Source of the DNA: Halotia branconii CENA392
Lineage (GTDB): Bacteria > Cyanobacteriota > Cyanobacteriia > Cyanobacteriales > Nostocaceae
Length of the DNA: 64,000 bases
Assembly: GCF_029953635.1 (NCBI RefSeq)
Contig: NZ_CP124543.1
Coordinates: 6,170,367 to 6,234,366, forward strand
Reading direction: 5' to 3'
Both the position numbers and the translations under genes were made by a program. The notes below the pieces were generated by a model. It searched no databases. It saw only the letters and a list, made by a program, of their open reading frames with translations, and had not been told where the DNA came from. Of this stretch, positions 1 to 64,000 are shown piece by piece; within the stretch, counting starts at the first letter, position 1, and each line of letters opens with the position of its first letter.

Positions 1-265
1 GGTGCAGTTTGGGTAGCAAAAAAGTGAAATTTGCTCTAGCCATATTCTACTGCACCTGCTTTAGCTAACATCAGCGTCCAATAGCCAGATTAGTTTATCT
101 GTCATTGATACTGCCGTGCTGCAAAGCGATTGTTTTTGTATCCGAGAAATCCAGTCTTTTACGAGAAACAGCGATCGCTGATGACGAGAAAAAACTCTCA
201 TTGATTGTGAAGAATTGTAAAGATTTTTCTGGTTCACCAAATGTTTCTCTGTAAAAGTTAAAAAG

Positions 266-619
266 TTAGCTTGCTAAGGCTAGACTGCGATCGTTGACGT
301 TAGTGAAGATATCCTCGTAAGTGTTAAAAATTTCAAACACTGAATCTAATTGTGTCAGTTCCAAAATTAACCGCACAGGGGCTTGCACATTGCAAAGTAC
401 CAAGCGACAGCCAATTTGACGTGCAGTTGTTAACCCTTTGACTAATGGGACTAATCCAGAACTATCCATAAAATCCACATCTGTCAGATCAATAACCCAG
501 AGTTGATGAGGCTGGGGTACTATATCAACCATCTGTTCGCTCAAAGCCATACCGCCCTCTAGATTTATGCTTCCTTGGGGCTTAAATAAAACCACTTGCA
601 ATTCTTGTGAGATAGCCAT
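266..619 (-). CDS. STAS-domain protein (anti-sigma factor antagonist type)
   Basis: A 117-residue single STAS domain. The sequence DFMDSSGLVPL near residue 50 is the typical loop of SpoIIAA/RsbV-type antagonists, with a serine that partner-switching kinases usually phosphorylate. Such proteins normally bind an anti-sigma factor or act in a cytoplasmic signalling relay. No partner kinase or phosphatase lies next to it in this window, so the partner is unknown. The ATG at 617-619 has no clear Shine-Dalgarno sequence but begins a normal STAS N-terminus. The family assignment is firm and the precise role is not. Confidence 0.88.
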   Translation of the reverse strand: MAISQELQVVLFKPQGSINLEGGMALSEQMVDIVPQPHQLWVIDLTDVDFMDSSGLVPLVKGLTTARQIGCRLVLCNVQAPVRLILELTQLDSVFEIFNTYEDIFTNVNDRSLALAS

Positions 620-1027
620 GTATTTAAGTCGGTAGTTGAAACATCTAACAAAAACAAAAATTCGACATCAATCACTGATGAGGTTTCAGTCGCAAGATGA
701 CTGTTTCATTCTCAGATTTAAGAATTTACAGCCATGCTATTGAGACGTTGCGAACCAGTATTCATGCCGTATAATTTATGTTAACTTTCATAAATATAGG
801 CATAAACGCTTAAGAATTTCAGTATCAAACGTATCTTTTACTAGATTTTTATATTTATCTGGGATATTTATAAACTTTTTATAAATGTATTTTGCTTTAG
901 AGTCTTAAGTATGCATTTGTGTTATTAATCGATTAAAAGGTGGTCGTCAATACTCATTAAGTAATAGATCATCTAAATCATAAGATATACGTAAACAACT
1001 TCACACCACTTGCGGTATGAAGTTTTT
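620..1027. other. AT-rich intergenic region, no gene seen
   Basis: About 400 bases between the STAS gene and a heptamer repeat. It is very AT-rich, with stop codons in all frames and no recognisable RNA gene. It probably contains the STAS promoter, but I cannot define a site. Confidence 0.5.
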
Positions 1028-1083
1028 GGGCATAGGGCATAGGGCATAGGGCATAGGGCATAGGGCATAGGGCATAGGGCATA
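1028..1083. repeat. Tandem heptamer repeat, about 8 copies of GGGCATA
   Basis: Eight contiguous perfect copies of the 7-mer GGGCATA followed by a partial copy. Short tandemly repeated heptamers are a known trait of heterocystous cyanobacterial genomes. It lies upstream of the DedA gene. Copy number is probably variable between strains. Confidence 0.95.
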
Positions 1084-1240
1084 GGCAGTTATCAGTTTTC
1101 ACTGGTCACTGTTAACTGATTTAACCACCCATGAAGGAATAGAGTTTGCCGCCGCTTTAAATAACCGCTTGATTGACACCCCAGCCAGAAACGAGCCAAG
1201 ATATAGTAAAGGTAAAAAATTGTAAAGGCGGCGGTGCGGG

Positions 1241-1870
1241 ATGTCTCTTGATCTGATTTCACTAGAGAACATCCAGGAATTTGCTCATCAGTACGGCTAC
1301 TGGGCAATTTTTCTGGGAATTTTGCTAGAAAATTTAGGCATTCCTCTTCCTGGAGAAACTGTTACCTTAGTGGGTGGGTTTCTAGCTGGTAGTGATGAAC
1401 TGAGTTACTGGTTAGTTCTTAGTGATGCTATTGCAGGTGCAGTAATTGGTGGTACTTGTGGTTATTGGATTGGTAAGCTTGGTGGTTGGCCTTTTCTACT
1501 ACAAGTAGGTAAACTCTTTCGGATTTCCGAAGAGCGATTGTTAAGTATCAAAGAACAATTTAGTCAAAACGCTGCTAAAGCTGTATTTTTCGGACGATTT
1601 TTTGCATTACTACGAATTTTTGCTGCACCACTAGCTGGTATAGCCGAAATGCCTTTTGGAAAATTCTTTTTGTATAACTTAGCAGGAGCAACTACTTGGG
1701 CTAGTGCGATGGTGACATTAGCTTTCTTTGCTGGCAGAGTTGTCTCTCTAGAACAGTTAGTTGGGTGGGTGAGTCAATTTGCGATCGCAGCATTACTGAT
1801 TCTAGTGGCGTTGATTGTTATACCTGTATGGTGGGAATCTCGCCAAGTCAAGCGTGCAACGGGAGAATAG
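1241..1870 (+). CDS. DedA family integral membrane protein (VTT domain)
   Basis: A 209-residue polytopic membrane protein. The segment ENLGIPLPGE at about residues 30-39 and the FFGRFFALLR segment around residue 117 match the two conserved re-entrant regions of DedA/SNARE-associated (VTT) proteins. Family members are implicated in lipid flipping (undecaprenyl phosphate or phosphatidylethanolamine translocation) and in membrane homeostasis; the substrate here cannot be told. The C-terminus has one more long hydrophobic helix. It converges on argG, and the two genes share a strong bidirectional hairpin. The ATG at 1241 is preceded by a G-rich stretch that may serve as ribosome binding site. Confidence 0.9.
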   Translation: MSLDLISLENIQEFAHQYGYWAIFLGILLENLGIPLPGETVTLVGGFLAGSDELSYWLVLSDAIAGAVIGGTCGYWIGKLGGWPFLLQVGKLFRISEERLLSIKEQFSQNAAKAVFFGRFFALLRIFAAPLAGIAEMPFGKFFLYNLAGATTWASAMVTLAFFAGRVVSLEQLVGWVSQFAIAALLILVALIVIPVWWESRQVKRATGE

Positions 1871-1909
1871 TTAAAAATAGAGACGCGATATACGCGTCTC
1901 TATTTTTAA
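1871..1909. terminator. Bidirectional hairpin terminator between dedA-like gene and argG
   Basis: A perfect 17-bp stem (1871-1887 with 1893-1909) with loop ATATA. The arms begin TTAAAAATAG and end CTATTTTTAA, so each strand gives a U-rich tail. The hairpin starts directly after the dedA-like stop codon and contains the argG stop codon. Confidence 0.88.
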
Positions 1910-3108
1910 CCCCTAATCTGCTGTGCCCAAATACGAGTAGGTAGTCCCCAAACGTAAATAAAACCCTCAGCGGCTTTATGGTCAAATTGATCTTCAGAAC
2001 CGTAAGTAGCCAAGTCAGGACTATAAAGTGAGTTGTCACCCCAACGCCCAACTATGGAAGCGTTACCTTTAAAAAGTTTGACTCGCACGGTTCCCGATAC
2101 TCGTTCTTGTGTCTTTTGGATAAATGCATCCAGTGCATTTTTGAGTGGGCTGTACCACAAACCGTTGTAGACAATTTGAGTGTAAGTTTCTTCAATACCT
2201 CGTTTGTAGTGGCTGACATCTGCTGTTAACGTCAAGCTTTCTAAATCCCGGTGTGCTTGAATTAGCACTAACATAGCTGGTGATTCATAGATTTCTCTGG
2301 ATTTAATACCTACCAAGCGGTTTTCTATCATGTCTATTCGCCCAATGCCATGATTTCCCGCTAGCTGATTGAGTTGTTCAATTAGTTCAACTGGCTTTTG
2401 GGATATACCGTTAAGAGTGGTAGGAATACCGCTGTTAAACCCAATTTCGATATACTCTGGTTCGTTGGGAGTGTCGGCGATCGCTTTGGTCATTTCATAA
2501 ATTTCTTCTGGTGGTTCAACTGCTGGATCTTCCAACACACCAGCTTCTATGCTACGACCAAGCAAATTTTTATCGATACTGTAGGGAGAAGATTTTTTAA
2601 CCGGTGAGGGGATACCAAACTTTTCACCATAAGCGATGGTTTCTTCTCGACTCATTCCCCATTCCCGCGCGGGTGCGAGGATCTTCAATTTGGGGTTTAA
2701 GGCGGTAACAGAGACATCAAAACGAACTTGATCGTTACCTTTGCCAGTGCAACCATGAGCGATCGCATCAGCACCGTATTTTTGGGCAGTTTCTACTAAA
2801 ATTTTGGCAATTAGTGGGCGTGCAAGAGCAGTTCCTAAGGGATAGCGATTTTCATAAAGGGCATTGGCTTGAATCGCACAAAAGGCATAATCTTTCACAA
2901 AGCTGTCTTTCACATCCGCCACTAGGGATTCACTTGCACCCGATTTCAAAGCTTTTTCTCGGATTGGTTCTAACTCATCTCCCTGACCTAAATCTGCTGC
3001 TAGAGTAATCACCTCTTCTACACCCCATTCATGCTTGAGGTAAGGGATGCAAACAGAAGTATCAACTCCGCCAGAGTATGCCAGAACAACCTTTTTGGCG
3101 CGACCCAT
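1906..3108 (-). CDS. argG: Argininosuccinate synthase
   Basis: A 400-residue cytoplasmic enzyme that condenses citrulline and aspartate with ATP to argininosuccinate, the penultimate step of arginine synthesis. The N-terminus has the PP-loop AYSGGVDTS, followed by the conserved Gln-Gly region ([10 protein letters not shown]), [13 protein letters not shown] and [13 protein letters not shown]. Length equals that of typical bacterial ArgG. I chose the ATG at 3106-3108 (MGRAKK...) because a GGAG motif lies 8 bases upstream; another in-frame ATG at 3118-3120 adds four residues and would itself supply that motif. The stop codon is inside the shared terminator hairpin. No other arg gene is adjacent. 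Confidence 0.97.
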
Positions 3109-3242
3109 TAATTTCTCCATTTAGGAAAACAAAGAATGAGTCATTATTATATCTAACTAATACACGTATATTTTCTTGAGACGTGATCGATTCGGCAATT
3201 TGGCTGACACTGTACAACACGACTGACTCTGAGTTAATCACC

Positions 3243-3361
3243 TAGAACTTACGCACTCGTGACGAAAAACTAAGCCTTTGCGATTACTTCGCTGCGTCTG
3301 TGTGGTAGCTTACGGCAAGCCCTTCGGTCTACGACTTTCCATTACCTGTGCGTAAGTCCTA
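3243..3361. mobile_element. MITE-like element, copy A (GGACTTACGCA family)
   Basis: About 119 bp bounded by imperfect inverted ends TAGAACTTACGCA and TGCGTAAGTCCTA. The ends match the other copies in this window but the interior differs from copies B, C and E. No coding potential. It lies in the argG to PEP-CTERM intergenic region. Confidence 0.75.
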
Positions 3362-3555
3362 ATTATATATAAGTAACAATTTCTAGTTATTGATCAAATT
3401 TTCTCAGCCTTAGCTATGACAGTAATTTCACAGTCAACCCAATTTTGTTTAACCGTTTGTTTTATATTCCTTAACCTTTTGTAGTTGATTGAGAGCTTAT
3501 TAAATTTAAGGGAGTTTACGTAACTATTTATTTTCTATTTTTGGAGTATTTACTG

Positions 3556-4107
3556 ATGAAATTCGCTCAAAATCTGGGTATTGCTGCCGTTACTGCTATT
3601 TCTGTCGCTGTTGTTGGCGCTAACCCAACACAAGCTGCTGTGATTAATTATGATTTTATCGTGAATGCGATATCAGGCGATAATCCGGGTCAATATTACG
3701 GTTCTTTGAGCTATGACGATTCGACTTTAATCAAGACAGGCGAAGAAACCTTAGGAACTAACAATGGATTAACTATTGGGTTTAACTACTTGGGCAATGA
3801 CTATACAGAGAGAGATGACTTGGATTATGATTCATTTCCTGTAATTAGCTTTCAAGATGGCAAACTTTCAGGACTTAGCTATTTGGTTGAAGATCAGTTT
3901 TTTATAAGTAACAATCTAGAAGATCCAGATGTGGGAGGAGCAAATTTTTATAGCATTGTCAGTGCTGATTTGACTTCCGCGACACAGGTAGGTAGTGTAA
4001 CTTACTCCAAAGTACCAGAACCCATGACTGTAAGTGGTACGCTAGTCGCTGGTACTATCGGGATGTGGTTGAAACGTAAGAAAAAAGCATCCACAGTGGC
4101 AAAATAA
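3556..4107 (+). CDS. PEP-CTERM sorting-domain exported protein
   Basis: A 183-residue exported protein of unknown function. It has a signal peptide (hydrophobic run, then ANPTQAA near residue 30), a beta-rich middle with no recognised catalytic motif, and a C-terminal PEP-CTERM tripartite signal: VPEP, a hydrophobic helix, and the basic tail KRKKK. In the PEP-CTERM/exosortase system this tail directs processing by an exosortase and export to the surface or extracellular matrix; no exosortase gene is in the window. The ATG at 3556 is preferred to the upstream TTG at 3541 because GGAG at 3543-3546 sits 9 bases before it and it begins the signal peptide. Confidence 0.85.
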   Translation: MKFAQNLGIAAVTAISVAVVGANPTQAAVINYDFIVNAISGDNPGQYYGSLSYDDSTLIKTGEETLGTNNGLTIGFNYLGNDYTERDDLDYDSFPVISFQDGKLSGLSYLVEDQFFISNNLEDPDVGGANFYSIVSADLTSATQVGSVTYSKVPEPMTVSGTLVAGTIGMWLKRKKKASTVAK

Positions 4108-4219
4108 AGGCAATTCTTTTTAACGACAGTAATTAATGGCTGGTCGCCACATATCACTTGCCATATCCTGACCTATATAGTACACTTGTACTTACAAGAG
4201 AAATCCTGATTGAATCATT

Positions 4220-4243
4220 CCCCACTTTACCAGTGGGGTTTTT
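4220..4243 (+). terminator. Rho-independent terminator of the PEP-CTERM gene
   Basis: A 7-bp stem CCCCACT / AGTGGGG with loop TTACC, followed by TTTTTATTTT. It lies about 110 bases after the stop codon, which leaves a moderately long 3' untranslated region. Confidence 0.85.
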
Positions 4244-4363
4244 ATTTTAACGTATTTCTTTCCCTTCCAGAGGTGGGATGAGCTTAAGAATACCTTGCAC
4301 AATCATCTATTTTTATTTTTTTGGTCAGACTTTTTCTCTTTTTCCTCTGCCCTAGAGTGATAC

Positions 4364-4517
4364 AGGACTTACGCAAAAATAACGTAACTCCGTCATTACG
4401 AGCGAAGCCGAAGCCGCGAGCCGAAGGCGTGGCGGGAAGTAATCTACCCTAACGCTGGGATTGCTTCCCTACACTCCGTTCCGATCGCAATGACAATATC
4501 GGCGTTGCGTAAGTCCT
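4364..4517. mobile_element. MITE-like element, copy B, carrying a nested 26-bp insertion
   Basis: A 154-bp element with 12-bp inverted ends AGGACTTACGCA / TGCGTAAGTCCT. The interior is nearly the same as copy E (59464-59590), including the inner inverted pair around CGTCATTACGAG and TCGCAATGACA. Relative to copy E it contains 26 extra bases (4414-4439). Confidence 0.88.
4414..4439. repeat. 26-bp GC-rich insertion inside MITE copy B
   Basis: Aligning copies B and E by eye leaves a 26-base block present only in B. The bases GAAG occur both just before it (4410-4413) and at its right end, consistent with a 4-bp target duplication. It resembles the very small dispersed repeats described in Nostoc genomes. 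Confidence 0.6.
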
Positions 4518-4542
4518 ATGATAAAAGAAAGTTAAAGCGGTA

Positions 4543-5181
4543 TTAATCATTGGGTACAGTCAAAACAACTTCGTAAAGATGATGTTCGTTTTCGGCAATA
4601 CCTTCCCAATATTCAGAGTCTTTGCCAAATCCTGGCTGTTTCTTGAGGTTTTCGATACTTTCTTTATCTAACCATTGTCCGTAATTGATTACACGAGTGC
4701 CATCAAGACTACGATGAAAATTTGCTGAAATTAGCCCTGGTAACTCCATTGCTTTGCCGACATTTTCTTTGGCTAGTTCTATCATGCGCGGTTGATTCTC
4801 TGGGGGCATCCGAAATTCGGCAAAATGAGTTATGTATTGCCCTTGTTTAATTTTAGGTATGCCTTCTTTCGACTCAGAAATAACTACTTCATAAATATGA
4901 ACATCTGGTGGATTAAATTCTCTAAGTTTGGCTGCTTTTGCCTGTACTTTAGTATTATTAATAAAGTTATTATAGTCTGCTTGACTTTGCCATTGAGCGT
5001 AGTTGGCAACTTTTAAGCCATCAATACTTTTGTGAAGATTGGTAGAAATAAAACCAGGTTGTTGCTTGACTGTTTCTAGAAATTCAGCGATCGCATCTAT
5101 CAATTCTTGCTGTTGTTCTGGCTTAACTGAAAAAATGATGATTACGGTAATAACTTCATTTTTGGTCGCAATTGTCGCCAT
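4543..5181 (-). CDS. Tandem antibiotic biosynthesis monooxygenase (ABM) domain protein
   Basis: A 212-residue cytoplasmic protein with two ABM-type ferredoxin-like domains. Each half has the pattern of a beta strand, a helix, 'PGFISTNLHKSIDG' (about residues 38-51) or 'PGLISANFHRSLDG' (about 148-161), then a strand with Y-x-QW (YAQWQS, YGQWLD). Single-domain members act as small monooxygenases or heme-degrading enzymes, and many are of unknown substrate. The internal duplication is clear from those matching segments. No neighbour suggests a substrate. Start ATG at 5179-5181. Confidence 0.82.
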   Translation of the reverse strand: MATIATKNEVITVIIIFSVKPEQQQELIDAIAEFLETVKQQPGFISTNLHKSIDGLKVANYAQWQSQADYNNFINNTKVQAKAAKLREFNPPDVHIYEVVISESKEGIPKIKQGQYITHFAEFRMPPENQPRMIELAKENVGKAMELPGLISANFHRSLDGTRVINYGQWLDKESIENLKKQPGFGKDSEYWEGIAENEHHLYEVVLTVPND

Positions 5182-5318
5182 AACTCTGTATATTTTTGAT
5201 GAATTTGAGGTTAGGTTATAATTGCATCATATTTTTGTCAACCATCAAAAGTTGTATTTTCTAATTTTAGTTTGTAATTAAGCGATCGCTTCCTCTTTTA
5301 ATTTTTAATGTATAGCCA

Positions 5319-5354
5319 AGACTTTAGTGTTGGGAAAATAAAGACTAAAGTCCT
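5319..5354. repeat. Dispersed hairpin repeat (AGACTTTAGT...ACTAAAGTCCT), copy 1
   Basis: Inverted arms AGACTTTAGT and ACTAAAGTCCT around an A/G-rich spacer, followed by GACTACAAAT. It is closely similar to the hairpin downstream of icd (26963-27001), so this is a dispersed repeat. It sits just after the stop of the M3 peptidase gene and may serve as its terminator. Confidence 0.7.
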
Positions 5355-5379
5355 GACTACAAATAGACTGCTACAGTTA

Positions 5380-7491
5380 TCAGTTACTATTTGCTAATAA
5401 GCCATTGTGTTTGAGCAAAGAAACTGTACTCGGTTCACGACCTCGGAAGGATTGGAATACCTCCATTGGATGCTTGCTGCCACCCAGAGCTAGTACTGTT
5501 TCTCGATAGCGCTTACCTGTAGTTTTGATTGCCTCTTCGTCTTCTAATCCAGCTTCTTCAAAAGCCGCAAAAGCATCGGCACTCAATACTTCCGCCCATT
5601 TGTAACTGTAATAACCTGCGGCATAACCACCGCCAAAAATGTGTCCGAAAGCACATAAAAAAGCATCTTCTGGCAGTGGTGGCAAGACAGTAGTAGTTTT
5701 GGCAATGCGATGGCGCACATCTGCGGGAGTTTCATTATTACCTGGGCGATAATGACAATGCAGTTCTAAATCAACACTACTAAAGTGGATTTGCCGTAAT
5801 GTGCTGCTACCACTCATATAATTTCGTGCCGCTAGCAATTTTTGGTAATAATGTTCCGGTAAGGGTTCACCAGTTTCGTAATGTTTAGCCATGCCAAATA
5901 AAGTAGGTCGGTCATAGCACCAGTTCTCCATGAACTGGCTGGGTAGTTCCACCGCGTCCCATTCTACGTTGTTGATGCCTGCTGCTCCAGGGTAGTCTAC
6001 CTTAGTTAGCATGTGATGCAAGCCATGACCGAACTCGTGGAACAAAGTTTCTACTTCATAAAAAGTCATCAAACTTGGTTTGTCGTCTACTGGGGGAGTT
6101 TGGTTACAGACTAAATACGCCACAGGTAAACGAGTAGTAGGCACATTATTCTCAGCCATTTTTCTACGATTGATGCATACATCCATCCAAGCACCACCGC
6201 GCTTTTCGGCTGGACGACTGTAAGGATCTAAGTAAAAGTAGGCTATGGGGCTACCAGTTTCATCAGCAATTTGGAAATAACGCACATCTTCGTGCCAGAC
6301 TGGGGCTTGACCATCGGCAGAAGTCACAGTAACACCAAATAACCGCTGCACAAGTCCAAATAAACCATCAAGAACTTGAGGAAGGGGGAAGTAAGGACGT
6401 AATTCTTCGGCGGTGAAGGCAAATTTTTCTTCTCGTTGGCGTTCTGCCCAAAAACTAATATCCCAGTGTTGTAAATCTTCAGCTTCTGCTGCTTTTTTAC
6501 TAGCTGCAAAAGCTTTGAGTTCTTCTAAATCTTTGGTAGCTGCATCGTAACTGGCGCGACGTAGTTCTTCTAACAGTGCCTCGACTGCCTCAACGTTGGG
6601 AGCCATTTTACTAGTTAGGCTCAACTCAGCAAAATTTTCAAAGCCTAGTAAATCATGGGCTAATTCTTGCCTTAACTCCAAAATACGCTGAATTAACGGA
6701 TTATTATCCAACTCACCGGATGAGGCACGGGAAATAAAAGCTTTGTAAAGTTTTTCGCGCAAATCACGACGGGTGCTGTGCTGCATGAAAGGCCCATAAC
6801 TGGGAAAATCTAAAGTGATGCGCCAAGGGCCATTTTCTGGTGTGGCGTTTTCTGACCCAGCAGCACGGGCAGCTTGTGCCGCTAAACTAAGTAAGCTATC
6901 GGGTAAGCCGTCAATTTCTGCTTTGGTTGTGAGAGTTAGGCTAAAGGCTTTGGTGGCATCTAATACATGGTTAGAAAACTTGGTAGAAAGTTCTGCCAAC
7001 TCCATTTGAATGGCGTTGAAACGTTCCCGTGCTTCTCCTTGTAAACCAACACCAGCAAGTTCAGCATCACGGATAGCTGCTTCCACAATCCGCTGTTGAG
7101 CAGATTCTAAAGTTTGCCATTGTTCGCTGGCGCGGAGTTGCTTGAAAGTATTGTAAATGGGTTGACTTTGACCGAGCCTATTGACAAATTGTATTACTTG
7201 TGGCTGAACAGCTTCGTAAGCTGTGCGTAGTTCTGGGCTATTCTTCACACCCATTAAATGGTTGACTACGCCCCAACTCCAAGTGAGTCGTTCTGTTAGT
7301 TCTTCTAGAGGTTCTACTAAACCACTCCAAGTCGGTTGGAGGTTAGTTTCTAAGGTGGTTAATTGTTGGTCGAGTTCCGCCAATAATTCTTTAAAGGCTG
7401 GTACTACTTGCTCTGGTTGAATCTCTGCGAAGGGAGGTAAGCCTGAGCCTTTGAGTAGAGGGTTTTGAGAAATATTGACAGTTACAGTCAT
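5380..7491 (-). CDS. M3 family oligopeptidase (oligopeptidase A type)
   Basis: A 703-residue cytoplasmic zinc metallopeptidase. The active-site motif HEFGHGLHHML (two zinc-binding His and the catalytic Glu) is at about residue 470 and is followed by the downstream E-containing segment VELPSQFMENW. The size fits the PrlC/OpdA group, which degrades short peptides, including cleaved signal peptides. I chose the ATG at 7489-7491 (MTVTVNISQN) over the in-frame GTG at 7510-7512, because the extra seven residues are Lys/Thr-rich and not family-like; no clear ribosome binding site settles it. Confidence 0.93.
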   Translation of the reverse strand: MTVTVNISQNPLLKGSGLPPFAEIQPEQVVPAFKELLAELDQQLTTLETNLQPTWSGLVEPLEELTERLTWSWGVVNHLMGVKNSPELRTAYEAVQPQVIQFVNRLGQSQPIYNTFKQLRASEQWQTLESAQQRIVEAAIRDAELAGVGLQGEARERFNAIQMELAELSTKFSNHVLDATKAFSLTLTTKAEIDGLPDSLLSLAAQAARAAGSENATPENGPWRITLDFPSYGPFMQHSTRRDLREKLYKAFISRASSGELDNNPLIQRILELRQELAHDLLGFENFAELSLTSKMAPNVEAVEALLEELRRASYDAATKDLEELKAFAASKKAAEAEDLQHWDISFWAERQREEKFAFTAEELRPYFPLPQVLDGLFGLVQRLFGVTVTSADGQAPVWHEDVRYFQIADETGSPIAYFYLDPYSRPAEKRGGAWMDVCINRRKMAENNVPTTRLPVAYLVCNQTPPVDDKPSLMTFYEVETLFHEFGHGLHHMLTKVDYPGAAGINNVEWDAVELPSQFMENWCYDRPTLFGMAKHYETGEPLPEHYYQKLLAARNYMSGSSTLRQIHFSSVDLELHCHYRPGNNETPADVRHRIAKTTTVLPPLPEDAFLCAFGHIFGGGYAAGYYSYKWAEVLSADAFAAFEEAGLEDEEAIKTTGKRYRETVLALGGSKHPMEVFQSFRGREPSTVSLLKHNGLLANSN

Positions 7492-7619
7492 AGTTTTTTT
7501 GTTAGTCACCAATAAATATTCGCAAACAAAGATTTTTATCTATATATCTCTAATGTAGCGATCGCTGGGTAATTTGGCTTGATCAGAATGCCAAATGTGC
7601 TAAAAAAGTTCAAGTGCAT

Positions 7620-8105
7620 CTATTCCCCTACCAATGCCAATGCTTGATTTATTACGCGGTTAGATAAATACATCCCACACAGACACAATTGTTCTAACAC
7701 CGGACGTGCAGCCGGAATTATCCCTCGTTGTTTGGCGGTAATAACGATGCCTAATGTTCCCCTTGAAGGAATACCCAAGGTGGCAGCACAACGACGGGCT
7801 GCTAAATCATCCAGAATTACTTCCGTTTTAGGATTTACATAGCCCCAGGTGAGTACGGCTGACTCACCTATACCTAAATCCCAGTTTTGAATAACGTTCG
7901 GGACTGGTGGTGTTTCTTGTACGACTAACCAATCAATACTATTGAGCGCCACTGCTGTTACGTCTGTTGACCCATAAGCATCAATTTCTGCGGCTACAGC
8001 TGATGGAACAATAATTGATGGACTAACTAAAAGCAACAAATCGGTAAAGCCGCCCTTGGTCAAAAAAATTAGTGGCGATGTGTTGATAGCAGACAGTTCA
8101 GCCAC
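7620..8105 (-). CDS. DUF3368 PIN-like protein, probable toxin
   Basis: A 161-residue protein with a PIN-like layout: an N-terminal INTSPLIFL strand with acidic or polar active-site positions, LGIGESAVLTWG near residue 77, and ILDDLAARR near residue 97, where paired Asp residues occur in PIN nucleases. DUF3368 proteins are predicted RNase toxins. The gene overlaps the upstream UPF0175 gene by 8 bases, which is the usual antitoxin-first arrangement. Toxicity is inferred from family and context only. Confidence 0.85.
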   Translation of the reverse strand: MAELSAINTSPLIFLTKGGFTDLLLLVSPSIIVPSAVAAEIDAYGSTDVTAVALNSIDWLVVQETPPVPNVIQNWDLGIGESAVLTWGYVNPKTEVILDDLAARRCAATLGIPSRGTLGIVITAKQRGIIPAARPVLEQLCLCGMYLSNRVINQALALVGE

Positions 8106-8352
8106 GGTTTATTAACTCGCGCTGCAAATCATCAAAGTCAACAGCAAAGACATCCACTTGTTCACGGGCTAGGACAGCTAGAAAGTCTCGGCGGTTTAAC
8201 CCAGCAACGTTGGCTGCTTTCTCCATTGAGATTTCCTGCTTCTGATACCAGTAGATAGCAGCAGCGAGGCGCATATCACGCACAAATTCTTCTGGATTTA
8301 GGCGACGGGCGCTAAATACTTCTTCTGGCAGGTTAATCGTGACTGATGACAT
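8098..8352 (-). CDS. UPF0175 family protein, probable antitoxin
   Basis: An 84-residue protein with the UPF0175 pattern: an N-terminal beta strand VTINLPEEVF, then helices with AAAIYWYQKQEISMEKAA and a helix-turn-helix-like NRRDFLAVLA. UPF0175 proteins pair with DUF3368 proteins in toxin-antitoxin loci, and this gene is directly upstream of one with translational overlap. It probably binds its own promoter, but no operator could be identified upstream of 8352. Confidence 0.85.
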   Translation of the reverse strand: MSSVTINLPEEVFSARRLNPEEFVRDMRLAAAIYWYQKQEISMEKAANVAGLNRRDFLAVLAREQVDVFAVDFDDLQRELINRG

Positions 8353-8480
8353 AATTTATGTCCATTATTGCTGCGGTTGATTGCTGCATTCATAATATCA
8401 ACCATTAAACAATGAAATCACCAATGGGACGGGACAAAGCACCCCGCCCTGCATGGTATTTTAATTTACGTCGCAACGCA

Positions 8481-11072
8481 CTAAGATGTAGTACTTTTAG
8501 ATTTAGCCTCCAAATTTTCTAAGCGGCTGACTAGTTCTTGGTTTTGTTGTTTGAGTTGATTGAGTTCCTCACGCAATTGACGCAGGGCGCTTTCTGTACC
8601 CACGTTCTTTTGCACATTCCCGATTGATTCATCAGCATAACGCCGGACACGCCCATCTGGTGTTTGATCAGCAAGCGATCGCAAAATCTTGATTGCTTTG
8701 GGAGTCTCCATTTGTGCCAAGGCTGTAACTACTGCTATTTGAGTTAAGAAGAAGGTTTCTCTAGCAAGTTCGGCTAATTTTTCTAAAATCCGTTCTAAAT
8801 TGACTGGATTTTGACCGACAGAAATCTTGCCCAAAGCCCGAATTGTAGCTAGGCGCAGCGGTTGGGGAGTACCAAGTCTGGTGTATTCAAGAAGTAAATT
8901 TAAAGCGGCTTCGGAGGTTTTGAGTTCAGCTAAACCTGCAACTGCACCACTGCGTACCACTTCATTCCAACCTGCTTTTTCTTCTAAAACGGATTTTAGC
9001 AGTTTGAGAACTTTTTCTTCTTTGGGCTTTTCGTCTAAATTTGCAGCTGCAATAGTCCCAATGGTACGAGCAGCCATTGCTTCGACGTAGTAACTAGGAT
9101 CGCCGTCCTGCACCAGTCCTTTGACAGCTTTGTAACTTTCATGGGTTTTGATTTGAGCTAGTGCTTCCACCACAGCGCGCCGCACCAGAGCATTTTGATC
9201 TTTCAACCCAGCAACTAATCCATCAAAGGCTTGATCTAATTTAACTTGGGCTAATTGTTTCGCTACTTCAATCCGCACACCCCAAAATAACTCGTTTTGG
9301 AGAGATGCTGATAAAGCTTTAGTCGCTTCTAACCCGCCTTTTTTGGCTAAAGCTGCTGCTGCATCAATACGAGAAATGGGATTAGGATCAAATTCTAACT
9401 GTGCTTTCAACTCTGGTAATGGATATTCCAAAGACACAGTTTTTAGGTAATGATTCCCCACATCAAAGCTAATAAACTGGGGTTTTTCTGCTAAAGGAAA
9501 GTAAAAGCTTTGTTCTTTTTCATGCACCCGCACTGTGAAAGTTTGCAGTGCTGCTACTTCTTGTTGTTGGCTGTAGCCAAAACCAATAGGAATTTTTAGG
9601 TCGAATAAATCTTTATCTGTAGTTGCTTGAGTTTGAGTTACTGTGATTTTTGCTAACTTTGCATCCCCATCCCAGGAGTAGGCGACTTTAAAATCAGGAT
9701 GACCGCCACGATAAACATACTGATCAAAAAGGAAGGTAAGATTACGCCCAGTTGACTTTTCTATTGCCCTGAGTAAGTCTACTGTTTCAACAGTTTTGTG
9801 GGCATTATCCTGGACAAATATGTGAATCGCCTGCCAAAACAACTCTTCTCCCAATTCCGCCCGAATCATGTGATAAACACAAGATCCTTTTTCGTAGATA
9901 TGGCGATCGTAAAGTTCAATGGCTTCACGGTAAACGTGCGTTACCATCGGTCGACGGTAGCGGCTACTATCTTCGCTTAAATAACTCCGAGCTTCTAATA
10001 ACCGATAGTATGCGGCTTCTTGTTGTCCATACTCATGTTCTGTCCACATCACCTCAGAATAGGAAGCCATTCCTTCTTTGATCCAAGCATGTGACCAATG
10101 TTTGATCACCAACAAATCGCCAAACCACTGATGCGCTAGTTCGTGAACAACTAAACTTTCGGTGTTGCGATTATCTAAGGCGGCGCGTTCATCCAGCAAA
10201 CATCTATCGGTTAATAGAGTTGTGGAAGTGTTTTCCATTCCTCCAAAGATAAAGTCATCAACACAAACTTGGGCGTATTTAGGAAAAGCGTAAGGATAGC
10301 CATACTTTTCACTCAAAAACTCCATCATGCGGGGAGTTTTGCCCATGCTGCGTTTAGCGTCTGATTCTCTTCCTTTTTCTACGTAGTAAGTGACTGGTTT
10401 TCCCTGCCATTCATCACGAATTTCTGCAAAGTCGCCTACTGCTAAAGTCATTAAATAAGTAGGATGAATTTGCTGTTGTGACCAGTGATAGATTTGACGA
10501 TCGCCATCTTTTTGAGTATCAATTAATTCCCCGTTAGAAATGGCAACTAGGTGTTTGGGAACACTAACACGAATTTCCGAAGTAGATAGTTGTCCTGGGT
10601 AGTCAAAACAGGGAAACCAAAAACGCGAGTCTTCGTCTTCTCCTTGAGTCCAAACTTGGGTGGGTTTATGGGGATAATGTTTATCTGGTTGAATAAAGTA
10701 AATACCGCGTTGGGGTTTTTCCACCGAGTAGGCGATCGCAATTAATAATCTTTTATTAATTTGGGTTGGTTGAGCCAGTTGAATCGATAGCTGTTCGCCA
10801 TCGTAATCAAAATTTTGCGCCACCTCGTCTACTTGTATAGACTGGATATTCAAATTGACAGCATCCAAAGTTAAGCGGTCAATACCATTACGGACAGGTA
10901 ATAGACGGATACTGCAAGTACCTTGGTAACTTTGGTGAGGAATATCTAAATTGAGGTCAAGAAAAATATGTTCTACCTGTCCGGGGCGATCAGGATTGTA
11001 GTGTGGTTTCGCTCCTGGTAGTTCAAAAGATCTGTGTCCGTTATTCTCTGTATCAAAATAAGACTGCGACAT
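8481..11072 (-). CDS. M1 family aminopeptidase with C-terminal HEAT repeats and coiled coil
   Basis: An 863-residue zinc aminopeptidase. The exopeptidase motif GGMEN is at about residue 270 and the zinc site HELAHQWFGDLL at about 305, with the second Glu in KEGMASYSE. The C-terminal 300 residues form alanine/leucine-rich helical repeats of HEAT or ERAP1-like type (KALSASLQ..., LVRRAVVEALAQI, RSGAVAGLAEL). They end in a predicted coiled coil with regularly spaced Leu (LRQLREELNQLKQQNQEL). The enzyme likely removes N-terminal residues from peptides in the cytoplasm. It stands alone, with no co-directional partner closer than 120 bases. Confidence 0.93.
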   Translation of the reverse strand: MSQSYFDTENNGHRSFELPGAKPHYNPDRPGQVEHIFLDLNLDIPHQSYQGTCSIRLLPVRNGIDRLTLDAVNLNIQSIQVDEVAQNFDYDGEQLSIQLAQPTQINKRLLIAIAYSVEKPQRGIYFIQPDKHYPHKPTQVWTQGEDEDSRFWFPCFDYPGQLSTSEIRVSVPKHLVAISNGELIDTQKDGDRQIYHWSQQQIHPTYLMTLAVGDFAEIRDEWQGKPVTYYVEKGRESDAKRSMGKTPRMMEFLSEKYGYPYAFPKYAQVCVDDFIFGGMENTSTTLLTDRCLLDERAALDNRNTESLVVHELAHQWFGDLLVIKHWSHAWIKEGMASYSEVMWTEHEYGQQEAAYYRLLEARSYLSEDSSRYRRPMVTHVYREAIELYDRHIYEKGSCVYHMIRAELGEELFWQAIHIFVQDNAHKTVETVDLLRAIEKSTGRNLTFLFDQYVYRGGHPDFKVAYSWDGDAKLAKITVTQTQATTDKDLFDLKIPIGFGYSQQQEVAALQTFTVRVHEKEQSFYFPLAEKPQFISFDVGNHYLKTVSLEYPLPELKAQLEFDPNPISRIDAAAALAKKGGLEATKALSASLQNELFWGVRIEVAKQLAQVKLDQAFDGLVAGLKDQNALVRRAVVEALAQIKTHESYKAVKGLVQDGDPSYYVEAMAARTIGTIAAANLDEKPKEEKVLKLLKSVLEEKAGWNEVVRSGAVAGLAELKTSEAALNLLLEYTRLGTPQPLRLATIRALGKISVGQNPVNLERILEKLAELARETFFLTQIAVVTALAQMETPKAIKILRSLADQTPDGRVRRYADESIGNVQKNVGTESALRQLREELNQLKQQNQELVSRLENLEAKSKSTTS

Positions 11073-11406
11073 TGATGTTTACTGACCTTTTAATCTGTGA
11101 AAAATTTGGCTTGATATATTTAAAAAATAACGCTATCTAGTTTATCTAAATTTATCTATGGGGTTTTCCCTGCTCTTTTTGTGACTTTAAATATCCTAGG
11201 ATAGCTTGCCAGCGCCAAGCGTGCTGCTTTTTTTGCTTATCATTTATGGATTTACTCCTCACCGCGTTGAAGTACTTTTTGAGTCATCTTATGTATTATT
11301 ACTAAGTTACTCAGTAAATACCGATAAAAAACTCCATACCACTTGCGGAAGGAATGCAAAGAAGGCAGGGGAGCAGGGGAAGAGGCAGGGGAGCAGGGAG
11401 CAGGGA

Positions 11407-11494
11407 GAAAAGGAGAAAGATTAAAGATTAGGTACACATCTTTAAATTCAAGGCATTTTCTTAACTTACCCCTCTGCACCCCGCACCCTGCCCC
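11407..11494. repeat. Dispersed repeat of about 85 bp, copy 1 (inverted copy at 53764-53842)
   Basis: The segment with GGTACACATCTTTAAATTC, AAGGCATTTT and the run CTGCACCCCGCACCCTGCCCC is repeated in reverse complement at 53764-53842 with few mismatches. A more degraded relative is at about 13333-13375. It lies in the 550-base gap between the M1 peptidase and the DUF3352 gene, which otherwise holds only low-complexity GCAGGGGA-type sequence. Confidence 0.85.
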
Positions 11495-11623
11495 AATTCC
11501 TCTTCTCCATGCCCCATGCCCAATAAAATAGAATCTTCCACCAACTTTCAATAATTCCGAGAATTTTATAATGACGTTTTTACTAACCTCGGTGACAATT
11601 TGAGGATTAAAGAGGACACAACC

Positions 11624-13312
11624 ATGCCTGAACGTAAATCAAAGTTTTTAATTCCTGCGATCGGTGCTGCCGTCTTGGTGACAGGAGGTGTAGTTACTTA
11701 CATGTATTTAAAAGGGTCTGCTGGTGATATTTCAGACGCTCTCGGCAGTGCTAAATTAGTACCTTCAACAGCACTAATGGCAACTTATATCACAACCGAT
11801 CAGCAGGCTTGGTCAAAGTTACAGCAGTTTGGCACTCCTGAAGCGCAGAAGTTACTAGCAAAAGGTCTAGAAGACTTTAATCAGGACATGTTTAAGGGTA
11901 GTGATATTTCTTATGAAAAAGATATAAAACCTTGGGTTGGTGGTGTGATGTTGGCAATGCTACCGCCAAACCCCACTAAACCCGCACAATTAAAAGAGTC
12001 TTCTAAAGAGGCGAATCCTACAATCAAATCAGAGCCAGAATCGAAGATTTTAATGGTAGTAGGAATCAAGGACAAAATCAGCGCTTTGAATTTTGCTAAA
12101 AAACTCAAAGAGCAAAAAAAAATCAAAAGTAAAGAATTTGACTATAAAGGTGAAAAAATTACAGAAACTCTAGAAGATGGCAAACCAACATATAGCGTAG
12201 TTTTAAATAATGACCACTTGGTGTTAGCTCCCGAAAAGCAAGCTGTAGAAAATGCCATTGACACCTTTAAAGGACAGCCTTCTTTTGCTAATAAAGAAGG
12301 TGCAGATAGTCTTTTGCATAAAAATGTAGATGTAAAAAATACTCTTGCCCAAATTTACGTACCAGATTATTCGGGTATGGTACAGCAATTAATCGCCGCC
12401 AGTCCTGAAGCAAAGCAACTGCCTCCACAAACATTGTCACAATTGAAACAAGTAAAATCTTTGGTAGCAGGTGTTGGCGTAGATGATGCCGGAGTGCGGC
12501 TAAAAGCGATCGCTAATTTAGATCCGCAATTAAATAAGTTTCAGTATCAAACAACTCCTGCCAATATTGTCAGGCAGTTTCCTGTTGATACCTTAGCTTT
12601 GGTTAGTGGCACTGGCATTAGCCGTGGCTGGACAACTCTAGTAGAACAGTCTCAAGATTATCCACAATTCAAACAAGTACTCGAACAGGTGCGAGGACAA
12701 CTGAAATTTGTTGATCTTGACTTAGATAAAGATATTTTTGGGTGGATGGATGGAGAATTTGGCTTTGGTGCTATTCCATCTAATCAAGGCGTGTTAGCAA
12801 GTTTAGGTTTTGGCGGGGCATTAGTATTTGACACAGGCGATCGCAAAACTGCGGAAGCTACCTTTACTAAACTGGATAATTTGGCAAAAGCACAAAGAAT
12901 TAACGTTGCTCAAAGAAATCTCGGCGGTAAAAATGTTACTGAATGGCAAATACCCCAACAAGGCGCTTTGTTAGCCCACGGTTGGCTAGATCAAGATACC
13001 GTCTTTTTGGCACTGGGAGGCCCCGTTGCTGAATCTTTGACAGTTGCCAAAAAATCATCTCTCGATACTAGCGACACTTTCAAGGCTGTGACTGGTTCTC
13101 TGCAAAAACCCAACGGTGGCTACTTTTACCTAGATATGGATAAAACCATGACTTTAGTAAATCGCTTTGCAGCACAAGGACAACCTCTCTCACCGCAAGC
13201 CAGCGCTATTTTAAGTTCAATTCGTGGTATTAGTGCTACTGCCACCAGCCCTGATAAGTCTATCAGTGAATTAGAGATGTTGTTAGCTCTTAAACCAAAA
13301 ACTGCAAATTAG
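11624..13312 (+). CDS. DUF3352 domain protein, membrane-anchored
   Basis: A 562-residue protein with an N-terminal membrane anchor (FLIPAIGAAVLVTGGVVTYM, residues 7-26) and a large extracytoplasmic DUF3352-type region. That region has repeated paired segments such as ALMATYITTD, ILMVVGIKD, LALVSGTGIS and GALVFDTGDR, and ends with ISELEMLLALKP. Function is unknown for the family. I chose ATG 11624 over the TTG at 11600 because AGAGGA lies 7-8 bases upstream and the anchor then begins normally. No co-directional neighbour. Confidence 0.85.
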   Translation: MPERKSKFLIPAIGAAVLVTGGVVTYMYLKGSAGDISDALGSAKLVPSTALMATYITTDQQAWSKLQQFGTPEAQKLLAKGLEDFNQDMFKGSDISYEKDIKPWVGGVMLAMLPPNPTKPAQLKESSKEANPTIKSEPESKILMVVGIKDKISALNFAKKLKEQKKIKSKEFDYKGEKITETLEDGKPTYSVVLNNDHLVLAPEKQAVENAIDTFKGQPSFANKEGADSLLHKNVDVKNTLAQIYVPDYSGMVQQLIAASPEAKQLPPQTLSQLKQVKSLVAGVGVDDAGVRLKAIANLDPQLNKFQYQTTPANIVRQFPVDTLALVSGTGISRGWTTLVEQSQDYPQFKQVLEQVRGQLKFVDLDLDKDIFGWMDGEFGFGAIPSNQGVLASLGFGGALVFDTGDRKTAEATFTKLDNLAKAQRINVAQRNLGGKNVTEWQIPQQGALLAHGWLDQDTVFLALGGPVAESLTVAKKSSLDTSDTFKAVTGSLQKPNGGYFYLDMDKTMTLVNRFAAQGQPLSPQASAILSSIRGISATATSPDKSISELEMLLALKPKTAN

Positions 13313-13459
13313 GAAATAGGGAATGGGGCAAAAGGGGCAGGGTGAAGAAAATACCTTGAATTTATCTAAAAATCTCTCTTTTTCCCTTTTTTCCTGAGTG
13401 TTGATAAAGTGCGATCGCCTACTCTTCATTTTAGAGAGCGATCGCTGTTTAGTTAGTAT

Positions 13460-13821
13460 TTAAGTTGCAGCTACAACTACACCTTGGCGCGCATTTCGTT
13501 TGCGATCGCTTTTGCGAGTTCCGCCAGCCATTTGATATTCATGGCTATCATGACCGTATTTGTAAGCAATACCACGTAAAATTCTATCAGAATAGTCTGC
13601 TAAATTTTGTTCATTTTCAATGATCTGGGTGAGTAAGACATCAATAGTCGAGAGAGTCGTATTGTATTTCTCTATATCTTGACGGAGATATTCAATTTGT
13701 CAGTATAATCTTTAACCGTTAATCCTTCGCCAATATCAAGAGATAAACTAATAGATTTAATGCTAGCTAGCCTGACTTCAGCTTTATCGAGAGTACGTGA
13801 GCCACGTTTCCTTCTTGCCAT
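13460..13821 (-). pseudogene. Frameshifted small conserved cyanobacterial protein (MARRKRGSRTLDKAE... type)
   Basis: Read on the minus strand from ATG 13819-13821, frame 1 gives MARRKRGSRTLDKAEVRL followed by about 40 more residues and then a stop. Moving by one base near 13695-13705 opens a second frame, starting around EYLRQDIEKYNTTL and running to a stop at 13460-13462 with the end GGTRKSDRKRNARQG. The two halves together look like one protein of about 120 residues of a type I recall as common in filamentous cyanobacteria (function unknown, basic ends, helical middle). Either it is a true frameshift mutation or a sequencing error. Confidence 0.72.
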
Positions 13822-14058
13822 AATTAATACTCATTCTTCTAATTTTCCATAATTCCATATTGGACAATTAGGGAAAAAGTTGTCATACGTAGAATTGTTG
13901 ATTTTTATTAAAAAACCAAAATTTCAGTAATTTACTTGGAAAGGCAGAAAGAATAATTTCTGCATTCTGCTTGGTGTCTTCTTAAAAGCATTTTTCTTTG
14001 ATTAAAGCTACATTCATATTTTGGAGAATTGGTGTAATTTCTATTTGCTTTAAAAAAG

Positions 14059-14310
14059 GAAGTTGCTACAACTTGCACGTAATACGTAAACGTTCAAGCT
14101 GTAGCTCTTGTAGGAAAAACAGAAGTTACTACAACTTGCGCGTAATACGCAAAGGTTAAAGCTGTAGCTCTTGTAGGAAAAACAGAAGTTGCTACAACTT
14201 GCGCGTAATACGTAAATGTTCAAGCTGTAGCTCTTGTACGAAAAACAGAAGTTGCTACAACTTGCGCGTAATACGCAAAGGTTAAAGCTGTAGCTCTTGC
14301 AAGGAAAACA
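14059..14310. repeat. Four tandem copies of a 63-bp unit with ABAB pattern
   Basis: Units begin GAAGTTGCTACAACTTGC at 14059, 14122, 14185 and 14248, exactly 63 bases apart. Units 1 and 3 share ...TACGTAAA-GTTCAAGCTG, and units 2 and 4 share TACGCAAAGGTTAAAGCTG, so the array arose by duplication of a 126-bp dimer. Units 2 and 4 carry the palindrome GCGTAATACGC. The plus-strand frame has a TAA in every unit; the minus strand is open for 89 codons but encodes a Cys/Ser/Tyr/Phe-rich sequence unlike a real protein. Probably non-coding. Confidence 0.93.
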
Positions 14311-14387
14311 GAAGTACAAATTGAATTTTGTTCCGCTTCTGTGCGAGTATCTAAATTTTTATTAATTTAACTATCAATTTATACTTC

Positions 14388-14417
14388 AAATACCAGAAGC
14401 GATCGCCTCTGGTATTT
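14388..14417. terminator. Hairpin with a HIP1 octamer in its centre, downstream of mscL
   Basis: Perfect 10-bp arms AAATACCAGA / TCTGGTATTT enclose A-GCGATCGC-C, itself a palindrome, so 28 of 30 bases can pair. On the minus strand it follows the mscL stop codon by 14 bases and is followed by TTGAAGTATAAATT. It is a likely terminator for mscL. Confidence 0.7.
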
Positions 14418-14431
14418 GATCTTTCTATTCC

Positions 14432-14863
14432 CTAAATCTCAGTATTGCGAGATTCTAATGTGTATGTCAGCCTATCCAATGCGTCAGTCAGTCTTTCTTG
14501 AGCTACAAGGTTAGGATCTGGTAGGGGATCTTCGGCGACGACTTCTTCTTGTCTTTTGAATTTTTGTAACGCTTTAATTGCCAAAAATAAGATCAAGGCA
14601 ATAATCACAAAATCAACGATCGCACCGAAAAATTGACCAATAGCAACTCCTGGGCCAATTGTGATTGTTCTCCAGTTCTTACCTCCTACAGCAATTAAGG
14701 GGTTAACTAGTGGCATAATCACATCTTCAACTAAAGAAGTGACAATCTTGCCAAAAGCACCACCAATGATTACAGCGATCGCTAAATCAACTACATTACC
14801 TTTGAGGGCAAATTCCTGAAAATCTCTCAGAAATCCACTCGCTCTTCTTCTTGCTCTTGCCAT
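14432..14863 (-). CDS. mscL: Large-conductance mechanosensitive channel
   Basis: A 143-residue inner-membrane channel that opens on hypo-osmotic shock. The N-terminal amphipathic helix (FLRDFQEFALKGNVVDLAI) leads to the first transmembrane helix VIIGGAFGKIVTSLVEDVIMP, the pore-lining signature of MscL. A second helix (FGAIVDFVIIALILFLAIK) and a charged C-terminal helix follow. Length is normal. The cytoplasmic tail has a longer linker (EEVVAEDPLPDPNL) than in E. coli. Confidence 0.96.
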   Translation of the reverse strand: MARARRRASGFLRDFQEFALKGNVVDLAIAVIIGGAFGKIVTSLVEDVIMPLVNPLIAVGGKNWRTITIGPGVAIGQFFGAIVDFVIIALILFLAIKALQKFKRQEEVVAEDPLPDPNLVAQERLTDALDRLTYTLESRNTEI

Positions 14864-15124
14864 AATTGACTATAAAAGAAGTTAGTTGTAATTTTTTTTT
14901 AAATGGCACTCAGCTTTTTACCAACTCCTGTGAGATAGATATTGCTGAGTACCCAAATCTTATCAGTCTGGGGTGAATCTCTTTGATAAAGATGTGTTGA
15001 GAGACATGAAGATGCATTTAGCCTATATTTGAAAATTCAACCGCCAAAAGAATGAGGCAGAAAAAACCCTAGACTAGCTTGCGGAAATTATGTCATAAGT
15101 AAAAAAGACTGTTCACGCAAACTT

Positions 15125-16045
15125 ATGACTGTTGCTGCACAAACCTCTCCTAACTTAGCTAGCCGTTTAGTTAATGGCATTTTGGCAATTAGACCCTTAG
15201 CCAACCTAGCCAAGCACCAAGCCAGACAAATGATGATTAAACGCGCCGAAAAAATTGGCGTACCTTGGACGAAAGAAGTACAGGAATTACAAGCACTAGA
15301 TTGGGCAACTAATCTAACTCAAGTCCAAAATCCTGAAATTTCCTACCCAGATTACTATCTCACCTCATTTCATGCATACGAAACCGGAAATCTTAGTTGG
15401 CAAGCTGCTTTTGAAGTAGAACCTGCTGCTCATGCTGTTCATGCTAAAATTTGGCAAGGTGCTAATGCTCAAGGCGATGCCAAACTACGCCAAAGTTACC
15501 ACGATATCGTCAAAAACTCTCTTCCCTATGCTCCACAAGATATCTTGGACTTGGGTTGTAGTGTAGGACTAAGTACTTTTGCCCTGCAAAAAGTTTATCC
15601 CCACGCCAAAATTACAGGCTTAGATTTATCTCCTTATTTTTTAGCCGTTGCTAACTACCGCGCCCAAAAGCGTCAGACTAAAATCAACTGGGTTCATGCT
15701 GCGGCTGAATCTACTGGACTAGCAAACGCTTCATTTGATTTAGTCTCAATTTTTCTGGTTTGTCACGAGTTACCACAATTAGCAACCCAACAGATTTTCG
15801 CTGAAGCAAGGCGTGTGCTACGTCCGGGTGGTTATTTGGCAATCATGGATATGAATCCTCAAGCTGAAGCTTATACAAAAATGCCGCCTTACATCTTGAC
15901 ACTGCTTAAAAGTACGGAACCTTATTTAGACCAGTATTTTGCTTTGGACATTGAGCAAACTATGGTTGAGGCAGGTTTCCAGACCCCCACAATTACCAGC
16001 AACAGCCCTCGTCACCGCACTATAATTGCTCAAGTGAGTGGCTGA
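15125..16045 (+). CDS. Class I SAM-dependent methyltransferase
   Basis: A 306-residue protein with a Rossmann methyltransferase domain from about residue 130: motif I DILDLGCSVGLST (about 140-152), an acidic motif II at ITGLDLSPYF, and RVLRPGGYLAIMDMNP (motif post-III). The N-terminal 120 residues are an extra helical region containing SYPDYYLTSFHAYETGNLSWQ, which I recall from a cyanobacterial/plastid group of methyltransferases of unknown substrate. The stop overlaps the next gene's GTG start by 8 bases, so the two are likely co-transcribed. Confidence 0.88.
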   Translation: MTVAAQTSPNLASRLVNGILAIRPLANLAKHQARQMMIKRAEKIGVPWTKEVQELQALDWATNLTQVQNPEISYPDYYLTSFHAYETGNLSWQAAFEVEPAAHAVHAKIWQGANAQGDAKLRQSYHDIVKNSLPYAPQDILDLGCSVGLSTFALQKVYPHAKITGLDLSPYFLAVANYRAQKRQTKINWVHAAAESTGLANASFDLVSIFLVCHELPQLATQQIFAEARRVLRPGGYLAIMDMNPQAEAYTKMPPYILTLLKSTEPYLDQYFALDIEQTMVEAGFQTPTITSNSPRHRTIIAQVSG

Positions 16046-17006
16046 TGTCTCTCTAGTGCTGTGGGCAGCAATTCCACCACTATTACTTTTAGGCTTTTAT
16101 TATTGCCGTGTTCAGTTTGCCCCTTTTTGGTTAAGGTTGATTTTATTATTTATCTTTGGGGCTGTATCTGGTTTTGCTGCCCTCGGCTTAGAATGGGTTT
16201 TTGAAACTGTCGCCAACTGGGTTGTCAATTGGCAAAATACCAGATATTTGCTTCCTGGTATTATCCTGCGGCAACTTGTAGAAGTCGGGCCAATTGAAGA
16301 AGGCTGCAAGTTGGTAGCGGTTGTTATCCCCACTTGTGTTTTCCAATGCAAATATCGATTACGACCTAGTAGCATCTTTTTGTTTACTATAGCCGTTGCT
16401 TTGGGATTCACTGCGGAAGAAAATTGGATTTATCTTTTTTACGGAACAGCATCAATTCTTGATCGTATTATCGGTACGCCAATTCACGCCTTATTCTCTG
16501 CACCTTGGGGATATGCTTTAGGAATATATCTTTCCTCAACAATACGGTTAAATCAAGATAAAAGGTTAATTTATAGGGCTTGGCTAAATTCTGTGATTTG
16601 TCATGCTTTAGTAAACGTTCTTTCTAGTGCTTGGCGTTATTCAACACCGATACGTTTCCTCAGCTATGGTTTATTTCCGTTGCTGTTGTGGATGTTTTGG
16701 CGAATAGAGCAGTTATTGCGAAAAGTACAAGGCAAACGTCCTATTATCGTGATTTCTGGGCATACGCCACAGCATCGTTATTGGCAACGGGGTTTAGTAA
16801 TGTTTGCTTTGATTCTAGGAGGAAATGCGCTTTTTGGATTGTTTCTATTAGCAAAAACTATTAGTCCTTTGAGTTCATCCCAACTTTTCCACTCTAATAT
16901 TTTGTGGTTTATACTTAGCCGTTTATTAATCAATCTAATTTTTGCAATTGTCGCTTGGTTAATTTACCGCTATTTGCGACATTCGTCCCGTCGTCATTAT
17001 CTTTAG
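16038..17006 (+). CDS. PrsW-like intramembrane metalloprotease (CPBP/PrsW type)
   Basis: A 322-residue polytopic membrane protein. The motifs EEGCK (about residue 86), AEENWIYLFYG (about 124), HALFSAPWGYALG (about 149) and CHALVNVLSS (about 188) match the glutamate pair and the His positions of PrsW-type intramembrane proteases. PrsW in Bacillus performs site-1 cleavage of an anti-sigma factor; the substrate here is unknown. The GTG start at 16038 lies inside the end of the methyltransferase gene (8-base overlap), implying translational coupling. Two C-terminal helices extend beyond the protease core. Confidence 0.83.
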   Translation: MADVSLVLWAAIPPLLLLGFYYCRVQFAPFWLRLILLFIFGAVSGFAALGLEWVFETVANWVVNWQNTRYLLPGIILRQLVEVGPIEEGCKLVAVVIPTCVFQCKYRLRPSSIFLFTIAVALGFTAEENWIYLFYGTASILDRIIGTPIHALFSAPWGYALGIYLSSTIRLNQDKRLIYRAWLNSVICHALVNVLSSAWRYSTPIRFLSYGLFPLLLWMFWRIEQLLRKVQGKRPIIVISGHTPQHRYWQRGLVMFALILGGNALFGLFLLAKTISPLSSSQLFHSNILWFILSRLLINLIFAIVAWLIYRYLRHSSRRHYL

Positions 17007-17027
17007 GATAGCTGGCAATTTATTTCA

Positions 17028-18422
17028 TCAAACTAAAGGTAATAATATTTCAAATTCAGTACCTTTACCAACTTGCGATCGCAAATTAAATTTACCACCA
17101 TGTCTTGCAGTAATAATTCGATAACTAACCGCTAAACTGGTTTCTTTATCCGCCCGTTTCTCTACCGAAAAAGATTCTCTAATTTGTTGTTGTAACTCAT
17201 CAGATATTCCTAAACCATTATCAGCAATACAGATTGAAACCCAGCGTGAATCTGGTGCATTTGGTTTAGTCGGTTCTTGGGAAATAACTTTTGTTGTCAC
17301 CTCAATTTGTGGTTTTGTAAAAGTTTTATTAGACTCTGAATTAACTTGCTGAAGTGCAGCTTCATCAAGCAAATCATCTACAGCTTGACCGAAAATATTC
17401 ATTAATACTTGATTTAACTGACCCATAAAACAAGAAACTGGAGGCAGTTTACCATAGTTTTTGATAATTTCAATTTCTCCCTTTAAACGACTTTTAATTA
17501 ATAAAACAATATTATCTAAACAAGCATGTAAATCTACTGGTTTGGGATATATTTCATCAATATGACAGAAATTTTGTAAACTAGTGACAAGCTTTTTTAA
17601 CCTTTCAGCTCCAGTGCGGATGCTATTGAGAGATTTTGACAAATCTTGTTCTAAAAAATCAAATTCAATCTCTTGTTTTAGATTTTCAATTTCTGCTGAA
17701 CTATGAGATAAAACTTGATCGTAAGCAGCTATTAGCTTCAGCAAGTCTTGGCTGTAGTTAGAGACGTAAGTTAAATTACCCCAAATAAACCCAACTGGGT
17801 CTAAAATTTCGTGTGCTACACCATCTACCAAGCGGCCTAAACTTGCCATTTTATCATTTTGAATCATTTGGGCTTGGCTGCGTTCATAGCGCACCTGACT
17901 TTCTATTCCCTGAATTTGCCATGAAGCAAGATTCAAGTCATACATATCTAATAATCGGTAGGTATTGGCAGAGGTTTGTACTACGATTGGTTCTGCCAAA
18001 AGTTCAGGCGATCGCCTCCTCAAAGTCTGTTGCATTGCTGCCAAAATTGGTGTTGTTTCCGGCAACAACACAATCGCTGTCCGCGCATAACTGTAGAGAA
18101 CACCCAAAGTTTCTTGGGTAAATAGCTCTTTTCCACGAGGGCGAATTAAAAATTCCAGCAATCGCCGCCGCGAAATCATGCCGATGAATTGTCCCTGTTC
18201 TAGCAATATTGCTCCCGGTAGCATGGAGTATTTTTCTAAATAATGAGCAACTTCGCTGCCTGTACAACTTGTTTCCACTTCAAAGGTGTACATTGGCAGT
18301 TCTTGGAGAGTTGATTCTAAATTTAGATCGCGATCGCTACCCAAAGCCAAAAATGGCGGTGAGATAAGGAAATTAAATTCTTGTGGCACTGGCAACCCTG
18401 ATATATATCTACTGGCACGCAA
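17028..18422 (-). CDS. Sensor histidine kinase with N-terminal CBS-like region
   Basis: A 464-residue cytoplasmic kinase with no membrane segment. Residues 45-165 look like a CBS-domain pair (PGAILLEQGQFIGMISRRRLLE, then AIVLLPETTPILAAMQ). A helical linker precedes the H-box GVAHEILDPVGFI with His at about residue 204. The N-box QVLMNIFGQAVD, the G1 box DNGLGI and a final GKGTEFEILLPL complete the catalytic domain. In most cyanobacterial relatives the H-box reads HEINNPVNF, so HEILDPVGF is a diverged form that keeps His and Glu. No response regulator is adjacent (orphan kinase). Confidence 0.9.
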   Translation of the reverse strand: MRASRYISGLPVPQEFNFLISPPFLALGSDRDLNLESTLQELPMYTFEVETSCTGSEVAHYLEKYSMLPGAILLEQGQFIGMISRRRLLEFLIRPRGKELFTQETLGVLYSYARTAIVLLPETTPILAAMQQTLRRRSPELLAEPIVVQTSANTYRLLDMYDLNLASWQIQGIESQVRYERSQAQMIQNDKMASLGRLVDGVAHEILDPVGFIWGNLTYVSNYSQDLLKLIAAYDQVLSHSSAEIENLKQEIEFDFLEQDLSKSLNSIRTGAERLKKLVTSLQNFCHIDEIYPKPVDLHACLDNIVLLIKSRLKGEIEIIKNYGKLPPVSCFMGQLNQVLMNIFGQAVDDLLDEAALQQVNSESNKTFTKPQIEVTTKVISQEPTKPNAPDSRWVSICIADNGLGISDELQQQIRESFSVEKRADKETSLAVSYRIITARHGGKFNLRSQVGKGTEFEILLPLV

Positions 18423-18437
18423 TAACCTAACATTTTA

Positions 18438-18469
18438 GGGGAGAAAGAGTTTGAGCCTTATTTACTTTT
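18438..18469. repeat. 32-bp dispersed repeat, copy 1 (perfect inverted copy at 39819-39850)
   Basis: The 32 bases from GGGGAGAAAG to TTTACTTTT are exactly the reverse complement of 39819-39850. Here the copy lies in the 5' region of the histidine kinase gene. Confidence 0.92.
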
Positions 18470-18514
18470 CGTTACATAGTTTGGTTTTATTGCACCGATT
18501 GACTTAATTTCTAT

Positions 18515-18640
18515 AGGACTTACGCAAAACTAACGCAATTTCGTCATTACGAGCGATAGCGACGTAATCGCAAAAATCCTGCGATTGCTTCCCTACACTT
18601 CGTTCCGGTCGCAATGACGATTTGGGCTTGCGTAAGTCCT
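18515..18640. mobile_element. MITE-like element, copy C
   Basis: A 126-bp element bounded by AGGACTTACGCA and TGCGTAAGTCCT, with the same inner inverted pair (CGTCATTACGAG and GTCGCAATGACG) as copies B and E. The middle section differs slightly. No open reading frame. Confidence 0.9.
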
Positions 18641-18685
18641 GTTCTACTTTTACGTTGCATTCAAAACTAATCCTCAAAATAATAA

Positions 18686-18710
18686 AGGCACAGCTTATTG
18701 TGCTGTGCCT
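18686..18710 (-). terminator. Rho-independent terminator of the small exported protein gene
   Basis: A 9-bp stem AGGCACAGC / GCTGTGCCT with a 7-base loop. On the minus strand it is followed by TTTATTATTTT, a typical U-rich tail, 27 bases after the stop of the gene at 18737. Confidence 0.88.
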
Positions 18711-18736
18711 ATAAAAGTATCCATCATCCTAATTTA

Positions 18737-19009
18737 TTAAAAACCGACCGATGGTAACTTGCCTTGTAGTAATTGAGATTTAGCTTGAATGCAACTAGCG
18801 CAACTGCAACCTACTTGATCAGTTATGGGATTAGATGCTTGAGACAAATTTGGTGTTACCAATCTAGTAGTTGGCTGCGTAGATACTATCGTAATCATTG
18901 GCATACTAGTTACAGACTTGAAACTAGATGCTTTTGCCGGATTAGCGATTAGTAGTATAGATGAGAGAATGATAGGACAAGCAAGTAAGATTAATTTGAC
19001 TATGTTCAT
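18737..19009 (-). CDS. Small exported protein with C-terminal Cys cluster, unknown function
   Basis: A 90-residue protein starting at ATG 19007-19009, with a clear signal peptide (hydrophobic ILLACPIILSSILLIA, then NPAKAS). The mature part is Ser/Thr-rich and ends with CSCASCIQAKSQLLQG, where three cysteines fall in a C-x-C-x2-C arrangement that could bind metal or form disulfides. A longer in-frame start at 19069 would bury the signal peptide and is less likely. The dedicated terminator downstream supports its being a real gene. I do not recognise the family. Confidence 0.7.
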   Translation of the reverse strand: MNIVKLILLACPIILSSILLIANPAKASSFKSVTSMPMITIVSTQPTTRLVTPNLSQASNPITDQVGCSCASCIQAKSQLLQGKLPSVGF

Positions 19010-19110
19010 AATTAACACTATAAGTGGTATTATTGATACAGCATACTCAATTTTGTAGCTGACCTTCAACCTTAATTATGAAGTGTTAATTAAGTATGCT
19101 CCAAACATTG

Positions 19111-20151
19111 TCAACATAAAACTTTTGACCAAATTAATAACTCACCTTTCTCGCCGCCTGCGGCCAGCAAATCGCCTTGGGGATGCCAAGCTAGGCTAGA
19201 AAACCCTGCTGAAACACCTGTAAGAATTTGCGATACTTGCTTGGCTTGCTTCCATAAACACAACCAGCCATCAGCAGCAGCAGAAGCGAGAAGAAAGCTT
19301 TCGGGTGCAAAAGCGATCGCACAAATTACATCCACATGATTAGTTAAAACTTGCGCTTCCCAACCTAAAGAGTCATCCTCTAACTTTTCCCAGACTACAA
19401 TACCTTCAACGCTAGAAGAAGCTAGCAAAGGCGCGCCTAATTCGGTGGTCGCTTCTGACCATGCTAGTTGACGAATTTTTCCCGGAAAACCACGCATTAC
19501 CCAGGGATCGGGGTTGTTCCATTCTAAAACGGTGACGCTGCGATCCATGTTGCCAGAAGCTAAGAATTTGCCATCCGGCGACCAAGCCATCGCAACACTG
19601 ACAGTAGTCATATCTAGGTTATATGGTTCTTCATCCCAGTTTTGACTGTGCCAAATCTTCACTCCTTTATAACCACTAATAGCTAAATATTGTCCATCTC
19701 TGCGCCAATCAATACCCAATACAGATGAGTTGTCGAAATTCAGCGTTACAACAATCTCACGAGTATCGGCATCCCAGACTTGGACATAACGCCCCAAACT
19801 AAAAGCTAGTTGGTTACTAGTGTGATTCCAAGCTAGTTGATCTACCCATGCTGGGGCATTTTCTAAAGTGGCAATTAATTTCGTTTCCTGCCAGATTTTG
19901 ACTTGGCCATCTTGACCACCAACAGCTAAAAATTTGCCATCTGGGGAAAAAGCGAGACAGTCTACTGATTTACCGTTAGCAGTTTGTAAGGTTTTTAGGT
20001 TGCCATCATTCCATAATACAACTTCCCCAGCGGCGGAGGTTGCTCCTAAGATTGTATCTTGTGGCGACCAAGCGATCGCCGTTACGTAATCTGCAAGCAT
20101 CCCCGAACAGTGCTCTTCAAATTCCTGAGATTGGCTAGTTGTGGAGTTCAT
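19111..20151 (-). CDS. WD40 repeat protein (beta propeller)
   Basis: A 346-residue protein made almost wholly of WD40 blades: recurrent AWSPQD/AFSPDG/AWSPDG turns and endings such as VVLWN, VKIWQE, VQVWDA, VKIWHS, WLCLWK and LLIWSK, giving about seven blades and thus a full propeller. It likely acts as a protein interaction scaffold in the cytoplasm. I chose ATG 20149-20151 (MNSTTSQ) because the more upstream start at 20175 falls in low-complexity GGGCAT repeat DNA. It follows the CobW-type GTPase gene by about 90 bases on the same strand, so co-transcription is possible. Confidence 0.9.
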   Translation of the reverse strand: MNSTTSQSQEFEEHCSGMLADYVTAIAWSPQDTILGATSAAGEVVLWNDGNLKTLQTANGKSVDCLAFSPDGKFLAVGGQDGQVKIWQETKLIATLENAPAWVDQLAWNHTSNQLAFSLGRYVQVWDADTREIVVTLNFDNSSVLGIDWRRDGQYLAISGYKGVKIWHSQNWDEEPYNLDMTTVSVAMAWSPDGKFLASGNMDRSVTVLEWNNPDPWVMRGFPGKIRQLAWSEATTELGAPLLASSSVEGIVVWEKLEDDSLGWEAQVLTNHVDVICAIAFAPESFLLASAAADGWLCLWKQAKQVSQILTGVSAGFSSLAWHPQGDLLAAGGEKGELLIWSKVLC

Positions 20152-20160
20152 ATTCTCAAT

Positions 20161-20241
20161 TGGGGCATGGGGCATTGGGCATGGGGCATTGGGAATAGGG
20201 ATTATTTGTTACTGTTCCCTGTTCCCTGTTCCCTGTTCCCT
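20161..20241. repeat. Low-complexity tandem heptamers (GGGCATT/GGGCATG and GTTCCCT)
   Basis: Degenerate GGGCATT/GGGCATG units (20163-20192) followed by four perfect copies of GTTCCCT (20214-20241). They fill the short gap between two minus-strand genes. Confidence 0.85.
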
Positions 20242-20243
20242 CT

Positions 20244-21215
20244 TTATGCTAGACAGGCGAGAAAATCTTGCTTGAGTTGGGCTTCATTCAGGTTACGACC
20301 GATGAAAACCAATTCGTTTTTAGGGGTTTCGGTTGGTTTCCAGGGGCGGTCAGGTCTGCCATCAAATATCATGTGTACGCCTTGGAAGACAAATCGATTA
20401 TCTTCTCCAGCAAGATTTAATATACCTTTCATCCGAAAAATATCCGGGCCTTGGGTACGCAATAATTCAGACAGCCAAGTGTGTAATTTTTCTCCATCAA
20501 CTGCCCCTGGTTCTACCAAAGCTATAGAAAATACACTTTCATCGTGTACGTGAGCATCTTCGCCTAAGAAATTTGGATCAATTTCTAAAGCGCGATCTAA
20601 ATCGAATGCTTTTACACCCAAAAGTGCATCCATTTCTAATTCGGAGTTGTGGGTACGGTAAATCTTAGCCATCGCATTCATTGACCGAATCCGCTTTTCC
20701 AATTCATCTAATTCTGCTGGAGCTACTAAATCAGTTTTATTAAGTAAAATGACATCAGCAAAAGCAATTTGCTCTTGTGCTTCGTCTGCATCCCAATGTT
20801 GCCAGATATGTTTGGCATCTACAACTGTGACTACCGCATCTAAAGCTAACTGTCCTTGCAAATCTTCATCAACAAAAAATGTCTGAATTACTGGTGCAGG
20901 ATCGGCTAGTCCAGTAGTTTCAATTACTAAATGGTCAAACTTATCACGCCGCTTCATTAAGTTACCAATGATGCGAATTAAGTCACCACGCACTGTACAA
21001 CAAATGCAGCCGTTGTTCATTTCAAAAATTTCTTCATCTGCATCAATAACCAATTGATTATCAATGCCCACTTCCCCAAATTCATTGACAATCACAGCAA
21101 CTTTCTTGCCGTGTTCGTAGGTGAGGATGTGATTGAGTAGAGTTGTTTTTCCTGCTCCCAAATAGCCAGTTAGAACAGTAACGGGAACTGAATTTGTAAT
21201 TACGTCAGCCACCAT
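20244..21215 (-). CDS. CobW/COG0523 family GTP-binding protein, putative metal chaperone
   Basis: A 323-residue P-loop GTPase. It has Walker A GYLGAGKTTLLNH near residue 18, the metal-binding GCICC motif at about residue 70, a Walker B-like LVIETTGLADP, and a guanine specificity motif NKTD at about residue 160. A C-terminal CobW_C domain (VHMIFDGRPDRPW) follows. COG0523 proteins deliver zinc, cobalt or other metals to client enzymes; the metal cannot be told here, and I see no Zur-like box that I can support. It is upstream of the WD40 gene on the same strand. Confidence 0.92.
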   Translation of the reverse strand: MVADVITNSVPVTVLTGYLGAGKTTLLNHILTYEHGKKVAVIVNEFGEVGIDNQLVIDADEEIFEMNNGCICCTVRGDLIRIIGNLMKRRDKFDHLVIETTGLADPAPVIQTFFVDEDLQGQLALDAVVTVVDAKHIWQHWDADEAQEQIAFADVILLNKTDLVAPAELDELEKRIRSMNAMAKIYRTHNSELEMDALLGVKAFDLDRALEIDPNFLGEDAHVHDESVFSIALVEPGAVDGEKLHTWLSELLRTQGPDIFRMKGILNLAGEDNRFVFQGVHMIFDGRPDRPWKPTETPKNELVFIGRNLNEAQLKQDFLACLA

Positions 21216-21394
21216 ACTCTAAATTCCCCTTGTCTCACCTTATGGATAATCAATATCACTTATAATAAGTCTTTTTATTTTTTTGTGCGAATTTGACTTT
21301 AGCTCAGTTTTAGTTAGAAATACTTCTTTAAAGATGAGCGTGGTTGACAATTAGTGGTGGGTACAAGCCCCCACTAATTGTCTTTAATTTTTAA

Positions 21395-21446
21395 TTTTGC
21401 GGAAAGTGGGCGGTGTCGGTTTCCGTCCCGCCCAACTTTCCAAGAC
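21395..21446. repeat. 52-bp palindromic repeat, copy 1 (perfect inverted copy at 57352-57403)
   Basis: All 52 bases are the reverse complement of 57352-57403. The repeat itself is an imperfect palindrome, with arms GGAAAGTGGGCGG and CCGCCCAACTTTCC, and could form a strong hairpin. It lies 13 bases beyond the stop of the glycosyltransferase gene. Confidence 0.95.
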
Positions 21447-21459
21447 GAATTTTTAATTT

Positions 21460-22716
21460 TTAATTGGTTTGACTTCCTGGCACGGTTGATAAACTGTTAG
21501 GCAGAGACTCAGATTTGTAAACTGAACGGTGTAAGGTTTTGCGCTGAGCTAATTCTTTACCTTTACGGCCAAGTTGTTTACGCAATTGTTGGTCTTTGCA
21601 CAGTCTTTTAAAAGCTTGAAAAACTTCATAGCCAGATTTGGGATTGACTAAGATACCATTCTCCTCATGACGCACTATATCAATAATTGAACATAGACGA
21701 GAGGCAATTATAGGCTTACCAAAGTAACTTGCTTCTAAGTAAACGACACCAAAACCTTGTACATTCCTAGCTTTGAGATCTAACACAGTCAACATGGCAA
21801 ATATATCACAAGCCGCATAGTAAGCTGCTAATTCGCGATCGCGTACATATCCAGCAAAGTGTACTCGCTTGTCTACTCGTAAGCGATGAGCCAAAGACTT
21901 GAGTTCAGATTCCGCTGAACCTTGACCACAAATTATATAGTGGACATCTACCCCAATAGTTAGCAAGAGGGGTAAATTCTCAATTACGCGATCAAAGCTT
22001 TTATGCTTGACTAAGCGTCCTACTGATAGAATGACTACAGCTGTTTGGGGAATGTTGTAGACTTGACGTAGGCGATCGCGCAAATCATCTAAATAGTTTT
22101 GATTTGTAACCGCACCAAATTTTTCCGGTCTGACTACAGGATTAATGATGTGAGTAGGAGTTGGAAAGCGGAAAGTATGTCTGAGATAATCTTGTGTACC
22201 AGAATTGTTACAAACAATCCCTTCGGCTCGTGTCAACGTCAATTTAAATAGCAACCGCCATAAGGGATTATGTGAAGCACTGAGAATATCGTTGCCATGC
22301 AAGTAAATAAAAAAGCGTATAGGTAAGATATAGCTCAATAATAACAACGCTGGAAACTCGTAGCCGTGACCCCATTCAATATAACGATAGTGATAGCGAA
22401 AATAAAGTTTGATAGCTAGTGCAAATGAACAGACCAGATTGACAAAAGGCGTAAGAAAATTCCCCATCAAACGACCTAGCCAGTATCTAGGGTTAAGCCA
22501 ACGATAAATCGGAAACTGTTGAGCTTGATCAAATATTTTGTCACCTGCACAACCAGCAGCCAGAACAATTACTCGCTCTGGATCTTGAAGACAACGATTA
22601 TAGAGATATTCTCCAATTACAGCCTCTTTTGGTAAGAAAAAACGGGATATAACTAAAATATCCGGGGATGCAGCTTGGTCTCTAATACTTGTTGCCAGTT
22701 GTGAGATCTGTTCCAT
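21460..22716 (-). CDS. Glycosyltransferase family 4 protein
   Basis: A 418-residue GT-B fold glycosyltransferase. The C-terminal half has the family signature VGRLVKHKSFDRVIE (about residue 235), YIICGQGSAESELK, and the donor-binding EASYFGKPIIASRLCSI with the ExxxxxxxE-like spacing to the Glu in RHEENGILV. The N-terminal half has two hydrophobic helices (about residues 85-150) that may associate with the membrane. It probably transfers a sugar to a lipid or polysaccharide. The gene stands alone, so the product is unknown. The last 20 residues are Ser/Leu-rich and not conserved in appearance. Confidence 0.88.
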   Translation of the reverse strand: MEQISQLATSIRDQAASPDILVISRFFLPKEAVIGEYLYNRCLQDPERVIVLAAGCAGDKIFDQAQQFPIYRWLNPRYWLGRLMGNFLTPFVNLVCSFALAIKLYFRYHYRYIEWGHGYEFPALLLLSYILPIRFFIYLHGNDILSASHNPLWRLLFKLTLTRAEGIVCNNSGTQDYLRHTFRFPTPTHIINPVVRPEKFGAVTNQNYLDDLRDRLRQVYNIPQTAVVILSVGRLVKHKSFDRVIENLPLLLTIGVDVHYIICGQGSAESELKSLAHRLRVDKRVHFAGYVRDRELAAYYAACDIFAMLTVLDLKARNVQGFGVVYLEASYFGKPIIASRLCSIIDIVRHEENGILVNPKSGYEVFQAFKRLCKDQQLRKQLGRKGKELAQRKTLHRSVYKSESLPNSLSTVPGSQTN

Positions 22717-23230
22717 GTTAATTTTTATAAATTTAATTCCAATAATTTGTAATTGTTCATACTGAAATTCAGATCAGGCAATGAAATGTCAGTTAATTTT
22801 CAGTAATCTTCATTACTTACTCTCCCGTATTTTATTTCTGCCAAAGTTCTCTATCTGTCTTAACATAGCTATTGCTCAAACTTTAGACTTAACCAAATTT
22901 TATTTAAGAGCTTGCAGCTTATGTATCTAATTTTCTCTTCTTTAACAAAGTTGTTGGCTACGTTGTAAAAATCAGGATTTTATATACTTTTTGTCAAAAT
23001 AATTTACAATCCGTAATTAATTAATACCATTTCACGCAATTACTGATACAAATTACTTTTTTTACTTCCTCTGCCTCCCCTGGTCACTGAGCGTCCTTCG
23101 ACTCCTTTCGATTGCTCCCTTCGGCTACTTCGACTACGCGGTAGTTGAGCGCAGTCGAAACTCAGTACAAATGCGCTCAGGATAAATTTAAGGCGATTTG
23201 CTCAGAAACCATAGTTGAAGTAAGCCGATT
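22717..23230. other. Intergenic region with composite dispersed repeats
   Basis: AT-rich DNA without genes. From 23024 it contains ATACCATTTCACG...TGATACAAATTAC, a segment matching in reverse complement the right part of the element at 60999-61178. It is followed by a CTTCGACTACGC/TTGAGCGCAGTCGAA inverted-repeat cluster to about 23180. The repeat abuts the transposase remnant. Confidence 0.75.
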
Positions 23231-23645
23231 TTGAGAGAAATTTTATTAGCATCTCAAATAGAAGAAGCATCAGTAGATAGTCAAAAATCTCACGAATTGC
23301 AGCGAATGCTGTCCGAATACGAATTAATTATTGATAGTGCAAAACAAGCTATAGCAAGACCTGTAGACTATCAAGAACAAAAAAGATATTACTCTGGTAA
23401 TAAAAAAATGCGTACTCTAAAAAACCAGTTTATTATCTTACCTAGTGGTGAAGATATTGTAGATATCTGGGTGAGAATGTTGGGAAAAACAAGTGATATT
23501 AATTTGTTTCGAGTTACTCAAAACAAATTTGCTGACTCACAAAGGTTAATTGGCGATAAGGCCTATATTTGGAGATGATGCCATTACCACACCTCATAAG
23601 AAACGAAAGAATACAGAAATTTCGGAATTACAACAACAATCGTAG
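23231..23645 (+). pseudogene. Transposase remnant (IS5/DDE_Tnp_4-like), truncated and frameshifted
   Basis: The first frame gives about 115 residues (QKRYYSGNKKMRTLKNQF, LPSGEDIVDIWVRMLGKTSD, GDKAYIW), which I recognise as the C-terminal catalytic half of a cyanobacterial IS5-group transposase. An in-frame stop just upstream removes the N-terminal half. At about 23566-23571 the frame shifts by one base, and similarity continues as GDDAITTPHKKRKNTEISELQQQ to a TAG at 23643-23645. It is therefore doubly broken and inactive. No terminal repeats identified. Confidence 0.85.
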
Positions 23646-23896
23646 AGTAAGATAGCGATCGCCTATTCAAGTTGAATTGCTCAAACCCATTCACAGTAAG
23701 CATTTACGTTTTGCGGATCAGTCTATTTGATCTAAAAATTGATCTATGGGAGAAAGGAGCAGAGGCTTCCACGGTTTTAAGCTAATTCTGCCAGAATTGC
23801 TGACTCGCATTTTTCAGCTTCAGCCTTGGAATCTACAGAACCCTGCCAAAAGCGAGGTTTCACCTTTACAAGCGTGCCATTCCCCCAATCAATCCT

Positions 23897-24316
23897 TTAC
23901 TTACCAGCAACCATTGCCGGCATCAAGACTGCATCAATAACATGAATTACGCCATTATCAGCGATAATGTCTGTTTTTAAGACATTGGCATCATTCACTT
24001 TAACACCACCATCAGTAGACTCGATCGCCACAATTGATCCTTCTAGGGTCTCGGCTTCTTCAATTTGCTTTAAATCTTCAGATCTGACATCACCAAAAGC
24101 AACATGATACATCAATATCTTTTTCAGCTTGGGGATGTCTTGCAGTAGAGAATCTAAAGTTCCCTGTGGTAGTTGAGCAAAAGCTTCATCAGTAGGTGCA
24201 AAAACTGTTAGAGAATCAGGACTTTTGAGAGTTTCTACAAGTTTCGCCGCTTTAGCAGCTTCTATGAGTGTATTGAAATTTCCTGCCTTGGCAGCAGTTT
24301 CCACTATATCAGCCAT
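23897..24316 (-). CDS. Fasciclin (FAS1) domain protein
   Basis: A 139-residue single FAS1 domain. The conserved blocks are FAPTDEAFAQLP (H1 region, about residues 40-51), ILMYHVAFGD (H2, about 68-77) and NGVIHVIDAVLMP at the end. It has no signal peptide, starting directly MADIVETAAKAGNFNTL, so this copy appears cytoplasmic, as in many cyanobacteria. FAS1 proteins usually mediate adhesion; the role inside cyanobacterial cells is unclear. Single gene. Confidence 0.93.
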   Translation of the reverse strand: MADIVETAAKAGNFNTLIEAAKAAKLVETLKSPDSLTVFAPTDEAFAQLPQGTLDSLLQDIPKLKKILMYHVAFGDVRSEDLKQIEEAETLEGSIVAIESTDGGVKVNDANVLKTDIIADNGVIHVIDAVLMPAMVAGK

Positions 24317-24501
24317 GTGATTAGGTTAATTTATTAACTTACGGTTACAACACACTTATAAAATGATCACGAGTTTCTAGCCTCTATCAAGAGAATGAAG
24401 GGATGGAATTTCCCGCCGCTTTCAATGAAGAATCCCCAAAATTAGTAAGTGAGAGAAAGCGAAACTTACTCAGTTCGGGGAGTGTCAATTTTTGATATCT
24501 C

Positions 24502-25242
24502 TTAATTTGTTGCACTTTTAGCCCAAGCTGGATGGGATAGTAAAGAAGCAAAGACTCGAACCCCTCGCAATTGATTAGAGAGGGGTAAGTGACCTCTAGG
24601 CGCACTTAAATCCCAAGTAAACCCGTTAGGGTAACGCGTCCAGTTGTTACCGTTTTTCCAGCCAATTTTCGGCCAGAAACTATCCCAGTTTTTTCCTAAA
24701 CTCAACCAAATTTCTCGTTGCACCGAAAAGCCAAATTTGCCCTCAGAGTGAACTAGCCACAAATAATTAATGGTTTGCAAGTCAACAGCAGGGGCATTTT
24801 CTACCTCAGTGAAATATAACCATTTTCTTTGGACAGCCGTTGGCCCTGCGAGTTCGCACATTTTCTGTATCGTAACGCGATCGGCTGCTTGGAAGTCTTG
24901 AGCAGCAAGTAGTTGTTGCAAAGGATTGTAATTAATCCCGCACTCTGATTTTAGAGGTACAATTCCCTCAGGAAAACAGGAAAGCAAAAATTCCTTGGCT
25001 GGGAGTGCATCAGAGTTATAGAGGACTTGGTAGGCTTTGCCATCAATCCAAGTTGCTGGGTTGTCACGACGTTTCAGCAAAAATTCCATCAATACGCTTA
25101 ATCCCTCATTACCCAAATCAGCTAACTGTGGGATTATTTGCTGTTGGACTTGAAGAGACCCAGCAATTAACGTTTGTCGGAGAGAGTCGGTGTCATTAGC
25201 AGGGCCTGATAAAATCATTGGGTCTGTCATGCCATTACTCAT
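24502..25242 (-). CDS. gun4: GUN4, regulator of magnesium chelatase
   Basis: About 246 residues. The N-terminal 85 residues form an ARM/HEAT-like helical bundle (IPQLADLGNEGLSVLMEFLLKR) as in cyanobacterial GUN4. The C-terminal GUN4 core has LLAAQDFQAADRVTIQKMCELAG, RKWLYFTEVEN, GKFGFSVQREIWL and FTWDLSAPRGHLPLSNQLRG. GUN4 binds porphyrins and stimulates Mg-chelatase in chlorophyll synthesis. Start choice is uncertain: ATG 25240-25242 (MSNGMTDPM) or ATG 25228-25230 (MTDPMILSG) fit better than the farther upstream start at 25299, whose extension is not family-like. Confidence 0.93.
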   Translation of the reverse strand: MSNGMTDPMILSGPANDTDSLRQTLIAGSLQVQQQIIPQLADLGNEGLSVLMEFLLKRRDNPATWIDGKAYQVLYNSDALPAKEFLLSCFPEGIVPLKSECGINYNPLQQLLAAQDFQAADRVTIQKMCELAGPTAVQRKWLYFTEVENAPAVDLQTINYLWLVHSEGKFGFSVQREIWLSLGKNWDSFWPKIGWKNGNNWTRYPNGFTWDLSAPRGHLPLSNQLRGVRVFASLLSHPAWAKSATN

Positions 25243-25497
25243 GTTAGCGGTCAGCAGTAAAAAGCGATCGCCTATCGGGTGTTCTCGAAAGTGAAGCACT
25301 GATAGCGAAGAGTAGTTTACTATTTTTGATCGTACAAAATTGCGACAATTTCACCTGAATCCCTAAATGCTGTACAAGAGAAATAGGGGGAAAATCTGCG
25401 CCTGATAAATTCGTCAACAAAGAACACAGTAAAATTTGCAAGCCTAAAACAGCAGAATTTTTTGACTTGCGGCATCTTAATTAGGAGTGTGTGAAGT

Positions 25498-26919
25498 ATG
25501 TATGACAAGATTACTCCCCCTACAACTGGAGCAAAAATTACCTTTAAAAAAGGTGAACCGATTGTGCCGGACAATCCAATTATCCCCTTTATTCGGGGCG
25601 ATGGCACAGGTATAGATATTTGGCCTGCTACTCAAAAAGTACTAGATGCTGCGGTAGCTAAGGCATATAAAGGCCAGCGTCAAATTAGTTGGTTCAAGGT
25701 TTATGCTGGAGATGAAGCCTGTGATTTATACGGTACTTATCAGTATTTACCTCAAGATACACTCACAGCAATTCAAGAATATGGTTTAGCTATTAAAGGG
25801 CCGTTGACTACCCCAGTTGGTGGCGGTATTCGTTCTTTAAATGTGGCACTGCGACAAATTTTTGACCTTTATGCTTGTGTGCGCCCTTGCCGCTATTATG
25901 CAGGTACACCCTCACCTCATAAAAATCCTGAAAAACTTGATGTCATTGTTTATCGGGAAAATACAGAAGATATTTATTTGGGAATTGAGTGGAGACAAGG
26001 TAGTGAAATTGGCGATCGCTTAATCAAGTTACTCAACGAAGAACTGATCCCCGCCACCCCAGAACATGGCAAAAAGCAAATCCCCCTTGATGCGGGGATT
26101 GGCATTAAACCAATCAGCAAAGGCGGTTCCCAGCGTTTAGTGAGACGCGCTATGAAACACGCCTTGCTATTGCCTAAACACAAGCAACAAGTAACTTTGG
26201 TGCATAAGGGCAACATTATGAAATATACTGAAGGCGCTTTTCGGGATTGGGGTTATGAACTAGTCACGAGTGAGTTTCGCCAAGAGTGCGTTACTGAACG
26301 GGAATCTTGGATTTTGAGTAACAAGGAGAAAAACCCTAACATCTCCTCAGAAGATAATGCTCGACAAGTTGACCCTGGATATGATGCTTTAACTCCAGAG
26401 AAAAAAGCGCAAATTGTCAAGGAAGTTGAAACAGTTCTTAATTCAATTTGGTCAAGCCACGGTAATGGCCAGTGGAAAGACAAAGTAATGGTCAATGACC
26501 GGATTGCTGACAGTATTTTTCAACAAATCCAAACCAGACCGGATGAGTATTCAATTTTAGCGACAATGAACTTAAACGGCGATTACTTGTCTGATGCGGC
26601 GGCGGCAATTGTTGGAGGACTGGGAATGGGACCAGGGGCAAATATTGGCGATGCTTGTGCCATTTTTGAAGCTACCCACGGTACAGCACCAAAACACGCG
26701 GGTTTAGATAGGATTAATCCTGGTTCAGTGATTTTGTCTGGGGTGATGATGCTGGAATATATGGGTTGGCAAGAAGCCGCAGATTTGATTAAGCAAGGTT
26801 TAGGGGAGGCGATCGCTAGTAGTCAAGTGACTTATGATTTAGCACGCTTACTCGAACCGCCTGTAGAGCCTTTAAAATGTTCTGAATTTGCTGAGGCAAT
26901 TATTCAACATTTTGAGTAA
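25498..26919 (+). CDS. icd: NADP-dependent isocitrate dehydrogenase
   Basis: A 473-residue enzyme that converts isocitrate to 2-oxoglutarate, the carbon skeleton for ammonium assimilation and the nitrogen-status signal in cyanobacteria. Visible motifs are the substrate loop [13 protein letters not shown] (about residues 105-117), the arginine-rich [34 protein letters not shown], and the metal/cofactor region [23 protein letters not shown] followed by [12 protein letters not shown]. The length is that of cyanobacterial Icd, which is longer than the E. coli protein. I found no convincing NtcA box (GTA-N8-TAC) in the 250 bases upstream. Confidence 0.97.
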
Positions 26920-26962
26920 ATAAAAACTAGTAGCCATCAAGCTAGTTTTGAGTATTTTGAGT

Positions 26963-27001
26963 AAGGACTTTAGTGCTGAGAAAAAAAGGACTAAAGTCCT
27001 T
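26963..27001. terminator. Hairpin downstream of icd; second copy of a dispersed hairpin repeat
   Basis: Perfect 12-bp arms AAGGACTTTAGT / ACTAAAGTCCTT around a 15-base purine-rich loop, followed by ACTACAAAC. It lies between the convergent icd and hisC genes and can act on either strand. It is similar to 5319-5354, so it was acquired as a repeat and is perhaps used as terminator. Confidence 0.75.
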
Positions 27002-27016
27002 ACTACAAACTAAATG

Positions 27017-28069
27017 TTACTTGAGCAAATTACTCAGCGCTGTTACTAAGGTTTGATTTTGTGACTCAGTACCAACAGTGATGCGTAATTTATTATCCAA
27101 TCCTGGCTGCCGAAAGTAGCGGACTAAAATTCCTTGTTCCTTTAGCTTTTGATAGAGATATTCTGCATTTTTTTGGGGAGGCTGTGCTAGTAAAAAGTTG
27201 GTTTGGGATGGCCAAACATGGAAACCTAATTGTTTTAAGTCGGTTGCTAACTGAGTTCGTGATGCTCTAATCTTGACTACACAAGCATTTTTATAAGTTT
27301 GGTCAAGAATAGCAGCTGCTCCAACTGCACAGGCGATCGCATCAATGTTATAACTATCTTTAACTTTAAATAATCCATGCAGCAGTTGCGGATTCGCCAC
27401 CCCAAATCCCAGCCGCAATCCTGCCAAAGAGTAACCTTTAGAAAGTGTCCTAATCACAATCACATTTTCGCAATCTTTAACTAAAGCTAAGGCATTTTCT
27501 TCGGCAAAATCCACGTATGCTTCATCAATTACTAAAATTCCCGATAATTGAGTTGCTAGCTGCCGCAGATCATCTATAGGTACGATATGCCCTGATGGAC
27601 TATTAGGTGACGCAATAAATGTTACAGAACCATTGGCAGCAATTAATTCTGCTAAAGGTAAGCTGTAATCTTGATTATAGGGAATCTCCACAATCTCTGC
27701 GGACTGCATCTGGGTTAATGTGCGATACAGCACGTAAGTTGGCATTGGGTAGACTACTTGTCGTCCCGGTTCTGCACAGGCTCGCATCACCAAGTTTAAA
27801 ACTTCATCGCTACCATTGCCTACAATAATCCAATCACTAGGCACTCCTAAAACTTGACTGATAGCTTGGCGGAATTTTTCCCCAAACGGTTCTGGATAGC
27901 GCCGCAACCACTCCCCGTCAATATTCTGTAGCACAGCTAGTGCCGCTGGGGAGGGAGGATAGGCATTCTCGTTGCTGTTGAGTTTAATAATCGCTGTCCC
28001 GGCTGGAGGCTGTTCACCAGGGACATAGCCAGCCATTGCATCAACATGGGAACGAAAGTAGTTGCTCAT
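27017..28069 (-). CDS. hisC: Histidinol-phosphate aminotransferase
   Basis: A 350-residue PLP-dependent class I/II aminotransferase of the HisC type, which converts imidazole acetol phosphate and glutamate to histidinol phosphate. It has the N-terminal SNENAYPPSP, VGNGSDEVLNLVMRA, SPNSPSGHIV, DEAYVDFA and the PLP-lysine motif RTLSKGYSLAGLRLGFG, with Lys at about residue 212. The ATG at 28067-28069 (MSNYFRSHVDAM) is preferred over the in-frame TTG at 28087. Cyanobacteria often have two HisC paralogues, so tyrosine or phenylalanine transamination is also possible. Confidence 0.93.
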   Translation of the reverse strand: MSNYFRSHVDAMAGYVPGEQPPAGTAIIKLNSNENAYPPSPAALAVLQNIDGEWLRRYPEPFGEKFRQAISQVLGVPSDWIIVGNGSDEVLNLVMRACAEPGRQVVYPMPTYVLYRTLTQMQSAEIVEIPYNQDYSLPLAELIAANGSVTFIASPNSPSGHIVPIDDLRQLATQLSGILVIDEAYVDFAEENALALVKDCENVIVIRTLSKGYSLAGLRLGFGVANPQLLHGLFKVKDSYNIDAIACAVGAAAILDQTYKNACVVKIRASRTQLATDLKQLGFHVWPSQTNFLLAQPPQKNAEYLYQKLKEQGILVRYFRQPGLDNKLRITVGTESQNQTLVTALSNLLK

Positions 28070-28254
28070 AGCTCGGTTTTGGATCAAACTTGGGCTTGGT
28101 TGGTGGAATGCTGCATTTATGCAAAGTTCAACTACAATTTATGACGATATCAAAAATCAGGTGTGGAAATGCAAAATCAATGATAATACCATGCAGTTAA
28201 GGCAAAACGCCTTATGTAGCGATCAATCGCGTCTGTCTGATAAGACTTTTGACT

Positions 28255-28743
28255 ATGAGTGCTAACGAAATATATCTCCGACCTGCCCAAGAAACAGATG
28301 CATGGGCGCTGAGTGCAATTCATATTACTGCCATCAAGGCTTTACCTGCAACTTTCTATACCGAAAAAGAACTATTAGCTTGGCGCAATTACCGCGAAAA
28401 GCCTGATGGTTCAAATATTTTAAAGAGTATGAAAGTAGAAAATTTCTGGGTAGCTGTTAAAGGCGATATTATTACAGGATTTGCTAGCTTTATTATTGAT
28501 GAATTAATTGGGCTTTACGTTCATCCTCATTATCAAGGCCAGGGAATTGGACGCGCTTTAGTTCAACATTTTTGCAACGAGGCTGCTGCTCAAGATATAG
28601 ATAAAGTAATTACTACTGCTAGCCTTTATGCTGAAGGATTTTATTTACGATTAGGATTTACTGCTATTAAAAAAGTGCCTCATCAATTGAGAAGACAAAT
28701 ATTTGTTCCAGTTACTAAGATGAGTAAGTTATTAAATCAGTGA
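28255..28743 (+). CDS. GNAT family N-acetyltransferase
   Basis: A 162-residue acetyltransferase. The acetyl-CoA binding motif A is visible as GLYVHPHYQGQGIGRALVQHF (Q/R-x-x-G-x-G/A), followed by the C-terminal strand ASLYAEGFYLRLGFTA. The substrate is unknown. The ATG at 28255 is used because the in-frame TTG upstream only adds two residues. It is divergent from hisC, with about 185 bases between the starts. Confidence 0.9.
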   Translation: MSANEIYLRPAQETDAWALSAIHITAIKALPATFYTEKELLAWRNYREKPDGSNILKSMKVENFWVAVKGDIITGFASFIIDELIGLYVHPHYQGQGIGRALVQHFCNEAAAQDIDKVITTASLYAEGFYLRLGFTAIKKVPHQLRRQIFVPVTKMSKLLNQ

Positions 28744-28780
28744 ATAGTCAACAGTTATCAATAAGTATAAAAAACTGACT

Positions 28781-30481
28781 TTATTCCCTATCTTTTTGTT
28801 GATGAATTTGCGGTGCAAGAATTACTTGCATTTGTTTTTCTTGGCACTTTTCAGAAAAACCATATATTTTTTCTGAATCCTCACCCTCAATTAATAAAGA
28901 TTTCAAAAAACCATCAAATCCTAAAAACGCTAATTCATAAATAGCTTTTTGGCTGAAACTACCTTCAAAATAGCCAGTATGGGTATCAACTCCTTGAGGA
29001 TCTCTATTATTAATAGACTTCCGAATAAATGCCCAATTTAGTAGAATATAATCTCCAAAATTCAGAGCTGGCTTTTTGATAGCACGACTGACAATTCCTA
29101 TTTTTTTACTGCGCTCATCTTGATAATCTGTACAATCAAAATATGTAAATAAATCTGCGGGTTGTATCTCTTGTTCGGAAATTGGAGTTATTTCTTCAAG
29201 GCTTCTATGCTCCTTACTAGAAGAACGAATTTCTAAATATTTATAAGGATTATCAAGACTATAACCTTTATTAGAGTTTTGTCTGGATAAATTAATAACT
29301 CCATATCTTGGCAGATATCCTTCTGAATCATTTTTGTTGTTAAAATGTTTAGCTGTGATATTACCAAGCCTATAACCACTAATACGAGTTCTTGCTGGGA
29401 AACTAAAATAATTTGCCGCAGTAGAATTAAATCTTAATGCTAAATCTCCTTCATTACAAAATATATAAGCTTCTTCGCAGCGACGTAAGCAAGAACGAAG
29501 AAAGTTAGCACGTCCTGGTAAAATGGTTTCTACAGGAATATCAGGTGCAACTAGTATAAGTCTGCCTAAACGAAATATATTACCAATATCAGAATCTGGT
29601 TTTTTGTTCACAGATTTAACATCAAAAACATCAGAAAGAATCCGAATTACATTTGTAATTACAAAACTCCCCATACTATGGCTAATAAAAGATAATTTAA
29701 TGCGTTTATTGGTAAATAACTTTACAGTAACATCAAGCTGTCTGAGAAATTCAACTAAATCTATCACTCCATAATTACTTGCTCTATAAACATCACGAAA
29801 ATAAGCAGATAATCTCAAAACAATTAATGTAAAAATAATTGAAGATATCATGCCGAATAAAATTAACATCAATGTAAAAATCTCAACTGCTATCTGACCT
29901 ACAAAGCTGAAAAATAGTAAAAATATTGTAGATGCTATACTAATTATTAATCCTAAACCCAAGTTGATAGCTAGTAAAGTTGGTAAAGAAGAAAATGCAT
30001 TGAGTAATTTTTGTCCAAAAGACCCAGACTCATCTTTTTGTACGGGATTTTCCGATGGCCATCTATATCCTATAAAAATATACTTATTTGGCTGCCGAAT
30101 ATTTGTATTTACATAATCATAAATCTTTTTACAGCCTATTTCTGTATCTGATGGCGTAGAACTATACCCATGAATATTGATCACGATTTCTGGTTCGGCA
30201 CTTGATTCTAACTCTTGAGAAATCTTCTCAATCATGGCTTTGGTTGAAAGTTCAGCCTCTCCATAATTAATATTAAAAAATTCTTGATGAGTAACTCTTG
30301 TCAAATTCCTATTATAATTATCTTCTTCTGACTCAACATTTAGTTGAGCAGTACTCACCACTAGATAACCGGAAATGTTTTCTCGATCCCTTTTTTGAAA
30401 TTCATAAATTTTATACGATTGATTATCTATTAAATTCTTTTTGTCAGGAGAGTCCATCATGTCTGCTTCATTTTGGAACAT
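28781..30481 (-). CDS. DUF900-like alpha/beta hydrolase with membrane segments
   Basis: A 566-residue protein. The alpha/beta hydrolase core shows VINIHGYSST (about residue 100; oxyanion region), YIFIGYRWPS, and the nucleophile elbow SFISHSMGSF (about residue 265; Ser in S-H-S-M-G), then LILVAPDIP. Two long hydrophobic helices (about residues 165-225) sit between the first strands and the nucleophile elbow, so the enzyme is membrane-tethered. The C-terminal 200 residues have no motif I know, and a late His (HTGYFEG) could complete the triad. Substrate unknown. The gene is AT-rich and has no close co-directional partner. Confidence 0.72.
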   Translation of the reverse strand: MFQNEADMMDSPDKKNLIDNQSYKIYEFQKRDRENISGYLVVSTAQLNVESEEDNYNRNLTRVTHQEFFNINYGEAELSTKAMIEKISQELESSAEPEIVINIHGYSSTPSDTEIGCKKIYDYVNTNIRQPNKYIFIGYRWPSENPVQKDESGSFGQKLLNAFSSLPTLLAINLGLGLIISIASTIFLLFFSFVGQIAVEIFTLMLILFGMISSIIFTLIVLRLSAYFRDVYRASNYGVIDLVEFLRQLDVTVKLFTNKRIKLSFISHSMGSFVITNVIRILSDVFDVKSVNKKPDSDIGNIFRLGRLILVAPDIPVETILPGRANFLRSCLRRCEEAYIFCNEGDLALRFNSTAANYFSFPARTRISGYRLGNITAKHFNNKNDSEGYLPRYGVINLSRQNSNKGYSLDNPYKYLEIRSSSKEHRSLEEITPISEQEIQPADLFTYFDCTDYQDERSKKIGIVSRAIKKPALNFGDYILLNWAFIRKSINNRDPQGVDTHTGYFEGSFSQKAIYELAFLGFDGFLKSLLIEGEDSEKIYGFSEKCQEKQMQVILAPQIHQQKDRE

Positions 30482-31022
30482 TGACTATTTACCCCTTCTA
30501 AAGCTAAAGCTATAGATATTGATATAGCATTTTTAATAGAATATTCACCGTTTTTCACAAGAGTTTTAGATACTAGTAGTTCACCAACCCAATATTGCCG
30601 TGTAGACCTAGCTAGCAGGGGGCAGGGCGCAAGGGAGAGAATTTTTCCCTCTGCTCCCTGCTTTCCTGCCTACCCCAGCGACGGGATATTTTTTTAGTTG
30701 CAAGTCCCTAAGCTCATCCCACTCCTGGAAGGGACGGAATTTCGTGTCTGTGGTCAGTTGTTTTTGCTACTCACTACACTTCGGCTAACGGTAGTTGAGT
30801 TTCGACTTCGCGGCAGTTGAGCGAAGTCGAAACTTAATGCATCGCTGACTGCTGACACCTAACGGCGACGGGGCGATGGTTACTGAGCGTAGTTGAAGTA
30901 AGCCGAAGTGCTATTACGGACATTCCTTGTTCGCGTCAGCGTCTCTGAAACAGAAGAAGTGGGTAACGCGATCGCCTTTTGATGAATCAAGTTTTCCAAA
31001 GTTACTTCGTTAGAGAAATCCG
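30482..31022. other. Intergenic region with low-complexity and CTTCGAC-type repeats
   Basis: No gene seen. It holds an inverted low-complexity stretch GCAGGGGGCAGGGCGC / TGCTCCCTGC near 30617-30670. From 30770 to 30910 there is a cluster of CTTCGGC, TTCGACTTCGCGGCAGTTGAGCGAAGTCGAA and CTGAGCGTAGTTGAAG, related to the repeats at 23083-23180, 36538-36636 and 61058-61120. A GCGATCGC site is at about 30968. Confidence 0.7.
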
Positions 31023-31211
31023 TTACGTTGTATCTTCTTGTTTCTCTAACATTTCAGTTGATATGGATTCAGTAGAGTTTGGGTTTTCTAATTGACATTC
31101 ACCTTCCCATGAATAATTGCATATTTTACTTTGAAGTACAGTACCTAGCGTTATATTAATTGCCACAGCAAAAGAATCTATAAAAATCAAGCTTACGACT
31201 CGACTAATCAT
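31023..31211 (-). CDS. Small hydrophobic protein, unknown
   Basis: A 62-residue open frame starting at ATG 31209-31211, preceded by AAGAGGGG a few bases upstream, an unusually strong ribosome binding site that decides the start. Residues 1-25 form one hydrophobic helix (VVSLIFIDSFAVAINITLGTV). The tail contains two cysteines in CNYSWEGEC and is acidic and Ser/Thr/Glu-rich. I do not recognise the family. The gene is plausible because of the ribosome binding site, but it is short. Confidence 0.45.
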   Translation of the reverse strand: MISRVVSLIFIDSFAVAINITLGTVLQSKICNYSWEGECQLENPNSTESISTEMLEKQEDTT

Positions 31212-31235
31212 TAGCCCCTCTTGATATCTTTTCAT

Positions 31236-31801
31236 TTCAAGTGAGATCTAACATCTTCTACATCTGGTATATTGCCTATTCCTGAAATCTACTGTTTTTG
31301 GTTTAATTTAGTTCACAATTTTAAACAAATACCTCAATCCACATTGCTTTCCCGCACTCTGGGCATTTTTTTTGAACACAATCGAGTATTTCAAACGATG
31401 TTGCCTCGCAGACTCACGTTATTTTAATGCTTGGCGTTGCGTTGCTTTCATTGTGGGATGATTTAACTCACGCACAGACGCAGCGAAAAGTTGTTAGGAG
31501 GGTTTCCAACGCCAGTTGCTCATAGGGGAAACCACGCCACTTGCTCCACTTGGTGAGGCAGCCCGCAGAAAGTTGTCCCAACAAAGAGGAGATAAGGAGT
31601 TTAAAATTCTAATGAATTAAATTTCATCCCATGATTTAGCAATACTATTCTTTTGTGTTGCCTGCGATCACTGACTTGTGCTGAACACCGTCGAAATAGC
31701 GAAGTTGCAAAAAGTCAAAATAGCTTGCGTGGCCCTAAGCTTTGCCGAAGGGTCAAAGTGTTCTCTAACTCTATGAGTGATTCAGAAATCAAACCAAATT
31801 A
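31236..31801. other. Intergenic region with small dispersed repeats, no convincing gene
   Basis: About 560 bases. At 31490-31580 the sequence CAACGCCAGTTGCTC...ACTTGCTCCACTTGGTGAGG is of the small dispersed repeat type seen in Nostoc genomes and is related in style to 57531-57571. An 86-codon open frame at 31653-31913 overlaps the phytochelatin synthase gene and is not credible. Confidence 0.55.
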
Positions 31802-32539
31802 CTATATCTTACTCACAAAGATAAATCCCCGTGACTTACCTGAACTGGTATCAGTAGTAGCCATTGCCTTCCATAAATCTTTTGCCTTAACCCAAACAGG
31901 TGGATATTTATAACGAGAAACATCCATAATTAAAAATCTGTCTGTCTGCTGATTATAAGCGGCAAGGGGAGAGATATGCCCACCTTTTTCTTGACCAATT
32001 TCTTTGCGTAAATAGTTAACTACAACGTAGTTTCCTGGTTGTTTTAAGTTTTCGGCTGCGAGTTTGCGAAACTCTTCAAAGTTGGTATCAGCAGCATGAT
32101 AAACCTTCACTTTGACATCATAACTGGCAATTAATTTTCCTAGTTCTTCTAAAGTCATACCTTGACGAGCAACAACATCAGCAGTTAGTACTTTTTTAGT
32201 TTGCTCATTGCTAAAAAAGTTGTCTTGGGTAAACACTCGATATGGCTTATATTGTGGTGCTTCTGGTGCTGGAATTTGCAAGCTATTGAGGATCATGACA
32301 ATACTGGCAACTCCACAATAAGCCTGATTATTTTGTGTGATAAATTGCGTGCTGAGAGGAAAAAAATCTTCTCTCGAACGACTTTCAATCAATAACTTTT
32401 CACCTTCGTCTGAGTTGAAATTAATCAAGCTAGGAGTAAGGGGTAAAGTCTGAGCTAAGACGCTTCCAGTAGTCAAACTACTACCAAGGAGCAGAAATTT
32501 AATAAATGTTTGAATAGTCTTGATTTTGAGACTTTTCAT
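31802..32539 (-). CDS. Exported phytochelatin synthase-like cysteine protease (primitive PCS)
   Basis: A 245-residue protein with a signal peptide (FIKFLLLGSSLTTGSVLAQ) and a complete papain-fold PCS catalytic domain. The catalytic Cys is in NQAYCGVAS (about residue 75), the His in GGHISPLAAYN (about 192) and the Asp in IMDVSRYKYPPVW (about 209). Cyanobacterial 'half-size' PCS enzymes lack the C-terminal Cys-rich domain and mainly remove glycine from glutathione to give gamma-Glu-Cys, with weak phytochelatin synthesis. The ATG at 32537-32539 is preferred to a GTG two codons upstream. The gene is divergent from an exported GST-like gene, with 67 bases between the starts. Confidence 0.93.
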   Translation of the reverse strand: MKSLKIKTIQTFIKFLLLGSSLTTGSVLAQTLPLTPSLINFNSDEGEKLLIESRSREDFFPLSTQFITQNNQAYCGVASIVMILNSLQIPAPEAPQYKPYRVFTQDNFFSNEQTKKVLTADVVARQGMTLEELGKLIASYDVKVKVYHAADTNFEEFRKLAAENLKQPGNYVVVNYLRKEIGQEKGGHISPLAAYNQQTDRFLIMDVSRYKYPPVWVKAKDLWKAMATTDTSSGKSRGFIFVSKI

Positions 32540-32606
32540 GCTCACATCTCAAAGCTAAGTGATTTTACATAGTGTACCTCAATTAAAAGAATTATCTATT
32601 AAAAAA

Positions 32607-33311
32607 ATGTTGCAACCTCTATTTCTGAGATTGTGTTTAGTTAGTAGTGCGATCGCCTTTATTTTGTCACCGTTCCAACCTCTTTTTGCTTTAACATTGC
32701 CAAAGCAAAATTCTCAACAACCTTCTAAACTCAAACCTCACAACACAAATTCAGCAAAGTTAAAACTTTACGGTGGACTAAAAACGCGCACTCCGCTAGT
32801 ACAGTGGTACTTAGAAGAGTTAGGCGTTGACTATGACTATGTTTCTCTTGATATTAGTGCCAACGAACAGCGTCAGCCGGAATTTTTAGCTATTAATCCT
32901 ATGGGTAAAGTTCCTGCAATTGTGGATGGCGACTTAAAACTGTGGGAATCTGGAGCTATTTTGCTTTATTTAGCGGAAAAATATCAACAAATGCCGCAAT
33001 CGCTAGCAGAACGGGCAAAAACTACACAGTGGGTGATTTTTGCCAATGCGACTCTTGCTCCGGCTTTATTTTCACCAGATAAACGCCAGAAAGAAATGCC
33101 TCGCTTACTAACACCAATTAATCAAATTTTGCAAAAACAATCTTTTATTTTAGGTGAAAAATTGAGTGCGGCAGATATTGCGATCGCTTCGTATTTGTAT
33201 TATGCAAAATTACTTGTACCGCTTGACTTGAAAGAATATCCAGAAGTTGTAAAATATCTGGATAGAATGGCTGCCAGACTGACTTTTAAAAAAACAATGG
33301 GCAAGCGTTAA
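32607..33311 (+). CDS. Glutathione S-transferase-like protein with predicted signal peptide
   Basis: A 234-residue protein starting at ATG 32607: a hydrophobic leader LCLVSSAIAFILSPFQPLFAL (residues 8-28), then a thioredoxin-like GST N-domain (LYGGLKTRTPLVQWYLEELG, NPMGKVPAI with cis-Pro, ESGAILLYLAEKY) and a helical C-domain with the SAADIAIASYL motif. The C-domain is shorter than in typical GSTs. GSTs conjugate or reduce glutathione substrates and are usually cytosolic; a leader peptide is uncommon. An upstream GTG at 32559 is possible but would place 16 residues before the leader. The divergent neighbour is a glutathione-consuming exported PCS. Confidence 0.85.
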   Translation: MLQPLFLRLCLVSSAIAFILSPFQPLFALTLPKQNSQQPSKLKPHNTNSAKLKLYGGLKTRTPLVQWYLEELGVDYDYVSLDISANEQRQPEFLAINPMGKVPAIVDGDLKLWESGAILLYLAEKYQQMPQSLAERAKTTQWVIFANATLAPALFSPDKRQKEMPRLLTPINQILQKQSFILGEKLSAADIAIASYLYYAKLLVPLDLKEYPEVVKYLDRMAARLTFKKTMGKR

Positions 33312-33322
33312 TTTTTGATTTG

Positions 33323-34219
33323 TTAGAGATTTTTTATTTTGCGAAACTCCCTCACAACATCTTCGATTTTACGAAATTCGCCCTCAACTAAATAATTTAA
33401 ATGCTGCATTTCATCTGCGGAAATTTTACCAGCAATTTGAGCGATCGCTGTTTTTAATTGGGGATATTTTTTTAAAGTTGCTTGTCGCACAAGGGGTACT
33501 GCTTCATAAGGAGGAAAATACTGTTTATCATCCTTTAGCACTACCAAGTCTAAACGAGAAATTTGCCCATCAGTGGAACTGCCAGCGATCATATCTACTT
33601 GTTTTTGAATTAAAGCCCGATAAATTAAACCTAAATCCATAATTTGGGGTGATTGAGCAAAATCTAAATTATAGGTTTTAGCCAATCCTGGAAAACCATC
33701 TTTGCGTTCTATAAACTCATAACTGAAACCACCACGCCATTGAGGTGTGTATTTAGCAACTTCTGAAAGAGTTTGAATATTATACTTTTTAGCATCTTCA
33801 CCTCGAATAATCATTGCAAATGTATTTTCAAAACCCAAGCTGGGCATGACTTCTATATTGAATTTTTGAGCGTATATTTGCTTCAATTTTTGATAAAGTA
33901 GATTTGGGTCATTGATGACTTTTTGTTTTAAAATCCCAGTAAATGATGTGCCTGTATATTCAATATAAGCGTCAATTTTGCCAGCAATGATGGCGTTGTG
34001 ACAAATAAAAGAGCCACCCAAGCGAGGACGACGAGTTACTTTTAAATTAGTGGTAGCTTCAATTTGCTGGGCTAAAAATTCGCCTAAAATATCTTGTTCG
34101 GTAAAATCTTTAGAAGCAACAACAATATCACCTTTGCTACTATTTGAATTGAAATTACAACTAGCGATCGCTACTATCAAGGTAAAAGCTAACAAACAAA
34201 GTACCAAAAATCTTTTCAT
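33323..34219 (-). CDS. Osmoprotectant-type ABC transporter substrate-binding lipoprotein
   Basis: A 298-residue lipoprotein with the lipobox VAIASC (Cys about residue 21). The body has the OpuAC/ProX-like fold features KDFTEQDILGEFLAQQIEA, RPRLGGSFICHNAIIAGKIDAYIEYTG, and PPYEAVPLVR near the end. This class binds glycine betaine, choline or carnitine with an aromatic cage. The last gene of a three-gene unit (ATPase, permease, binding protein), 60 bases after the permease. The exact ligand is not decidable by eye. Confidence 0.92.
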   Translation of the reverse strand: MKRFLVLCLLAFTLIVAIASCNFNSNSSKGDIVVASKDFTEQDILGEFLAQQIEATTNLKVTRRPRLGGSFICHNAIIAGKIDAYIEYTGTSFTGILKQKVINDPNLLYQKLKQIYAQKFNIEVMPSLGFENTFAMIIRGEDAKKYNIQTLSEVAKYTPQWRGGFSYEFIERKDGFPGLAKTYNLDFAQSPQIMDLGLIYRALIQKQVDMIAGSSTDGQISRLDLVVLKDDKQYFPPYEAVPLVRQATLKKYPQLKTAIAQIAGKISADEMQHLNYLVEGEFRKIEDVVREFRKIKNL

Positions 34220-34279
34220 GATTTCCTATTAATTAAAATTCTCTATGTACCGTCAGCAATTAGCTTGAGTACAAGACTT

Positions 34280-34912
34280 TTAATTTTTAACTTTTAATTT
34301 TTTCTCCAGCCAACCAATTCCTAAATCAGCAGTTAATGCAATTACCGCTGCCGGCACAGCCCCAGCTAAAATTAATTGATTATTGACTACGGCAATACCA
34401 CGAAAAATAAATATTCCTAAACCACCAGCACCAATCGCCGCTGCAATAGTTGCAATTCCAATAGCAATCACTGTAGCTACCCGCACCCCTGCCAAAATTA
34501 CACCCATTGCCAAGGGAATCTCTACTTGTAACAATAACTGTCTATCTGTCATTCCCATCCCCTTGCCAGCTTCCCGAATCGCTGGATCTACACCAGTAAT
34601 TCCGGTATAAGTGTTACGGATAATCGGCAAAAAAGAGTATAAAGTCAGGGTTACAATTGCTGGGACTACGCCAATACCGCCAATGATCGGTACTGGTATT
34701 AGTAAACCAAACAGTGCCAAACTAGGAATTGTTTGCAGGACATTGGCAATACCTAAAATAGGTTGGCGAAGATTAGTTTTGCGTGTAATCAAAATACCCA
34801 GTGGAATCCCTACAATTACAGCGATTCCAATGGCGATGCCTACCAAAAATAAGTGTTCCAGCGTATGCTGAAAAATTTCTGGGCCGTACTTAACTAAGAA
34901 GAAGTCTTTCAT
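34280..34912 (-). CDS. ABC transporter permease, osmoprotectant (OpuBB/ProW-like)
   Basis: A 210-residue inner-membrane permease with five or six hydrophobic helices and the permease signature EAGKGMGMTDRQLLLQVEIPLAMG (EAA loop that contacts the ATPase). The ATG at 34910-34912 is chosen because it overlaps the stop of the ATPase gene as ATGA, the classical coupling arrangement; an upstream in-frame ATG at 34939 would overlap by 31 bases. Works with the ATPase and lipoprotein genes on either side. Confidence 0.92.
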   Translation of the reverse strand: MKDFFLVKYGPEIFQHTLEHLFLVGIAIGIAVIVGIPLGILITRKTNLRQPILGIANVLQTIPSLALFGLLIPVPIIGGIGVVPAIVTLTLYSFLPIIRNTYTGITGVDPAIREAGKGMGMTDRQLLLQVEIPLAMGVILAGVRVATVIAIGIATIAAAIGAGGLGIFIFRGIAVVNNQLILAGAVPAAVIALTADLGIGWLEKKLKVKN

Positions 34913-35667
34913 AAGTTGTCTTGCAGAGAACGCAGACATGCAAGAAAAGCAACGCTTTCTGGATGTTGCGATCGCATAAATTCATCTTTTGTAGCTAATA
35001 CAATCAACTCTCCCCCATACATTAAACCAATTCTTGACGCTAAAACAAAAGCTTCTTGGATATCATGGGTGACAAATACCACCGTCTTACCTAATTCTTT
35101 TTGTAACCGCCGAAACTCTTGTTGCAATTCTAGCCGCGTAATCGGATCAAGTGCGCCAAAAGGTTCATCCATCAATAACACTGGCGGATCTGCTGCTAAT
35201 GCCCTAGCTACTCCTACCCGTTGTCTTTGTCCTCCCGACAGTTCATGGGGATAACGCCCAGCAAATTGTGTCGGTTCTAAGCCTACCAAATGTAATAATT
35301 CATAAACCCGTGTTTTAATTTGTTTCGGTTGCCAAGCTTCTAAAGTCGGAACTAAACCTACATTACGTTCCACAGTAAAATGGGGAAATAAACCAGTTTC
35401 TTGAATTACATAACCAATCTTGCGCCGCAGTTTAATTTCATCCCACCCAGTTGTGGGAATGCCATTAAATAATACTTCACCTTGGGTAGGTGTCAAGAGA
35501 CGATTGATTAATTTCATTGTCGTAGTTTTGCCGCTACCACTGCGTCCGAGTAATACCAGTGCTTCTCCTTGGCAGATGGAAAAGTTGAGATTTGATACTA
35601 AAGGGCGGCGATCGCGGCTAAAGGTGACATCATGAAATTCTATAGTGATTTGCTGATCTTGTTGCAT
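34909..35667 (-). CDS. ABC transporter ATP-binding protein, osmoprotectant (OpuA/ProV-like)
   Basis: A 252-residue nucleotide-binding domain with Walker A LGRSGSGKTT (about residue 36), the Q-loop GYVIQETGLFPHFTV, ABC signature LSGGQRQRVGVARAL, Walker B VLLMDEPFGALD and the H-loop VFVTHDIQEA. The Q-loop form is typical of the glycine betaine/proline group. Unlike some OpuA-type ATPases it has no C-terminal CBS domains. First gene of the operon; its TGA overlaps the permease ATG by four bases. Confidence 0.94.
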   Translation of the reverse strand: MQQDQQITIEFHDVTFSRDRRPLVSNLNFSICQGEALVLLGRSGSGKTTTMKLINRLLTPTQGEVLFNGIPTTGWDEIKLRRKIGYVIQETGLFPHFTVERNVGLVPTLEAWQPKQIKTRVYELLHLVGLEPTQFAGRYPHELSGGQRQRVGVARALAADPPVLLMDEPFGALDPITRLELQQEFRRLQKELGKTVVFVTHDIQEAFVLASRIGLMYGGELIVLATKDEFMRSQHPESVAFLACLRSLQDNL

Positions 35668-35848
35668 AATTTACTGGCTATAGGTGCTAGCTATATATAA
35701 TTATCTGCTGATTTGCTACAAAGTAGTAGGTTAGGTAGAGCGCAAGCAAAACCCAACAAAACCTCAGAAATACATAGGTTTCGTTCCTCAGAAAGAGGTC
35801 GTAATTTACTATATTGTTTAATCTGCAATAGTATAGTTGAGGTTTTTG

Positions 35849-36364
35849 ATGAATTATTTAATTGCAGTTTTACCAGACCGAATGCAAGCCGAAGCAGCTT
35901 ACTCGGCGTTGGCACAAGAAGGCTTACCCAGTCAACAAATTGACATTTTGGGAAGTGGCTATAAAAGCGCTGATGAGTTTGGATTAATTGACCCTAATAT
36001 ACAGGCCAAAAAAGGAGCAAAACGTTTAATTTACTGGCTAGTACCCTTTGGATTTGTTGCAGGTTATGCTTTCAATTTTTTAACTGGTATTGAAATATTT
36101 CCTGTGATTGGTAACGTTGGTAATCATCTGATTGGCGGACTTTTAGGAGCTATTTCTGGTGCATTAGGTGCTTACTTGGTTGGTGGTGGTGTAGGTTTAA
36201 CTGTAGGTAGTGGAGATGCTCTGCCTTATCGTAATCGCCTGAATCAAGGTAAATATTTGATCGTAGTTAAGGGTACTGAAGAATTAACTCGTCAGGCAAC
36301 TCGCGTGTTGCGCCAGTTTGAACCTGAAAACATTCAAGGTTACACAGAACCAACAGGTGCTTAA
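35849..36364 (+). CDS. Small membrane protein with glycine-rich hairpin (stress-protein-like)
   Basis: A 171-residue protein. The N-terminal soluble part (YLIAVLPDRMQAEAAYSALAQEGLPSQQIDIL) is of the kind seen in low-temperature-induced or general stress 17M-like proteins. Two hydrophobic segments follow (LVPFGFVAGYAFNFLTGI; GGLLGAISGALGAYLVGGGVGLTVG), then a ferredoxin-like end KYLIVVKGTEELTRQATRVL. GAGG at 35839-35842 lies 6 bases before ATG 35849, which decides the start. No annotated function can be supported. Confidence 0.78.
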   Translation: MNYLIAVLPDRMQAEAAYSALAQEGLPSQQIDILGSGYKSADEFGLIDPNIQAKKGAKRLIYWLVPFGFVAGYAFNFLTGIEIFPVIGNVGNHLIGGLLGAISGALGAYLVGGGVGLTVGSGDALPYRNRLNQGKYLIVVKGTEELTRQATRVLRQFEPENIQGYTEPTGA

Positions 36365-36703
36365 AATAGAATAAGGGATGTGCAGAGAAATAAAGTACTT
36401 GGTATCTAGAATTGTGGATTTCATAATAATTTGAGTTCTTTTGTAGTAAGTAGTTCAGGGCTTATGAGATTGCTTCCTTCCACTTTGTTCCAGTCGCAAT
36501 GACGGAATATCATATTTGACTGCAACTTGGGATCAATACTTCGACAAGCTCAGTGCGACGCTGCGCTCAACCCACTGGCTGAGCGTCGAGGGCTGAGAGT
36601 TAAGGGCTGAGCGTCGAGGGCTGAGCGTAGTCGAAGCCCGATCTTTTGGTACACTATTTAACCGCAAGTCCCTAAACGTATTTTTTTAAGTTGTGCCTTT
36701 GTA
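36365..36703. repeat. Intergenic repeats: partial MITE fragment and GGGCTGAGCGTCGA cluster
   Basis: At 36470-36508 GATTGCTTCC...CCAGTCGCAATGACGG matches the right-interior part of the GGACTTACGCA elements, without their ends. From 36538 to 36636 there is a CTTCGACAAGCTCAGTGCG... and tandem GGGCTGAGCGTCGA/GGGCTGAGCGTAGTCGAAG repeat, of the same group as 23083-23180. No gene. Confidence 0.75.
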
Positions 36704-37381
36704 TTAATTTCTCCTTATTGCTTTGACTAGGAAAAACAAAATACATATACCAAGAATCATTGCCAGCGCTGTCACAATCATTCCTAAACTACCAGTGTTT
36801 ATACTCTGTGTTGGTGCATTGTTGACATTTTGTACAAGTTGTGAGTTTTCTGTTGCTCCCGATGCTACGGTGACTTCAAACTTGAATTTAAACGGTTTGA
36901 AACTAGCAGTATTTGCTGGGCTACCGCTCAGTTGTAGTTGATAAGCCCCCGGTTTGGGGAAGATAATATTTGCACCAGGAATACCTTGATAACGTTCAGC
37001 TGTCACAGGTTTTAAAGATGGCTCTAGCAGTGCTGGCTCTTGAGGGCTATGAGGTTCGGCATAAACAGCCAACCGACACTTGCATTGGGTGAGAGGAATT
37101 GTCTTTCCACCTTTGCGAGTCAGTGCGAACCAAGCTTGTGTGGGTTCTCCAGCACGGGGATTATCATTTGGTTCAATGTGGAGAGTCGCACCGACATCCG
37201 CCGCTATTTCTACTTTATGGGCAGAAGCGGGGTGAACATTTATTATGCTTATGACTAAGCAACTCAAAAATAATAAGTACTTGATGTTGGTTCGGTAATA
37301 CCTTTGTTTTAAAATCCTTGGATGTTCACTAACAGAACTAGAGAATAAGCATAATTTACCGCGATTTAGTTGGGGGAACAT
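36704..37381 (-). CDS. Exported membrane-anchored protein beside a SafE-family gene
   Basis: A 225-residue protein. A basic N-terminus precedes a signal peptide (LLFLSCLVISIINVHPASA, ending near residue 54). The mature part is a beta-sandwich-like domain (ADVGATLHIEPNDNPRAGE, TQCKCRLAVY with a C-x-C pair, KPGAYQLQLSG) followed by a C-terminal membrane helix (LGMIVTALAMILGICILFFLV) and RRN. The type resembles YtkA/FixH/CopC-like periplasmic domains, but I cannot assign it firmly. Its 5' end overlaps the 3' end of the TauE/SafE gene by 26 bases, so the two are surely co-transcribed. Confidence 0.78.
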   Translation of the reverse strand: MFPQLNRGKLCLFSSSVSEHPRILKQRYYRTNIKYLLFLSCLVISIINVHPASAHKVEIAADVGATLHIEPNDNPRAGEPTQAWFALTRKGGKTIPLTQCKCRLAVYAEPHSPQEPALLEPSLKPVTAERYQGIPGANIIFPKPGAYQLQLSGSPANTASFKPFKFKFEVTVASGATENSQLVQNVNNAPTQSINTGSLGMIVTALAMILGICILFFLVKAIRRN

Positions 37382-38609
37382 AAAACTTTTCTACGCTTAA
37401 CTTTGACCAAAAAAAACGCGAACGTACCAGCAATACACTAAAAGTGGCAATTCCCAGCAGTACAACTGCTAATTTATTCCCCCAAGTTGATTGTCCAGAA
37501 CCCAGATAATGGGAACCAATCAACACAGCATGAATGACACTCAAAAGCAAAGCTGGCACGCTCAATAAATGAATTTGTCGCCAACGCTTGCCTAAGGATT
37601 TTTGCAATGATTCCCAACTTGTAAAAGCCGCGGGGGTCATTAATATTAATGCTACAGCACCCGCAGCCATACTCCACTGAAAGTCTATTGGCAAGAAAAA
37701 CAAAGCGGCAAAATTCCATTGCAGGGAATGTTCAATCATGTGGGTGGTATGAACCACAGAAAGTACAAAGGCTCCCACTCCCAAAGCGCGGCGGTAACGT
37801 AGAGGCGAAGCCCATAAGCTGCTGATAGGACGAGCAATTAGCGCTAATATCAAACAAATCAATGCAGCATGTCCGGTGTAATCTACCATTGTGTCACCAG
37901 TCCGCAGCAAGGTAATCGTGCCGATGGTGAGTGTAACCCAACCACCTAAGCGAAATAATTGACTACGCCTATCTTTACTTACTAACGAAGTCGAGACACC
38001 TACACCCAGCATAGTAGGTAAAGTTCCCAAACCAAAAGCCAGCATGGTTGCTGTACTCATCCACAAGTTACCAGTTTCGGCGGCTTTGATTTGAGCAATA
38101 TACAAAAAACCACAAGGCATCAAACCCCAAGTCATCCCCAAAAGTATTGGTGTCCACCATTTGGTTTTGAAAGAAAGTTTAATCATGCCTGTACTCAGGC
38201 GATCGTGTAAACTTTTTTGTAATAAAGGATGTAATAGAGGAATCCGAGGCAACCAATTGGGTTTTACTTGTCCCAACCCAAACCAAATCAGCATTACACC
38301 AGTAACAACAGCGATGACGCGGCGAAAGTCACTGCCAACACCCGCTAGTTGTCCACTTTTTATGAAAGCTGAACCTAATGCCCCGATACCAGCGCCAACT
38401 AGAGCATAACTCAACATCCGCCCCAGGTTGAGCAGGATATGAAATTTTAATTGCTGTTGCCAAGATACAGAATTGTCTAAGGAAGATTGTTGTGGAGTCT
38501 TTTGCTGATGAGACAAAGAAAACGCCACTGTTAGAGGACCACACATCCCAAAGCAATGCCCAAAACTGCCTAAGAACCCTAGGATTGTGATCAGCAACAA
38601 ATCTAACAT
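37356..38609 (-). CDS. TauE/SafE family membrane protein with C-terminal ferric-reductase-like helices
   Basis: A 417-residue polytopic protein starting at ATG 38607-38609. The N-terminal half is UreH/SafE-type: LGFLGSFGHCFGMCGPLTVAF (about residues 8-28, with H-C-x3-C that may bind metal), a second Cys-Pro segment GLMPCGFLYIAQIKAAETG and FGLGTLPTMLG. The C-terminal half adds at least five helices with conserved-looking His (SVVHTTHMIEHSL, RQIHLLSVPALLLSVIHAVLIGSHY) that resemble a heme-binding ferric-reductase/cytochrome b-like domain. A longer start at 38681 adds 24 residues and is less likely. Confidence 0.83.
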   Translation of the reverse strand: MLDLLLITILGFLGSFGHCFGMCGPLTVAFSLSHQQKTPQQSSLDNSVSWQQQLKFHILLNLGRMLSYALVGAGIGALGSAFIKSGQLAGVGSDFRRVIAVVTGVMLIWFGLGQVKPNWLPRIPLLHPLLQKSLHDRLSTGMIKLSFKTKWWTPILLGMTWGLMPCGFLYIAQIKAAETGNLWMSTATMLAFGLGTLPTMLGVGVSTSLVSKDRRSQLFRLGGWVTLTIGTITLLRTGDTMVDYTGHAALICLILALIARPISSLWASPLRYRRALGVGAFVLSVVHTTHMIEHSLQWNFAALFFLPIDFQWSMAAGAVALILMTPAAFTSWESLQKSLGKRWRQIHLLSVPALLLSVIHAVLIGSHYLGSGQSTWGNKLAVVLLGIATFSVLLVRSRFFWSKLSVEKFYVPPTKSR

Positions 38610-38729
38610 AAATAACTTAGCGCTCTTTGTAGTCGGAACTTTAAGTGAAATTGCGATCGCTGTCAAAAGACACATCGTCAAACTTGATGTTTACGTTACC
38701 CTAAGTCTGGAAGCCAAGGATAAATTTGC

Positions 38730-39752
38730 ATGAAAAAATGGATTTGGCTAGTGCTGTTTGTACTAGTGGCAATTGCCGTGGTAAATAGTAGGGGTACTGT
38801 CAAAAGTGCGTTTTTTGAGCAGCGTCCTTCGCCAGAAATTGTAGAGAGTATTCCAGCGGCTAAGCCTCAACCACAGATACAAGAAATAAACAATACACCA
38901 CAAGTGTCTACTGACCAGCTATTAGCTCACATCCAAAAATTGAATTTTCAACGCTACACAACAACCGAGCGATCGCTTACTCGCACTTATATCACAACTG
39001 AACTGCAAAAATTCGGTTGGAAACCTCAATTAGAAAAGTTTACTGGTGGCGTTAATATTTTTGCCGAACGACAGGGAACCGACAAAGCAGCAGGAGCAAT
39101 TCTCGTTGCTGCACATTACGATACTGTGGCTTTTTCTCCCGGTGCAGATGACAATGCCAGTGGTGTAGCTGTAGTGCTAGAAGTTGCCCGACTTTTTGGT
39201 TCTCTATCCACTCCAAGGACTTTGCAGTTAACTTTTTTTGATCAAGAAGAAACAGGACTTTTAGGTAGTAAAGCTTTTGTTACCAAGACAGCACGGCTGC
39301 AAAAATTACGCGGAGTCATAGTTATGGATATGGTGGGTTACGCTTGCTACACTGTTGGATGTCAGCAGTATCCCCCAGGACTACCTATTACTCCACCCAG
39401 TGACAAGGGCGACTTTTTAGCAGTAGTTGGAGATATAGAACATTTACCTTTACTGAATACTTTTCAAAACTCACAGACTCTACCACAAGTCTTAAGAGTG
39501 CCTATTCCTCTCAAAGGTTTACTGACACCCGACACCCTACGTAGTGACCATGCCCCATTTTGGTATCAAGGGGTGGGTGCAGTGCTAGTAACAGATACAG
39601 CGAATCTGCGTACTCCCCATTATCATCAACCTAGTGATGTTCCTGCAACCATTGAGCGATCGTTTTTTACCGGGTCAGCGCAGATTGTAGTTAATGCTAC
39701 CACTAAGTTGTTAAAAGAAAACGTGATCTTGAAAACTCAACCACCAAATTGA
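38730..39752 (+). CDS. M28 family zinc peptidase, membrane-anchored or exported
   Basis: A 340-residue protein with an N-terminal hydrophobic anchor (WIWLVLFVLVAIAVV) and an M28 aminopeptidase/glutaminyl cyclase-like domain. The zinc ligands are AAHYDTVAFSPGADDNASG (His about residue 129, Asp about 141), FDQEETGLLGS (Glu pair about 174), and SDHAPFWYQG (His about 273). It likely cleaves peptides outside the cytoplasmic membrane. An AAGGA ribosome binding site lies 10 bases before ATG 38730. Divergent from the TauE/SafE gene. Confidence 0.9.
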   Translation: MKKWIWLVLFVLVAIAVVNSRGTVKSAFFEQRPSPEIVESIPAAKPQPQIQEINNTPQVSTDQLLAHIQKLNFQRYTTTERSLTRTYITTELQKFGWKPQLEKFTGGVNIFAERQGTDKAAGAILVAAHYDTVAFSPGADDNASGVAVVLEVARLFGSLSTPRTLQLTFFDQEETGLLGSKAFVTKTARLQKLRGVIVMDMVGYACYTVGCQQYPPGLPITPPSDKGDFLAVVGDIEHLPLLNTFQNSQTLPQVLRVPIPLKGLLTPDTLRSDHAPFWYQGVGAVLVTDTANLRTPHYHQPSDVPATIERSFFTGSAQIVVNATTKLLKENVILKTQPPN

Positions 39753-39818
39753 CTTTTTTTGAATTGAAAATTGCAATGAGTTAAGTAAGTCGGAGAAATA
39801 AAATCAAACTATGTGAAT

Positions 39819-39908
39819 AAAAGTAAATAAGGCTCAAACTCTTTCTCCCCCTGCCTCCTCTGCCTCCCCTGCTTGCCCAAATGTATCAACTTTAAAGTAA
39901 AACGGTAT
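39819..39908. repeat. 32-bp dispersed repeat copy 2 joined to the end of an ATACC-type element
   Basis: 39819-39850 is the exact reverse complement of 18438-18469. It continues into CCTGCCTCC...CTGCTTGCCCAAATGTATCAACTTTAAAGTAAAACGGTATC, which matches in reverse complement the left end of the element at 60999-61178. So two repeat types are joined here. Confidence 0.85.
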
Positions 39909-41107
39909 CAGAGGTCTACTGGAGTAGCAATACCGCATTTAACTAGTCCTGCTTCCAATTCTTTAATGAATCTCATATCTTGCTCTAACAAAGGTTGAGT
40001 TTCATTAACAACAGAGTCACCACTTATAGAAAATTGTCGCTTGAGAAAATTGAATGCTTGCTGGAATTGATGAGGATTTGCCTTTATTGGCGAGTCAAAG
40101 TGACAGGGAATAATCTGCTGGAAATTCCAAGTAGCGACCTTGTCTACCCAGTTAAGTACTTGCTGTGGCGCTTGGGGAAGAATTAAAACTTGTAGAATCG
40201 GTGCTACAAATGGACGACCTCCACCTCGTAAGGCATCAAAAGACTGTTTCCAGTTATCTTGCCATCGAAATGGAAATAAACCGCAGTAAGCCTTGAGTGA
40301 CTTTTGTGGCGCTTTGAGAGCATCACAAAACATTTGCCCCAAACCTGTAATTTTTAGTACGCTGGGACGAAAGAAAACTGCAAATAAGGAAATGCGTTGC
40401 CATCCCTGGCGACGGTTAAGTTGATTATCCTCAATCGCTTCAGAAGCATTGTTTCTGGCATGAAACAATAAAGGATAGGGATCTAGTTGGTTAATTGCGG
40501 GTGGATCTTCTGGTACAGATAATATACTATCCGTTAAGAGTAGAGTGTGCGATCGCTTGTGAAAAACTGCAACTTCTGCAAAAGATCCTCGCCCCAAATC
40601 AATGTCTAATACAGCATATTCAAACTCATCAGCAAAAGGTGCTTGACTACTATCTTCTGGAAGTACTTGGGTGCGTTTTTGAGGAAAACCTAGCCAACTC
40701 AGGGGCAAAGTTAGTGGAAAACTCCATTGATGCGGTGCAATGAATACTTGTGCTTGAGAAAAGCATCTAGCGAAAGGACCGACAAATATTTTGTGTTCTA
40801 AACCAGAACTTGTCGGCAAAATGATGTACTTAACATCTCCGTGCTTGGCAACCAACTCCTTAACTAAACGAATACATTCAATGGTTGGTGCTACAGGTGC
40901 ATAAACAAAAAGCCCGCCTGCTTCTAGCTTAATTACAGTCATCCGAATTGGCACGATGGTATAGAGAATGCCGTGCAACTGCTCAAATGTCCAAATAGTA
41001 TCCTTAACAATTTCTAAGCAAAGTGTACGACGTTGACTGTAGGGATAAAGTGGTAAAGCAGGCCAAAACGGCCATAACCAATCTTGAGAATTAGTACTAG
41101 ATTGCAT
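39908..41107 (-). CDS. DUF4336 domain protein (metallo-beta-lactamase-like fold)
   Basis: A 399-residue cyanobacterial/plant-type DUF4336 protein: WPFWPALPLYPYSQRRTL near the N-terminus, YIILPTSSGLEHKIFVGPFA (about residues 90-109), LLTDSILSVPEDPP (about 185) and IIPCHFDSPIKANPHQF near the C-terminus. DUF4336 is related to metallo-hydrolases, but most His ligands are not in the usual HxHxD form here, and no function is known. I prefer ATG 41105-41107 (MQSSTNSQD) over 41146, whose extension is charged and lies in low-complexity DNA. It follows pcxA by 88 bases. Confidence 0.87.
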   Translation of the reverse strand: MQSSTNSQDWLWPFWPALPLYPYSQRRTLCLEIVKDTIWTFEQLHGILYTIVPIRMTVIKLEAGGLFVYAPVAPTIECIRLVKELVAKHGDVKYIILPTSSGLEHKIFVGPFARCFSQAQVFIAPHQWSFPLTLPLSWLGFPQKRTQVLPEDSSQAPFADEFEYAVLDIDLGRGSFAEVAVFHKRSHTLLLTDSILSVPEDPPAINQLDPYPLLFHARNNASEAIEDNQLNRRQGWQRISLFAVFFRPSVLKITGLGQMFCDALKAPQKSLKAYCGLFPFRWQDNWKQSFDALRGGGRPFVAPILQVLILPQAPQQVLNWVDKVATWNFQQIIPCHFDSPIKANPHQFQQAFNFLKRQFSISGDSVVNETQPLLEQDMRFIKELEAGLVKCGIATPVDL

Positions 41108-41195
41108 CGATTCTGGTTGTCGTTTTTCTTTTGGTTTATGCCCCATGCCCGATTTCCTATACCCGAAAACTCCATCTTCTTAAGGGTAGAGTTTT

Positions 41196-42410
41196 TCATT
41201 CATCCATTTCTTTTAATGTAGCTAATGCTGAAGGAGATAACCGACTGAGATAACGGAATATCCAATATTTGAATATAGTATCTAAAATTACTGGAAAGGT
41301 AGCAATAAACATAAAGATGATGCTTCTATTGGCTTCAAGACCTAAATGTTGTGCCAACCCGTCTAAAATTACTTCCCATCCATGTGGTGAGTGAAATCCT
41401 ACAAATATATCTGTGAATAAAATAATTAAAAAAGCTTTGGCGCTGTCGCTTAAACCATAGACAAGAGTATCAATAAAGGATTTGACAACCACAATTTCTC
41501 TTTTACTCTTAGCAATTACTATAGCAAAAGCAATTAATGAGAGCAAATCAGCAAAAATATTGCTAACAGCATTACTACTTTTATGACGAAATACTTCGGC
41601 TATTTCAATTGCTTTTTCTTTGATGCTTTCTTTTATAGCCTCTGACGAAATTGTTGGAGACTTATAAAGTAAACTTTCTAGTCTCAGCTTTTCTTGAAAG
41701 ATATTTAATTCATCTAGAGCCTGATCTTCCATTTCAGAGTTGAGGAAAATTTGACTGATATTATCACCTCTAATGTTTTCTACTATAGGATTAATTAAAA
41801 TTCTTTTAGATAGTTGATGTGTTAAGAGTGGTACAATAATTAAAGTTATCAAAAATTTTAAAGCCGTCCTAGTACGATTTCTAGAAATTCGATAATTCTT
41901 GATAAATTCTTCTTCTGCTTCGGGCGTGAAATCTGTTTTAATTTTATTAATTGTTCTGCCAATAGATCTAGGTAAGACTCCGGTTTTTTGAGAAGGAGGT
42001 TCAATCTTATCATTTAGATTAGAAGAATCAAACTGTTGCTCAGCTTCACTAGTATTATTTTTTATAGTTTTCGGAAAAGACACTAATGTACTGTTTTTAA
42101 TTAAATTATATTTCCAGGTATACTTTTCTATTACTTCATCAATAAATTTCAACTTTTCTAATACAAATGACTCAGAAAGATTGAGAATTGAACGGCTCAA
42201 TTGAAATTCTGTTAGTCTGATTTGAATAATAGTTAAATTTTGGTCAAGATATCCCTGCCAATAAGACATAACATTTTCAGTATAATTTGCTGATTTAGCA
42301 GATATTTTTTGATTACCAAAATGTTCTCTTTCGATATTTCTAATGACTTGAGCAGCATTGTATGCTTCTAGAAGCGCTCTTTCTGGTGTCTTCAAAAACC
42401 ATTGATTCAT
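41196..42410 (-). CDS. pcxA: Proton extrusion protein PcxA (CemA/CotA family)
   Basis: A 404-residue inner-membrane protein. The N-terminal soluble region has WFLKTPERALLEAYNAAQ and SYWQGYLDQNLTIIQIRLTEFQLSRS, a signature of the cyanobacterial PcxA family. The C-terminal half has four hydrophobic helices (FLITLIIVPLLTHQL; VSNIFADLLSLIAFAIVIAK; AFLIILFTDIFVGFHSPHGWEVIL; FMFIATFPVILDTIFKYWIF), as in chloroplast CemA. PcxA drives light-dependent proton efflux linked to carbon uptake and acid acclimation. The start at ATG 42408-42410 is supported by an AAGGAA motif upstream; ATG 42431 is the alternative. Confidence 0.93.
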   Translation of the reverse strand: MNQWFLKTPERALLEAYNAAQVIRNIEREHFGNQKISAKSANYTENVMSYWQGYLDQNLTIIQIRLTEFQLSRSILNLSESFVLEKLKFIDEVIEKYTWKYNLIKNSTLVSFPKTIKNNTSEAEQQFDSSNLNDKIEPPSQKTGVLPRSIGRTINKIKTDFTPEAEEEFIKNYRISRNRTRTALKFLITLIIVPLLTHQLSKRILINPIVENIRGDNISQIFLNSEMEDQALDELNIFQEKLRLESLLYKSPTISSEAIKESIKEKAIEIAEVFRHKSSNAVSNIFADLLSLIAFAIVIAKSKREIVVVKSFIDTLVYGLSDSAKAFLIILFTDIFVGFHSPHGWEVILDGLAQHLGLEANRSIIFMFIATFPVILDTIFKYWIFRYLSRLSPSALATLKEMDE

Positions 42411-42509
42411 TGTTACTTGTTTCCTTTTCATTTGTTTTTGATCTGGTTTAATACCACTCCAGATACTAAGTAATGAAGAACCTAAATTTTTATACTTTAC
42501 TAGTTTTTT

Positions 42510-44144
42510 CTATTCCCTGTTCCTTATCATTTGCATACATGTCTGATAAACCTTGACAGCACGATCGATGCCCTTGAAACGATGATCTCCCATTTCCTGG
42601 AAATCCGATGACTTTGAAAGCATTATATAAGTAGCTTCACTGATCACGCATTCGCTAGGAGGACAAACAGCTTCCATACGAGCAGCAAGATTAATCGTAG
42701 CTCCTAATGCTGTGTAGTCAACCCTCTGAGAACTACCAACATCGCCGACAACAGCTTTACCACTATTAATTGCAATGCGTAATTGTAAGGGTTCGTGCCA
42801 AAAACTGTTAGCATTGAGACGTTCAAGACGAGTGAGCATTCCTTTAGCAGCTGCGGTTGCGCGATCGGCGTGATCTAATTGTGGTTCTGGAGCGCCAAAA
42901 AATGCCATAATACAATCGCCAATATACTTATCTAAAGTGCCACCGTAGGCAAACACTTCTTGCAACATCTCTTCAAATAAATTATTTAACAATTGAGCGA
43001 TCGCAGTTGGTGTTAATCTTTCAGAAATCGCCGTAAAGCCAACCAAATCCGCGAACAAAATACTGATTTCGCTTTCTGCGGGAGCTAAACGACCATCTGG
43101 TAATCCCCCTACAGATATTAACTGCTGTACAACAGATGGCGAATGATAGCGTTCTAGTCGGTGACGAATCACCTCTTCAGTTTTGAGTTTTTCTGCCAGC
43201 AGCCAACGTTGGACACTAGAAGCTACAAGATTTGCTAAAGCCGAAAAAAAGCTGAGTTCTTCCTCTCCTTCATTTGCCCAATGGTAAGAAGAAAGATGAG
43301 CATCGGCGTAGAGAACACCAACAACTTTATTTTCATCCCATAAAGGCACAGCCATAGCACTGCGAATACCTTTAATCAAAATACTATGTTCCCCAGAAAA
43401 CCGTTCATCTTTATGGGTGTCAGCGGTTTGCAGGGCTATTTTTTCTTCAAATACTTTTTGACAGATACTCCGACTAATCCAATCACCATCAGCAGCCAAA
43501 GATTCCTGCTCAGAAACATCTCTAGTACCAGCATTCACCAACTCTAACTGACCACACCCACCAACATCAATTAATAATGCCAGGCGGTCAATACTATCGA
43601 GATAACGAAAAACGACTTGTTGCACCTGGGAAAAAATCTCTTCTATAGATGCTGCTGCACAGAGGTTTTTGGCTATATCTACTAGGTCTTTAAGACGGGC
43701 AATAGTTTTGTCTTTGTTGCTGGTTTCGCCATCTTTGCCATCGGCTTCTATCCATTGCTGTTGCAGTTGTTTGACATTACGAAAAATTGTTTTTGGCTCA
43801 GAAGCTTCTGATAATACAAAATCCTTAGTCATAAACTGTGTAGCAGGATTGGCAAATAACACTACCAAATTCACATTTCCCAGCCAAACAATATCACCAT
43901 GATGTAACTCTTGGGCATGACTAACAAGACATTGATTCACTTGTGTCCCGTTTTTGCTCCCCAAATCCTCAATATTCCAAACTCCATCAGCCGTTTTGAC
44001 TAGCCTAGCGTGCTTACGAGAAACTCCTCCAAAAGGTAAGTACAAGTCACATTCCGGTAAACGGCCAATTGTGAACTCATTTTGATTCACTGTCACCGTT
44101 GTTTCCGTATCTCCCTGTTTTAGCCGCAATGTGAGTTCAGTCAT
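42510..44144 (-). CDS. FHA-GAF-class III nucleotide (adenylate) cyclase
   Basis: A 544-residue signalling enzyme. Residues 1-95 form an FHA phosphothreonine-binding domain (FTIGRLPECDLYLPFGGVSRKHARLV, GSKNGTQVN). Residues 145-315 are a GAF domain (ICAAASIEEIFSQVQ..., GVLYADAHLSS). Residues 355-540 are a class III cyclase: metal-binding ILFADLVGFTAISERL and KYIGDCIMAFFGAP (Asp pair, with a Lys typical of adenylate specificity) and VDYTALGATINLAARME. It probably makes cAMP in response to a GAF-bound ligand and a kinase-dependent FHA partner. Followed by pcxA after 100 bases; co-transcription is possible. Confidence 0.94.
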   Translation of the reverse strand: MTELTLRLKQGDTETTVTVNQNEFTIGRLPECDLYLPFGGVSRKHARLVKTADGVWNIEDLGSKNGTQVNQCLVSHAQELHHGDIVWLGNVNLVVLFANPATQFMTKDFVLSEASEPKTIFRNVKQLQQQWIEADGKDGETSNKDKTIARLKDLVDIAKNLCAAASIEEIFSQVQQVVFRYLDSIDRLALLIDVGGCGQLELVNAGTRDVSEQESLAADGDWISRSICQKVFEEKIALQTADTHKDERFSGEHSILIKGIRSAMAVPLWDENKVVGVLYADAHLSSYHWANEGEEELSFFSALANLVASSVQRWLLAEKLKTEEVIRHRLERYHSPSVVQQLISVGGLPDGRLAPAESEISILFADLVGFTAISERLTPTAIAQLLNNLFEEMLQEVFAYGGTLDKYIGDCIMAFFGAPEPQLDHADRATAAAKGMLTRLERLNANSFWHEPLQLRIAINSGKAVVGDVGSSQRVDYTALGATINLAARMEAVCPPSECVISEATYIMLSKSSDFQEMGDHRFKGIDRAVKVYQTCMQMIRNRE

Positions 44145-44600
44145 GAGTGTGGTATGTCTATTCTGAAAATTGGGGGCGCAAGCATCTCTATAAGTAAGGG
44201 ATACGCAGGGTGAATCCTTTACCTCTTCTTTATGACACTGTTAATGGCATTACGACAACTGCCCGTAGTAAATATTACATTTTCAAATATGAGTTACTCG
44301 ATATTTTGAGTTTGCTGTGCCAGTAGTGTAGTCTGCTTCCGGTTGAGTAAGACTATGAATATAAGCTGCCGTGCTGATAAATTGCACTTTTTATGGTCTG
44401 GAACCCTTATTGCAACGAGAATACTATGGAAAATTAAAGATGCAACAGCTTAGTATTCTCAATAGGACTTACGCAAAACTATTTGCGTAAGTCCTGCTCA
44501 AAAAAAGAGTTTGGGTTCTAGAATAACACTAAGTTACTCAAGCTTATAGCAATTTTAAATACTCATTTGCTCAAAACCTAATCTAACAAAAATAACGTGT
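44145..44600. other. Intergenic region upstream of the DUF488 unit
   Basis: About 455 bases without a gene. It contains the 32-bp mini-element (44464-44495) and AT-rich DNA that must hold the promoter of the two-gene unit. No clear -10/-35 pair could be fixed. Confidence 0.55.
44464..44495. mobile_element. Minimal MITE-like palindrome, copy D
   Basis: Perfect 14-bp arms AGGACTTACGCAAA and TTTGCGTAAGTCCT separated by ACTA. These are the ends of copies B, C and E joined without the interior. Confidence 0.9.
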
Positions 44601-45422
44601 ATGGAACGGAGAAAAATCTTAATAGCGACAAAAACTTATCCTTCAATAAGCATTAAATATAAAGAGACTGTATGTACAGCAGGAATTTTATTAGACAATG
44701 ATGAAAATCCCTTGCAATGGGTTCGTATTTATCCAATTAGATTTCGAGAATTAGAAATTGATAAACGCTACCCCAGATGGAGTATTATTAGTGCTGAAAT
44801 TGAAAAAAATGATAAAGATTATAGGACAGAAAGCTTTCGGCTAATAGATACTTCAATTGAAGTTATTAGAAAAGTTAGTACTGAAAATAACTGGGCAGAA
44901 ATAAAAAAAATTATCTTGCCTTTTAAATTTAGATCTCCTAAAGAAATCCAAGAGCAAAAAAAATCTTTAGGTCTTATAAAACCTTTGAGTATAGAGAAAT
45001 ATTTCTGTAAACCTACAGAAAGAGAATGGAGTCCTAAACAGCAAGCAATACAAGATCAACTGGAGTTGCTTGATTTACTAGAACCATCTAATCCTATGTC
45101 AAATCTTGAAAAAATTCCTTACAAATTTGGTTATAAATTCACCGATGATGATGGAATTAAACATGAATATAGTATAAGCGATTGGGAAATTATGCAATTG
45201 TATAGAAACTGTAGAAATAAATCAAATTTTACTGATTTAGAATCACGAGAAAAAGATGCTTTGGAAAAAGTCAGGCAGAAATTAGAAGACAGCTTCATGT
45301 ACGAGAAAGATTTACATTTTATTATTGGTAATTTAAAAAATCATGCAAATAGCTTCATGATTATTGGTCTTGTATATCCACCTATAGTAAAATATGAACA
45401 GATAAGTCTTTTTCAAATATAA
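44601..45422 (+). CDS. Unrecognised protein partnered with DUF488
   Basis: A 273-residue soluble protein of unknown function. N-terminal features are KILIATKTYPSISIKY, ETVCTAGILL and LQWVRIYPIRFRELE (about residues 25-50), with a single Cys and the W-V-R-I-Y-P core. The middle is Lys/Glu-rich and helical. The end has HFIIGNLKNHANSFMIIGLVYPP, which pairs well with the N-terminal core as if closing a beta sheet. I recall similar proteins next to DUF488 genes in other bacteria but no assigned activity. The stop is only 3 bases from the DUF488 start, so the genes form one unit. It is far more AT-rich than neighbours and lacks GCGATCGC, suggesting horizontal acquisition. Confidence 0.8.
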   Translation: MERRKILIATKTYPSISIKYKETVCTAGILLDNDENPLQWVRIYPIRFRELEIDKRYPRWSIISAEIEKNDKDYRTESFRLIDTSIEVIRKVSTENNWAEIKKIILPFKFRSPKEIQEQKKSLGLIKPLSIEKYFCKPTEREWSPKQQAIQDQLELLDLLEPSNPMSNLEKIPYKFGYKFTDDDGIKHEYSISDWEIMQLYRNCRNKSNFTDLESREKDALEKVRQKLEDSFMYEKDLHFIIGNLKNHANSFMIIGLVYPPIVKYEQISLFQI

Positions 45423-45425
45423 AAA

Positions 45426-45863
45426 ATGGTCAATACAGAATACAGCAATAAACATGATGATTCAGATAAATTCATCTTAACCTTTGGTTATGGTAATAGA
45501 AATACTTATGATGAATTTTTTGCTTATTTAAAAGATTTTCATGTCATTTGCGTTGTTGACGTTAGATTAAATCCTCGTGCTTGGAGCCGTAAATGGTACG
45601 GAGAGATAATAGAGACAGTTTGTTGTAAACAAAATATCAACTACATTTCTAAAGTTTCTCTAGGTAATACATCAGGTAATAATAATTGGGCTCCTCCTGA
45701 TTATCAAGAAGCGGCTATTGCACTACAAGAGATTTCAGAAATAGCCCAAGTCGGAACTATTTTGCTCTTATGCGCTGAAAAGAACTCATGTCGTTGTCAT
45801 AGGGTAGATATTGCACAACAACTACAAAAGCTAGTAGATAGGAAGATCAAACATTTAGAATAA
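45426..45863 (+). CDS. DUF488 family protein
   Basis: A 145-residue protein with the DUF488 hallmarks: FILTFGYGNRNTYDEF at the start (the TIGHSN-like strand), VVDVRLNPRAWSR (DVR motif, about residues 37-49), and LLLCAEKNSCRCHR (about residues 117-130) with the conserved C-x-E and C-H-R. DUF488 proteins have no established biochemical role; the Cys and His residues suggest a nucleic-acid or redox/metal function. It begins 3 bases after the upstream unrecognised gene and is followed by a strong terminator, so the two genes form a complete two-gene operon. Confidence 0.88.
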   Translation: MVNTEYSNKHDDSDKFILTFGYGNRNTYDEFFAYLKDFHVICVVDVRLNPRAWSRKWYGEIIETVCCKQNINYISKVSLGNTSGNNNWAPPDYQEAAIALQEISEIAQVGTILLLCAEKNSCRCHRVDIAQQLQKLVDRKIKHLE

Positions 45864-45907
45864 AATGTTACTTTGATATTGAATTAAGTTATTAGCACAA
45901 ATTTATG

Positions 45908-45943
45908 AAAAACGAGTTATTTAAAGATGACTCGTTTTTTTTT
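45908..45943 (+). terminator. Rho-independent terminator of the DUF488 unit
   Basis: A 10-bp stem AAAAACGAGT / ACTCGTTTTT with a 12-base loop, followed by more T residues. It lies 45 bases after the DUF488 stop codon. Confidence 0.87.
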
Positions 45944-46035
45944 ATAAACTAAACAGAGTTTATACTTTCTACCTACTGCCTCAAAACCTGTAACTTTATA
46001 CTTCATACAAATAAAAACTAAACTGCTACAAGTAG

Positions 46036-46620
46036 TTACCGTATCAATGGATTTTTTTTCTGTGCTGCTGAAATGATAGTTTGTTCAATTCTCTTTAACC
46101 TAGTCTCTGGACGTTTTGCACTGTCAATCCAAAATAAAATATTCTTCTTTAATGAATTACTAAATGCGTCGAAATTATGGTTGGCTGTTGCGTTTGCTTC
46201 TAAGGCTTGCTGCAAATCTATGGGAATTGTTAATGCTTCAATTGCATCCAAAGACTTCCATGAACCATTTTCTTTGGCTACTGTAATTTTTTCCAAACCT
46301 ATTTCAGTCATCAAGCCTTGTGCAATTAACTCTTCAATATATTGTTTGTTTAATTTTGACCATACACTTTTCGGTTTACGAGGTGTGAAAATTTGCTGAT
46401 AACGGTCTTTATCTAATGATTTGATTTTACTATCAATCCAACCAAAGCATAGAGCTTCTTTGACTGCTTCGCTGTATTTAACGCTTGGTTTACCGCTTTT
46501 GACTTTGTAGTAAATCAACCATATACCAATAGAGGTGAGATGATTCTTTTTTAACCATTCTCGCCATTCTTGGCGATCGCTAGCATAAATAGTTTCCAGT
46601 TGGTCGTCAAATTTTGGCAT
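46036..46620 (-). CDS. YdeI/OmdA-like protein
   Basis: A 194-residue protein of the YdeI (OmpD-associated/bacteriocin-protection) family: REWREWLKKNHLTSIGIWLIYYK, SVKYSEAVKEALCFGWIDSK (about residues 40-60), FTPRKPKSVWSKLN and a C-terminal RPETRLKRIEQTI. These motifs define the family, whose function is poorly known and which is sometimes annotated as protecting against peptides. The ATG at 46618-46620 (MPKFDDQLE) follows AAGGA by 9 bases; an earlier start at 46650 overlaps the preceding gene's stop. Co-directional with the acetyltransferase just upstream. Confidence 0.9.
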   Translation of the reverse strand: MPKFDDQLETIYASDRQEWREWLKKNHLTSIGIWLIYYKVKSGKPSVKYSEAVKEALCFGWIDSKIKSLDKDRYQQIFTPRKPKSVWSKLNKQYIEELIAQGLMTEIGLEKITVAKENGSWKSLDAIEALTIPIDLQQALEANATANHNFDAFSNSLKKNILFWIDSAKRPETRLKRIEQTIISAAQKKNPLIR

Positions 46621-46643
46621 TACCTGTTTCCTTAAAGTCGAGA

Positions 46644-47165
46644 TTAGCAAAGATTCAGACGATAAATAAGTTCATCCGAAAGTTTTCCTTTGACAAATTC
46701 TGCATCTTTATTGGCTTTATGCAGCTCAAAACCTAGCTTCTCCAGCACCTTACGAGAAGCTAGGTTTTGCTCGTTCACAGAAGCGTGTAATATGGGAAAA
46801 TTAAAACGCTCTTTGGCTAAGGCGATCGCTCTTGAACAATAACCAAAAGCATACCCTTGTTTTTGGAAGTCGGCAAAAGTCATAAAGCCGATTTCTGCAT
46901 ATCCATCATCGAAAATACCGATTTCAACAACTCCAACAAACTGGTGTTGTGGGAGTATTGCAACCCACTTTAACCAGGTCATTGTGTTATTGTCGGGCGA
47001 TTTTTCTAGGGCGGCGAACTGATACTTTTGCTTTAGTTGCGAGAACGTCGGTATCTCTTCTTCTAGGTACTCGTATAATATCGGATTGCTCAGATGAAAG
47101 TACAGCAAATCGGCGTGATATTCCGTCACCTTTTCTAAGTGCAAGTTTACCCCAGCTTTCTCCAT
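46644..47165 (-). CDS. GNAT family N-acetyltransferase (RimJ/RimL-like)
   Basis: A 173-residue acetyltransferase. It has the RimL-type N-terminus LEKVTEYHADLLYFHLSN, a WVAILPQHQFVGVVEIGIF strand pair, AEIGFMTFADFQKQGYAFGYCSRAI (motif A) and SVNEQNLASRKVLEKLGFE (motif B). It probably acetylates a small molecule or a protein N-terminus. It is followed 23 bases later by the YdeI-like gene in the same direction. Confidence 0.9.
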   Translation of the reverse strand: MEKAGVNLHLEKVTEYHADLLYFHLSNPILYEYLEEEIPTFSQLKQKYQFAALEKSPDNNTMTWLKWVAILPQHQFVGVVEIGIFDDGYAEIGFMTFADFQKQGYAFGYCSRAIALAKERFNFPILHASVNEQNLASRKVLEKLGFELHKANKDAEFVKGKLSDELIYRLNLC

Positions 47166-47192
47166 GTCAAGACGACTATTTTGGAAATATTA

Positions 47193-48659
47193 TCACAGTA
47201 AATTTTCACCACGTCGATAAATTTCACGGGCGTAATCAGTCCAAGCGCCTTGTCCCCAATACCGGAAACAGCTAGTTTGCAGCAAAAGATTATACAGCAG
47301 AGCATGACGATATTTAGATGAATCCGTTGGCAGCAATTGATCGAGTTTTTGATGAAATAAACTGCTGAATTGATTCATTGGAGACAAAACATTTTCATAT
47401 CCTTGTACCCAACTGATATGATTCGTCCACGAAGCACCATCAACATGGAAATTAGAATTGCTTTGTTTTAATTCTGCAATGGCATTTTCTACTGCTTCAG
47501 GTTGCAAATTTTCTAATGAAACTTGCTGCCAAATTTGGTGTTGTCCTGCTGGCTGACAAGTTGGGTAATCTTCTGGTTTACAACCAGCTGCTTCAATCAA
47601 TTCTAAATATTCTGTACCACATACCCCAACAACACCGGATTTTCCTCCGCCTTGATTAGCCATCTCATGCCAAGCTTGTTTGAAAGCACCGGGAAATTCA
47701 TTCATCATCACCCCACCATTTTCGCCATCACCAATTTGACTGACGATTGGTGGGATCAATACATTACCTACTTGTTGTGGAGATAAAGTTTTGGCTTCAT
47801 AGTATGGTTGCATCTGAGCAACTAATTTAGTATCTGAACCTTGGGTTTTAATCAAAGCTGTGATGCTAATTGTTTCACCTTGGGAATTACGGGCAATTAA
47901 ACGGTGTGGTAAATGTTTGTGACTAATTGGTTGACCTGTAAGAGTTTCTATAGAATGTTCTTGTACAAGTAGCCAACGATATCCACATTCTTTTAAGGCT
48001 TTGACAAATTCAAATAAAGTATCAGGGTGATTTGGCAGGTGCATTTCTGGAGGAGAAAAACCTTTAACTCGTGCCAGTGCAGACCAACCAAAAATTGCTG
48101 CAAAATATTGTTGCCATGCTAAGATGTGCAATTTAATATCTGGTATAGGCGTGGAAGGAATCACGGCATGACTCCACATTGTACCCAACCACTCTACATA
48201 AGGTTGATAGGTGGGATCGCAAGTGATGCGCTTGAGGTTGTCTAAAATATCAACCCGTCCCATTTGTCTGAGTCCCCATAAAAGATTGCCAGAGTAATCC
48301 AACATCACACGGGGATTGCAACCTTGACTGACGAGTTCGGGAATAAAGTCTCCCATGCGACTATAACAATAGGCAAAAGGCCCGGCGTTGTGGTTATCTC
48401 CTTCGTTGGGATGTTCAAACATGTATTGCAGATTGCTAATCAATCCACCGTCACCTCCCGCAGGGATAGTTGGTTGATGCATGTGCAAAGCGATCGCAAA
48501 TACTGCTTTAATATCTTCTAAGCGGATATTCGTTGAGGGTAAGAATACGGGCGCATCCTGGTTAACAACGGCGAGTACTTCTGTTTCTTGACCAGAAATA
48601 TTTGGCAAGCCATCAATGATTTCGGGCAAAGAAGAAAGAGTAGCAGGTGATGAAAGCAT
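47193..48659 (-). CDS. Glycoside hydrolase family 57 protein
   Basis: A 488-residue GH57-type protein: AIALHMHQPTIPAGGDGG (about residues 35-52) near the start, the VMLDYSGNLLWGLRQMG region, PEMHLPNHPDTLFEFVKAL and the catalytic-fold segment DGENGGVMMNEFPGAF (about residue 305). GH57 enzymes act on alpha-glucans (amylase, branching enzyme or 4-alpha-glucanotransferase). Here the substrate is probably glycogen-related, but it is not settled. Stops just upstream of the acetyltransferase gene (27 bases). Confidence 0.9.
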   Translation of the reverse strand: MLSSPATLSSLPEIIDGLPNISGQETEVLAVVNQDAPVFLPSTNIRLEDIKAVFAIALHMHQPTIPAGGDGGLISNLQYMFEHPNEGDNHNAGPFAYCYSRMGDFIPELVSQGCNPRVMLDYSGNLLWGLRQMGRVDILDNLKRITCDPTYQPYVEWLGTMWSHAVIPSTPIPDIKLHILAWQQYFAAIFGWSALARVKGFSPPEMHLPNHPDTLFEFVKALKECGYRWLLVQEHSIETLTGQPISHKHLPHRLIARNSQGETISITALIKTQGSDTKLVAQMQPYYEAKTLSPQQVGNVLIPPIVSQIGDGENGGVMMNEFPGAFKQAWHEMANQGGGKSGVVGVCGTEYLELIEAAGCKPEDYPTCQPAGQHQIWQQVSLENLQPEAVENAIAELKQSNSNFHVDGASWTNHISWVQGYENVLSPMNQFSSLFHQKLDQLLPTDSSKYRHALLYNLLLQTSCFRYWGQGAWTDYAREIYRRGENLL

Positions 48660-48801
48660 TTCTGATTGCTCCGAAACAAGGTATATCTAATTATGCGATC
48701 GCAGTAGCAATCTTGATTTTTAATATGCATTACTCAACAATCCCACGACTTTTAACCGTAGGATTGCCAGTTTTAACACTCCTCATCTATGAATTTCACG
48801 C

Positions 48802-49683
48802 TTAGAACTTCCGTGCAGAGACAAAATGAGCCATGTTTCTAGAAAAACCAAAATCGCTAAAACGTTGGATTTTACTCCAGAAACTCAGTTTTTGCTGAGG
48901 TTGTGGTCGTCTTGGCGCTGGCGGAGTTGCTATATGTAAAATCAACTCTAGCAACCAAGGAGCTAAACGTTGACACCACACAGCTAAATGACTTTGCCAT
49001 CCTACTAAAATTTCTGGTGCATCATTTTGTAATCCAATGATCAATGCTTGCGCTACTTTTTGGGGAGTCATGGGGATCACCCAGCGAAATAATTTCAAGT
49101 CGCGCACCATGTCTGTATCTGTCAAAGAAGGCAGTAATGCTTTGACCTCAATGTTGTGTTCTGCTAATTCGCGCCGCAAGGCTTGGGTAAATCCTAAAAT
49201 GGCAAACTTCGTAGCAGAATAAGTCGCCATTGTCGGTGCGGCTACTTTCCCCATCAAGCTTGATACGTTCACAATTGTCCCTTGTTTTTGACTAGCCATG
49301 CGTCGAGCGATCAGACTAGTGAGGGTGTACATTCCCAATAAATTCACAGAGAGTTCTTCTTGAACTTGGGGGAGTTTTGAACGCAAAAATGAAGTTTGAT
49401 ATGCGACTCCTGCACAATTCACCAAAAGATGAATCGGCCCATAATTGCGCCATAGTTGGGCAATGGCTATATTGACTTCAGCTGTACGAGTCAAATCGAT
49501 TGCTAATATCGTCGCTTGGACACCCATCGCTTCGATTTCATTGGCTACTTCAACCAACTTTTGGCGATCGCGTGCTACTAATATCAACCGCTGCATTCTT
49601 TGTTGCGCCAATTCCAGCGCGATCGCTCTGCCAATTCCACGAGAAGCCCCAGTAATTAGGGCAACTTTACCTTGAATATTCAT
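48802..49683 (-). CDS. Short-chain dehydrogenase/reductase
   Basis: A 293-residue SDR with the NAD(P) motif TGASRGIGRAIA (about residues 11-22), NCAGVAY, the catalytic Ser in NVSSLMG (about 141) and YSATKFA (Tyr about 155, Lys about 159). An extra C-terminal tail (about residues 240-293) includes hydrophobic and Pro-rich parts (HIATPPAPRRPQPQQK), which suggests membrane association as in some lipid-active SDRs. Substrate unknown. Confidence 0.9.
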   Translation of the reverse strand: MNIQGKVALITGASRGIGRAIALELAQQRMQRLILVARDRQKLVEVANEIEAMGVQATILAIDLTRTAEVNIAIAQLWRNYGPIHLLVNCAGVAYQTSFLRSKLPQVQEELSVNLLGMYTLTSLIARRMASQKQGTIVNVSSLMGKVAAPTMATYSATKFAILGFTQALRRELAEHNIEVKALLPSLTDTDMVRDLKLFRWVIPMTPQKVAQALIIGLQNDAPEILVGWQSHLAVWCQRLAPWLLELILHIATPPAPRRPQPQQKLSFWSKIQRFSDFGFSRNMAHFVSARKF

Positions 49684-50561
49684 CGGTTTTCACCTCCATA
49701 ATCTCAGCCTTACCGCATTTTTCGTCTTGCATCCTGGGTCAGGTAAGACAAATCAATCAACATGAAAATAAGCCTTTGGCAACAAAATACTCTTGGGCTA
49801 ATCTGCATTGCTCATCCAAATCAAATTAGCCGCATTTCCCAGATTGAAAATTAACACTTCACGCCGTTAGTTTGGATGGATATAGCTCATAGGTTTTACC
49901 TCTCTTTAGATTTAGAGCGCTCACCAGTATCGCTGCCAAACACACGCTAACAATTAAATCAAGAGATTGCAATATTTTTTAATAAGTATTTCTTAATACT
50001 TGTTAACAAACAGTATATATATAAGCAACGGTTTGAGAAATAAGTTTTTATAAATAGCGGCTGGATAAATTTAGAAGTTTCCTGACAATCAGCCTAAAGG
50101 TATGCAAAAACCTGAAAAATTGTCATCCCTAAGTCATAGTTGAGACGCAAAAAAGTTATATAGTTTTGGAAACTTTATAGAGCAAATTGTCGTCAGCAGA
50201 TTTACTGAATTTATATAATTAACATTTCCAGTCATCCCATGAGGAATTTGTTGATTTTGAAACAACAGATACAAAATTAGGCAAGCTATGCAATTTTTAT
50301 CGGTGCAATCTTGTTAAATACTCTTATAAACTTTTATCTTGGCGTTCTTGGCGTTCTTGGCGGTTCGTTTATTTACTTTGTGGCGATCGCACTTTCATCA
50401 AGGGCTATTAATAGCAGTTAATCAATTTTATTGATTAGGGTATTTTAAATTTTATTTAGTAGGTCGTTCAACATAAATCACCATTAGTCAGCTTGAAAAG
50501 AAATGAGCCACAAATAAATGTGAGAATCTCTTACTTAACCTATAGCTATTTGTGAACAACA
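49684..50561. other. Large intergenic region, no gene seen
   Basis: About 880 bases of AT-rich DNA with stops in all frames, upstream of the SDR and downstream of the lipoprotein gene. It contains a GGCGTTCTTGGCGTTCTTGGCGG mini-repeat at about 50341-50364 and one GCGATCGC. I see no RNA gene. Confidence 0.55.
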
Positions 50562-50594
50562 AGATCCCCGACTTCTCAAAGAAGTCGGGGATCT
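50562..50594. repeat. Strong hairpin AGATCCCCGACTTC / GAAGTCGGGGATCT (copy 1)
   Basis: A perfect 14-bp stem (50562-50575 with 50581-50594) and a TCAAA loop. A degraded relative is at 59621-59652 (AGATCTCCGACTTC...GAAGTCAGGGATTT), again preceded by AACA, so this is a dispersed hairpin. It lies about 70 bases beyond the stop of the lipoprotein gene and may stop transcription. Confidence 0.88.
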
Positions 50595-50659
50595 GAACCT
50601 CTCAATTTTCATACTTTCAAGTAATGGATTGATCCCTGATATGATTACATCAAAACTGC

Positions 50660-51103
50660 TTATTTAGCAGCACAGTAACCTTTAATCTCCTTAATTATTG
50701 CAGTTTCCTCGTTAGTACTCTTTTTCAAGGATGCTAAAAATTTATTTGCAGCGGGGATATTTTTTTTATCTATAGCTATGGCTGTCTGGTTCAAATTCCT
50801 GCTACTGTCTTGATAAAGTTTAAGAAATCGCCCCTGAAAGCTTTGCAGTTTTTCATCTTTGATTTCGAGTGCTTTCATTTGTGTAGCTATTTGGTCTATT
50901 TTAGTAGCAGTTTCAGTTAAGCCTTTAGTGCTTTTTGCAGACTGAGAATTTTTGCTAAGTTCTTGACCTAAGACAGTTGCCTGATTTGCAACTTTGATGA
51001 GTTTATTACATTGGACAACTTTACTTTCACCACAACCAGTAAATAACAATGCGATCGCAGCAGCAAATAAAAGTATAGCAGTTCTTTTAAGTATACTTAG
51101 CAT
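50660..51103 (-). CDS. Small lipoprotein, unknown function
   Basis: A 147-residue protein with a signal peptide (LLFAAAIALLFTGC; lipobox LFTGC, Cys about residue 23) and a helical mature part. Its repeated T/Q/K-rich helices (TETATKIDQIATQMKALEIKDEKL, NQTAIAIDKKNIPAANKFLASL) read as an antiparallel helical bundle or coiled coil. A CNK near the start and a C-terminal GYCAAK may form a disulfide. The ATG at 51101-51103 is chosen because it directly begins the signal peptide. It is 55 bases downstream of the penicillin acylase-like gene and may be co-transcribed. Confidence 0.78.
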   Translation of the reverse strand: MLSILKRTAILLFAAAIALLFTGCGESKVVQCNKLIKVANQATVLGQELSKNSQSAKSTKGLTETATKIDQIATQMKALEIKDEKLQSFQGRFLKLYQDSSRNLNQTAIAIDKKNIPAANKFLASLKKSTNEETAIIKEIKGYCAAK

Positions 51104-51157
51104 TTTTTCTTTGACACTCCGCATTCTTAAATTGATCCCCGGATTCAGCAACGCCGA

Positions 51158-53677
51158 TTATTGAGGAATCAACCTCAATTTTGCAACATTATTAATTTGC
51201 TGTTTCCATAGCATTGGGTGATATTCAATCTTACGCCAGGGATCAACCAGATCCGTGTAATGTCTATGGAAAGCATGACCTGATTGTCCAGGAGTATGAA
51301 CAGCGAGGGAGTTTTCCAGATTCCCCAAATCTACTATCATCCGCATAGAAGGAATATCAGTTACTGCAAAAGAAGATTGGTCTGCCTTCCAGCGGTTAGC
51401 ATTTAGGGTTTCCCCATTCCCCGCAGTTATAAAAGCACCACGATTAAATAAAGCTTCAATCGGTGCAACTCCAGATTTGCCTAAAGTTGCATTGCGAAAA
51501 GTAATAGTGTGCAGCTTACCCCAATGCCAATTTTTTGGGTCTTTACTTTGTAGGTGTTCTAATTCATCTACTGCTTCGATGAAAGCTTGTTGTAGAATTT
51601 GATCCCGGTTTTCAACTTTTGGAGTGTTGCGATGATCCCACCAAATGCTATTGGGTTGTTTAACAATATTTTGGATTACAGCATACCAGCGATCGCCTCC
51701 GTCAGGAAAGTATTCTTGCGGCAACTGATCGTGGAAGGTATCTGCTAGCAAGTGCTGCCAAAATGTTTCAAACAAAGCAGCAGCAGGTGATGTCATTTCT
51801 AGTTGTAAATCCCAATCCAGCAGTAATTTTCGTGCTGCTTCCTGACGGGGTGTATTTAAAGAGATTGCTGGCAATAGTGGGATTAATGTTTGTGCATTCA
51901 GGGTTTGATTGTCGCCTTGCATCTGTTGTATATAAGCAACAGAAATAGGTTGAGTTTGCTGTTCTAGCATTTCAACAATACGCTTGGCACGGTAGCCATA
52001 AACCCAATCAGTAGTAATTAAGTAAGGATATTCACGAGCAACTAAATTATTAGCGGTAGCAATATAACCTTGAGATGGATTAAAACTTGTAGGTAACTGC
52101 TCAAAGTCTATATAACCTTGCCACTCGTAAGCATCTGTCCAACCAGGAACGGGATAGCGTCCTTGCCCCTTAGCCCGGATCGGAAATTTTCCAGGCATAA
52201 GGTAGCCAATATTACCTAAAATGTCAGCATAAACTAAGTTTTGCGAAGCAATATCAAAGTTGCTGGCAGCCGCCCGGAACTCTTGCCAATTTTGGGCGCG
52301 ATTCATTTGGAGAATTGCATATACCAGTTTTGAAGGTTCTAAGGCTGTCCAGCGTAAAGCAACAGCATAGTTTTGTGGTACTTCTACTTGTTGATTTTGG
52401 TTAAACTGCTTGAGATTGGGTGAAACATCCGAGAGAATTGGTCCGTGTCGAGTGTAGCGAATTGTTTGGGTAATCGGCTGGCTGTCGGCAACTTTTAGTG
52501 TCTCGTTAACAAGTTGCATATCTACCCATTGTCCATTTACTTCGTACTGATTGGGGTTATTAGGATTAATTTTTTCGATGTATAAATCCATGACATCCGC
52601 TTGTGCATTAGTGACACCCCAAGCAATGCGATCGCTATGACCAACAATCACCCCTATCATCCCCGCAAAAGAAAAGCCAGTGACGTTATAGGGACATTCG
52701 GTATTTTTTGGGGTGCAATGCAGACCAATCTCATACCAAATGGAAGGCAGCTGCACAGCTAAGTGAGGATCATTCGCCAGAATTGGTTTACCTGTAGCTG
52801 TGCGTTGACCTGAGATCACCCAACTATTTGAGCCGACATTAACTCCGGTTTTACCAATGAGTTTTTCTAAAGCGGTGATTGGTTTGGTAATTGATTTGAG
52901 AGAAGCTATAGCTTCAGTTGGAAAGGTGGGGATCTGGGTTGATAAATTTAAGTTGTTTTTTGTATCTACTGAAGACTGAGGCAAAATTACAGGTAAATCT
53001 TGAGGATAGGGTGGAAAAAGTTCTTCTACTTGAAATGGTGTGAGGGTTTTGAGCAAGATAGTACGTTCAATTTCTCTTTGGAAATTTCTGCCCAAGTCGT
53101 AAGCCATCACCTTACCCCAAGTGAGGGAGTGTAGGGGTTGCCAAGGTTCTGGTTTGTATCCAGGATTAAGCAACTTTAGTACAGCATATTCTAGACTTAA
53201 TGCACTGCCTTGATGCTTTGCCAGATAAGCATTAACACCATCAGCATAAGCTTGTAAGTTGGACTTTATCTGTGCATCCATTTGTTGGATTTCTTGTTTA
53301 GCGATCCCCGCCCAATTCATTGTTCGCAGATATCGATCAGTTTCCACTTGAGAAGAACCAAACATTTCTGCTAGTCGCCCAGAACCAATGTGTCGCCAGA
53401 AATCCATTTGCCAGAAACGATCTTGGGCGTGAATATAACCTTGCGCCATGAACAAATCATGGGAATTGTCAGCCCAAATGTGAGGAATACCCCATTTATC
53501 GCGCTGGACTGTGACTTCAGCCTGAATTTTGGGTAATGCGATCGCCCCACTTTCTACAGGAAAGGAACGCCGTACACTATAAATAATAAATCCTACCAGC
53601 GATAGCCCCACTATTAGCAGCACAACTAAAGTAACTTTCAGTCCCTTTCGCAACCAACGTTTTTTAGGGCTTTTCAT
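51158..53677 (-). CDS. Penicillin acylase family Ntn hydrolase (AHL-acylase-like), membrane anchored
   Basis: An 839-residue S45-type enzyme with an N-terminal membrane anchor (VTLVVLLIVGLSLVGFIIYSV). The alpha chain has RDKWGIPHIWADNSHDLFMAQGY. The autocatalytic site is in VGSNSWVISGQRT (nucleophile Ser after Gly, about residue 285), after which the new N-terminal Ser is the catalytic residue. TNNLVAREYPYLI and DPWRKIEYHPMLW occur in the beta chain. Known members cleave penicillin G or acyl-homoserine lactones; a Nostoc acylase (AiiC) of this type degrades quorum-sensing signals. The ATG 53677 start is preferred to GTG 53701. Confidence 0.93.
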   Translation of the reverse strand: MKSPKKRWLRKGLKVTLVVLLIVGLSLVGFIIYSVRRSFPVESGAIALPKIQAEVTVQRDKWGIPHIWADNSHDLFMAQGYIHAQDRFWQMDFWRHIGSGRLAEMFGSSQVETDRYLRTMNWAGIAKQEIQQMDAQIKSNLQAYADGVNAYLAKHQGSALSLEYAVLKLLNPGYKPEPWQPLHSLTWGKVMAYDLGRNFQREIERTILLKTLTPFQVEELFPPYPQDLPVILPQSSVDTKNNLNLSTQIPTFPTEAIASLKSITKPITALEKLIGKTGVNVGSNSWVISGQRTATGKPILANDPHLAVQLPSIWYEIGLHCTPKNTECPYNVTGFSFAGMIGVIVGHSDRIAWGVTNAQADVMDLYIEKINPNNPNQYEVNGQWVDMQLVNETLKVADSQPITQTIRYTRHGPILSDVSPNLKQFNQNQQVEVPQNYAVALRWTALEPSKLVYAILQMNRAQNWQEFRAAASNFDIASQNLVYADILGNIGYLMPGKFPIRAKGQGRYPVPGWTDAYEWQGYIDFEQLPTSFNPSQGYIATANNLVAREYPYLITTDWVYGYRAKRIVEMLEQQTQPISVAYIQQMQGDNQTLNAQTLIPLLPAISLNTPRQEAARKLLLDWDLQLEMTSPAAALFETFWQHLLADTFHDQLPQEYFPDGGDRWYAVIQNIVKQPNSIWWDHRNTPKVENRDQILQQAFIEAVDELEHLQSKDPKNWHWGKLHTITFRNATLGKSGVAPIEALFNRGAFITAGNGETLNANRWKADQSSFAVTDIPSMRMIVDLGNLENSLAVHTPGQSGHAFHRHYTDLVDPWRKIEYHPMLWKQQINNVAKLRLIPQ

Positions 53678-53739
53678 CGGTGGGTGTCGTGAATTAATCA
53701 CGCGACATTATACAGTTTTTGGGGCATGGAAAAGAGGCA

Positions 53740-53842
53740 GTGTTTCGACTACGCTCAACAACCGGGGCAGGGTGCGGGGTGCAGAGGTGAGTTAATAAAA
53801 TGCCTTGAATTTAAAGATGTGTACCTGATCTTTCTCCTTTCC
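53740..53842. repeat. CTTCGACTACGCTCAAC repeat followed by the ~85-bp repeat, copy 2
   Basis: A short TTTCGACTACGCTCAAC motif, then 53764-53842, which is the reverse complement of 11407-11494 with few differences (GGTGCGGGGTGCAGAGG, AATGCCTTGAATTTAAAG, TGTACC). No gene in this gap. Confidence 0.85.
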
Positions 53843-53966
53843 CCCCTAGTCCCTAGTCCCTATATTTTGGATCAGATTTACTGATTTTACAGTTGTGGCG
53901 AAAATAACTGTCCAATACAAGGGTTAGATGGGATGATAAGATAACTTAAAAAAAGGAGAACAATTA

Positions 53967-54320
53967 TTATTTTTCCCCATTGTCTTCTTGTTGGAGGATA
54001 GCATCACAATATTTGAGTAGAGTTGTCAAGCGATCGCCTATGGTTTGAAGTCTGGCTTGGGCAGTAGCTGGCTGCCGCGCTCCTTGGAAAAACATCACGT
54101 CTATTTCCAATAGGCGCAGTTGCTTACTCATCTCCGTGCGGTAAGACTGCTCTTTTGAGTCTGCATCAGCCAAAGGTACAATTTGTTGTCTAAAAAATTG
54201 CTGTAAAGAAGCTAAATGCTGCTTCAGTTGGACTGCATCTAGCTCGGTAGTAATAGCATCAGAGCGTAATTTTTCTAGCAATGTTGCTAGTCCCTGATAT
54301 TTTTCATGTTTTAGAGACAT
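53967..54320 (-). CDS. patD: PatD-like heterocyst frequency control protein
   Basis: A 117-residue, wholly helical cytoplasmic protein (KYQGLATLLEKLRSDAITTELDAVQLKQHLASLQQFFRQQIVPL, then EMSKQLRLLEIDVMFFQGARQPATAQARL). I recognise this as the small PatD family of heterocystous cyanobacteria, a limiter of heterocyst frequency in Anabaena. The identification rests on memory of the sequence type, not on a catalytic motif. It is divergent from the spoT/relA-like gene, with 235 bases between starts; that region is AT-rich and probably holds both promoters. Confidence 0.75.
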   Translation of the reverse strand: MSLKHEKYQGLATLLEKLRSDAITTELDAVQLKQHLASLQQFFRQQIVPLADADSKEQSYRTEMSKQLRLLEIDVMFFQGARQPATAQARLQTIGDRLTTLLKYCDAILQQEDNGEK

Positions 54321-54555
54321 CCAGTGCTAGTTAAGATAGTATTAATGTCAAGAAAATTTTCTTCTACAATAGACTTTACTCAGTTTCTCATTCAAATTAC
54401 AAGCCTCAAGTCATGCTTTGAGGCTTTGTTTGCCATAAATGGATTTTCAGTATTATGATTCCTTAATCCCGGAATGGATGATTAATCAGTAACTGATAAC
54501 TGATAACTAATCACTTTTCAAACCTATCCACCGATCCCCCTGTAGTCTTAATTGT

Positions 54556-56823
54556 ATGAGCAGCATAGCTATAAGTTCCTCGACTGATCTTGCCATTCCG
54601 GAATGGTTAAAAAAGTGTTTGAAGGAGTCATCGGCAAATAGCAGCGTCACAGAAGAAGACCGAAGGCATAATGATCTGGCCTTGATTGGTCGAGCATTTG
54701 AATTTGCTTACCAACTACATCAAGGTCAATACCGCAAATCAGGAGAACTGTACATTAGTCATCCCGTTGCTGTGGCTGGATTGCTGCGTGACTTGGGAGG
54801 TAGTCCTGCCATGATAGCAGCTGGATTTCTTCATGATGTAGTTGAAGATACAGAAGTTACAAGCGAAGAAATAGAAGAGCGTTTTGGCCCAGAAGTGCGG
54901 CTGTTGGTAGAAGGTGTCACCAAACTTTCTAAAATTAACTTCAATAGCAAAACCGAAAGCCAAGCCGAAAATTTCCGGCGGATGTTTTTGGCAATGGCGC
55001 AAGATATCCGAGTAATTGTGGTGAAACTGGCAGACCGTTTGCATAATATGCGAACTTTACAGTACATGTCAGAAAGTAGTCGCCGCCGTAGCGCTCAAGA
55101 AACGCGAGATATCTTTGCTCCCCTAGCTAATCGCTTGGGGATCTGGCGGATTAAATGGGAACTGGAAGATTTGGCGTTTAAATATCTCGAACCAGAAGCT
55201 TTCCGCGAAATTCAGCACCATGTTTCCGAAAAACGGACAGCGCGGGAAGAAAAATTGACCAAAGCTACAAAGATTTTGCAGGAGCGTTTGCGGCAAGCTG
55301 GGATTCATTGCCAAGATATTAGCGGCCGTCCCAAGCATCTTTATAGCATTTACCAAAAAATGCAGCGGCAGCAAAAAGAATTTAATGAAATTTATGATTT
55401 GGCAGCTTTGCGGATTATTGTCCAGACCAATGAGGAATGCTATCGGGCTTTGGCAATAGTTCACGATGCTTTTCGTCCAATTCCTGGTAGATTTAAAGAC
55501 TACATTGGATTGCCCAAACCTAACCGTTACCAATCGTTGCATACTGGTGTGATTGGGTTGACAGGTCGTCCATTGGAGATACAAATTCGGACGATAGAGA
55601 TGCATCATATTGCCGAGTATGGAATTGCAGCTCATTGGAAGTACAAAGAAACAGGTGGTTCTAATAGCCAATTAACAACGACAGATGAGAAGTTTACTTG
55701 GTTGCGTCAGCTCCTAGAATGGCAAAGTGATCTCAAAGACGCACAAGAATACCTTGATAGCGTCAAAGACAATCTATTTGAAGATGATGTTTATGTCTTC
55801 ACCCCTAAGGGGGATGTTGTACCGTTAAGTCCTGGTGCTACTACCGTAGATTTTGCTTATCGGATTCATACAGAAGTTGGAAATCATTGTACTGGGGCGC
55901 GAGTCAATGGGCGGATGGTATCTCTATCTACGCGGCTGCAAAATGGCGACATTGTGGAGATTATGACCCAAAAGACCGGCCATCCGAGTTTGGATTGGTT
56001 GAACTTTGTCAGAACATCGGCAGCAAAATATCGGATTAAACAATGGTACAAGCGATCGCGCCGCGAAGAAAATGTTGCCCGTGGTCGAGAATTGTTAGAA
56101 AAAGAACTGGGTAAAACAGGTTTTGAAAGCTTATTGAAGTCAGAAGCCATGCAAACCGTCACTGAAAAGTGTAATTATCACAGCGTGGAAGATTTACTCG
56201 CTGGTTTGGGTTACGGAGAAGTAACACTGAACTTAGTATTAAATCGTTGGCGAGAAGTAGCAAAAGGACAACAACCTGCTACCACTGCTATCCCATTTCT
56301 GCCCAAAGATTCAATTACAGCTAAAGCCTTACGAGAAGCTCCTCCGGTGACCTCCCGCGCGACTGATTCGCCAATTGTGGGAGTGGAAGGATTAGTTTAT
56401 CATATCGTTGGCTGTTGTAGCCCGATTCCCGGCGAACCAATTATTGGCGTAGTTACCAGAGGCAGAGGAATTTCAATTCATCGCCAAGGCTGTCATAATT
56501 TAGAGAATGTGGAATATGAGCGCTTAGTACCAGTGAGTTGGAACTCAACCATCGAAAATAGCGGTCGTCCTCACACTTACCCAGTGGATGTTCAAATCGA
56601 AGCCCTTGATCGTGTGGGAGTATTAAAAGATATTTTATCACGGTTAAGTGACCAAGGGATCAATGTGCGTCATGCTCAAGTGAAAACTGCTATTGGTCAA
56701 CCAGCATTAATCGACTTAGGAATAGATATACGCGATCGCTCTCAATTGGAACAAGTGTTTATCCAAATTAAAAAAATGAGTGACATTCTCAATATCCGCC
56801 GCCTAGGTCAGATAGACGAGTAG
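54556..56823 (+). CDS. Bifunctional (p)ppGpp synthetase/hydrolase (Rsh)
   Basis: A 755-residue stringent-response enzyme. The HD hydrolase domain has SHPVAVAGLLRDLGG and FLHDVVEDTEV (HDxxED intact, about residue 94), with KLADRLHNMRTL. The synthetase domain has DLAALRIIVQT and RFKDYIGLPKPNRYQSLHT (about residues 313-331). TGS (VYVFTPKGDVVPLSPGATTVDFAYRIHT), a zinc-finger-like CCSPIPGEPIIG region and a C-terminal ACT domain (DRVGVLKDILSRLSDQG) follow. With an intact HD box it should be able both to make and to degrade (p)ppGpp. moaE starts 15 bases after its stop codon. Confidence 0.95.
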   Translation: MSSIAISSSTDLAIPEWLKKCLKESSANSSVTEEDRRHNDLALIGRAFEFAYQLHQGQYRKSGELYISHPVAVAGLLRDLGGSPAMIAAGFLHDVVEDTEVTSEEIEERFGPEVRLLVEGVTKLSKINFNSKTESQAENFRRMFLAMAQDIRVIVVKLADRLHNMRTLQYMSESSRRRSAQETRDIFAPLANRLGIWRIKWELEDLAFKYLEPEAFREIQHHVSEKRTAREEKLTKATKILQERLRQAGIHCQDISGRPKHLYSIYQKMQRQQKEFNEIYDLAALRIIVQTNEECYRALAIVHDAFRPIPGRFKDYIGLPKPNRYQSLHTGVIGLTGRPLEIQIRTIEMHHIAEYGIAAHWKYKETGGSNSQLTTTDEKFTWLRQLLEWQSDLKDAQEYLDSVKDNLFEDDVYVFTPKGDVVPLSPGATTVDFAYRIHTEVGNHCTGARVNGRMVSLSTRLQNGDIVEIMTQKTGHPSLDWLNFVRTSAAKYRIKQWYKRSRREENVARGRELLEKELGKTGFESLLKSEAMQTVTEKCNYHSVEDLLAGLGYGEVTLNLVLNRWREVAKGQQPATTAIPFLPKDSITAKALREAPPVTSRATDSPIVGVEGLVYHIVGCCSPIPGEPIIGVVTRGRGISIHRQGCHNLENVEYERLVPVSWNSTIENSGRPHTYPVDVQIEALDRVGVLKDILSRLSDQGINVRHAQVKTAIGQPALIDLGIDIRDRSQLEQVFIQIKKMSDILNIRRLGQIDE

Positions 56824-56838
56824 TATAATAATTTTTGT

Positions 56839-57330
56839 ATGACAACTACACTAAATTCTGTAATTAAACCAAGAACTGAAGATAGTTTTGCCATTACTTT
56901 TGCGCCATTATCTCTTGAAGAGATTTATGCCAAAGCTGACGACCCAGCCAATGGTGCAGTAGTAGTTATGAGCGGGATGGTTCGCAATCAAACCGATGGA
57001 CAACCTGTAGTTGCTTTAGAATATCAAGCATACGAACCAATGGCATTGCGAGTATTTTATCAAATAGCTGCTGATATTCGCTCTTCTTGGTCTGATGTCA
57101 AACGGGTAGTAATTTATCACCGTACTGGGCGTTTGCAAGTTGGCGAAATTAGTGTTTTAGTAGCTGTTGGTTGTCCTCATCGCGGTGAAGCATTTGCAGC
57201 TTGTCAATACGCTATTGATACCCTCAAACACAATGCTCCTATTTGGAAAAAGGAATGGTATGACGGGCTAAATGGTCAGTTGTCTAGCACTTGGGTAAGT
57301 ATTAATGCTTGTGAACAGTCAACCCCCTAG
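56839..57330 (+). CDS. moaE: Molybdopterin synthase catalytic subunit
   Basis: A 163-residue MoaE. It has GAVVVMSGMVRNQTDG (about residues 37-52), YQAYEPMA, HRTGRLQVGEISVLVAVGCPHRGEAFAACQYAIDTLK (about residues 96-132) and the Lys-containing APIWKKEWYDG at the end. MoaE transfers sulfur from MoaD thiocarboxylate to precursor Z to make molybdopterin for enzymes such as nitrate reductase. No moaD is next to it. It is 15 bases downstream of the rsh gene and probably co-transcribed with it. Confidence 0.95.
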   Translation: MTTTLNSVIKPRTEDSFAITFAPLSLEEIYAKADDPANGAVVVMSGMVRNQTDGQPVVALEYQAYEPMALRVFYQIAADIRSSWSDVKRVVIYHRTGRLQVGEISVLVAVGCPHRGEAFAACQYAIDTLKHNAPIWKKEWYDGLNGQLSSTWVSINACEQSTP

Positions 57331-57351
57331 GGAATTAAAAATGTAAAATTA

Positions 57352-57403
57352 GTCTTGGAAAGTTGGGCGGGACGGAAACCGACACCGCCCACTTTCCGCA
57401 AAA
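57352..57403. repeat. 52-bp palindromic repeat, copy 2
   Basis: Perfect reverse complement of 21395-21446. Here it lies about 20 bases downstream of moaE and is immediately followed by a half MITE end (AGGACTTACGCA at 57416-57427). Confidence 0.95.
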
Positions 57404-57718
57404 TGAAAAATTAACAGGACTTACGCACAGGTAACGGACTTGCGTGAAAATAAAATAATAGTAAACCGAGTTTCGACACTATCAACTCGCAGTTTCCTAA
57501 CGGAAAATCTAACCGCAGAGAAGCCAGTGCGTTGGGCGGGTTCCCCGACTTGTAGCAACTGGCGCGACGCTGAGTACACAGAGAAATAGGAGTTTCAGAG
57601 AGTTATTTGCGTCCTATCTCTGCGAGTTCCGCCTTAGCGGTATGCGGTTCGTTTTTAAAGCGCATCTTGATACAGAATTGGTATTAGTTTCTGACTATTA
57701 TATGCATCTTTATATTGA
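57404..57718. other. Intergenic region: MITE half end and small dispersed repeat
   Basis: A single GGACTTACGCA end at 57416-57427 with no opposite end; a decayed CGGACTTGCGTG follows. At 57531-57571 GCGTTGGGCGGGTTCCCCGA...TAGCAACTGGCG is the type of small repeat known from Nostoc genomes. No gene. Confidence 0.7.
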
Positions 57719-58498
57719 ATAGCAGATATCGAATATTTTACAGGCGTACAAGTTTCCCGCAGCAGTCAACAAAGATTGGTGCATCGTCAAAACTTTGAAT
57801 TGCCAATACAAGAAGACTTGGTTGAAGAATTAAGCGTCGATGGTGAGTCCAGCCACACGTGCGGCTATGCCGCCAAGTGGACTGGCGAACCCCGAAGGGG
57901 TGGAAACATTCGTGTTCGCACTACTGAAGGTGAAATATCCGCTTGGCTTGGCTATAAAGCAATTAGCTTACATCACAATGGAATGGTTGGAACGTCCTTT
58001 CAAGACAATCAGGTTGTAATTGATTGGGTTAATAACCAACCGCTGGCTAACACAGTTACTTGTGTTGGTGATGGACATGATGGAATTTGGAATATTGTTG
58101 ACCAACTAGCCCCTGATGTACAGTGTCGAGAAGTACTTGATTGGTTCCATTTGATAGAAAACTTACATCAAGTTGGGGGTTCGCTAAAACGCTTGAAACA
58201 AGCACAAGCTCTACTATGGAAAGGCCAAGTTAACGCTACTATTGCCCTATTTACCAATTGTAAAGGTAAACAAGCTCAAAACTTTTGCCATTATCTGGAT
58301 AAACATCGCAATCGCATTATTAACTACGAATATTATCAAGCTGAAGAAATTTGTTCGATTGGTTCTGGTTCAGTTGAATCTGCCGTTAAACAGGTTGACC
58401 GCCGAACGAAAATTTACCGGGCACAATGGAAACGAGAAAATGTGCCTCAAGTCCTCGCCCATCGCTGTGCCTACCTCAATGGATTATTGTCGGTTTGA
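57719..58498 (+). pseudogene. ISKra4 family transposase, 5'-truncated, with in-frame insertion
   Basis: About 260 residues of the C-terminal catalytic part. In frame after a stop codon at 57716-57718 it reads TGVQVSRSSQQRLVHRQNFE, then LSVDG (first Asp), CVGDGHDGIWNIVDQ (second Asp region), REVLDWFHLIENLHQVGGSL and GSGSVESAVKQVDRRTK (catalytic Glu). This is the DDE core of ISKra4-type transposases. The N-terminal third is missing, and 57 extra bases (57845-57901) interrupt the conserved SVDG-GN stretch without breaking the frame. The element is therefore not autonomous. Confidence 0.88.
57845..57901. repeat. 57-bp in-frame insertion in the transposase remnant
   Basis: The normal sequence would read ...GTCGATGGTGGAAACATT. 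Here 57 bases (19 codons, no stop) separate GATGGT from GGAAAC. The bases GGTG are found at both junctions, consistent with a 4-bp target duplication. The insert is GC-rich, with inverted segments CACGTGCGG... and AACCCCGAAGGGGT. Confidence 0.8.
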
Positions 58499-58525
58499 GC
58501 CACTTCAAAAACTGAGATACTCCCC
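58499..58525. mobile_element. Probable right end of the ISKra4 remnant
   Basis: CCACTTCAAAAACTGAGATACTCCCC directly after the transposase stop codon. I recall GGGGAGTATCTCAG-type termini for cyanobacterial ISKra4 elements; the matching left end is absent upstream. Confidence 0.5.
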
Positions 58526-58651
58526 ATATTAACAAGCTACTGTTAAACTAGAAACAGGGCTTGATGAATACCGCAGCAAAAACAAGCCGAAACTGTGGAA
58601 CTGCATGATCTTAATATCCTAGTCAAATCAACAACAAATTAAAGTTAAATT

Positions 58652-59347
58652 ATGCAACTTCGGCAACTATTTGATCAAGAATCAAGTACCTATACATATT
58701 TGCTTGTTGATAAAAATACCAAACAAGCTATTCTAATTGATTCTGTGGTTGAGCAAGTAGAACGCGACATAAAATTATTACAAGAATTAGGGTTATCTTT
58801 ATGTTATTGCTTAGAGACTCACGTTCATGCTGACCACATTACAGGTACAGCCAAACTGCGAGAGTTAACAGGTTGCTTGGGTGTTGTTCCAGAAAAGGCA
58901 CAGGTAAGTTGTGCAGACCGCTTAATTAAAGATGGCGAAATTTTGCAATTAGGAAGTATTAAGGTTGAAGCTATAGCTACTCCTGGACATACAAATAGCC
59001 ATTTAACTTACAAAGTTAATGACAAAATATTTACTGGAGATGCATTATTTATTCGTGGTTGCGGGCGTACAGATTTTCAAGGTGGCGATGCAGGAACTTT
59101 GTACGATTCAGTAACACAACGGTTGTTTACCTTACCAGATGAAACTTTTGTATATCCGGCTCACGATTATCGGGGTCACACTGTATCAACAATTGGTGAA
59201 GAGAAACAGTGGAATCCACGTTTTGCTGGACATAGCCGAGAAGAATTTATTGAATTGATGGAAAACCTGAATTTACCAGATCCTAAAAAAATTATGGAAG
59301 CTGTTCCTGCAAATAAACGTTGTGGTAATGAAGCTAAAATCTTCTGA
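58652..59347 (+). CDS. MBL-fold hydrolase, ETHE1-like persulfide dioxygenase type
   Basis: A 231-residue metallo-beta-lactamase fold enzyme. The metal site is ETHVHADHITG (HxHxDH, about residue 56), PGHTNSHLTY (about 111), GDALFIRGCGRTDFQGGDAGTLYDSV (Asp about 130; the GRTDFQ-G segment is typical of ETHE1/persulfide dioxygenases) and YPAHDYRG (His about 170). It likely oxidises glutathione persulfide to sulfite and glutathione in sulfide metabolism. The end PANKRCGNEAKIF is family-like. Single gene, just downstream of the transposase remnant. Confidence 0.9.
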   Translation: MQLRQLFDQESSTYTYLLVDKNTKQAILIDSVVEQVERDIKLLQELGLSLCYCLETHVHADHITGTAKLRELTGCLGVVPEKAQVSCADRLIKDGEILQLGSIKVEAIATPGHTNSHLTYKVNDKIFTGDALFIRGCGRTDFQGGDAGTLYDSVTQRLFTLPDETFVYPAHDYRGHTVSTIGEEKQWNPRFAGHSREEFIELMENLNLPDPKKIMEAVPANKRCGNEAKIF

Positions 59348-59463
59348 AGGTCAGTTTAGTAAAGAAGTAAAATATCTTAAAAAATAGAGTGATTTTGAGT
59401 TAGTGTTTGATGACAATTAGACAGAATTTGCTGGGAATATATTTCAATAATTTAATATATAGC

Positions 59464-59590
59464 AGGACTTACGCAAAAATAATATAACTCCGTCATTATG
59501 AGCGATAGCGAAGTAATCTACCCTAACGCTGGGATTGCTTCCCTACACTCCGTTCCGGTCGCAATGACAATATCGGCGTTGCGTAAGTCA
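59464..59590. mobile_element. MITE-like element, copy E
   Basis: A 127-bp element from AGGACTTACGCA to TGCGTAAGTCA, with one mismatch in the right end. The interior is almost the same as copy B apart from B's 26-base insertion. Intergenic, downstream of the MBL gene. Confidence 0.9.
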
Positions 59591-59620
59591 TATATAGTTT
59601 TAAATCATTCGTGAATAACA

Positions 59621-59652
59621 AGATCTCCGACTTCTTTAAGAAGTCAGGGATT
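59621..59652. repeat. Degraded copy of the GATC-CCCGACTTCTT hairpin (copy 2)
   Basis: AGATCTCCGACTTC and GAAGTCAGGGATTT flank a TTTAA loop. It is an imperfect version of 50562-50594, with the same AACA just upstream. The rest of the 59348-59963 gap is AT-rich, with no gene. Confidence 0.75.
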
Positions 59653-59963
59653 TGGAATGTCTCGATTTTTAATTTGTTCAATACTGATACAAAAATAGCT
59701 AATAAAAGTTTTAGGTATTTAAAGCTGACATTAATATTGGCAATTTCCCCCTAGAAATTTATCAATAGATTGTTTTATAGTAAAAAAATTGATTCACTCA
59801 ATTCCAGGGAACCAAGAATTAGGAACTGGGAAATTACCCAATCCCCAAACTCGACTCAAGCCTGCGTAAATCATGATGCCCCTAATTTAGATGCGATCGC
59901 GTGTCTTAATCTTTTGTAGGCATTGACAAACTCAATTCCCCCATTGGCTAGAGTACGGTAGTT

Positions 59964-60935
59964 ATGACCCCCAGCATTACAGATTCAGCAGTAAAGGCAG
60001 CGATCGCCGCCATTGCCTCGGAGTCAGCTACGGTTGCAGAAAAAATCCAAATGCTGATCGAGATGGCACAAGGCTTTCAAAAAAAGCCCAAAACTGCCCA
60101 AGACTTGCGAAATGCAGTTTCTCTTTATTACCGGGCTGACGAATTGTGTGGTGAGGAGTATCCCCTACTGAAAGCCCGCGCCCAGATAGGTATGGCAGGA
60201 ACGTTACAGACAATACCGGATGCGGGAACTCAACTGTTAATGCAAGCGAAAGCAGGTTATGAAGAAGCGTTGCCGATTTTACAAGAGTTGGCTTCACCAG
60301 AAGAAGTGGCAGAAGCGCAGATGAATTTCGGGCTAGCGTTGCAGTCCCTTGTACCGTTTAATTTGGCACGCATAACCGACAGCATCCAAGCTTATCACGA
60401 GGCTTTGCGGGTGTTTACCTGGGAGGATTATCCCCAAGAATACGCGATTTTATATAACAATATTGCGATCGCTTATCTTTCTATGCCAATGGCATCAGAA
60501 CGGGAATACTTGCGTCAGGGGTTAGCTGTACAGTCTTTTGAAGTGGCGCTGAAGCATATTAACTTGATTGATCATCCTAGAGAATATGCGATGTTGCAAA
60601 ACAATTTGGGTAATGCTTTGCAATATCTAGTGAGTTCTCATCCTGTAGAGAATAACTTGCGGGCGATCGCAGCTTATGATGAAGCGCTAAAAGTGCGTAA
60701 CTCTAAAGATACACCCATAGAATATGCTAACACAATTTCTAACAAAGCTAATGCTTTATTCAACTTACCTGATGAGCTAGAAAAACCAGAAATTGGTAAT
60801 CCTAAAAATCTCCTCAAAGCGTATAATTATTATCAACAAGCTTGGGAAATTTTTACTCAACACCAACAAATGGAACAAGCAGAAGTAATATCACAAGCAA
60901 TACAAGATCTAGAAGCAGAAATGGGGATTAGTTAA
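59964..60935 (+). CDS. Tetratricopeptide-repeat-like helical protein
   Basis: A 323-residue, all-helical protein with TPR-like repeats: AEAQMNFGLALQSL, EYAILYNNIAIAYLSM, EYAMLQNNLGNALQYL, ANTISNKANALFNL, each followed by a second helix (IQAYHEALRVF, LAVQSFEVALKH, IAAYDEALKVRN, LKAYNYYQQAWEIF). It is probably a protein-interaction scaffold in the cytoplasm. It precedes two small membrane protein genes and the NifU-Rieske gene on the same strand, but a 518-base gap full of repeats separates them. Confidence 0.82.
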   Translation: MTPSITDSAVKAAIAAIASESATVAEKIQMLIEMAQGFQKKPKTAQDLRNAVSLYYRADELCGEEYPLLKARAQIGMAGTLQTIPDAGTQLLMQAKAGYEEALPILQELASPEEVAEAQMNFGLALQSLVPFNLARITDSIQAYHEALRVFTWEDYPQEYAILYNNIAIAYLSMPMASEREYLRQGLAVQSFEVALKHINLIDHPREYAMLQNNLGNALQYLVSSHPVENNLRAIAAYDEALKVRNSKDTPIEYANTISNKANALFNLPDELEKPEIGNPKNLLKAYNYYQQAWEIFTQHQQMEQAEVISQAIQDLEAEMGIS

Positions 60936-60998
60936 CAATAAAAACTCCAACAACAAAAATAAATAGGTAACTAGGGGAAGCCAGAATAATAATAACTA

Positions 60999-61178
60999 AT
61001 ACCATTTTAGTTTAAAGTTTATACATTTGGGCAAGCAGGGGAAGCAGGGGAAGCAGCACTTCGGCTACGCGGCAGTTGAATCTCGACTTCGCTCGATTGC
61101 CGCGTAGTCGAAACTCAGTGACCGGAGGCAGGGGGAGTAAGAAAAGTAATTTGTATCAGTAATTTCGTGAAATGGTAT
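60999..61178. mobile_element. 180-bp repeat element with ATACCATTT ends
   Basis: The ends ATACCATTTT and AAATGGTAT are inverted. The left part (TTTAAAGTTTATACATTTGGGCAAGCAGGGG) matches 39870-39908 in reverse complement. The right part (AGTAATTTGTATCAGTAATT-CGTGAAATGGTAT) matches 23024-23070 in reverse complement. The interior carries a CTTCGGCTACGCGGCAGTTGA repeat. Confidence 0.7.
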
Positions 61179-61453
61179 AACAACTGACAACTAACCCCCG
61201 TAACGTAAATCAATATTTTTTACAGCGTTTTTCAGATGAATAGACCACAGTGAGCAAACCAACCCCAAGCATTGTCGGATGAGATTCAATACTTTTTGGT
61301 TAAGGATTATAGCGGTTTTCTGATGAATGAAATACACCACTCTAGCCCCTAGCCTCTAGTTCCTAGCCTCTTTTATTTCTGGAGTGTATTCCATGCAACC
61401 GAGAAGCGCTATAATTCCTAATTCTCAATGATTAACAAGGAGATAAAAACAAC

Positions 61454-61720
61454 ATGAAGGATGTTTTGACCAGTCCTGCTATCAGTGATTTTCTCACAAA
61501 CATGGCGACTGGTGACTTGAACCTAGTTACAGGATTATTGTGGTTAGTTCTAGCAACAGCTATGTCTATGATTGGCGGTGCAATTGGCGGCATGATATTG
61601 GCTGGTAAAGACATCGGTTATGCTTTTTCAGCAATGTTGGGAGCATTATTCGCTCCGGCTGGTGCAATTCCCGCCATACTTTTAGGATTAGCTGTACTAA
61701 CCTTATTACAAAACTATTAG
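61454..61720 (+). CDS. Small membrane protein (88 residues) upstream of NifU-Rieske gene
   Basis: An 88-residue protein with two hydrophobic helices (GLLWLVLATAMSMIGGAIGGMILAG, about residues 27-51, and ALFAPAGAIPAILLGLAVLTLL, about 63-84). AAGGAG lies about 10 bases before the ATG. It is 8 bases before the next small gene, so they form one unit. From memory I associate small membrane proteins like this with the gene group lying upstream of hyp genes in Nostoc (asr0689/asr0690 of PCC 7120), but this cannot be proven here. Confidence 0.72.
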   Translation: MKDVLTSPAISDFLTNMATGDLNLVTGLLWLVLATAMSMIGGAIGGMILAGKDIGYAFSAMLGALFAPAGAIPAILLGLAVLTLLQNY

Positions 61721-61728
61721 GAGTAATT

Positions 61729-61953
61729 ATGTTGGAAATAGGATGGTTTTCCGCTAAGTTATTTTTTAAAGGAAAGCTACTACGTGACCCGATGTATTTT
61801 GTCCAGCAAACTGCTATTGGTATTACTGGAGGTTTGATTTTATTTGTATTATTAGCACAAGTAGAAATACCTTTTTATTTACCAATTATATTATCCAGTT
61901 TGGTAACGGGTATGATGATGCCATTTCTCCTTAAAGACTTCAAAATGAAGTAA
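61729..61953 (+). CDS. Small membrane protein (74 residues)
   Basis: A 74-residue protein with GWFSAKLFFKGKLLRDPMYF at the start and two hydrophobic helices (GITGGLILFVLLAQV; IPFYLPIILSSLVTGMMMPFLL). AGGAG is close upstream, between the genes (8-base gap). It is followed by the NifU-Rieske gene after 32 bases. Function unknown; context suggests a membrane partner of an iron-sulfur protein. Confidence 0.72.
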   Translation: MLEIGWFSAKLFFKGKLLRDPMYFVQQTAIGITGGLILFVLLAQVEIPFYLPIILSSLVTGMMMPFLLKDFKMK

Positions 61954-61985
61954 GTCGTTAGTTGTTTATTATTCACTGTTGACTA

Positions 61986-62825
61986 ATGACTAATCTGGAA
62001 GAATTAATTGAAGAAATCAACCGCTTTGAGGCAATTATATCTGATTGGGATGAAAGCCAGCGGTGTGTAGTGGTAGGACTCAAAAGAGTAATTGAAGCTT
62101 TGCATAAAGAAGCATTGGCTCGTTTGATTAAAAATCTCAAACAAGAATCAATGCCAGCTTTGCGTCATGCTGTTGAAGATGAAGTAATATATGCAGTACT
62201 GCTTTATCATGAATTAGTTAAACCACCAAAGCCACCTCTAACAGAACGTATTCAAACTGCCCTTGAAGAAGTTCGTCCAGGCTTACAAAGTCATAAGGGA
62301 GATGTAGAATTAATAGGAATTAAACTACCAGATACAGTAGAAGTAAAATTGATTGGAACTTGTAGCAGTTGTCCAGCTTCTACTTTAACTTTATCTCAAG
62401 GAGTAGAACAAGCAATTAAAAAATATTGTCCTGAGATTACTCAAGTAATTGCTGTTAACAAAAATCTTTCTATTGATAATGCTAATTCTGGTTTAGTCAG
62501 CCCCTTTTCTCCAACAGTAACTTCGACTTGGTTTAAAGTCGCAACTTTTAATCAAGTTCCTGAATCTAGTGTATTAGCAGTAAAAATTGCTGGTAAATCA
62601 CTGCTTTTATATCGTCAAGGTGTAAATATTACCTGTTACCGTAATGCTTGCGCTCACTTAGGATCTCCTTTAGAAGCAGGGAAAGTTGAAAATGGTATTA
62701 TCACTTGTCCTGCCCACGGATTTCAGTACAATTTAGAAACAGGTGAATGCTTAACTGCCCTTGATGTTTCGCTTCAGCCATATCAGCTACAAATTAAGGG
62801 CGATAAGATTTTTGTGAAATTATAA
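61986..62825 (+). CDS. NifU-like protein fused to a C-terminal Rieske [2Fe-2S] domain
   Basis: A 279-residue fusion. An N-terminal helical part (EELIEEINRFEAIISDWDE) is followed by a NifU C-terminal-type Fe-S scaffold (about residues 85-155: KGDVELIGIKLPDTVEVKLIG, C-S-S-C-P as CSSCPAST). The C-terminal 100 residues are a Rieske domain: CYRNACAHLG (C-x-H, about residue 217) and ITCPAHGFQYN (C-x2-H, about 238). Such fusions occur in diazotrophic filamentous cyanobacteria and are proposed to help Fe-S cluster assembly for the uptake hydrogenase. No hyp or hup genes occur in this window. Confidence 0.88.
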   Translation: MTNLEELIEEINRFEAIISDWDESQRCVVVGLKRVIEALHKEALARLIKNLKQESMPALRHAVEDEVIYAVLLYHELVKPPKPPLTERIQTALEEVRPGLQSHKGDVELIGIKLPDTVEVKLIGTCSSCPASTLTLSQGVEQAIKKYCPEITQVIAVNKNLSIDNANSGLVSPFSPTVTSTWFKVATFNQVPESSVLAVKIAGKSLLLYRQGVNITCYRNACAHLGSPLEAGKVENGIITCPAHGFQYNLETGECLTALDVSLQPYQLQIKGDKIFVKL

Positions 62826-62910
62826 AAACTATTTGGTAGGTTTTAACCCGTCGTCGAAATCGCATTGACATCGCATTAGTACAGTAAAGTTGAGTTGAGA
62901 TTCAGAAATT

Positions 62911-63213
62911 CTATGATTTTTTCTGGGCTGTATGATTGAGCCATTCAATTAAAGGTCTCAAAGTCCCTGGTAATGCTGTCTCACTTACAGTTACCGTATG
63001 CTGCTTACCGTTGTCTTCTATTGTCAATTTATACTGAAAGCGATCGCTCTGGGGATGAGAGGAAGTAATTTTTTCCGGTAACTGAAATAAATCGGCAGCT
63101 TCGACCAGCACAGGCAGTTCCTTAGCTTCTTTGGGCGGTAAAGTAGCCGTGTCAAGTGTTGTTTTCTTACTAATCCCAGCAAAACCGCCCGTGCGTTCAA
63201 ACGAGATCCGCAT
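62911..63213 (-). CDS. Emfourin-type inhibitor of M4 protease
   Basis: A 100-residue protein: MRISFERTGGFAGISKKTTLD at the start, DLFQLPEKI in the middle, FQYKLTIEDNGKQHTVTVSE and PLIEWLNH at the end. This matches the emfourin (protealysin inhibitor) family, small cytoplasmic inhibitors encoded next to protealysin-like M4 metallopeptidases. An M4 protease gene lies directly upstream in the same direction, 117 bases away, which supports the assignment. Confidence 0.88.
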   Translation of the reverse strand: MRISFERTGGFAGISKKTTLDTATLPPKEAKELPVLVEAADLFQLPEKITSSHPQSDRFQYKLTIEDNGKQHTVTVSETALPGTLRPLIEWLNHTAQKKS

Positions 63214-63253
63214 TTTTGCTCTCCGTTATTGTCAAAAGGGGAGAAATAAAAAG

Positions 63254-63283
63254 ACTGGGAGGTGAAAGTTTTCATCTCCCAGT
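63254..63283 (-). terminator. Hairpin between the M4 protease and emfourin genes
   Basis: Arms ACTGGGAGGTGAAA / TTTCATCTCCCAGT (one G-T pair) and, on the minus strand, a CTTTTTATTT tail. It lies after the protease stop codon and before emfourin, so only readthrough or a separate promoter would express the inhibitor. Confidence 0.8.
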
Positions 63284-63330
63284 TTAGCAACATTAGTAAC
63301 TGATGACTGATAACTGGTAACTGATAACTG

Positions 63331-64000
63331 TTAAAGAACTCCTACTTTGTGCCAAGCGTTCTGCACTGCTTTTTGCTCATGACTGCTGATACCGTAAAGT
63401 TCACCAGCAATTTGAATAGTTATATTAGCAGCTTTTTTAAAATCTGATTTAGGACGCAAGCGATCGCGTAAAGCAATATACCAGATCTTACCAGCCTTTT
63501 CCCACGCGTAGCCACCAATCTCAACTGCTGCTAGATAAAAAGCATAATTAGGGATACCTGAATTGATATGCACCCCAGCATTATCCTCATCACCAGTATA
63601 TTTATCTTGCATGTGACCTGGCTGTGGATCTTTACCCAATACGGCATCATCGTATGCTGTTCCTGGTGCTTTCATAGAACGAATGCCTACACCCTTGACA
63701 TTCGATGTTAACAAACCTTCCCCAATGATCCAATCTGCATCTTCTGCTTTGTGGTTTTTTACCTTTTGTTTTACCAAGGAACCAAAAACATCAGACATAG
63801 ATTCATTTAACGCCCCAGGTTCGCCGTAATACTGTAAACCAGCTTCATACTGAGTTATACCATGAGTTAGTTCATGTGCGATTACATCAATTGACGTGGT
63901 GAAGCGTTGAAATAGTTCTCCGTCGCCATCACCATAAACCATTTGGTCGCCATTCCAGAAGGCGTTATCATACTTGACACCGTAATGCACAGTAGAGTCT
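63331..64000 (-). CDS. M4 family metallopeptidase (protealysin-like), 3' part; 5' end outside window
   Basis: The gene is read from the window's right edge. The frame continues without a stop to base 64000 (DSTVHYGVKYDNAFWNG), so the start is missing. Visible motifs are the thermolysin-type zinc site VIAHELTHGITQ (HExxH), the third ligand region GALNESMSDVFGSLV (E-x3-D) and DNAGVHINSGIPNYAFYLA with the catalytic His region. About 223 residues are in the window. Downstream lie a hairpin and the emfourin inhibitor gene. Confidence 0.93.
   Translation of the reverse strand, partial: DSTVHYGVKYDNAFWNGDQMVYGDGDGELFQRFTTSIDVIAHELTHGITQYEAGLQYYGEPGALNESMSDVFGSLVKQKVKNHKAEDADWIIGEGLLTSNVKGVGIRSMKAPGTAYDDAVLGKDPQPGHMQDKYTGDEDNAGVHINSGIPNYAFYLAAVEIGGYAWEKAGKIWYIALRDRLRPKSDFKKAANITIQIAGELYGISSHEQKAVQNAWHKVGVL

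Follow-up and report, generated by a model that had tools for sequence, protein, structure and literature searches.

The window, by which we mean the whole stretch of 64,000 nucleotides of Halotia branconii CENA392 that was analysed, carries on its plus strand two small genes with a gap of 3 bases between them, as the original prediction had described: gene 1 (44601..45422, 273 aa) and gene 2 (45426..45863, 145 aa). On the same strand they are followed, at about 45902..45948, by a terminator-like hairpin and its U-run. The terminator proposed for the pair is absent from the list of a simple terminator scan, though folding bears it out: the hairpin is stable (MFE -15.7 kcal/mol, z -6.7) and none of 200 shuffles folded equally well. 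Comparison by blastn with the closest intact relative, a locus of Richelia sinica (L002, 85%), gives the extent of the whole homologous unit: the upstream stretch, the two genes, and the terminator (44502..45948, plus strand), with no flank matching beyond. The high A/T content noted earlier is real for gene 1, whose GC content of 0.292 is the lowest of the window's 48 called ORFs (their mean is 0.402, with an sd of 0.039); for gene 2 it is 0.336, and the GC3 values are 0.20 and 0.23, respectively. As a sign of foreignness, AT-richness alone is weak evidence because the gene at 41196-42431, presumably encoding a PxcA/CemA-like proton-extrusion protein, is almost equally AT-rich (GC 0.307). The absence of the GCGATCGC octamer from the pair, also offered as a clue, says nothing because 19 of the 60 inter-site gaps (59 sites in the window) are longer than the 1263 bases of the pair. 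An argument for foreign origin from base composition or octamer absence was thus rejected, the one being weak and the other uninformative.

Both genes have been catalogued before. In PADLOC-DB 2.0, gene 1 corresponds to PDC-M19B (PDLC04508, E 8.3e-72, residues 1-268) and gene 2 to PDC-M19A (PDLC04505, E 1.4e-12, with profile positions 142-292 of 294 matched); the two products are called M19B and M19A below. Judged by these profile matches, the pair is a catalogued, uncharacterised phage-defence candidate of PADLOC, namely PDC-M19, and the earlier label of an undescribed system has to be dropped. PMC12988326 traces the PDC systems to a guilt-by-embedding preprint. Gene 1 also matches PHROG 25907 (E 2.5e-53); its Pfam scan yields no family at E up to 1, DuOB included, and its single NCBIfam match is far under the cut-off. 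Gene 2 is a stand-alone DUF488 (PF04343, E 4.8e-14, 53.5 bits against a curated cut-off of 22.2). A sequence search for solved relatives returned none at E <= 0.01 for either M19B or DUF488. The literature searched, with preprints outside its scope, contained no mention of PDC-M19 and no published function of the pair, which does not establish absence from print.

Gene 1 is patchily distributed: it is present in 3 of 60 relatives, in 16 of 386 sampled cyanobacterial genomes, and in 24 of 72,556 plasmid records (including plasmids of rhizobia, Streptomyces, and Sulfolobales), of which 11 are typed as conjugative. It also occurs in 57 IMG/VR viral contigs and in 7 of 50,697 phage records, all of them Gordonia phages (Eviarto, BatStarr, TimTam, Nymphadora, and Herod); two other queries returned the same records. 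In phage Eviarto, the pair consists of genes 43 and 42 (the latter encoding the DUF488 protein) and comes after the immunity repressor gene 44, with an integrase three genes farther on. When positions 36000-54000 of the window were compared with 14 related cyanobacterial loci, DNA similarity never extended outside 44502-45948, and therefore the unit itself is mobile. The idea of a compact mobile unit is thus upheld by the plasmid and viral-contig homologues, the patchy occurrence among genomes, and the confinement of similarity to the unit. The loci L002 and L003 have flanks in common with each other. Of 40 relatives, 29 retain the neighbouring gene at 42510-44144 (E <= 1e-60). No clean empty site was found beside the pair: in the four relatives inspected (roughly 7 to 9 kb of flank towards the pair), there is no match beyond 44282. 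Decayed copies exist as well: the M19B gene of L018 is interrupted by several stops, and in L012, with 92% DNA similarity to the unit, the 5' part of M19B is unmatched and the DUF488 gene is matched.

To describe the pairing, 110 loci were collected, from which we dropped the 18 without a full-length, single-frame M19B (L003, L012, L014, L015, L018, L019, L021, L039, L040, L041, L061, L090, L092, L093, L094, L096, L097, and L110); the other 92 were reduced to 69 at 80% identity. Thirteen of the 18 dropped loci retain a nearby DUF488. L019 is a sub-hit of L018, and the dropped loci without a nearby DUF488 are L015 (a 22-residue match) and L041, L092, and L096 (near contig ends). The 69 counted loci, which come from chromosomes, plasmids, and viral contigs, were all collected by similarity to gene 1; L021 had come in through a DUF488 search and was excluded. 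Taking as adjacent any DUF488 ORF within 400 bases of the gene-1 homologue, DUF488 adjoins gene 1 in 67 of the 69 non-redundant full-length loci. The earlier statement that this pairing recurs in other genomes is correct; as a rule, that DUF488 follows directly is not, since it lies downstream in 12 of the 67 adjacent loci, being upstream in 31 and convergent in 24. The two exceptions are the Sulfolobus plasmid pSOG2 and a plasmid of Natronococcus; neither record contains any DUF488. The trees of the two partners correlate (r 0.56 over 67 pairs, against a maximum of 0.148 in 1000 shuffles). Operon inertia would hardly account for a linkage that persists in three different gene orders.

No third conserved gene was found within 5 kb in at least 3 of 68 loci, except for apparent phage structural genes, and none of the ORFs in the 110 loci is a fusion of M19A and M19B. 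On the viral contigs, the 149 neighbouring proteins of 40 loci include integrases, repressors, terminase, portal, and Mu-like genes among 25 of 79 Pfam families; the best 25 of 159 PADLOC families for the same proteins are all methyltransferases with 2 members each, a count made with no control set. Five related viral contigs (L058, L065, L081, L088, and L089) carry the pair beside the same terminase- and portal-like genes, in the fashion of a moron. Other neighbours are more local. On the Sulfolobales plasmids pSOG2 (L026, 5852-6358) and pBEU9E1 (L099, 4864-5355), a small, 60% identical protein is encoded 3' of M19B; by eye it looks like a PD-(D/E)XK nuclease, with no Pfam support. A HEPN/Toprim-associated gene stands next to the pair on a Pseudomonas plasmid (L023, 7446-8744). 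The genome of the window itself has a second, different DUF488 protein on a smaller contig (L021, contig C2, 25399-25626), belonging to DUF488-N3a (PF22751, E 5.9e-12), with no M19B within the 3.2 kb examined.

The AlphaFold2 model of M19B, built from 53 sequences, reached a pLDDT of 93.5 and a pTM of 0.89, its C-terminal tail being less certain (block means of 77 and 58). The best fold matches in the PDB were RPA (8oej, E 9.5e-5) and the baculovirus protein LEF-3 (7yny, E 1.4e-4, prob 1.0), followed by HIN-200 domains, telomere-end proteins, PriB, and RecO. LEF-3 also came first in a viral structure library, in which phage single-strand-binding proteins ranked lower (E 0.06-0.12). The OB matches have query-normalised TM-scores of about 0.18-0.37, a range that holds for the multi-OB proteins RPA, LEF-3, and HIN-200 among the top matches, and VIA Z-scores of at most 7.7. 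Because the query TM-scores are low, the model suggests an OB-type assignment for M19B, short of proven membership.

Two short motifs stand out in M19B. The consensus of bacterial sliding-clamp partners is given as QL[S/D]LF or QxxLF, of which positions 1, 4, and 5 matter most (PMC12309361; the consensus also in PMC9690074), and B. subtilis PolC is described as having QLSLF at its C-terminus (PMC12309361). In the alignment of the 69 homologues, an internal motif of this type starts at the column of window residue 153, with Q (62 of 67 sequences), L (57 of 69), and F (57 of 69) conserved in an otherwise variable stretch: the motif columns have entropies of 0.5-0.9 bits, compared with 2.4-3.7 bits for the nine preceding columns and 2.7-3.5 bits for the eight that follow. 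The broad pattern Qxx[LMIF][FLW] begins at this column in 57 of 69 homologues and strict QxxLF in 44 of 69. The window's own copy (codons 153-160, QLELLDLL, 45057..45080, plus strand) is degenerate, with a 3-residue insertion after Q153 and L in place of F. At the C-terminus, the window protein carries QISLF (codons 267-271, 45399..45413, plus strand), which fits QxxLF.

Strict QxxLF, the published form, occurs in the last 14 residues of 34 of the 65 bacterial homologues (14 of 29 at 50% redundancy), against none of 1078 neighbouring ORFs. The broad pattern, which was picked after the tails had been inspected, is found in 41 of the 65, or 48 if its hexapeptide form is included, against 3 and 8, respectively, of the 1078 control ORFs and 6 of 1386 ORFs in another control; shuffled tails gave on average 3.6 matches in 65, with a maximum of 11. 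Tails of the form xxxLF were seen in 45 of 65 homologues and 39 of 1078 control ORFs. A control of internal 14-mers scored 35 of 1177, which we take to be mostly the internal motif. The tail motif is present in one of 105 DUF488 ORFs, and within M19B it occurs in all three gene orders (broad patterns in 7 of 11 downstream, 19 of 24 convergent, and 22 of 30 upstream loci). With a slightly looser internal window, 58 of the 65 bacterial homologues have the internal motif, 48 the C-terminal one, 63 either, and 43 both; counting against the motifs are the 2 that have neither and the 17 that have none in the tail.

The archaeal homologues seem to carry a counterpart. The motif of PCNA partners is given as Qxx[I/L]xxFF (PMC9690074), and the looser PIP pattern Qxx[ILMV]xx[FYW] is present in 3 of 4 archaeal homologues, two of these three sequences being 78% identical to each other, and at the internal site also in 3 of 65 bacterial ones. 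In the linker of the two Sulfolobales proteins, QATLDQY and QATLEQY stand five residues ahead of the aligned column; the Natronococcus homologue ends in QPGLDSF, and that of Haloquadratum lacks a PIP motif and has QAKLF. Taken together, these sequence patterns indicate that M19B carries two apparent sliding-clamp-binding motifs, the first in the linker and the second at the C-terminus. These motifs, the archaeal counterpart, and the three gene orders are new here; we found no report of them in the literature searched, with preprints and most subscription papers outside its scope. Among the literature matches listed, neither a title nor the start of an abstract named a clamp-tethered defence system.

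The hallmarks C-x-E and C-H-R that had been recognised in gene 2 are indeed there. They form a predicted active site (C116-x-E118 ... C124-H125-R126, 45771..45803, plus strand), and in an alignment of 30 DUF488 partners selected from the 67 they are invariant, together with G-Y and D-x-R among others. The fold comparison of M19A was made on a long homologue, L060, not on the window protein; its model has a pLDDT of 94.8, and Foldseek gave no match for it at E <= 0.001. With VIA, the DUF488 half of L060 matched PTP-fold phosphatases (Z 8.1-8.4), among them SsoPTP, PRL-2, and KAP (Z 8.2-8.4; for SsoPTP, 7mpc, Z 8.4 over 112 aligned residues at 3.4 A), and methylases of the CobF/diphthine-synthase type (Z up to 10.4, for CobF). 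On this model, the DUF488 domain seems to resemble PTP-fold phosphatases.

Some M19A partners have additional N-terminal domains. In 23 of 67 this domain was classed as SocA-like, its commonest Pfam family being SocA_Panacea (10 of the 23 at E up to 1, best E 1.8e-4); one such score, for L031, is 15.7 bits against a cut-off of 25.7. The N-terminal half of L060 has as its best fold match DarG of the DarTG complex (7yk3_B, Foldseek E 2.3e-3, prob 1.0; Z 12.4 over 139 aligned residues at 3.8 A, although a Z below about 13 may reflect a common helical arrangement); this chain is named DNA ADP-ribosyl glycohydrolase, and its sequence-profile E is 0.012. Other N-termini are of the HTH type, two XRE and two MerR/excisionase-like, as labelled by eye. 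On two archaeal plasmids (L099, 2939-3988; L101, 5088-6170) a ParB-type domain is fused to DUF488, and an archaeal ParB-fold fusion with DUF488-HTH is described as binding CTP (PMC12704722). The M19A of the window has no SocA-like, HTH, or ParB part, and its Pfam scan lists DUF488 families and no SocA_Panacea (PF13274).

From the observed unit, its mobility, the adjacency in three orders, the structure models, and the conserved motifs, we arrive at a reading to which we give an even chance: the pair would be a mobile two-gene conflict module that acts at replicating DNA against competing elements, with a clamp-hooked M19B and M19A as its enzyme. M19B, as a putative OB-fold nucleic-acid-binding protein, would hook the DNA sliding clamp via its internal and C-terminal motifs, and so may travel along with replication forks or with clamps that have just been loaded. 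M19A, a predicted PTP/rhodanese-fold enzyme with the conserved C-x-E ... C-H-R site, would act on DNA or nucleotide ends presented at the clamp. Clamp binding, DNA binding, and the enzymatic step are what we infer from motifs and models, and likewise the antiviral purpose: the pair most likely would hinder the replication of competing phages or plasmids in the carrier cell or element. The DNA-binding-type N-termini (HTH, ParB) of some M19A partners, the correlated partner trees, and the lack of any other recurring neighbour also favour this reading; against it count the low OB scores, the failure of Foldseek to match the M19A model at E <= 0.001, the degenerate internal motif of the window, the looser motif controls that are above zero, the PIP-like strings in 3 bacterial homologues, and the two archaeal plasmids that have M19B and no DUF488. 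Rather more tentatively, M19B may be an OB-fold sensor that brings a PTP-fold enzyme to the DNA ends at forks, using bacterial-type clamp motifs in bacteria and PCNA-type ones in archaea; the target recognised would be actively replicating invader DNA. The earlier guess of a defence or conflict module agrees with this in that the pair is compact, mobile, recurrent, and a PADLOC candidate; the part that called it undescribed does not stand.

By analogy, the main rival is a toxin-antitoxin system of the SocAB kind, which we consider unlikely. M19B, as the toxin, would then sit on the clamp and stall replication, and M19A would neutralise it, sometimes via a SocA/DarG-like N-terminal domain. It is the chief rival because SocB is described as an inhibitor of replication that uses the usual motif to bind the clamp (PMC9690074, PMC7566177) and SocA as a Panacea antitoxin (PMC8832971). 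The SocA-like domains, with SocA_Panacea as their commonest family, the DarG match of L060, and the HTH-fused M19A proteins, as in autoregulating antitoxins, all speak for it. The SocA-like domain is, however, absent from the M19A of the window and from 44 of the 67 partners, the likeness to DarG is at a level that common helices may explain, and the signature GPV ascribed to Panacea (PMC8832971) occurs in none of 19 SocA-like domains, 8 of the 19 having GP at the site judged by eye to correspond. Furthermore, active-site residues that are invariant in 30 partners are unexpected for a pure antitoxin, and two archaeal plasmids carry M19B without a DUF488 partner.

That the pair serves mobile elements as an aid to replication or repair, with their own OB protein and an end-processing enzyme exploiting the host clamp and without any role in defence, seems distinctly improbable to us. 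Such an accessory function would suit clamp motifs joined to DNA-binding-type folds, the viral contigs with the pair near terminase, portal, or capsid genes, and the plasmid-borne copies, with their conjugative share; the pair is, however, rare in phages (the 7 records above), and it is chromosomal too, where the stretch examined (40-50 kb) shows no obvious mobile-element gene. We think it very improbable that the QxxLF motifs have a target different from the clamp, for instance the DUF488 partner or a protease. Clamp binding by these motifs is a prediction, and the C-terminal one is in the tail, which was modelled with low confidence; against another target stand the presence of two separate motifs of one published pattern within one protein, the confinement of internal conservation to positions 1, 4, and 5, and the PIP-like strings of two Sulfolobales homologues at almost the same place.

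For the reading that we prefer, a mobile conflict module hooked to the clamp, a pair catalogued as a mere defence candidate now has a concrete and cheap test, i.e. the binding of M19B to the sliding clamp. If such binding is real, conflict between mobile elements would be linked directly to the replisome, in bacteria as well as archaea, and DUF488, an old family of unknown function, would gain a substrate context, namely DNA at forks.

Compared with known systems, the pair comes closest to PDC-M19: both proteins of the window match its profiles and adjoin each other, as in that system. They differ from it in that M19B comes first and is followed by a short, stand-alone DUF488 protein, only the DUF488 part of the 294-position M19A profile being matched; the version in the window is a variant of the known candidate. 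DuOB (PF22557) is the most frequent Pfam family among the 69 M19B proteins (matched by 7 with E no higher than 1, the best being 4.7e-4), and the OB-fold matches of M19B would suit it; the window protein is unmatched, and L024, L026, and L027 score 12.0-18.7 bits against a cut-off of 27. Burroughs and Aravind (2023) reportedly place DUF488 in the rhodanese-phosphatase superfamily, within a RapZ-C/DUF488/DUF4326 clade, and the modelled likeness of the DUF488 domain both to PTP phosphatases and to diphthine-synthase-like methylases would fit that clade. With the type VI toxin-antitoxin system SocAB, finally, the family has in common the SocA-like domain on 23 of 67 M19A proteins and a clamp motif on the partner M19B; the M19A of the window differs from SocA in being without that domain.
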